From Candidatus Hodarchaeota archaeon (lineage in GTDB: Archaea; Asgardarchaeota; Heimdallarchaeia; Hodarchaeales; YT1-039), in the NCBI GenBank assembly GCA_016840025.1, contig JAEOTF010000446.1:1-28102 (forward strand): a stretch of DNA of 28,102 bases, read 5' to 3'. Below are positions 1-28,102 of this stretch, one piece after another (positions within the stretch are counted from its first letter, which is position 1; the number at the start of each line of letters is the position of its first letter). The notes beneath the pieces are model-generated. The model had not been told where the DNA came from, did not search any database, and was given only the letters and a program-made list of their open reading frames with translations. The position numbers and the translations under genes were made by a program.

Positions 1-2148
1 CACTAGATCGGTTGCATCAGCATCGCCATCGAAATCACCGAAGGCGCCTGATGATATAGAATCATGCCCTGGTAGATGTTGCCAGTCGTTACGCCAGCCA
101 TGTGGTGTATAGGTGTATAGGTGGAATACGTCTTCTTCTGCGTTAACCACGAAAAGCATGGGGCTACCATTCAGGTCACTAATTTCCATATCCAAGGTCG
201 GATGCCAATCACCGAAGGAATCGAGATACGAGTCATGTTGATACTGACCCGTGGCGTCGTTGTACCAATATGTATCAATGCTGTGGTAGCTACCCCAATC
301 CCAATGGGGATCATCTACCCACTCATCCCATTCATTATAGTAACCATCCATCCATATTGGACCATGATACTTGGAAGCAACGATTAGATCGTCATAACCG
401 TCATTGTCGTAGTCGGTGACTAGGACATCGGTAATTTCTGCAGACCAGTACTCATCACCATATTCGCCGGCATCCCAGCCTTCTAAGCTGAGTAGGGTTG
501 CTCCATAACTGTAATTTCCGTCACCATCGGTGTCATTCCACACATCTAAGTGGTGTGGATTCCCAGGATCAGCTAATAGCAAATCGACATATACATCGTT
601 ATCCCAATTGATCGGTTCAAGCACGCTATATCCAGAAGTCTGTGCTTGCATGCCATCTTCAAAGTACAAAGGAACTGAATCATATACTCCTTGTCTACTA
701 GGAGCATTATAATCGACGATTCTGTAGATGTGACCCCACTCATCAACGAAGAGAAGATCAACGTCGGTACCAGTACTAATATAGGCGAATTCTACATCTC
801 GGTATAAACCGCCCATATCGGGTCCCTTATCATCTCCATTCTCTTGTATCGCTCGAGTCTCTTCCTCTTTACCGTTTGGGATATCATACAAATCGAAATA
901 CTCTAGAATTGTAGCTCCTGTTACATTAAAAACAGGAATCCGATGATACGTGTCCCAGCCAACTGGGAATGGTATATCAACCATTAGCTCTAGCATATCA
1001 GTTGTTTCATTGTACATCCACATGTCCGTCTGCATATAAACTCCATCAACTCCAACAACATCAAACCGAAAGAGTTCTTGGTTGTTATAAGAGCTAATTT
1101 GGCTTTGAAGATCGGCATAGAAAGTAGCCCAATCGGTATATTCGGAAGGCATCATCTGATCACTAAGAGCGTCCCAGAGATTGCCTGTGCCGCTGAGACT
1201 GACCGTTACAGTCCCGGTGCCGTAAGTGAAAGAGTCACCTACTTGAACATCCGGTGGTCTTAATTCCCGCCCTGTACGCTCAATTGTCGCCTCAAAGTGT
1301 TCCCAGGAAGATATCATTGAATCTTGATTGACATCTTGATACATATCAACTTCGATGCTATCGAGCAGGCAATCCGTCATGTTCCAATTGAAAAGGATTG
1401 TTCCGTTATTCAAGTCAGGAGCATCTGGATTATAGCCCGAGAAGTCAAACGTGAACATGGTACTATCATTATAGGCAGTACCGGTCACCGATCCTTGGGT
1501 GGCATTCTCTAGAAGTTCTCCAAATTCGTTGAAATTAGCTGTATGGGTCGTCCAGTCATTTTCTGCAAGGAAAAGTGGCATTCCATCCATCACATCGATG
1601 TCGAGATAGTAACTTCCACGAGCACTTAACACATCGGGGAAATATTCACCACCAATGAGACTACCTAATGAAAAAAACATACCAGGTAGCGAGATTGGGA
1701 TAGGCACTGCTGTCCCTGCAGGAATGGTCATTGCCGCCATAGAAGGAGGCATTTCCTCAGGTAAATCGCCTGAGACACTAATTGTCATATCTTGGGCGAG
1801 GATTGCTTGAGTAGCGATTTGGTAGTGTTGTGAATCCGCTCGGAGAGTTTTTACTTTTATTTCGCTATTAAGGAAATCACCGGTAATGGTTGCCGTTACA
1901 CCAGCATCTGGCGGGATCATTTCCGCTAAAATATTGTTGATGTCTAGTGTCAAGGCAGTAACTTCATATATTATTGTTTCACCTGGAGTAGCATATGGGT
2001 TGTCGATTGTAGGATATTGCGCGGGTGCACGCATCAAATCATCGGATGCTAATACATTTAGCGCTGCAGGTGTCGAAGTGAAGGTCGATGCAACAAAGAA
2101 TAGCGAAAGAAAAAGCGCAAAACTTAATATAATACTTTTTCTAGGCAT
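1..2148 (-). CDS. secreted FG-GAP/VCBS-like repeat protein, C-terminus cut by window edge
   Basis: An open frame of 716 codons runs from the ATG at 2148 to base 1 without a stop, so the C-terminus is missing. Residues 1-30 form a signal peptide: MPRKS, a hydrophobic stretch IILSFALFLSLFFVA, then a small-residue region. Residues 272-283 (DVNQDSMISSWE) match an EF-hand/dockerin calcium loop exactly. The second half has Asp-rich loops typical of FG-GAP/VCBS propeller blades: WDNDVYVDLLLAD near 515, DTDGDGN near 536, DYDNDGYDDLIVA near 579 and DFDGDADATDLV at 705-716. Trp, Tyr and Asn-X-Thr/Ser sites are frequent, as in exported archaeal surface proteins. Inference: an extracellular calcium-binding protein with a propeller, possibly for adhesion or ligand binding. 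Substrate unknown. It is divergent from the gene at 2328 and shows no link to the redox genes. Confidence 0.8.
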   Translation of the reverse strand, partial: MPRKSIILSFALFLSLFFVASTFTSTPAALNVLASDDLMRAPAQYPTIDNPYATPGETIIYEVTALTLDINNILAEMIPPDAGVTATITGDFLNSEIKVKTLRADSQHYQIATQAILAQDMTISVSGDLPEEMPPSMAAMTIPAGTAVPIPISLPGMFFSLGSLIGGEYFPDVLSARGSYYLDIDVMDGMPLFLAENDWTTHTANFNEFGELLENATQGSVTGTAYNDSTMFTFDFSGYNPDAPDLNNGTILFNWNMTDCLLDSIEVDMYQDVNQDSMISSWEHFEATIERTGRELRPPDVQVGDSFTYGTGTVTVSLSGTGNLWDALSDQMMPSEYTDWATFYADLQSQISSYNNQELFRFDVVGVDGVYMQTDMWMYNETTDMLELMVDIPFPVGWDTYHRIPVFNVTGATILEYFDLYDIPNGKEEETRAIQENGDDKGPDMGGLYRDVEFAYISTGTDVDLLFVDEWGHIYRIVDYNAPSRQGVYDSVPLYFEDGMQAQTSGYSVLEPINWDNDVYVDLLLADPGNPHHLDVWNDTDGDGNYSYGATLLSLEGWDAGEYGDEYWSAEITDVLVTDYDNDGYDDLIVASKYHGPIWMDGYYNEWDEWVDDPHWDWGSYHSIDTYWYNDATGQYQHDSYLDSFGDWHPTLDMEISDLNGSPMLFVVNAEEDVFHLYTYTPHGWRNDWQHLPGHDSISSGAFGDFDGDADATDLV

Positions 2149-2210
2149 AGTTAATCACTTTACTTGTTTTCTCATTTCTCACATGTTTTTTAATGAGACC
2201 GCTAGCTTCA

Positions 2211-2223
2211 AATACTTAAAAAA
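2211..2223 (-). promoter_or_regulatory. possible TATA element for the secreted-protein gene
   Basis: On the minus strand this reads TTTTTTAAGTATT, an archaeal TATA-like tract about 65 bases before the ATG at 2148. The intergenic region 2149-2327 is divergent, so it should hold promoters for both flanking genes. I see no clear BRE and no second convincing TATA box for the plus-strand gene. Confidence 0.25.
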
Positions 2224-2327
2224 TCCAAAGAAAGTATACTAAAAAAACCGTACCAAATGAAACTTTAACGGAATAAACGAAGTTTGGTTTCATGAGTCTC
2301 TCTTCTTCTTTAGGAGAGATAAATCTA

Positions 2328-2684
2328 ATGATGGAGCTAAAATTGGTCGGTGAATGCCCTAATATGAATAAAACTGTTTCAGGTGAATTGATTATCCTTT
2401 TTAATCTGGAGCAAGCTAATAAGTACATTAAAACTATGGATAATAACTCAGCCAAAATCTTAGTCACCCGCAAAATCGATTGGACATGGACACGTATATT
2501 AAAACACTTTGAGGGATGTATAACAGATCATGGAACTCGTGTATCGCGTGCAGCCGAGGTTCTTGCAATTATGATGTTACCTGGGGCATTAGGCACGCGA
2601 AATGCAACAAAATTTCTTCAGTCAAAGAATTTTGCGCAGATTATCTGCATTGGAAATGAGGCACGCGTTTTTATTAAATCTTAA
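2328..2684 (+). CDS. stand-alone PEP-utilising enzyme swivelling (phosphohistidine) domain with His to Arg
   Basis: A 118-residue protein that corresponds to the central mobile domain of PEP synthase/PPDK only. The N-terminal part (KLVGECPN..VSGELIILFNLEQANKY..AKILVTRKIDWTW) matches the usual 'ILVTRxTDPDW' region. The later part DHGTRVSRAAEVL aligns with DHGGRTSHAAIV, and LPGALGTRNATKFL with IPAVVGTGNATEVL. The phospho-accepting His is replaced by Arg (residue 74, codon CGT at 2547-2549). There is no ATP-grasp or PEP-binding barrel beside it. An in-frame ATG lies at 2292, but GGAGAG at 2313-2318, nine bases before the ATG at 2328, favours 2328. A second ATG follows at 2331. Its stop overlaps the stop of convergent arfC within TTAA. 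Inference: a non-catalytic or regulatory relative; partner unknown. Confidence 0.7.
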   Translation: MMELKLVGECPNMNKTVSGELIILFNLEQANKYIKTMDNNSAKILVTRKIDWTWTRILKHFEGCITDHGTRVSRAAEVLAIMMLPGALGTRNATKFLQSKNFAQIICIGNEARVFIKS

Positions 2685-3382
2685 ATCTCTATCTTTCTTT
2701 TTTGATTATAATTTACTCTATATTTGAGTACAAGGCAATCTCCCGCTGTTTCTGTGGATTGTAATTCTAACAAAGGTGAATCAATCATTTTGTGATGACC
2801 TTTGCCTTCAAAAAACGAAATTGAATCTATTCCCCCGCTAATTACTGGAGCAATCGCAATTGATATATTATCAATCAGCTGAGCCTTCAACATAGCCCAA
2901 TTTAGCGTAGCTCCGCCCTCTACCATTAACGTTCTTATTCCTCTTTCATATAATTGGATTAATAGCATCTTCAGATTCACATGATTCTTAGTACCGCATA
3001 TAAGAATCTCTACACTCCTTTTTTTCAACTTATCAACATTTTTCTGAGGAGCTTGAGAAGTTACAGCAATAATTGTCGGAATTTCTGGCTGTACAGTGAT
3101 TACACGTGCATTCGGATCAATATCTCCTCGACTAGAAGGAATAACACGAATAGGATCTTTGATGTCTTGCTCAGATGCTAGTAATTCTCGTTTAACTCTG
3201 AGTGTAGGATTGTCAAAACGAATAGTTCCTGCCCCTACCATTATTGCATCCGATTTTGCTCGCATTTCATGAACCCTTATCCAATCTTCACGACTAGAAA
3301 GCGTTGAATCACGATAACCTGCTGTAGCTATTCGTCCGTCAAGGCTCATAGCTGCATTAAGCGTCACAATAGGTCTTTTCAC
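2681..3382 (-). CDS. arfC: 2,5-diamino-6-ribosylamino-pyrimidinone 5'-phosphate reductase (archaeal RibD-C type)
   Basis: Predicted NAD(P)H-dependent reductase of the archaeal/fungal riboflavin branch, which reduces the ribose side chain before deamination. The 233 residues match a full-length RibD C-terminal/DHFR-like domain: the N-terminal strand and TLNAAMSLDGRIAT, SSREDW, MRAKSDAIMVGAGT and DNPTL motifs, then LMVEGGATLNWAML and the C-terminal IAPVISGG. There is no N-terminal deaminase domain, as expected for the archaeal single-domain enzyme. The start is GTG at 3382, with AGGAAG about ten bases upstream. It is the last gene of the rib operon, 16 bases after the amidohydrolase. Its stop overlaps the convergent gene's stop by four bases. 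Confidence 0.9.
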   Translation of the reverse strand: MKRPIVTLNAAMSLDGRIATAGYRDSTLSSREDWIRVHEMRAKSDAIMVGAGTIRFDNPTLRVKRELLASEQDIKDPIRVIPSSRGDIDPNARVITVQPEIPTIIAVTSQAPQKNVDKLKKRSVEILICGTKNHVNLKMLLIQLYERGIRTLMVEGGATLNWAMLKAQLIDNISIAIAPVISGGIDSISFFEGKGHHKMIDSPLLELQSTETAGDCLVLKYRVNYNQKRKIEI

Positions 3383-3398
3383 TACTATTATACTTCCT

Positions 3399-4532
3399 TT
3401 ATTTTATACGCTCTCCCTCAAAGAAGTGACATACAAGATCTGGCTCTCTTACCCGGAAAATTAAGGTTCGTAGGGGATCATGAGAATATATAGTTCTTGG
3501 GCTGTTTAGATTCCAAATACATAAGTCGGCGAATTTACCGATGCTTATTTCTCCTGTATTTACCCCTAACAACTTAGCAGCATTAACAGTGATCATTTTT
3601 AATATATCGGTAAGATTTGGTACTATTTTTTGGAGTAAAAGGCAGTTAACAACTGTTCGTATTTCTTCTAGTGGATTGGGATTGTTAACCATAGTATTAT
3701 CAGTACCTAACGCAATTAGAATCTTTTTTTTCATCAGTGTTATTAAAGGCGGAAATCCTTCTTGAAAATAGATGTTACTTCGAGGGCATAGGATTGCATG
3801 TTCTCGGTTCGTAAGCTTATCTATATCTTCCGATGTTGCATGTGTCAGATGGATCAAATTTTGAGCTTTTAGAGGATTTATAGCAAGTTCTAAGTCACTA
3901 ATTTCATTGTTCTTTTTTCTTTTTTCTGTTATCTCTTGGGACTCTAAAACATGGGTGCTGATAGTTTTATTAACCTTTTTAGCGGTTTGGGCAATTTGTT
4001 TTAGTTGATTATAATCATAATCCAATGGAGATGAGAGTCCTATGCCATCTGCAAGCTTTACTACTTGATTAAGATCGGTTAGATCCGAATTTGGGCGTCC
4101 TAGAATAATAGGCCTTATAGGCAATTCCTCAGCTGCTCTACGTAATGTTAAAACACCAGATTCACCTCCTTCCCTAAAGTCGGCAAAAGTTGAAACCCCT
4201 GCTTCTAGCATGCTCTGAATTGCTGTTTTTATCGCAATTGAGAGATATTGCTTTCCTTCTTCTAAAGCTTGAAACTTTATTCCATCTTTACCCACGGCAG
4301 TTTCAAGATTATAACCAAATGCTTGATCTTTTACTAACGCGTCTGCACAATGTACATGCGAGTTGATAAATGCAGGCGTAACCAAGTGATATTCAAAGCA
4401 AAGATCGGTTTTTTTTCTCGTTCCATCCGTTATAATTTCTGTAATCTTTTTTTTCTCGAAAGTAATACGTACATTCTTCTTTGGAAGTAATTCTGATCCT
4501 ATTAACGCTTTTTTAACGAAGATAGAAGCCAC
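3399..4532 (-). CDS. amidohydrolase-superfamily deaminase-like protein in the riboflavin operon
   Basis: A 377-residue metal-dependent amidohydrolase of the cytosine deaminase/SAH deaminase/chlorohydrolase type. Visible parts: a small N-terminal beta domain, then the metal motif SHVHCAD (H59, H61), STFADFREGG near 114-123, STHVLES (H194, E197), HLTHATS (H228, H231), and LGTDNTMVNNP with the catalytic-type Asp at 278. The end GVNTGEISIGKFADL is the classic return to the composite domain. GTG start at 4532 with AGGGGAAG just upstream. It lies between ribH and arfC with short gaps. Known: ArfC-type pathways reduce first and deaminate second, and I know of no established archaeal enzyme for that deamination. 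Inference: this could be the deaminase. Alternatives are a purine or SAH-type deaminase, or an unrelated passenger. Confidence 0.8.
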   Translation of the reverse strand: MASIFVKKALIGSELLPKKNVRITFEKKKITEIITDGTRKKTDLCFEYHLVTPAFINSHVHCADALVKDQAFGYNLETAVGKDGIKFQALEEGKQYLSIAIKTAIQSMLEAGVSTFADFREGGESGVLTLRRAAEELPIRPIILGRPNSDLTDLNQVVKLADGIGLSSPLDYDYNQLKQIAQTAKKVNKTISTHVLESQEITEKRKKNNEISDLELAINPLKAQNLIHLTHATSEDIDKLTNREHAILCPRSNIYFQEGFPPLITLMKKKILIALGTDNTMVNNPNPLEEIRTVVNCLLLQKIVPNLTDILKMITVNAAKLLGVNTGEISIGKFADLCIWNLNSPRTIYSHDPLRTLIFRVREPDLVCHFFEGERIK

Positions 4533-4577
4533 TATGCTTCCCCTGGCTTGTGAAAACGGTTTAAATTCATTTACAAC

Positions 4578-4994
4578 CTAAGTTTCAAGAGCACGAACAA
4601 GTTTCAATGCTGCTTCAACACTTCGTTTCGCATAATGTTCAATACGTTGTTTAGCTTGAGCATGACTTTGTCCTGGCCCAGAAACACCCAATGATACTGG
4701 TTTTCCAAATTCTAGGGAAAGATCCATGATCTTCCTTGCATTATGACCTGCTACCACTTCATCATGAGAAGTATCTCCTTTCAGAACTGCTCCCAAAGTA
4801 ACTACAGCATCGATATTCTCTTTTTGTAGTAATTTCCTGATTGCTAAGGGCATATCAAACGCTCCAGGAACCTTAATCACTTCTTCTACTTTCGCCCCAA
4901 GAAAGTTTGCATGATCTTTTGCAACTTCAAGCATCACCAACGTGATGTCCGCATTAAATTCCGAAACAACAAATCCTAATTTAGTTTCACTCAT
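4578..4994 (-). CDS. ribH: 6,7-dimethyl-8-ribityllumazine synthase
   Basis: Condenses 5-amino-6-ribitylamino-uracil with dihydroxybutanone phosphate to lumazine, the penultimate riboflavin step. The protein is 138 residues from the ATG at 4994. Motifs: VVSEFNADI near the N-terminus, [11 protein letters not shown], then [16 protein letters not shown] with the conserved catalytic-loop His at 77, and [18 protein letters not shown]. An in-frame GTG at 5003 would add three residues but lies inside the ribosome binding site. GGAG at 5003-5006 with an eight-base spacer fits the ATG at 4994. The ribC stop TGA begins that spacer, so the two genes are probably translationally coupled. Paralogous to the neighbouring ribC product. 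Confidence 0.93.
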
Positions 4995-4999
4995 ATTTA

Positions 5000-6206
<1,207 letters not shown>

Positions 6207-6397
6207 TGATAATGCTCTTCTTGTATCCTTTTTTAATAAATAGTCTATGAAAATAAAAATATTGATTTTAATTACTCTTTTTAAGTTCTACTCATTATCA
6301 GGATTAATGCATTACAATAACCCAATTTTGAGTTCATAACTAACAATTCCTTATATAACTTTTAATCTCAACTAAATCTAATATAAGAATTTAAAAT
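6207..6397 (-). promoter_or_regulatory. probable promoter region of the riboflavin operon
   Basis: A very AT-rich 191-base gap between the CoA-transferase stop and ribB. Minus-strand TATA candidates are AGTTATATAA at 6351-6360 and the ACTTAAAAAGAG tract near 6268-6280. Neither has a clear BRE. If the distal one is used, a leader of roughly 110-130 bases would precede ribB. I see no FMN-riboswitch-like conserved core. Confidence 0.3.
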
Positions 6398-8326
6398 TCA
6401 TTCTTCCACAGAGAAATCCATTCTAAGTTCATAAATCCCTTCTATAAGTCTTCTTTCAAGGTTTGGAAACATATTTTCAAATAAATGGCGCATTGCGCGG
6501 TTTTCAAGGAGAACTTCTGCAATAAATCCTAAAAGGCCTTGACTCTTTGCTAAATAAGTTAAATAACTAAGTAATTCGTTTCCTATTCCCTTATTTTGAT
6601 ATTCGTCTCTCACTACAAAAGCTACTTCTGCTATATGAGTATCGGGGAGAATTCCATATTGCCCCATACCCACAACTGTTTCTTTTCCATCCTCATCCTT
6701 TATCACAGCGAGGATAACCATATTCTTAGTATAATCAATCACCGCAAACTCTTGTAAACGTTCATGAGGCATATCTTTTCTAGTCGATATGAATCGTCGA
6801 TACAGACTCTGATCACTCAGGTCATAAAAGAAATCCTTTAAAAGTGGTTCGTCACTAATTTTAACAGGTCTAAGTATGATTTCAAGACCTTTTTTTGTAG
6901 TTCTCCATGTTTCTATGTATTCGGGATATTCTCCCCTTTTTCCTGGTATGAAAGCTTGATCCTTATAGATTAGATTAAATTTTTTGGCTTCTTTGATCAG
7001 CCATGGACGAAACTTGGGGTGAGCTATGGAAATCAATTCAATTGCCCTTTCTCGAATGTTTTTTCCATGTAAATATGCAATTCCATATTCTGTCACTATG
7101 TAATGGACATCTCCACGATTTAGCGTAACTCCTGCTCCTTCGGGTAGGAAAGGAACGATTCTGGAAAGTGTTTCATCCTCAGCAGTTGATTGTAGGGTAA
7201 GAATCGTCTTTCCTCCCTTTGCAAGAGTTGCTCCCCTCATAAAGTCGGCTTGCCCACCAATTCCACTGTAAAAAGTTTTTCCAATTGATTCGGCTGAAGC
7301 TTGTCCAGTTAAATCTATTTGTAAAGCACTATTGATTGCTACCATATTTTCATGGCGAGCGATAACCAAGGGATCATTGGTATAGTCTATTCTTCTTAAT
7401 TCTATCGTTGGGTTGTCATGAAGATAATCATAGGTCTCCTTCTTAGCCATACAAAAAGAAGCAATTGATTTTCCTCGGTTAAGGGTTTTAAGAGAATTAT
7501 CGACGACACCTTGTTGGATCAACTCCACCAACCCATCTGAAATCAGCTCAGTATGGCATCCAAGGTGTTTTTTATCGGTGAGATTTGCCATAACAGCATT
7601 CGGGATTGATCCATAACCTACCTGTATCGTGTCACCATTTTGGATGAGATTTGCGACATATTTCCCAATCCGACTGCTTATGGACTCTAGCTCAGTTGGT
7701 TCCGGATCAAACTCCAAGATTGGCTCATTATAGGGTACAATGAAATCAATATCTTCTATGTGAATGAAACCATCGCCATGGATTCGCGGCATGTGTGAAT
7801 TAATCTGGGCAATAATTAATGACGCTTTTTCAACTGCTGCCTTTACTATATCCACAGAAACACCAAGACTTACAAAACCATGACGGTCCGGGGGTGAAAC
7901 TTGGATCATAGCCACATCTATCGGTACAAGTTCTCGATAAAACAAATCTGGAACATTTGAAAGGAAAACAGGTGTATAATCTGCCAATCCTGTGTTGATA
8001 GCTTCTCTAGTTGGTGTTCCTACAAAAAAAGAGTTATGTCGGAAATTAGTTCGAAATTTAGAGTCTGTATATGGGGCTACTCCCAGCGTCCATACATGAA
8101 ACACCTCAGCATCAACAAAAGCTTTGGGATGAGATTCTACATAAGCTGCAAGGGCATTTACTAAGTATTGCGGCTCCCCACATCCTGTATGAAGAAAGAT
8201 CCGGTCCCCTCGGTGGATATTGCGGAATATTCTCACTTCAGAGGCAAATTTTTCAGGATACTTCTTCTTCCATTCATCTAAGCTATTTCTTTTGTCCTCT
8301 AAAGTCATCAAAATCACTTTATCCAA
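6398..8326 (-). CDS. acetyl-CoA hydrolase/CoA-transferase fused to a C-terminal GNAT acetyltransferase domain
   Basis: Residues 1-470 form a Cat1/4-hydroxybutyrate-type CoA-transferase: FLHTGCGEPQYL near 44, VSPPDRHGFVSLGVS near 143, HTELISDG with the likely catalytic Glu at 260, GIGGQADFMRGA near 355, and VHYIVTEYGIAYLHGK near 407. Residues 480-642 form a GNAT fold with the acetyl-CoA loop DEYQNKGIGNELL near 574-586. Typical stand-alone enzymes are about 430-500 residues, so the GNAT part is a real extension. The start is TTG at 8326 with AGGA seven bases upstream; ATG at 8308 is a shorter alternative. Likely reaction: CoA transfer between acetyl-CoA and another acid, or acyl-CoA hydrolysis. 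The GNAT domain may modify the enzyme or a partner (inference). Probably its own transcription unit. Confidence 0.88.
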   Translation of the reverse strand: MDKVILMTLEDKRNSLDEWKKKYPEKFASEVRIFRNIHRGDRIFLHTGCGEPQYLVNALAAYVESHPKAFVDAEVFHVWTLGVAPYTDSKFRTNFRHNSFFVGTPTREAINTGLADYTPVFLSNVPDLFYRELVPIDVAMIQVSPPDRHGFVSLGVSVDIVKAAVEKASLIIAQINSHMPRIHGDGFIHIEDIDFIVPYNEPILEFDPEPTELESISSRIGKYVANLIQNGDTIQVGYGSIPNAVMANLTDKKHLGCHTELISDGLVELIQQGVVDNSLKTLNRGKSIASFCMAKKETYDYLHDNPTIELRRIDYTNDPLVIARHENMVAINSALQIDLTGQASAESIGKTFYSGIGGQADFMRGATLAKGGKTILTLQSTAEDETLSRIVPFLPEGAGVTLNRGDVHYIVTEYGIAYLHGKNIRERAIELISIAHPKFRPWLIKEAKKFNLIYKDQAFIPGKRGEYPEYIETWRTTKKGLEIILRPVKISDEPLLKDFFYDLSDQSLYRRFISTRKDMPHERLQEFAVIDYTKNMVILAVIKDEDGKETVVGMGQYGILPDTHIAEVAFVVRDEYQNKGIGNELLSYLTYLAKSQGLLGFIAEVLLENRAMRHLFENMFPNLERRLIEGIYELRMDFSVEE

Positions 8327-8567
8327 TGACTATTCCTAAATGTGTGGTATTTGGAAATGATAAGAGTCCTCTCAAAAAAGTAATTGTTGTAGGAACCAAG
8401 GTTGGTAAAAAACAAAGGAAAGACACGTTTGGGTTTTTTAGACGAAAGCTCCCTTACTAGTTATACGCAAGAATGCTGAGCTAATCATCCGATTAAGTTA
8501 GACCCCATTTGTCCGAACAAGTGCTATTGTAGAAGAATGAAGCTCACAGGCTTGACCTGCGAGTAGT
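8327..8567. other. 241-base gap between GTPase and CoA-transferase genes
   Basis: No convincing gene. A 44-codon plus-strand frame (8326-8460) exists, but it continues an antisense frame and has no ribosome binding site. The end next to the GTPase carries a hairpin (8543-8563). No TATA box stands out for the CoA-transferase gene. Confidence 0.4.
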
Positions 8568-8571
8568 TCAC
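8543..8571 (-). repeat. hairpin directly after the GTPase stop, resembling an IS200/IS605-type subterminal hairpin
   Basis: On the minus strand the sequence runs GTGAACTACTCGCAGG, loop TCAAG, then CCTGTGAGCTTC. The 8-bp stem CTCGCAGG/CCTGTGAG pairs fully with one G-U wobble. The layout 'GTGAACTAC-stem-loop-stem-GCTTC' recalls end hairpins of IS200/IS605-family elements. No tnpA or tnpB lies nearby, so at most this is a remnant. It may act as a 3'-end structure for the GTPase transcript, whose TGA is inside the GTGAAC. Confidence 0.35.
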
Positions 8572-9836
8572 ATTTTTTCAAAATAGTTAGCAACCCAAGG
8601 AAGGAAAGTATCATCTAAAATCTCTTCAATTTGTGCTTGCTTAGGGATTGCGTCCACATGTGACAGGTAGGATAAATAAATTGGTTTTTCATTAATCAGT
8701 GTGGTTGTAATAACATGATATAGCTTTTTTTTGCCGATTTGAATAGGAAACACGCTGGATCTTTCTTGCATCTCTGTAATTTTCAATAATGTCTTCGTAA
8801 AAAGGAAATCTAAGGGTTCATCCTTCAGGTAGTCGACGTTTTTTTCCTGAAAACGTGCTAATTCTAACCCATTATCCGAAACAAGTAGTAATAAATCCGA
8901 ATCCAAAGTTTTGGCGGCTTCTTGCGCACTACCCCGCAAAATATCCTGTACTGGTGAGACAAATTTCAAAGCATCCGAAATCGCCAAAAAAACACTCGAT
9001 TCACGTAATACACTTGTTTGAAATACCATTTCTGTTTTAAGAGAGGGGGTAGGTCTGTCTTTCCAAATGTCTCGCAGAATAAACCGTAATAAGGACGCTT
9101 GATCTTCCATAACTTTCCAATATTTTGAATCCTCAGGTAGTTTGTCGTCAATTTTATGGAATAGGACTGCAAAAGCCGGGTCTAATCCAAGCTTGTATAT
9201 CACTCTAGCTAGTCCTTCGAAATATTTATTAGCCTCCGAATAACGTTTCTCATCTAATATATCCTGTATAAAGATGACAAGGTTCGTTCCATCAAGATAG
9301 TCTTGAGGTGTCTTTAGATACCGTTGACGATAGGCTTCTTGTCCACCCATATCAAATAATATCATAGTTTGCCCCTGTAGAACCATTTCTTGACGTTTTA
9401 CTCCTTTGGTAGGCTTTAACTTCTGAATTTCTTTTAACCTAGTCTCTTTTGGTACTTTGTCTGTGATCCGTTTCATAGTAAGAATTACACTAGTTTTCCC
9501 TGCATTATCCAAACCAACAATCACAATTTTAGGTGTTGTAATCCTACCACTCGTAAGGCTTCTGAGAAGTTCCGTCATCCGTACCCATCGGTCTATCTTG
9601 TTTTCTGATATATTTGTCTTAGTTGCAATTTCTGTGACAGATGATTCACAATTAAAAAGGTCTTGAATCGTCTGTATTCCCATGCTTTCTTTGAGGCCTA
9701 CCTCTTCTTTTTCATTCATCCCTTTAAGAGCGTTAAGCGGCAATTTTAAGATTTTTTCAGGAGTAGGTTTCTCCTCATCAATATCAAAATGGATAAGAGA
9801 CAGTATCTTCAAGAGATGAACTTGTGTTAACAGCAA
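8568..9836 (-). CDS. Rag/Arf-like small GTPase with N-terminal helix-hairpin-like domain and C-terminal roadblock/longin-like region
   Basis: A 422-residue protein. Residues 25-92 resemble a helical HhH/DUF4332-like region (LNALKGMNEKEEVGLKE, GIQTIQDLF, TNISENKIDRW). The GTPase domain starts near 102: G1 GLDNAGKTS at 108-116, G2 candidate PTKG at 142-145, G3 DMGGQE at 162-167, and G4 HKID at 227-230. HKxD is typical of Rag/Gtr GTPases rather than the NKxD of Ras or Arf, while the G1 is Arf-like. Residues 310-422 alternate strands and helices (SDLLLLVSDNGLELARF, FPIQIGKKKLYHVITTTL) in a roadblock/longin-like pattern, as in Rag proteins. The start is TTG at 9836, supported by a strong ribosome binding site. 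It lies 32 bases after the hydrogenase maturation protease, so it is probably cotranscribed. Function inferred only: a switch protein. Confidence 0.8.
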   Translation of the reverse strand: MLLTQVHLLKILSLIHFDIDEEKPTPEKILKLPLNALKGMNEKEEVGLKESMGIQTIQDLFNCESSVTEIATKTNISENKIDRWVRMTELLRSLTSGRITTPKIVIVGLDNAGKTSVILTMKRITDKVPKETRLKEIQKLKPTKGVKRQEMVLQGQTMILFDMGGQEAYRQRYLKTPQDYLDGTNLVIFIQDILDEKRYSEANKYFEGLARVIYKLGLDPAFAVLFHKIDDKLPEDSKYWKVMEDQASLLRFILRDIWKDRPTPSLKTEMVFQTSVLRESSVFLAISDALKFVSPVQDILRGSAQEAAKTLDSDLLLLVSDNGLELARFQEKNVDYLKDEPLDFLFTKTLLKITEMQERSSVFPIQIGKKKLYHVITTTLINEKPIYLSYLSHVDAIPKQAQIEEILDDTFLPWVANYFEKM

Positions 9837-9843
9837 GAATATT

Positions 9844-9851
9844 CTCCACCT
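9844..9851 (-). promoter_or_regulatory. strong Shine-Dalgarno deciding a TTG start
   Basis: Minus strand AGGTGGAG, seven bases before TTG at 9836. No ATG occurs in the GTPase frame until residue 40, inside the N-terminal domain, so this site fixes the TTG start. Confidence 0.7.
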
Positions 9852-9868
9852 GATTCTTTATTAAAACA

Positions 9869-10357
9869 TTAGTCTATTTCTTCTAGAATTTTAGAGATCT
9901 CTTTTTCGACTAGGCTTATTAAATGAGGAATTTTAACTGCTGCTTCCTCAGAAATTGTTTCTGAAAAATCTTCTACAGGATTAATTTCTCCTATAAACAT
10001 AATGATTTTTTCAGGCATTCTTTCTGGGAACAATTTATTCCCTAGGTTAATCGCTGTAGCAAAGTTAAGATGATGCGGTGATGAAAAACTAATAGTATTT
10101 TCCAGATCCTCAATATTTAAACGTCTAATCGTCTTTTCTTTTCGGTCAGTAATCCAGGAATCAACAACAATAACTACTTTATAATCTAAAAATTCTTCCA
10201 CAAAGTCTAATCCTGCAATAGCTGCTGTCATAAACTTAATATTCTCTGTATGTTTTTTCCTCTGTTTTAATTGATTAACGACTTCGATGCCCAGCATATC
10301 GTCTCCAAGAATTTCATTGCCGAGACCTAAGACGAGGATTTTCGTATTATGTGTCAT
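9869..10357 (-). CDS. [NiFe] hydrogenase maturation endopeptidase (HyaD/HycI/FrcD family)
   Basis: Removes the C-terminal peptide of the hydrogenase large subunit after nickel insertion. 162 residues, normal family length. N-terminal LVLGLGNEILGDDMLGIEV is the family signature. Probable nickel-sensing ligands are D19 (GDD), D66 (VVDSW) and a His in SPHHLN (95/96). Start ATG at 10357 with AAAGGT upstream. The gene is last of the redox operon apart from the GTPase, about 50 bases after etfD. The target is probably the MvhA-like protein encoded at 14251-15726, which keeps a 31-residue tail after its last metal ligand. Confidence 0.93.
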   Translation of the reverse strand: MTHNTKILVLGLGNEILGDDMLGIEVVNQLKQRKKHTENIKFMTAAIAGLDFVEEFLDYKVVIVVDSWITDRKEKTIRRLNIEDLENTISFSSPHHLNFATAINLGNKLFPERMPEKIIMFIGEINPVEDFSETISEEAAVKIPHLISLVEKEISKILEEID

Positions 10358-10406
10358 AAAATGTCTTACCTTTCAAAAAAGGGCTGGCTGAAACGAGTTA
10401 TTTCGA

Positions 10407-12428
10407 TTATTCCGCTGGTTGTTTCAATCTTTCGGCTATAACTTCAACTAAGTCTTTAACTTCAATTTCTGATTGTGTAGATTTCGCTGCGTCTGTGAAC
10501 ATTGATGTACAGAATGGACAAGCTGTTACTAAGACCTTGGACTTTGTAGAGACAGCTTCTTTTACACGGATCTCGGATGGTCGCGCCCCTACTTTTGACT
10601 CTTGAAACATTCCTCCTCCACCACCTCCACAACAAAAGCTATTACTCTTAGTATTTGGCATTTCAACAAGTTTAATACCTGGAATTGCTTCTAAAACCTG
10701 CCGTGCAGTTTCATAATCTTCGTTATATCTTCCAAGATAACACGGATCATGGAAAGTCACTTGAATTTCTTCTTTTCCATTGAATTCAAGTTTTCCTGCC
10801 GCTAATGCATCTGCTAGGACTTTAGTGTAATGAATTATCTCAACATCAGTGTCTAGGTCAGAATATTCATTCAAAAACGTATTATAGCTGTGTGGGGAAA
10901 ACGTAATGATTTTTTTGACACCTGCTTTGTTCATAGCCTTCGTATTATCTGCCATCAATTTTTCAAAGAGGGATATTTCTCCTAGTCGACGAGCTGTATC
11001 TCCATCGTGCTTTTCCTTCTTTCCAAGAATTCCAAAATCTATTTTTAATGCTCTAAGGACATTAACCAATTCTCTAGCTGCCTTCTGATTACGAGGGTCA
11101 TAACAACCAGTGCATCCTACATATAATAGAGTCTTAGATTCCGTCTCCTTTAGCAGAGGGATTTGGAGATCTTCCGCCCACGCAAACCTTAATTTCTTAG
11201 GTTGACCAAATAGATTGCCATTTTTGAAAAGACTCTTCATTGTGTCGATAAGTGTCTCTGGGACGTTGCTTCCTTCTTCTACAAGGTGTGCCCGCATGCC
11301 TGCAACTATATCCATGTGTTGAACCATTGTTGGACATTCTTCTTCACATGCGCGGCATGTTGTGCATGCCCATAATGTTTCTGATGCAATCCCTGGATTA
11401 GTGCTATGTAGATCCATTTTTTCGTGTTTTATGCGGAAAAGGTTTTTGTATACCATTCTATTGAGGTCACGGACTACAAGCATAGGAGAAAGTGGTTCAC
11501 CACTTTCATGAGCGGGACAGGCATTGTTGCATCTATGACATTCTACACAGGCAGATAACTGGATTAACTGCTCAAAAGTAAGGTCTGTATTGTAATGGAT
11601 TCCTCCTTCAGAGTATTTCAAGAGACCTTTAGGACGCTTAGGGTCTAAAAGGAGTATACTTCCAATACTCCCGAACATATGGAATAATTTTGAGTAAGGA
11701 AGATAAGCTAATACCACATATGCAACAAAAATATGTAAAACCCATGCTACTAAGTGAATTTGTTCTAGTAACTCTGAATCGATACCTTCAAAAATTGCGG
11801 CTAACGGGGTACCAATAATAGACCAGTCCTCATAGGCGGGATTAGTAGCGGCAATCCGAACAATTTCAATTAAGAAGCCAGATAGACCTAAGAAAAGCAA
11901 ACCAACTAAAATGACTCCATCCATAAGGTCTTCATGTTCGAATGAACCACGCCATAAAACATAACGTCGAAAAATCGCCATTACAGTCCCAATCACCAGT
12001 AATAGCCCTGAAATATCTGTAAAGAAAACAAAGATATCATAAAGCTCATCATAGATGAAAGGATAGATATCTCCATGAATGGCATGTAGGGTGGTACCGA
12101 TTCCTAGCCCTATTATCCCCAGTAGAATCAACCAATGCATGAGAAGTGAGTAAGCTCCCTTTCTGCTGATCCTAGATCCTAACAACAGTTTAATCTCTTT
12201 CGGTCGAAACATATTTCTAAGTGCTCGTTTTATCATTCCAAAAAAGGAAAGTTCTCTTTTTCCACTGAACCATACTCTCAATAGTTGAATAGTTCCAAAT
12301 ATTACAATTAACGCTGTAATCGCAGCACCTAGGTACATTAACAGTTCAATTTCATGGGGGACATTGTAAAAGAGTTCTCTAGCTTCGCCATTATTATTCG
12401 TAGTAGAGTAAAGATGAGTGGGACTCAT
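10407..12428 (-). CDS. etfD: membrane EtfD-like protein: cytochrome b (NarI-like) + 2[4Fe-4S] + CCG domains
   Basis: Predicted ETF-oxidising membrane protein that passes electrons to a quinone-type carrier. The ATG at 12428 gives 673 residues; GTG at 12437 is possible. The N-terminal 250 residues hold about five membrane helices with heme-ligand candidates H98, H115, H225 and H232. Next comes a ferredoxin-like region: C294/297/300/304 and C355/358/361/365. The C-terminal half is HdrD/GlpC-like with two CCG repeats. The second is complete (C563, C599-C600, C637, C640). The first is broken: the usual CC is H474-D475 and the CxxC is SPHS (511-514). Six to 15 bases separate it from etfA. Family knowledge: EtfD/EMO proteins link acyl-CoA dehydrogenase-derived electrons to the membrane. 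The alternative, a heterodisulfide reductase HdrDE fusion, is less likely beside etfBA. Confidence 0.88.
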   Translation of the reverse strand: MSPTHLYSTTNNNGEARELFYNVPHEIELLMYLGAAITALIVIFGTIQLLRVWFSGKRELSFFGMIKRALRNMFRPKEIKLLLGSRISRKGAYSLLMHWLILLGIIGLGIGTTLHAIHGDIYPFIYDELYDIFVFFTDISGLLLVIGTVMAIFRRYVLWRGSFEHEDLMDGVILVGLLFLGLSGFLIEIVRIAATNPAYEDWSIIGTPLAAIFEGIDSELLEQIHLVAWVLHIFVAYVVLAYLPYSKLFHMFGSIGSILLLDPKRPKGLLKYSEGGIHYNTDLTFEQLIQLSACVECHRCNNACPAHESGEPLSPMLVVRDLNRMVYKNLFRIKHEKMDLHSTNPGIASETLWACTTCRACEEECPTMVQHMDIVAGMRAHLVEEGSNVPETLIDTMKSLFKNGNLFGQPKKLRFAWAEDLQIPLLKETESKTLLYVGCTGCYDPRNQKAARELVNVLRALKIDFGILGKKEKHDGDTARRLGEISLFEKLMADNTKAMNKAGVKKIITFSPHSYNTFLNEYSDLDTDVEIIHYTKVLADALAAGKLEFNGKEEIQVTFHDPCYLGRYNEDYETARQVLEAIPGIKLVEMPNTKSNSFCCGGGGGGMFQESKVGARPSEIRVKEAVSTKSKVLVTACPFCTSMFTDAAKSTQSEIEVKDLVEVIAERLKQPAE

Positions 12429-12443
12429 TATGTTCACAAAACC

Positions 12444-13412
12444 CTATAGACGCTTTAGAAATTCGGGGATAACTTCTACTAAATCACCCACAATTCCATA
12501 GTGCGCTACTTTCCAGATCGGCGCCTCCTCGTCCGTATTAATGGCAATAATAGTTTTAGAGTTCTTCATACCAAAGACATGTTGTATTGCACCAGAAATT
12601 CCTGCACTGATGAATAAATCAGGAGTTACAATCTTACCTGTTTGACCGATTTCATGGTCGTACGGAACCATCTCTAGGTCAATTGCTAGTCGTGTAGCCC
12701 CGACTTCAGCTATAGGAGAACCACCTAATTTATCACGAAGCTGCCAGATTAAGTCATAATTTTCCTTAGTACCGACGCCCAAGCCTCCCGCAACAATGAT
12801 TTTTGCTTTTGAGATATCAACAGTGGCTTCTACAAAGGTCTCATCTATAAATTCCTCTCGGTCGTCGGTCATATCGGACACAGTCATTTTCTCAATGGCG
12901 GCGGAATGGGACGAATCAGGTTCCGCAGCAGCAATGCTTCCACGTAAAAGAGTCGCTATTGTGACAGCACGCGTTGGAATTATCTCATTAAATATCATAT
13001 CCTCATAAGTTGGGATTAGTACTTTGAAGGATCCATTATTTGATTCAAATTTTGTACAACCGCTTAAAATACTTGCTTTAGTCCGAATAGCCACTCGAGG
13101 AAGAATTTCTGACATGGTAAGAGTAGCACATGAAAGAACAAGCTTAGGATTGACCTGATTAACTACTGTACTGAGTGCGGTCGTATAAGAAAGCACATTC
13201 ACATCGCCTAGTAAAGGATCATCAACCACATATACTTTATTTGGACCATATTGCCCTACTGTATTCGCAAGATTTTCTAAGTCTCTCCCTAGGATAACTG
13301 CATTGAATTCCCATTGAAGATCGCTAGCGAGGGCTTTAGCAACTGCAAATGCTTCTTTAGTACCATCTAAAAGTTCATCTTTTCTGTATTCAACAATTAC
13401 TAGGATACTCAT
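12444..13412 (-). CDS. etfA: electron transfer flavoprotein alpha subunit
   Basis: Binds FAD and, with EtfB, carries electrons between dehydrogenases and the EtfD-like protein. 322 residues. The C-terminal FAD domain is canonical: GQTGKIVTPDLFISAGISGA at 256-275, then IQHVFGM, TIIAINTDEEAPIW near 287-300 and AHYGIVGDLVEVIP. The Arg contacting the flavin (R241 in GATRLAID) is present at the normal spacing before GQTGK. The upstream GGRG motif reads GGLGVG (209-214), a small departure. ATG at 13412 overlaps the etfB stop by four bases, with GGAGGAG upstream, indicating coupled translation. The N-terminal domain is degenerate, as usual. Confidence 0.95.
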   Translation of the reverse strand: MSILVIVEYRKDELLDGTKEAFAVAKALASDLQWEFNAVILGRDLENLANTVGQYGPNKVYVVDDPLLGDVNVLSYTTALSTVVNQVNPKLVLSCATLTMSEILPRVAIRTKASILSGCTKFESNNGSFKVLIPTYEDMIFNEIIPTRAVTIATLLRGSIAAAEPDSSHSAAIEKMTVSDMTDDREEFIDETFVEATVDISKAKIIVAGGLGVGTKENYDLIWQLRDKLGGSPIAEVGATRLAIDLEMVPYDHEIGQTGKIVTPDLFISAGISGAIQHVFGMKNSKTIIAINTDEEAPIWKVAHYGIVGDLVEVIPEFLKRL

Positions 13413-14191
13413 TTGCCAATCTCCTCCAGGTTTATGCCATCCTGCTTTAATCGTTCGAACAATTCCTCAACAGCCCCTGTTCCTTCAAATATTACACATT
13501 CGGGTCGTTCTGGGGGTGCACTTGTCTCTAAAACCTTGATAGTGGACTCAAGATCATCGACATCAATATCGTCTAATTCCATGCTAGGGACGGGGTTTTT
13601 CCGTGCCTTCATGATTCGACCAACACTAATATAACGGGGCTTATTAGCAGTGTTAGCAACAGAAAGAACTGCTGGTAAGGATAATCGGACTGATCGATAT
13701 CCTCCTTCAATTGTTTTATCTATTTTAACTCGATTCTCCTCAAATTCAAACTTTTCCGCATAGCTAGCATGAGGTAATTCTAGGAACTCTGCAAGCATTG
13801 CAGGAACTGCTCCAGAACCTAAGTCAAATGACGTCATTCCACAAAAAATAAGGTCAGGGATTCCTTTTTCTTTAATTGCCGCACTTAATATCTCCGCAAT
13901 TATAATTTCATCCCTAGTTTCCAAGTCCTCAGTTTTTATTAGGAGTGTTTCATCGGCACCCATTGCCATAGCTTCTTGGAGGACATGTGTGGCTTCTTCA
14001 CATGTAACACTAATTGCAGTTATGTGTTCAACCTGACTAGCTTCTTTTAGAGCGATTGCAGCTTCGAGTGCATGATAATCATATTGATTTATCACTATTT
14101 CATCATCATCGAATTCTGATAGCTCTAATTCATCGGGTTCAATATCTGCATTTCGATCAAGTACCGGTTTAATTAAAACAAAGATTTTCAT
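13409..14191 (-). CDS. etfB: electron transfer flavoprotein beta subunit
   Basis: Partner of EtfA; it holds AMP or a second FAD, depending on subtype. 260 residues from ATG 14191. The sequence starts KIFVLIKPVLD, as in the family, then INQYDYHALEAAIALKE, AMAMGADETLLI, IFCGMTSFDLGSGAVPAMLAE and GRIMKARKNPVP. An ATG at 14206 would add five residues, but GAGGTG at 14199-14204, seven bases before 14191, decides for the shorter form. It follows mvhA by 59 bases, so it may share the hydrogenase transcript or have a weak own promoter. Whether this ETF bifurcates cannot be told from motifs by eye. Confidence 0.93.
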   Translation of the reverse strand: MKIFVLIKPVLDRNADIEPDELELSEFDDDEIVINQYDYHALEAAIALKEASQVEHITAISVTCEEATHVLQEAMAMGADETLLIKTEDLETRDEIIIAEILSAAIKEKGIPDLIFCGMTSFDLGSGAVPAMLAEFLELPHASYAEKFEFEENRVKIDKTIEGGYRSVRLSLPAVLSVANTANKPRYISVGRIMKARKNPVPSMELDDIDVDDLESTIKVLETSAPPERPECVIFEGTGAVEELFERLKQDGINLEEIGK

Positions 14192-14250
14192 ACCTTTCCA
14201 CCTCATTTACTCAATGAAATAGGAAAAAAAAGGGTCAAACTATATTACAT

Positions 14251-15726
14251 TTATTTTCGTCTTTGTATATATTGACTACCTCGCCATACTTCTTTACCTT
14301 GGGAGTCCTTTACTATGACTTCCAATGGCATCTGACCTGGTAGTGAGTGAGTTGCACAGGCAAAACAGGGGTCATAGGCACGAAATGCCATTTCTACCAT
14401 GTTGAGCATGCCTTGGTCAACTTCAGGACCTTTCACTACTTTTTCAGCGGCTTTCTTAATAGATAAGCATATTGCAGCATGATTATGAACAGTCGCTACA
14501 ATAAGGTTTACCCCATTCTTTTTAAGCACACCTCGTTCGTCTGTTTTGTAATGATGGATTAGTGTTCCTCGTGGAGCTTCAACAATACCTACTCCTTCAT
14601 CTGGGGTGTCTAACTTAGCACGGAGATTCTGACTCATGATGTCGGGATCATTGATAAGTTCTAATGCTCTTTCTGCTGCGTTCATCTGCTCAATAACCCG
14701 TGCCCAGTGCATTGCAAGAGTGTGATGAGCAGGTTTGCCTAAAGTCTCCATCATAGCCTTATATTCTTCATTAGCAACGGGTGTTGACATTCCATCAGCG
14801 ACATTCAGACGCCCCAACGGTGCAACCCGATATACTCCTGAGTCTGCTCCATCTTTAAGACCGTTCCAACCTTTTTCCTTAAGGTAGGTGAACTTTAGAT
14901 AACTCATTTCAGAAGGGATTTCTACAATGTGATCTAAGTAATCTTCTTGGGGGAACTTAGTGATCTCATTACCTTCTACATCTACTACACGAACCATGCC
15001 GCGATAGAAGTTTGGATGATTATTTTCGTCAACTAGTCCCATATAATGCGTTTTATGGTAATAAGCATCCCCTAAAATGATATTTTTATAGGTTTCATTG
15101 GCAAGGACGATGTCGTGGAAGATCTTGAGTGTAAATTTACTGAAATCAACAAGAACTTCTGCCATCTTTTTGATTTCTTCTCGTTCTTCCTCTTTCAAGG
15201 ATCGTGCCCAACCGCCAGGAATACCTGCAGCGGGGGCCCTTCCTGATCCTGCTAAAATCCCTTGAATCTTTTGTGCATATGATCGAGCAGTAATTACCTG
15301 TTTTCCGATATCAAGTCCAACTTTTTCTACTACTCCAAGTATATTACGTTTTGCAGGAGGAGCATCAGGTCCAACTACAAAATCAGGACCCGCAAGGGCA
15401 TAAAAATGAGCTATGTGTGAGTGTAACATATGTCCGCAATAGAAAAGTTCTCTAATCTTGTGGGCTGCTAGCGGTGGATCCGCATTGAAGACTCCATCCA
15501 TTGCTTTTGTTGAGGCTAAATGATGTGCTGAGGGGCATACTCCGCAAATTTTCATGGTAATCCTAGGCATATCTTCTACAGGTCGCCCCTCGCAAAATCG
15601 TTCAAATCCTCGCAATTCTGGAACTTGGAAGTAAGTGTTTGCAACCTGTCCATCATCATTTAGAAAGATGGTAATTTTTCCATGACCTTCTAAACGTGTA
15701 ATAGGATCTATTTCAATTTTCTTCAT
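14251..15726 (-). CDS. mvhA: [NiFe] hydrogenase large subunit, group 3c (MvhA-like)
   Basis: Catalytic subunit for reversible H2 oxidation, cytoplasmic. 491 residues. Signatures: DPITRLEGHGKI at 7-18, KICGVCPSAHHLAS with nickel ligands C61 and C64, and DPCFACATH with C454, C457 and H460. A 31-residue tail after H460 should be removed by the maturation protease encoded downstream. Length and partner genes (mvhG, mvhD, hdr) point to group 3c; a formal classification needs a tree. ATG 15726 with AAGGTAG upstream, six bases after mvhG. No hyp maturation genes occur in the window, so they must lie elsewhere. Confidence 0.93.
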   Translation of the reverse strand: MKKIEIDPITRLEGHGKITIFLNDDGQVANTYFQVPELRGFERFCEGRPVEDMPRITMKICGVCPSAHHLASTKAMDGVFNADPPLAAHKIRELFYCGHMLHSHIAHFYALAGPDFVVGPDAPPAKRNILGVVEKVGLDIGKQVITARSYAQKIQGILAGSGRAPAAGIPGGWARSLKEEEREEIKKMAEVLVDFSKFTLKIFHDIVLANETYKNIILGDAYYHKTHYMGLVDENNHPNFYRGMVRVVDVEGNEITKFPQEDYLDHIVEIPSEMSYLKFTYLKEKGWNGLKDGADSGVYRVAPLGRLNVADGMSTPVANEEYKAMMETLGKPAHHTLAMHWARVIEQMNAAERALELINDPDIMSQNLRAKLDTPDEGVGIVEAPRGTLIHHYKTDERGVLKKNGVNLIVATVHNHAAICLSIKKAAEKVVKGPEVDQGMLNMVEMAFRAYDPCFACATHSLPGQMPLEVIVKDSQGKEVWRGSQYIQRRK

Positions 15727-15732
15727 TTCTAT

Positions 15733-16692
15733 CTACCTTTTATGCTTTAAAATTGAACTCCCTAAACTAAATTGGTAAAAAACACCACCAAGATCAGGTA
15801 GTTGACTCATAATCTTTTCAAACTCTTCAGGGTCTTCAGTATCAACAATTGATCCTAATACTGATATCATTTTTGCACCTTGGTCACGAACATCTGGAGG
15901 AGGACCAGAACAACCTCTACAAGGCATATTTGCATCAAGGCATGCTGCTTGGCATACAGCAACTGTTGCTGGACCACAACATAAAACTCCTTGTTCAAGG
16001 AAGCAACGATTAGGATCGAGATCTGTGACTTCCCAAATTCGTTTGAATTCATGGATTTTCTTCTCCTCTGTTCGTTCTCGTGGACATTTTTCGCATACTG
16101 TAGTACCATCAGTAATCATAGTTCCTTTCGGAGGAAGATTTCCTGATTTAATAGCTCCAACAGCTGTCATAATCAGGTCTGGGTGGGGAGGACACCCTGG
16201 AAGGTAATAATCCACATCTACTACATGATCTAAAGGAAGAACTTGGTCATATATCTCTGGAAGAGTCACTTCTCCTTCTGGTACCTTAACTTTTCGTTGA
16301 GGGATGATCTTGTCAGGATTAGGGGTACTAACTGATGATATATACGCACGATCGAAGACCTCTTCACTATTAGCGAAGTTAGCTAAGGATGGCGCTCCGC
16401 CATGACATGCGCAGGTTCCAAAAGCGATCATAACCTTGGATTTTGCTCTTAAGAGTTTCGCAACGTGTGCTAGTTCTGAATTTCGACATGATCCATTGTA
16501 TAAACAAACATCTATTGTTTTGTCAGGCAGTGCCTCTATGTCAGAAAATTTTCCATCTACAGCGACAGGCCACAATAGAATGTCAGCTAGTGCTGCAATT
16601 TCAAGAATACCTGCATCTGTATCTAGTACCGCGATTTCACAGCCACCGCAGGAGCCTCCCCAAAATAGTGCAAATTTTAACTTTTCACTCAT
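15733..16692 (-). CDS. mvhG: [NiFe] hydrogenase small subunit (MvhG-like)
   Basis: Carries the FeS relay from the NiFe site toward MvhD/HdrA. 319 residues from ATG 16692. Motifs: FWGGSCGGCE at 10-19 (proximal cluster C15, C18), GTCACHGGAPSL, YLPGCPPHPD, and a Cys-rich C-terminal part (CEKCPRERTEE, CFLEQGVLCCGPA, CQAACLDANMPCRGCSGPPP) for further clusters. There is no Tat signal, so it is cytoplasmic. An ATG at 16722 would add ten residues, but GAGGTG at 16702-16707 with a nine-base spacer favours 16692. It overlaps the end of mvhD by eight bases. Confidence 0.92.
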   Translation of the reverse strand: MSEKLKFALFWGGSCGGCEIAVLDTDAGILEIAALADILLWPVAVDGKFSDIEALPDKTIDVCLYNGSCRNSELAHVAKLLRAKSKVMIAFGTCACHGGAPSLANFANSEEVFDRAYISSVSTPNPDKIIPQRKVKVPEGEVTLPEIYDQVLPLDHVVDVDYYLPGCPPHPDLIMTAVGAIKSGNLPPKGTMITDGTTVCEKCPRERTEEKKIHEFKRIWEVTDLDPNRCFLEQGVLCCGPATVAVCQAACLDANMPCRGCSGPPPDVRDQGAKMISVLGSIVDTEDPEEFEKIMSQLPDLGGVFYQFSLGSSILKHKR

Positions 16693-17134
16693 TAGCCCAA
16701 TCACCTCTCTTTTTGTATCCATTCCATTGTAATGGTCCCAAAGCCTTGACTTGATCTGTAAAATCGGTAACTACATTAGCAAATTTTTTAGCTTCACCTG
16801 CAGAAATCAATTCTATCCTTAGACGCTCCGATTCGATTCCGAAGTCCTTTAAAGTAGCTTTCATTAGTGCCATTCGTTTTGCTGCATTATAATTCCCCTC
16901 TTGATAGTGACAATCCCCAAAATGGCACCCACCAACGAGTACACCATCTGCTCCTTCTTCGAATGCAGTTAATACAAAAGTTGGGTCAATACGCCCTGTA
17001 CACGGCACTCGAATTGCTGTTACAGTTTGAGGCATTTTCAATCGGCTAACGCCTGCTAAGTCTGCTCCAGCGAGGGTACACCACTTACAGAATAGTCCTA
17101 CAATTGTAGGTTGAAAATCAGTTTCTGAGCTCAT
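16685..17134 (-). CDS. mvhD: MvhD-type [2Fe-2S] subunit linking hydrogenase to HdrA
   Basis: Small electron-transfer subunit that in methanogen Mvh-Hdr complexes bridges the hydrogenase and HdrA. 149 residues. Conserved cysteines: FCKWC (C16, C19), PCTGRIDP (C45) and GGCHFGDCHYQEGN (C70, C75). ATG 17134 overlaps the upstream stop (ATGA) and is preceded by a perfect AGGAGGTG at 17140-17147, the strongest ribosome binding site I see here. Its presence between the HdrA C-half fusion and mvhG supports a physical hydrogenase-HdrA junction. Confidence 0.93.
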   Translation of the reverse strand: MSSETDFQPTIVGLFCKWCTLAGADLAGVSRLKMPQTVTAIRVPCTGRIDPTFVLTAFEEGADGVLVGGCHFGDCHYQEGNYNAAKRMALMKATLKDFGIESERLRIELISAGEAKKFANVVTDFTDQVKALGPLQWNGYKKRGDWANE

Positions 17135-18936
17135 TTTCGCACCTCCTGTAATATCTCCTGCAATAAAGCCCCTCTTATTTCTGCAAGAATCGCTTCATCT
17201 GAATAATACTTCTGACTTATAGCGCTGGAAGGACATACACTGACGCATATTCCACATCCATGACATTTCTCTTCTGTTATTACTGATGCATTCTTTTCCT
17301 CGTCAAAATTAATTGCGGTGTATGGACATAAACTGATGCAGGTCTTACACGCCGAACACTTTGTGTCATCCACAGTAGAGGTAATAGGTTCTACAACAAA
17401 TCCACTATGGATCAAAGCAAGTGCTCCTCCAGCTGCAGCTCCTCCTTGTGCCACAGAATCAGGAATATCCTTTGGTCCTTGGCATGCTCCAGCTAAGAAA
17501 ACTCCATCAACCATTGCATTTACTGGTGCCATTTTTGGGTGTCGTTCTTGAAAGAACCCTGCAGTAGTACATCCTACGCCAAATAAATTGCCAACCTCTC
17601 TACTATCTGGCTTAGCTACTAAGGCAGGGCTGAGAACTAACATATCTAATAGTATTTTAAGAGTCTTTCCAAGTAAACTATCATTCACTTTTATTGTGAT
17701 CTGTTCATCACTTGTACCTGCTTTATCGACGTCTACATCCACTACTTTTCCCCTAATGAAGATTACATCTTCTTCTAATAACCGCATATAGAACTCTTCG
17801 TAGCCTTTTCCAAAAGTCCTCATGTCTATATAGAAATTTATTACATTTGAATCTGGGAGTCGTTCCTTCACTAAGTGAGCAAACTTCAGCGAATACATAC
17901 AACACACACGAGAACAATACTCATTGTGATTTTTGTCTCTTGATCCAACGCAGTGTACAATCCCAACAGTTTTGGGTTGTTTATCGGTAAAAGCACCTTG
18001 ACTTCGGAGATTAATATTCCCACCTGTTGGACCGCTTGCATTAAGAATACGTTCGAACTCTATAGCTGAATAAATATTTTCAGACATTCCATAAGCGTAG
18101 TTTTCAACCTTACGAACGTCATAATTATCTATACCAGTTGCTAAAATAATAGCACCAACATTAAGCTCAATGTTCTCATCTTCTTGGGTATATTTAATGG
18201 CTTTTGCTTCGCAAACTTCTTCACAAACCTTACAACCACCGGTAATGAAATGCATGCAGCTTTCTCGGTCGATTACAGGTATTTTTGGGACTGCTTGGGG
18301 AAAGGGCGTATAAATAGCGGTTCTTGAAATTAATCCCTCATCAAACTCAGATGGAATAGGAATAGGTTTACTTTCAGAAACTTCTTCTAATTTCGGTCCT
18401 CTTACTCCTGCAGGACATATATAGACGCAGGCGCCACAGGCACGACAAGTTGCTGAATAAGTATCAAAAGGCGGTTTTATCTCTCTGTTTATCCCTCTAT
18501 TAACAAAATCTATTGCTCCAATACCCATTCGTTCGTGGCAAATCCGTACACACAAACCACAAAGTGTACAATCTTCATTCTTTTTCTCAAGTCTAGTATC
18601 TGTTACTCCCAAACTATTGGCTATTTTTATTACTTCCTCTGAATCGGGGCAACGCGCTAGATGTAACTCTGCCATCATTTTACGTCCTTTTACAACCCTT
18701 TCGGAGTGCGTTTGGACATTAATACCTTCTTGCACCTTATATTGACAAGAAGCCTGAAGGGTGGTTCTACCATTGTTCTCAATCTCTACCACACACAATC
18801 GACAAGCACCATAAGGGCTGAGTGTGGGATGATAGCAAAGTGTTGGGATATCAATACCAATGGATTGTGCTGCTTCTAGTATTGTTTTCCCTTCTTCTAC
18901 TCCAACTTCTTGACCATTAATAATTAATCTTACCAT
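17131..18936 (-). CDS. fusion: NuoG/HydA-type N-terminal FeS domains + C-terminal half of HdrA
   Basis: A 601-residue chimera. Residues 1-80 form a [2Fe-2S] ferredoxin (C34, C45, C48, C64). Residues 120-180 hold two [4Fe-4S] motifs (C123/126/129/133 and C164/167/170/174), as in NuoG or HydA. The usual His-Cys3 cluster of NuoG is absent: HLARCPDSEE has only one Cys. From about 190 the protein is HdrA: SEFDEGLISRTAIYTPFPQA, the second inserted-ferredoxin motif (C227, C235, C238, C242), GAIILATGID, the HdrA cluster CVGSRD..YCSRVCC (C329, C341, C345, C346), FYIDMRTFGKGYEEFY, GVFLAGACQGPKDIPDSVAQ and a C-terminal 2[4Fe-4S] ferredoxin (C527-537, C558-568). The HdrA N-half with the FAD dinucleotide motif is absent here and encoded at 20834-22111. 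ATG follows the nuoF stop directly. Confidence 0.9.
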   Translation of the reverse strand: MVRLIINGQEVGVEEGKTILEAAQSIGIDIPTLCYHPTLSPYGACRLCVVEIENNGRTTLQASCQYKVQEGINVQTHSERVVKGRKMMAELHLARCPDSEEVIKIANSLGVTDTRLEKKNEDCTLCGLCVRICHERMGIGAIDFVNRGINREIKPPFDTYSATCRACGACVYICPAGVRGPKLEEVSESKPIPIPSEFDEGLISRTAIYTPFPQAVPKIPVIDRESCMHFITGGCKVCEEVCEAKAIKYTQEDENIELNVGAIILATGIDNYDVRKVENYAYGMSENIYSAIEFERILNASGPTGGNINLRSQGAFTDKQPKTVGIVHCVGSRDKNHNEYCSRVCCMYSLKFAHLVKERLPDSNVINFYIDMRTFGKGYEEFYMRLLEEDVIFIRGKVVDVDVDKAGTSDEQITIKVNDSLLGKTLKILLDMLVLSPALVAKPDSREVGNLFGVGCTTAGFFQERHPKMAPVNAMVDGVFLAGACQGPKDIPDSVAQGGAAAGGALALIHSGFVVEPITSTVDDTKCSACKTCISLCPYTAINFDEEKNASVITEEKCHGCGICVSVCPSSAISQKYYSDEAILAEIRGALLQEILQEVRK

Positions 18937-20841
18937 TTAGCTTACACCACTCTTTACATCAATAGCTTCAAACCTACAACTATCTAAGCATACCCCGCAC
19001 TTTTCACATAGATCACTATTGATCTGATGGAGTTTATCTTTCTCTCCTGTGATTGCATTAACAGGGCAAAGTTTTAAGCATCTGCCGCATCCAGTGCATT
19101 TCTCATTTATTTCAAATTGGATTAATGCTTTGCAAACTTTTGCTGGGCATTCCTTCCTTTCTATATGCGCGCTGTACTCATCTCGAAAATACCTGAGAGT
19201 AGTTAATACTGGATTTGGAGCTGTTGTTCCAAGACCACACATTGAGAAATCTATAATTGTCTGTCCTAAATCTTCTAAATACTGAAGATCACTAGGGTCG
19301 CCCTTACCCTCTGTTATTCTTTCTAATATCTGATAAGACGCATCTAATCCCTCACGACAGGAGGTACATTTACCACATGATTCATCACGGGTGAAATCGA
19401 TGAAAAATTTGGCCAAATCTACTATGCATGTATCTTCATCAACAACAATCATACCACCTGAACCCATGATAGAACCTGCTGTGGTTAAACTTTCATAATC
19501 AACTGGCAAGTCAATGGATCCTTCGGGAAGGCAACCACCAGATGGTCCACCGGTTTGTACCGCTTTAAATTTCTTATCTTCTAGGATTCCACCACCGACA
19601 TCATAAACGATTTCACGTAATTTGATGCCCATGGGCACTTCAACGAGACCAGTATAGTTGATTTTACCCACTAATGAGAATACTTTTGTACCTTTACTTT
19701 TCTCGGTTCCTAAAGAAGAATACCAATCACCACCCCTGCTAATTATTGGTGCTACATTTGCCCATGTTTCTACGTTATTGATGTTTGTTGGTTTCCCCCA
19801 TAAACCGCTTTGAGAAGGAAATGGTGGTCTGAGTATTGGTTCAACCGCTTTCCCTTCGATTGATCCTATCAAGGCAGTTTCTTCTCCACAAACAAAAGCC
19901 CCAGCACCTCGAATCAAGGTAATATTGAAATCAAATCCAGAATTTAGTATATTATCCCCCAGTAGTCCATGATCTTTGGCTTGTTGAATTGCTTTCTTTA
20001 GTCTTTCAATAGCAATAGGGTATTCGACACGAACATAGATATACCCCTCGTTAGCACCTATGGCATATCCACCGATTATCATTCCTTCAATAACTGAGTG
20101 GGGATCTCCTTCAAGTATACTACGATCCATGTAGGCACCTGGATCCCCTTCATCAGCATTACAGATAATGTATTTCGTTGGAGCATCCTGTTTTGCTGTA
20201 AGTTCCCATTTAAGTCCAGTTGGAAATCCAGCGCCTCCACGCCCCCGTAATCCTGCTTTCTTAATTGTTTCAATAACCTCTTTGGGTTTCATTTTATTCA
20301 GTGCTTTATATACTGGACCATAGCCACCACGTGCAATATACTCTTCAATACTACTCGGGTCAATGAAACCGCAATTTCTTAAGGCAATTTTCATTTGTTT
20401 AGCAAAAAATGGGTACTCTTCGTAAAGTAGTATTTCACTTAGCCGGTCATTTTTTCCTAAAGCATGCCGTGTGTCACTTACGATATATTCCTCGTCTTCC
20501 ATTTTCCATAGAATCGTTTCTTTTTTCATATCTCCCGAAGCTATGGCTTTAACTAGTTCCCTCGCCGTTTCTCCAGTTAAATTCCCATAGAATAATTTGG
20601 GCTGACCAGGCTTATGGAAATAAATAGTTGGTTCTTTTTGACAAAGACCAACACAACCTGTTTCCGTGACAACCCAGTCCAGTTTTTGTTTTTCTACTTC
20701 GTCTTTTATCACTTCATAGACCGTCGCAGCACCCGCTGCTAAACCACATGAAGCCATACCGACAGCAATTTTAGGATTATCTGGATAGAGTGACGCTAGG
20801 CCTTTATCTTTTAAATTTTCGATATCCGTTGCTTTACTCAT
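18937..20841 (-). CDS. NuoF/HydB-type NAD(P)H-FMN subunit with extra ferredoxin domain
   Basis: NAD(P)H-oxidising or NAD(P)+-reducing flavoprotein. 634 residues. N-terminal thioredoxin-like [2Fe-2S] domain with C32, C63 and C67 (ASCGLAAGA, TGCVGLC). FMN/NADH core: GLRGRGGAGFPTGLKW near 198, CNADEGDPGAYMDR near 228 and GAGAFVCGEETALIGSIEG near 312. Cluster: SCGKCTSCREG (C489, C492, C495) plus C535. C-terminal 2[4Fe-4S] ferredoxin: C582/585/588/592 and C612/615/618/622. This is the HydB-like architecture of bifurcating dehydrogenases and hydrogenases. ATG 20841 overlaps the upstream gene by eight bases and the next ATG follows its stop directly. It sits between the two genes that carry the halves of HdrA. 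Confidence 0.93.
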   Translation of the reverse strand: MSKATDIENLKDKGLASLYPDNPKIAVGMASCGLAAGAATVYEVIKDEVEKQKLDWVVTETGCVGLCQKEPTIYFHKPGQPKLFYGNLTGETARELVKAIASGDMKKETILWKMEDEEYIVSDTRHALGKNDRLSEILLYEEYPFFAKQMKIALRNCGFIDPSSIEEYIARGGYGPVYKALNKMKPKEVIETIKKAGLRGRGGAGFPTGLKWELTAKQDAPTKYIICNADEGDPGAYMDRSILEGDPHSVIEGMIIGGYAIGANEGYIYVRVEYPIAIERLKKAIQQAKDHGLLGDNILNSGFDFNITLIRGAGAFVCGEETALIGSIEGKAVEPILRPPFPSQSGLWGKPTNINNVETWANVAPIISRGGDWYSSLGTEKSKGTKVFSLVGKINYTGLVEVPMGIKLREIVYDVGGGILEDKKFKAVQTGGPSGGCLPEGSIDLPVDYESLTTAGSIMGSGGMIVVDEDTCIVDLAKFFIDFTRDESCGKCTSCREGLDASYQILERITEGKGDPSDLQYLEDLGQTIIDFSMCGLGTTAPNPVLTTLRYFRDEYSAHIERKECPAKVCKALIQFEINEKCTGCGRCLKLCPVNAITGEKDKLHQINSDLCEKCGVCLDSCRFEAIDVKSGVS

Positions 20842-22111
20842 ATCTCTTCAACACCTTTGGTATTCTATTAGGTCGTATATTTCCAAAAGCTTCACCATCA
20901 ACTGTTATCACGGGAGCTAGACTACAGCAACCAAGGCAACGCACAGGTACTAATGTAAACCTTTGATCTTCAGTAGTTTCACCCACTTCTACTTTTAACT
21001 CACTCTTTATTCGTTCCAATAATCTTGGGGCACCCCTAACGTGGCAAGTAGTTCCCAAACAGACATTAATAAGATGATCTCCTCTTGGCTTCAAGCTAAA
21101 GGCGTTATAAAATGTAGCCATTCGGTATACTGTACTTAAAGGGAAATCTAATTCAACAGCCACATGCTTTAGATGTTCACTTGGAAGATACTTGAATTCA
21201 TCATTAATATCCTGAAGGACAGGCATTACAGCTCCTGGTTTCCCCTTATGTCTGCTAATTATTTCATTAACAACAGGTAATTCTTCCTTTTTTATATCTA
21301 TTGCCATTTTAGGCAATTCAGTAGAAGGTTTATATTGCACTGGACAGTTATCCCAACAATCTCCGCAACCAGTGCACAACGACTCATCAACTGATTTTGC
21401 TTTCTTTTTTATTTTTACTTGATAATTCCCCACAACCCCCTCAACACCAGCGACTTCGGCATAGCTGAGCAACTCAATGTTTGGATGTCGGGCAACTTCC
21501 ACCATTTTCGGTGTCAAAATGCACGCTGAACAATCTAATGTGGGGAATGTTTTATCAAATTGAGCCATGCGTCCTCCAATCGAAGGAGTTCTCTCTAAAA
21601 GGTACACCTTAGAACCTGCACTTGCTGCCTGTAAACTAGCTTCCATACCCGCGATACCTCCACCGACAACAAGTATATTAGAATTTACATCAATTTTTTC
21701 TTCTTCGAGAGGACTGTGTTTATGCACTCGAGCAACAGCTGCCGCTACTACTTGTTTGGCCTTTTTCAGAGCGGAATCTTGATCAGGAGCAATCCAGCTA
21801 GCCCCTTCACGAATATTTCCCATCTGAAACATGTAAGGATTAAGTCCCGCTTCTTCTGTGGCAATTCTAAAGGTTTTCTCATGGAGGGTATAAGCGCATG
21901 AACATACAACAACTCGCTGTAGGTTATGCTCTTTAACAGTCTCTCTGATATTTGTTTGTCCAACTTCAGAGCAGGTATATTTGTTATCTTTAACAACCCT
22001 GACTCCTTTTAGTCCTTTGGTGAACTCTAGCAATTTTCCCATATCGATTGATCCTGCAATATTTGTGCCACAATGACATAGAAAAACTCCAATATCGGGT
22101 TCTACGCTCAT
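20834..22111 (-). CDS. fusion: N-terminal half of HdrA + NuoE-type [2Fe-2S] domain
   Basis: 425 residues from ATG 22111. Residues 1-259 are the N-half of HdrA: GVFLCHCGTNIAGSID (C12, C14), VVCSCAYTLHEKTF, the FAD motif VVGGGIAGMEA (G150-G152), IGGRMAQFDKTFPTLDCSAC (C194, C197), ILTPKMVEVARHPN, and the first inserted-ferredoxin cluster CTGCGDCWDNCPVQ (C246, C249, C252, C256). HdrA then stops; a normal HdrA would continue with the second cluster and the rest of the FAD fold. Residues 275-422 are NuoE/HydC: YLPSEHLKHVAVEL, STVYRMATFYNAFSLKPRG, and ligands C351, C356, C392 and C396. The GTG at 22120 overlaps the upstream stop, but the ribosome binding site favours the ATG. The missing HdrA part is encoded at 17131-18936. 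Confidence 0.9.
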   Translation of the reverse strand: MSVEPDIGVFLCHCGTNIAGSIDMGKLLEFTKGLKGVRVVKDNKYTCSEVGQTNIRETVKEHNLQRVVVCSCAYTLHEKTFRIATEEAGLNPYMFQMGNIREGASWIAPDQDSALKKAKQVVAAAVARVHKHSPLEEEKIDVNSNILVVGGGIAGMEASLQAASAGSKVYLLERTPSIGGRMAQFDKTFPTLDCSACILTPKMVEVARHPNIELLSYAEVAGVEGVVGNYQVKIKKKAKSVDESLCTGCGDCWDNCPVQYKPSTELPKMAIDIKKEELPVVNEIISRHKGKPGAVMPVLQDINDEFKYLPSEHLKHVAVELDFPLSTVYRMATFYNAFSLKPRGDHLINVCLGTTCHVRGAPRLLERIKSELKVEVGETTEDQRFTLVPVRCLGCCSLAPVITVDGEAFGNIRPNRIPKVLKRYE

Positions 22112-22116
22112 ATTGA

Positions 22117-23268
22117 TCACTCCTTAATAGCATCTGCTACCAATTCTGCTATTTCTTTCACCTGTATTGTGTCGCTCATTCCCAACAATTTTATTGCATC
22201 TTCAAACATCAACACACAGTAATAACAAGCTGTTGCAAGTGTATTGGCTTCAGTTCCTGCTGCTTCCTTAGTTCTAGTAAGAGAGAACCGATATTCTGGT
22301 TTTGTTTCTCGCCACACTCCTCCACCTCCTCCACCACAACAAAGACTCCGCTGGCGATTGTGAGGCATTTCTACTAACTCGAGGTTAGGAATAGCACACA
22401 AAATTTCCCTTGGTATTTCTGTGATACCACTATGATTAGCTAAATAACACGGGTCATGGAAAGTAACTTTAGATTTTTCATTATTGTAAAACTTAAGACG
22501 CTTCTCTCGGATTAAACGAGCCAAAAACTCAGTATAATGTAAAACCTCAATATTAGAAGGCAGGTCATAGGTAGTCTGTTTGATATAAGAGGAATGAGGG
22601 CTGGTGGTAACAATTGTAGAAACGCCTGCTTCAAGAATTGCTTTCACATTTTTCTCTTTATTCATCTCAGCTAGATCTGTTTCTCCTACAAAACGAGTAC
22701 AACAGCCGCAATCCGTTTCATTCTTCCCTAGAATTCCAAAATCAACTTCAGCCGCAGTAAAAATCTTTGTGAGAGCTTCTGCGATTTTTTGGCCACGGGG
22801 ATCATAAGAGGCAGTACACCCTACAAAATACAGTATTTCTGCTGATTCTTCAGGCAGGATTTTAATATTTAGTCCTCGTTCTTCAGCCCATTGGACACGA
22901 TTCTTTCGTTTTGCATTCCACGGGTTACCTTGACGTAATAATGATACTAAAGTTGCGGTTATCTCTTCAGGCACTCCCCTACCATCATCAATAGCTATCC
23001 TTCGAATCCCCATCATGATGTCAGCAATCTTCACATCATGAGGACAAAGAAGGTGACATCGGCCACAGGTCGTACATAGCCAAGTTTCCTCTTTTTGTAT
23101 GTCCCAGACCCCTAATTGCCCATGATGGATTATAGAACGTGGATCAAATTCTCGAAAGTCGTTCCAAGGACATACGCCTGAGCAAGAAGAACATTGATAG
23201 CAAAGACGAAGATTCTGTTGAGAAAGTTCAGATAAATTCCTACGTAGATCAAAATCTACATTTAACAT
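22117..23268 (-). CDS. HdrC-HdrB fusion (HdrD-like) with degenerate first CCG repeat
   Basis: First gene of the redox operon. 383 residues from ATG 23268; GTG at 23280 is possible. The N-terminal HdrC part carries two [4Fe-4S] motifs, C23/26/29/33 and C65/68/71/75. The C-terminal HdrB part has two CCG repeats. The second is complete: DPC at 274, CCGGGGGG at 310-311, and C348/C351. The first keeps C150 and C189-C190 (in DCGCC), but the usual CxxC is SPHS (223-226). In HdrB both repeats hold noncubane clusters that cleave CoM-S-S-CoB. With one damaged and no methanogenesis gene in sight, the substrate may differ. Its stop overlaps the next gene's alternative GTG. It resembles the CCG part of the EtfD-like protein but has no membrane domain. 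Confidence 0.9.
   Translation of the reverse strand: MLNVDFDLRRNLSELSQQNLRLCYQCSSCSGVCPWNDFREFDPRSIIHHGQLGVWDIQKEETWLCTTCGRCHLLCPHDVKIADIMMGIRRIAIDDGRGVPEEITATLVSLLRQGNPWNAKRKNRVQWAEERGLNIKILPEESAEILYFVGCTASYDPRGQKIAEALTKIFTAAEVDFGILGKNETDCGCCTRFVGETDLAEMNKEKNVKAILEAGVSTIVTTSPHSSYIKQTTYDLPSNIEVLHYTEFLARLIREKRLKFYNNEKSKVTFHDPCYLANHSGITEIPREILCAIPNLELVEMPHNRQRSLCCGGGGGGVWRETKPEYRFSLTRTKEAAGTEANTLATACYYCVLMFEDAIKLLGMSDTIQVKEIAELVADAIKE
22120..22124 (-). promoter_or_regulatory. Shine-Dalgarno with embedded upstream stop, deciding the HdrA-NuoE start
   Basis: Minus strand reads AGGAG, then TGATCAAT, then ATG (22111). The TGA of the HdrC-HdrB gene forms the first three spacer bases. This placement makes the overlapping GTG at 22120 unlikely and suggests translational coupling. 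Confidence 0.6.
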
Positions 23269-23287
23269 TTGTTTTTGCACTTCCGAT

Positions 23288-23298
23288 CATATATAATC
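23288..23298 (-). promoter_or_regulatory. TATA box candidate of the redox operon
   Basis: Minus strand GATTATATATG, centred about 25 bases before the ATG at 23268. Archaeal TATA boxes lie 25-30 bases before the transcript start, so transcription could begin at or near the ATG, giving a nearly leaderless mRNA. Confidence 0.4.
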
Positions 23299-23736
23299 AA
23301 TCTAGTAAGCCCATTATTCTGCTAATGATGCTATGAGATCTAATACACTCTATCGTTCTCACACGTTTTTCATTTCAAATGATGTACGGGATGAATCTTT
23401 GAATTGGTCGCCAAAGCCCCTTAATTCGCGTGATTAGTGCCATTTTAGAATCAGTTTCTTTTATAGATCATTGTTAACAAGAAAAAGCCTGTTATTGGTT
23501 AATGAGAAGCCCTCAGTTCTTAGAGCTGGTTTTCTTGAGATGGCAGTTATTTTCTGTCATTCTAAGTTGAAATGATGAAAATTGTACTTTAGAATACTAT
23601 TATATAAAATAAGTGTACAGAATTAGATAGTTTTCATACTTTGATCAGTAAAAAAATAAGTAATTGTATATTTTTAGTGCCAGAAATAAGTGTTTTTTTA
23701 GCACTTAATAATGTCTATTTTCCCATGGGATGTCAT

Positions 23737-23770
23737 AAAAGGTACTTTCCCTTAAATAAGAGATAGCATC
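23737..23770 (+). repeat. promoter-like direct repeat, copy A
   Basis: AAAAGGTA..CCTTAAATAA..TAGCA; about 25 of 34 positions match copy B at 23906-23939. It contains a CTTA-AA-TAAG inverted repeat around a TATA-like core. Confidence 0.5.
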
Positions 23771-23905
23771 TTAGGATAAAAAAAGTTTCTACACTTAAAC
23801 AGGTAAAAAACGAATAATAAGGACATTTAATATAAAGATCATTTTTGTTACTAAAAAGCTGATTCATATAACATTTTATCTATTTAATTCATCTAATACT
23901 GTTGG

Positions 23906-23939
23906 AAAAGGTATTACACCTTAAATATAAGGTAGCACC
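23906..23939 (+). repeat. promoter-like direct repeat, copy B, likely promoter of the regulator
   Basis: AAAAGGTA..CCTTAAATATAAGG..TAGCA, with inverted arms CCTTA and TAAGG around AATA. The TTAAATA core is about 25 bases before AGGAGA at 23949-23954, the ribosome binding site for TTG 23960. It could be both TATA box and operator. Confidence 0.5.
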
Positions 23940-23959
23940 GATAAATATAGGAGATAAAA

Positions 23960-25045
23960 TTGTCTACGGGACATCCCTTAGATGATGAGTTGAATCTTAA
24001 ATTACTACAACTCATTTGTTCAGGAAGAGGGGTAGCAATTAACATCAGTGCACTCTCTAAACGACTTAAGAGACACAGAATTACAGTTAAGGACAGAGTG
24101 GATAAGTTACTCGCTTATGAAATAATTGATAAGCCAATCTATCCCTTTGCATGCCTTCTTAAAGAATATCCTTTGTTAGTAATTTCAAAATCTGAATTCT
24201 TCAGAGATCAAAAAACAAATTCTATCATTGAAAAAGATCCACATATTTATGCTGCTTTCTTCTTTAAGGAAGATTGTTATAATACCCTTACGTTTGAATT
24301 CCATAAAGATATTTCCAGCTATCAAAAATGGCTAGATAGCATAATTGCAAAAATAACTGTTACAGATACACGCTGTCCTTCGAATGCTTTGTTTCTTAGT
24401 ACTGATCGTTTAGTGAAACTTAGGTTTTCTGCTCCGATCAAGGTAGTGAAACAGAATCTTGAACATAAGCTTCATACAGAGATAAATGGACTGCCTATCG
24501 ATTCTTTATCACTTGAAATAATGGAAAACGTCTTACATGGGAAAGGAATAAGAACAAATGAAAGTTTATTGGCAAAAGAACTCAATGTCAATAGGAAAAC
24601 TGTGGAAAGAAAACTCAAACTTCTTCAAGAGCATAGGATAATTTCAAAGCCTGTTTGTTTTTTCCCAAGCGCATTGGCTCCTCCTAAGTACATCCTCGTA
24701 TTATCCCTGTTCGAGATTCGCTGCCTTAAACACAGAAAGGTAGTAATGAATTCTATACGGGCAGATCCTCACATAACATTGATACTAAAGACTAACGTGG
24801 ATCATTATAACTTGGTCTTTTTGAGTACCTTCTTTAAAATTGAGGATCATTTGAAATGGCAAGAAGAGCTTGACCAGAAGTTCCCCAATTGTATTGGCGC
24901 GGTAAGAAACACCTATCTCTCTTCTGAAATGACATTCGCTATTAGACCAGAATATGTTTCATTAGAACTCATTAAAAATAGACTAAGAAGGGTACAGAGA
25001 AAGTTAACGACCCACCAACGTTCGGCGATCAGTCAACTCCAGTAA
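23960..25045 (+). CDS. transcriptional regulator with two tandem Lrp/AsnC-like HTH + sensor halves
   Basis: A 361-residue probable DNA-binding regulator made of two similar halves. First HTH: ALSKRLKRHRITVKDRVDKL near 26-45, ending YEIIDKPIYPF. Second HTH: LLAKELNVNRKTVERKLKLL, ending HRIISKPVCFF. Each is followed by a region with matching spacing and residues (EKDPHIYAAFFF..CYNTLTFEF..YQKW and RADPHITLILKT..HYNLVFLST..LKW), like RAM or other small-molecule sensor domains. The C-terminus is basic (NRLRRVQRKL). Starts at TTG 23960 after AGGAGA. Divergent from the redox operon and followed on the same strand by acd, 148 bases later. Inference: it controls itself and a neighbour. Ligand unknown. 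The halves are far diverged, so this is an old duplication. Confidence 0.75.
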   Translation: MSTGHPLDDELNLKLLQLICSGRGVAINISALSKRLKRHRITVKDRVDKLLAYEIIDKPIYPFACLLKEYPLLVISKSEFFRDQKTNSIIEKDPHIYAAFFFKEDCYNTLTFEFHKDISSYQKWLDSIIAKITVTDTRCPSNALFLSTDRLVKLRFSAPIKVVKQNLEHKLHTEINGLPIDSLSLEIMENVLHGKGIRTNESLLAKELNVNRKTVERKLKLLQEHRIISKPVCFFPSALAPPKYILVLSLFEIRCLKHRKVVMNSIRADPHITLILKTNVDHYNLVFLSTFFKIEDHLKWQEELDQKFPNCIGAVRNTYLSSEMTFAIRPEYVSLELIKNRLRRVQRKLTTHQRSAISQLQ

Positions 25046-25193
25046 CATAAACCAAACAAAGTTACCAAGACTATTTTCAATGAATCTTTGAGTTTTCAAG
25101 CTAGGTCTATAAACTGGTCTTTCTATCATTAGTTCAAAATTTCAGCAAAAGACTAAAGAAAATTATTGACTTTGAGGATTCTAAGGGATTTTA

Positions 25194-27305
25194 TTGTTAC
25201 AAATAAAATATCTCTTTGAGCCGCGCTCTATTGCAGTTATAGGCGCTTCACACAATCCCACTAAGATTGGTCACAGCATAGTAAGTAATATTCTCCTCAA
25301 TAAATACCCCGGTAAAGTTTACCCTATCAATCCAAAGGGTGGTGAAATTCTAGGATTAAAGACCTACAAATCACTTGAAGAGATTGATGGAGAGATTGAT
25401 CTTGCAACAATTGCGATTCCTGCAAAATTTGTCTTTGAAGCTGTGAAAATATGCGCTTCTAAAGGCGTGAAATTCCTATCAATCATAACGTCGGGATTTT
25501 CGGAGATAGGTAACTTAGAAGAGGAGCGAAAGATTGTAGAATATGCCAATAAGCACGGAATGCGAGTTCTCGGTCCCAATATATTTGGCTTATATTCAGT
25601 TAAGGCTTCTCTGAATGCGACATTTGGAGCAAAGCATATAAAGCCCGGTAATGTGGCAATTGTGACCCAAAGCGGCGCTCTTGGCGTTGCAATGATTGGA
25701 AAAACTGAAACAGAGGGTATTGGCATATCGGCGATTATTAGTGTTGGCAACAAATCCGATCTTGAGGAAGCTGATCTTATAGAATATTTAGTAGAAGATA
25801 ACCAAACTAAAATTATTCTCCTATACATTGAAGGTATTCGACAAGGAGAGAGACTCGTTAGTGTCTTAAAAGACGCAACACGGAGAAAGCCCGTCATCGT
25901 GATAAAGTCAGGAAGGTCAAAAAGAGGTGCAATGGCAGCAGCTTCACATACAGGGTCTTTGGCAGGAGCTGATGAAGTTTTCTCTGACATCATGGAACAA
26001 TGCGGTGTTCTTAGAGCTTTAAGTGTTCAAGAAGCCTTAAATTGGGTAAAATTCCTATCTGTCGCCCCATTACCGTGTGGAGAGAACACAGTGATTATTA
26101 GTAATGCAGGAGGAGTTGCTGTGCTCGCTACAGATGCTGCAGAGCTCTATGGTGTTACCCTTTATGATGATCTCGAAATTTTGAAACAAGTTTTTTCTCC
26201 CGTGACACCTGAATTTGGATCAACAAAAAACCCAATCGATATCACAGGTCAAGCTACTACAGCTCATTATGAATTAGCTATTGAGACTGCACTTGAAAAT
26301 GAGCATATTCATTCAATTATCTGCTTGGGATGTGAGACCGCTCTATTTGACGCTGATCAACTTGTAATGATAGGAAAAAAGCAGTTTGTGGATCGAAAAA
26401 TTGAGAAGCCTCTCGTACTCTCTTTTTTTGGGGGGGTAGAAATTGAAAAAAGTCAAAGTATTCTCAAAAGCCTGGGCATTCCTATCTTTTCAGATGTTTA
26501 CGAAGCTGTTTCGTGTATGGGTGCATTATACAAGACTTATAGAAATATTAGTTACAGAGAAGAGATAGTAGACTTAGATGAACCTAAAATCGATGTTTCC
26601 ACAATTCAAAAAATTGTTCAAGAAGTTAGGGCTGATAATAGACAATTTTTACTGGTGCATGAGGCTGCTCGTGTAATGGATGCTGCTGGAATTCTCATGC
26701 CAAAAAGCTATATAGCAAAAAACATCCTTGAGGCAGTAAAATACTCTGAACAAGTAGGTTATCCTGTAGTAATGAAGATCGTATCTAAAGACATCATTCA
26801 CAAAAGTGATGCGGGTGGGGTTGCTTTAGACTTGGAGAATAATGAAGAGGTTATCAATGCCTATGAAGCCATCATGACTTCCTGTAGACAATATAACCCA
26901 AATGCGGAGATTCAGGGAGTCGAAATAGTTAGCATGATTTCAGTAACTGACGCTATTGAATGTATTATAGGGGCGCGGAAAGATAGATCATTCGGTCCTG
27001 TTGTCATGTTCGGACTTGGTGGCATTTACGTTGAAGTTTTAAAAGATGTATCGTTTCGAGCTGTGCCATTGACTCATGCAGATGCCGTAGGAATGATTAA
27101 ACAAATTCGATCTTATCCTTTACTCTTAGGGGTGAGAGGCGAAGAACGAAAAGACATTGAATCATGCATAGACGTTATCTTACGCTTAAGTAAGATAATT
27201 GAGTCATGTCGAGATATTTCAGATATTGAAATCAATCCATTAGTAGTTTATGAACAGAACAAAGGAGTTACAGCTGTAGATGTTAGAATTCTTCTTACCC
27301 CCTAA
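25194..27305 (+). CDS. acd: acyl-CoA synthetase (ADP-forming), fused alpha-beta
   Basis: Converts acetyl- or acyl-CoA + ADP + Pi to the acid + ATP + CoA, the usual substrate-level ATP step in acetate-forming archaea. 703 residues. Order: CoA-binding domain (LFEPRSIAVIGAS at 7-19, VTSG-like IITSGFSEIG, LGPNIFGLYS near 126), two succinyl-CoA-ligase-like domains with the phospho-His loop SHTGSLAGADEVF (H252), then an ATP-grasp beta part from about 480 with VVMKIVSKDIIHKSDAGGV (swinging-loop His candidate H536) and MFGLGGIYVEVLKDVSFR. The common GPNC is GPNI. Start TTG 25194 with AGGG upstream. A T7G7 run at 26423-26436 is a possible sequencing-error site, but the frame stays open. Substrate range cannot be read off. 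Confidence 0.93.
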   Translation: MLQIKYLFEPRSIAVIGASHNPTKIGHSIVSNILLNKYPGKVYPINPKGGEILGLKTYKSLEEIDGEIDLATIAIPAKFVFEAVKICASKGVKFLSIITSGFSEIGNLEEERKIVEYANKHGMRVLGPNIFGLYSVKASLNATFGAKHIKPGNVAIVTQSGALGVAMIGKTETEGIGISAIISVGNKSDLEEADLIEYLVEDNQTKIILLYIEGIRQGERLVSVLKDATRRKPVIVIKSGRSKRGAMAAASHTGSLAGADEVFSDIMEQCGVLRALSVQEALNWVKFLSVAPLPCGENTVIISNAGGVAVLATDAAELYGVTLYDDLEILKQVFSPVTPEFGSTKNPIDITGQATTAHYELAIETALENEHIHSIICLGCETALFDADQLVMIGKKQFVDRKIEKPLVLSFFGGVEIEKSQSILKSLGIPIFSDVYEAVSCMGALYKTYRNISYREEIVDLDEPKIDVSTIQKIVQEVRADNRQFLLVHEAARVMDAAGILMPKSYIAKNILEAVKYSEQVGYPVVMKIVSKDIIHKSDAGGVALDLENNEEVINAYEAIMTSCRQYNPNAEIQGVEIVSMISVTDAIECIIGARKDRSFGPVVMFGLGGIYVEVLKDVSFRAVPLTHADAVGMIKQIRSYPLLLGVRGEERKDIESCIDVILRLSKIIESCRDISDIEINPLVVYEQNKGVTAVDVRILLTP

Positions 27306-27323
27306 TGTTGAGTGGTGACTTGA

Positions 27324-28102
27324 ATGGTGAAGATTGTTGTTGCGAGTACACGCAGAAATGCTGGTAAGACTAGTATTATAATTGGCTTAGCAAAAGCACT
27401 TGGTAAAAAAGTTGGGTACATGAAACCCTTTGGTGATAGACAGGTGTATCAAAAGAAACGCCTATGGGACTCTGATGCTGCTTTGATAACAAATATTTTT
27501 GGATTAGAATATACTCCAGAGGATATGACACTCGGTTTTGACCACTCAAAATTACGATACATCTATGATGATGAAACAGCACTTGCTAATAAACTTATTG
27601 AAATAGTAAAGAGCAGTAGTAAAGATAAGTCCGTCCTTTTTGTTGAAGGGGGCAATGATCTAGCATACGGTCTTTCAGTTTCTCTTGATCCATTAACAGT
27701 GGCAAGAACTCTTAGTGCAAAATTGTTGATTGTAGTATCTGGTAATCCTGATAAGATCTATGATGATCTTGTTTTCGTTAAGGATTATGTTATGCAGAAA
27801 GATATTGATCTTGCAGGGGTTATTATTAACAAAATTCGCGATTTAGCCGACTTTAAAGAAAATTATCTGGATAATATTAAGAAACTCGGCGTTAATGTCT
27901 TGGGCATCATTCCTTATCAACCTGAGCTCACGTATGTCTCGGTTGATTATATCTACCAGAAAATATTTGCTAAAATCATTGCTGGTGACCGTGGACTTGA
28001 CAAAATTGTCAAAAACATCTTTGTTGGGGCCATGTCTGCTAATATGGCAATTAGAAGACATGGCCCCAACAAAGATGTTTTTGACAATTTTGTCAAGTCC
28101 AC
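27324..28102 (+). CDS. BioD-like P-loop + DRTGG-domain protein (Pta N-terminal-like), truncated by window end
   Basis: The frame opens at ATG 27324, 18 bases after acd, and runs off the window (259 codons). The N-terminus VKIVVASTRRNAGKTSIIIG is a P-loop of the dethiobiotin synthetase/cobyrinate synthase type. YMKPFGDR, FVEGGNDLAYG, ARTLSAKLLIVVSG and GVIINKIRD follow the fold seen before the catalytic domain of some phosphotransacetylases. Near residue 238 GAMSANMAI matches the beginning of a DRTGG domain. The last ~15 codons (from 28056) are the reverse complement of 27991-28037 and are probably not genuine. Stand-alone proteins of this type may sense acetyl-CoA metabolism; the link with acd fits this. 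It is not a full Pta as far as visible. Confidence 0.7.
   Translation, partial: MVKIVVASTRRNAGKTSIIIGLAKALGKKVGYMKPFGDRQVYQKKRLWDSDAALITNIFGLEYTPEDMTLGFDHSKLRYIYDDETALANKLIEIVKSSSKDKSVLFVEGGNDLAYGLSVSLDPLTVARTLSAKLLIVVSGNPDKIYDDLVFVKDYVMQKDIDLAGVIINKIRDLADFKENYLDNIKKLGVNVLGIIPYQPELTYVSVDYIYQKIFAKIIAGDRGLDKIVKNIFVGAMSANMAIRRHGPNKDVFDNFVKS
27991..28102. repeat. perfect 47-bp inverted repeat at the window end, probable assembly or amplification artefact
   Basis: Bases 27991-28037 and 28056-28102 are exact reverse complements, separated by 18 bases (28038-28055). The second arm ends on the last base of the window. It lies inside the coding frame of the BioD/DRTGG gene and turns the frame into its own antisense. 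Such fold-backs at contig ends are common artefacts of multiple displacement amplification or assembly. Confidence 0.9.

What the first reader, a model, noticed from the sequence alone, without database searches (positions are those of the whole stretch)
17131..22111. hdrA split by an in-frame NuoE-NuoF-NuoG cassette
The gene at 20834-22111 is HdrA up to the first cluster motif of the inserted ferredoxin domain (CTGCGDCWDNCPVQ), then NuoE. Next comes NuoF. The gene at 17131-18936 is NuoG-like FeS domains, then HdrA resuming at SEFDEGLISRTAIYTPFPQA and the second cluster motif. Joined, the two HdrA pieces give one almost complete HdrA with no obvious overlap or loss. The intervening order E-F-G is the normal one for nuo/hyd genes. 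The simplest reading is that a three-gene NAD(P)H-dehydrogenase module was inserted inside hdrA, with both junctions fused in frame. The result would bind FAD across two polypeptides and place FMN/NAD(P)H chemistry directly at the HdrA bifurcation site. I do not know a described complex with this layout, but I cannot search for it.
Basis: partly seen in the sequence, partly recalled or inferred. Interest (0 to 1): 0.93.

Follow-up and report, generated by a model that had tools for sequence, protein, structure and literature searches.

The report
HdrA split around a bifurcating module
In a DNA fragment probably from an Asgard archaeon, the gene for the redox protein HdrA is cut in two by three genes for a second electron-transfer module and fused in frame to two of them, so its halves would have to rejoin across two proteins; the same layout occurs in several bacterial phyla and likely wires two electron-splitting enzymes and a hydrogenase into one machine.

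Summary
On the minus strand, HdrA-N::NuoE, NuoF and NuoG::HdrA-C lie in a row, followed by MvhD-MvhG-MvhA. The halves align to residues 3-260 and 253-649 of the 654-residue HdrA of PDB 5odc, so nothing is lost; the cut lies just after the first [4Fe-4S] motif of HdrA's inserted ferredoxin domain. The insert is not plain NuoEFG but meets the published domain definition of a bifurcating Bfu (HydABC-type) core. It is no curiosity: 15 of 21 loci from several phyla, plus one more, carry both halves in the same order (five others run out of contig, one is an unresolved exception). Variants have a stand-alone HdrA-N or split the first unit of a tandem HdrA. Trees reject one clade for 20 split HdrA-C rows (p-AU 7e-48), so the module entered, or was re-flanked by, several hdrA lineages. 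Most likely the HdrA halves re-form one FAD site and shared clusters across two chains, with Bfu wired to HdrA's low-potential exit; function is inferred. No description was found in the searches made; one key review could not be read. It is a new variant combining two known bifurcating families.

The parts
22117..23280 (-). HdrC/HdrB-like protein (two 4Fe-4S motifs, one intact CCG motif), likely high-potential arm
   Evidence: the first CCG stretch lacks its last CxxC (read from sequence)
20834..22111 (-). HdrA-N::NuoE (BfuC) fusion, 425 aa from the ATG
21323..22111 (-). HdrA N half: N-terminal FeS domain, FAD Rossmann motif, C197-type cysteine, first motif of the inserted ferredoxin domain
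21344..21376 (-). First cluster motif CTGCGDCWDNC; HdrA is cut just after it
20840..21271 (-). NuoE/BfuC domain
   Evidence: best solved match: subunit C of a NiFe hydrogenase, 7t2r_C
18937..20841 (-). NuoF/BfuB: FMN/NAD domain, NADH_4Fe-4S, B2 His/Cys, C-terminal double [4Fe-4S] domain
17131..18936 (-). NuoG-N (BfuA)::HdrA-C fusion, 601 aa
18403..18936 (-). BfuA domain: one [2Fe-2S] and two [4Fe-4S] motifs, like 9mqx chain A
17164..18351 (-). HdrA C half, from SEFDEGL
18211..18258 (-). Second cluster motif of the inserted ferredoxin domain (CMHFITGGCKVCEEVC)
16685..17134 (-). MvhD (FlpD)
15733..16722 (-). MvhG-like small hydrogenase subunit (real start may be the second Met)
14251..15726 (-). 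MvhA-like [NiFe] hydrogenase large subunit, KICGVC and DPCFAC motifs

Best explanation
Here the hdrA gene is cut just after the first cluster motif of its inserted ferredoxin domain by a complete BfuC-BfuB-BfuA (NuoE-NuoF-NuoG-like) module fused in frame to both halves, and the products likely assemble into one complex in which HdrA's FAD and two [4Fe-4S] clusters would be held jointly by two chains. Shown: gene order, junctions, conserved cofactor motifs, recurrence in other phyla. Inferred: HdrA-N::BfuC and BfuA::HdrA-C clasp each other through the re-formed HdrA fold and hold BfuB between them. H2 electrons from MvhADG would reach the HdrA FAD through MvhD; [quoted passage not shown] Two bifurcation sites would thus work in series. 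In the window's organism, with EtfAB, a membrane FeS protein resembling an ETF:quinone oxidoreductase and an acetyl-CoA hydrolase/transferase-like gene nearby, the reverse (H2-forming confurcation from NADH, ferredoxin and a higher-potential donor) seems the likelier direction. Evolution: the inserted ferredoxin domain of HdrA is probably a recurrent plug-in site.
Against: No biochemistry and no multimer model. The P0198 model is of a relative, mean pLDDT 70, with stretches under 50 at 176-198, 246-288, 414-463 and 487-516; the window C-half model is weak at 139-156 and 189-218. N and C halves of the 15 paired loci rank ordinary relatives less alike (rho -0.38 in the window to 0.69) than ordinary HdrA do (median 0.83). 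In 4 of the 15 (L001, L128, L132, L133) 0.7-3.0 kb of other sequence lies between NuoF and the C half. In L014 no C half follows NuoF and none was found in that genome at E<=1e-60, though a masked gap lies there; in L135 1.9 kb after NuoF hold none before the contig ends. My patterns for E356 and K409 matched 8 and 10 of 15 C halves, the FAD pattern 16 of 21 N halves, the N-terminal CxCG pattern 11 of the 15 full-length ones; some misses may be real. In L126 the BfuB ferredoxin domain is replaced by a GltD-type domain, so Fd exchange there cannot be universal.
Confidence: 0.5

Rival explanations
1. Single bifurcation: NuoEF only supplies or takes NADH electrons through BfuA to the HdrA FAD, as Flx or MetVF partners are thought to do, and the Bfu core does not itself bifurcate here.
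For: L126 carries a GltD-type domain instead of the BfuB ferredoxin domain, so some members cannot exchange Fd at that place; the NfnB/GltD-inserted HdrA (L007, L012) is a single-chain version near the same place (PMC9012536).
Against: The window and 13 of 14 loci keep the B2 His/Cys pattern; the paper says the His is absent from non-bifurcating homologues.
Confidence: 0.3
2. The HdrA pieces are relics used as wire or scaffold: the two parts do not rebuild a FAD site, and only the Bfu core and the hydrogenase work.
For: HdrA is divided in every one of these loci; model confidence at the junctions is low; some residue patterns were missed in relatives.
Against: The window keeps FAD, C197-type and ferredoxin motifs; both halves co-vary and are paired in 15 of 21 loci.
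Confidence: 0.12
3. History: the split arose once, and later recombination replaced the HdrA flanks (or re-joined hdrA), rather than the module entering hdrA many times.
For: NuoG-N of WIN, P0134 and P0172 group at 97, with P0151 at 98, while HdrA-C of the three as one clade is rejected (p-AU 2.5e-4): one module, different HdrA flanks. P0134 HdrA-C is 58% identical to an archaeal HdrA and 47% to the window's. The cut is at the same place in the loci read.
Against: Split HdrA-C rows are interleaved with unsplit ones; 20 as one clade rejected, lnL 599 lower, p-AU 7e-48; one class splits the first unit of a tandem HdrA. This speaks against simple single descent, not against flank exchange.
Confidence: 0.4
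4. Assembly or gene-calling artefact.
For: The data are largely metagenomic; L014 has a masked gap.
Against: Same order in 15 of 21 loci and same domain pairs in 238 of 240 listed proteins.
Confidence: 0.01

Closest known systems
Bfu family (HydABC-type bifurcating enzymes), Schut et al. 2022, PMC9304861
   Same: The BfuB, BfuC and BfuA domains, the B2 His, and a BfuA like that of the tungsten aldehyde oxidoreductase 9mqx (Type 2 look)
   Different: In the parts I read no BfuC carries an extra domain and no BfuA carries half an HdrA; the words fused and fusion do not occur in the main text
[quoted passage not shown]
   Same: HdrA-type module, BfuABC (BamGHI) and two proposed bifurcations in series
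   Different: HdrA and Bfu are described as separate parts; no tungsten BamBC match in the window ORFs scanned
HdrA9-11 / type III HdrA with inserted NfnB or GltD domain (PMC9012536, PMC12054007)
   Same: A pyridine-nucleotide module interrupts the inserted ferredoxin domain of HdrA
   Different: One chain, one domain; in L012 and L007 the insert starts about 30 residues further on. Here three genes enter and hdrA is divided
MvhADG-HdrABC (5odc, 8rvu)
   Same: Subunits, MvhD/G/A following HdrA, electron entry
   Different: HdrA is one chain and gives low-potential electrons to free ferredoxin

Membership tests
Bfu family | BfuB domains IPR011538, IPR019554, IPR019575, IPR017896 | tested here: met
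   Pfam counterparts (mapping recalled) PF01512, PF10531, PF10589, PF00037 in window 18937-20841; SLBB is below its curated cut-off, 21.5 of 27 bits
Bfu family | BfuC domain IPR002023 | tested here: met
   PF01257 (mapping recalled) at residues 284-427, 160 bits
Bfu family | BfuA with IPR001041 and IPR017896 | tested here: met
   PF13510 and Fer4 in 17131-18936 (mapping recalled); 9mqx_A matched over 3-178
Bfu family | B2-cluster His, missing in 8 of 1558 in the paper | tested here: met
   Window EYSAHIERKECPAKVC; pattern in 13 of 14 loci
Bfu family | B5 [2Fe-2S] cluster in the N-terminal thioredoxin-like domain of BfuB | tested here: inconclusive
   my pattern matched 0 of 14; the domain aligns with 9bov_B, three cysteines in common
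Bfu family | NAD(H), ferredoxin and a third substrate coupled | not testable with these tools
   needs enzyme
HdrA | FAD/TrxR fold, N-terminal FeS domain, inserted and C-terminal ferredoxin domains | tested here: met
   by sequence: halves tile 3-260 and 253-649 of 5odc; motifs
HdrA | one polypeptide | tested here: not met
   two ORFs; neither half reaches NF040770's cut-off, 342 and 431 of 1100 bits
HdrA | flavin-based bifurcation | not testable with these tools
   needs enzyme
Type III HdrA (NfnB/GltD insert) | NfnB/GltD domain inside single-chain HdrA | tested here: not met
   insert is Bfu-type; hdrA is divided
Bam-Bfu | tungsten BamB/BamC subunits | tested here: not met
   no such Pfam hit among 20 window ORFs scanned of 25; the window is only 28 kb
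Group 3c [NiFe] hydrogenase MvhADG | NiFe-binding CxxC pairs and MvhD | tested here: met
   KICGVC, DPCFAC; NF041785 400 of 800 bits, below cut-off

The most novel reading that the evidence does not exclude
HdrA's inserted ferredoxin domain is a plug-in port: complete bifurcating Bfu modules have been set into several different hdrA genes of bacteria and archaea, so that a bifurcating FAD and two [4Fe-4S] clusters are built in trans from two polypeptides that clasp a second bifurcating core, giving one enzyme with two bifurcation sites in series and a hydrogenase.
Probability: 0.4. Interest if true: 0.87.

Novelty: new variant of a known kind. Interest (0 to 1): 0.75.

Why it matters
It would be a physical merger of two of the four bifurcating families listed in PMC9304861, with a flavin site assembled across two chains, and would make testable whether HdrA's low-potential electrons can be passed directly to a second bifurcating core. 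The layout recurs in metagenome-assembled genomes of several phyla and in Asgard archaea, whose H2, NADH and ferredoxin balance is central to ideas on syntrophy and the origin of eukaryotes. Source names for such fusions include NADH-quinone oxidoreductase subunit NuoE, FAD-dependent oxidoreductase, heterodisulfide reductase subunit A and (2Fe-2S)-binding protein, so the complex is easily overlooked in reconstructions that look for a complete hdrA.

Tried and rejected
Chance or miscalled genes: rejected. Plain complex I N-module: rejected by the BfuB marks. Complementary truncation of two unrelated hdrA paralogues: not favoured, since in L001, L002, L132 and L126 the N and C halves share their closest ordinary or GltD-inserted HdrA relatives; undecided for the window and others, whose rank agreement is low. 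Single-chain NuoG-in-HdrA as the ancestor of the split: undecided. P0184 and P0198 are the only ones among the 120 rows and a third lies in L137; HdrA-C of P0198 sits among ordinary HdrA, but that of P0184 groups with split P0187 and GltD-inserted L003 at 100. Same position for the NfnB insert: no, about 30 residues apart (L007, L012). Search for the split in two archaeal phyla with P0134: 0 of 151 and 0 of 115 genomes have a listed match running from the NuoG part into HdrA (E<=1e-100, at most 8 and 11 candidates scored per genome). The Asgard phylum could not be drawn as a group. L014 stays an unresolved exception.
Full report
What is there. The minus strand of the window carries a tight run of genes: an HdrC/HdrB-like protein (22117-23280), HdrA-N::NuoE (20834-22111), NuoF (18937-20841), NuoG::HdrA-C (17131-18936), MvhD, MvhG and MvhA (to 14251), then EtfB, EtfA, a NarI/Fer4/CCG membrane protein and a hydrogenase maturation protease. 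As called, neighbours from the HdrBC-like gene to MvhA overlap by 4 to 38 bases, abut or lie 6 apart, as in an operon. The window also has an Arf/Rag-like small GTPase, and the closest named relatives of the N-half protein are Asgard and Heimdallarchaeaceae (P0005, P0007), so an Asgard archaeon is probable.

The split. Residues 7-263 of the first fusion align to 3-260 of HdrA in 5odc, and residues 187-590 of the second to 253-649 of the same 654-residue chain. The NCBI model for HdrA2, which includes MvhD, is tiled by the N half (2-258), the C half (247-641) and the separate MvhD (643-774). The first half ends in CTGCGDCWDNCPVQ; the second resumes at PIPIPSEFDEGL after the last [4Fe-4S] motif of NuoG. 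Solved HdrA chains read PIEVPNEFDLGL or PIEMPNYFDEGI there, so the cut lies right behind the first motif. That motif belongs to the inserted ferredoxin domain, whose second motif (CMHFITGGCKVCEEVC) is in the other protein. In double-cluster ferredoxins each cluster takes three cysteines from one motif and one from the other (general knowledge, not tested here), so both clusters and the FAD would be shared between two chains.

The insert. The published definition of a bifurcating Bfu core asks for given domains in BfuB, BfuC and BfuA (PMC9304861; passages and parts 2-4 of section 3 read). Each has a Pfam counterpart here (mapping recalled), and window BfuB has the C-terminal double [4Fe-4S] domain and the His/Cys pattern of the B2 cluster, whose His the paper says is not present in homologues that do not bifurcate. 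The pattern occurs in 13 of 14 loci checked and the ferredoxin motifs in 12 of 14; a pattern for the N-terminal thioredoxin-like cluster matched 0 of 14. BfuA resembles 9mqx chain A over residues 3-178, the BfuA of an electron-bifurcating tungsten aldehyde oxidoreductase (title). The best solved matches of NuoE and NuoF, 7t2r and 9bov, are also titled as bifurcating enzymes.

How widespread. Among the 120 listed best matches in the largest protein collection, 120 of 120 have HdrA-N plus NuoE, and for the second protein 118 of 120 have NuoG plus HdrA-C. In sampled genomes (threshold E<=1e-90, 1e-95 in the third): full fusion in 4 of 392 genomes of the phylum of L001 (record title Sedimentisphaerales); 4 of 132 in the phylum of L002 (Zixibacteria), one fused and three with a stand-alone HdrA-N; 3 of 301 in the phylum of L014 (Dehalococcoidia), all stand-alone; 5 of 19 in the phylum of L009 (bacterium UBA9088), one full and four short. 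Of 50 further genomes 1 had it at E<=1e-140. Two archaeal phyla gave 0 of 151 and 0 of 115. These are thresholded counts, not full censuses.

Three arrangements. Of 21 loci read (the 22nd, L136, has no HdrA half), 15 hold both halves, all in the order N half, NuoE, NuoF, NuoG::HdrA-C; in 11 NuoF and the C half are adjacent, in 4 (L001, L128, L132, L133) 0.7-3.0 kb of other sequence lies between. Of the other six, L009, L073, L125, L131 and L135 run out of contig (0 to 1.9 kb after the last gene of the set) and L014 meets a masked gap, with no C half in that genome at E<=1e-60. L173 is a further paired case. Type I: HdrA-N fused to NuoE (7 loci: window, L001, L002, L129-L132). Type II: HdrA-N a gene of its own ending soon after the motif, NuoE next, NuoG::HdrA-C still fused where held (8 loci: L014, L073, L121-L126). 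Type III: a short HdrA without N-terminal domain, fused to NuoE (6 loci: L009, L127, L128, L133-L135; also L173), with a second HdrA fused on in L128 and L133 and begun in L127 or following in L173. In L128, L133 and L173 the second HdrA lacks the C197 region while the short split one has it, the complementarity described for tandem HdrA in PMC9012536. That makes a working heterodimer likely. MvhD follows the C half in 12 of the 15 paired loci, the other three (L127, L130, L134) ending with the contig; MvhG plus MvhA follow in 10 of those 12 (L129 ends; L132 has none in the 7.7 kb held).

History. A tree of HdrA-C from 103 rows places split halves in many branches among unsplit ones; branches with SH-aLRT of 95 or more force at least 9 changes. 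In a set of 51 rows the best tree with the 20 split rows as one clade is 599 log-likelihood units worse, p-AU 7e-48. The short class, tandem units and L130 were left out of these two trees; they are quick trees and some branches are long, the window's included. For the Asgard case, NuoG-N of the window groups with P0134 and P0172 at 97, 74% and 72% identical, while HdrA-C is only 47% identical, and holding the three HdrA-C together is rejected (p-AU 2.5e-4; this trio was named after the trees had been seen). P0134's HdrA-C is 58% identical to an ordinary archaeal HdrA, L160. At the other junction NuoE of P0004 is 74% but HdrA-N 57% identical to the window. So one module has different HdrA flanks, by repeated insertion or by flank exchange; these data do not decide. 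Within a locus, N and C halves co-vary (r=0.93 over 10 loci, 5 short or partial ones dropped; related loci inflate this) and in L001, L002, L132 and L126 point to the same HdrA lineage, but over all 15 their rank agreement with ordinary HdrA (rho -0.38 to 0.69) is below the median of ordinary HdrA (0.83), and the window's is the lowest.

A shared port. HdrA with an NfnB/GltD insert (L007, L012 and others) is known from ANME-1 and Bathyarchaeota (PMC9012536, PMC12054007; passages). It enters the same ferredoxin domain about 30 residues later. P0184, P0198 and L137 carry NuoG alone inside a single-chain HdrA. In L126 the GltD-type domain sits on BfuB instead.

Mechanism and standing. [quoted passage not shown] With Bfu set into that exit, the simplest inference is two bifurcation sites in series, as was proposed for Bam-Bfu (PMC9304861). 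The HdrBC-like protein has only one intact CCG motif, so its substrate need not be CoM-S-S-CoB. Literature: the listings, and the passages read of 13 papers (PMC11237513, PMC5736913, PMC7325909, PMC9012536, PMC9304861, PMC11406978, PMC12054007, PMC11291895, PMC7015854, PMC6305446, PMC10689502, PMC9723677, PMC7886697), show no description of the split. No paper was read whole, supplements were not read and the Appel 2021 review on HdrA modules is not held, so prior notice cannot be excluded.

Noticed in passing
window 10407-14206, minus strand: EtfB, EtfA and a NarI/Fer4/CCG membrane protein directly downstream, resembling an ETF:quinone oxidoreductase set (label recalled); its CCG part is 39% identical to the HdrD-like subunit.
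   Followed up: partly
window 8568-9836, minus strand: Arf/Rag-like small GTPase domain, the chief local sign of an Asgard archaeon.
   Followed up: no
window 4578-5464, minus strand: Two adjacent genes both match lumazine synthase (DMRL_synthase), near DHBP_synthase- and RibD_C-like genes; the second match is weaker, 57 bits.
   Followed up: no
L126 5033-8245, minus strand; also long NuoF in L125, L127, L136: BfuB with a C-terminal GltD/NfnB-type domain in place of the double [4Fe-4S] domain (domain scan made for L126 only).
   Followed up: partly
L137 1-2452: Single-chain HdrA carrying NuoG alone, followed by MvhD, in a genome that also holds a type III split locus (L173).
   Followed up: partly
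window 27991-28102: 53-base inverted repeat, 98% complementary with a 6-base gap, at the very end of the window; probably an assembly end artefact.
   Followed up: partly
window 14251-15726, minus strand: MvhA L1 motif reads KICGVC where 7 of the 8 other loci that show this motif have RICGVC and L128 has SICGVC.
   Followed up: no
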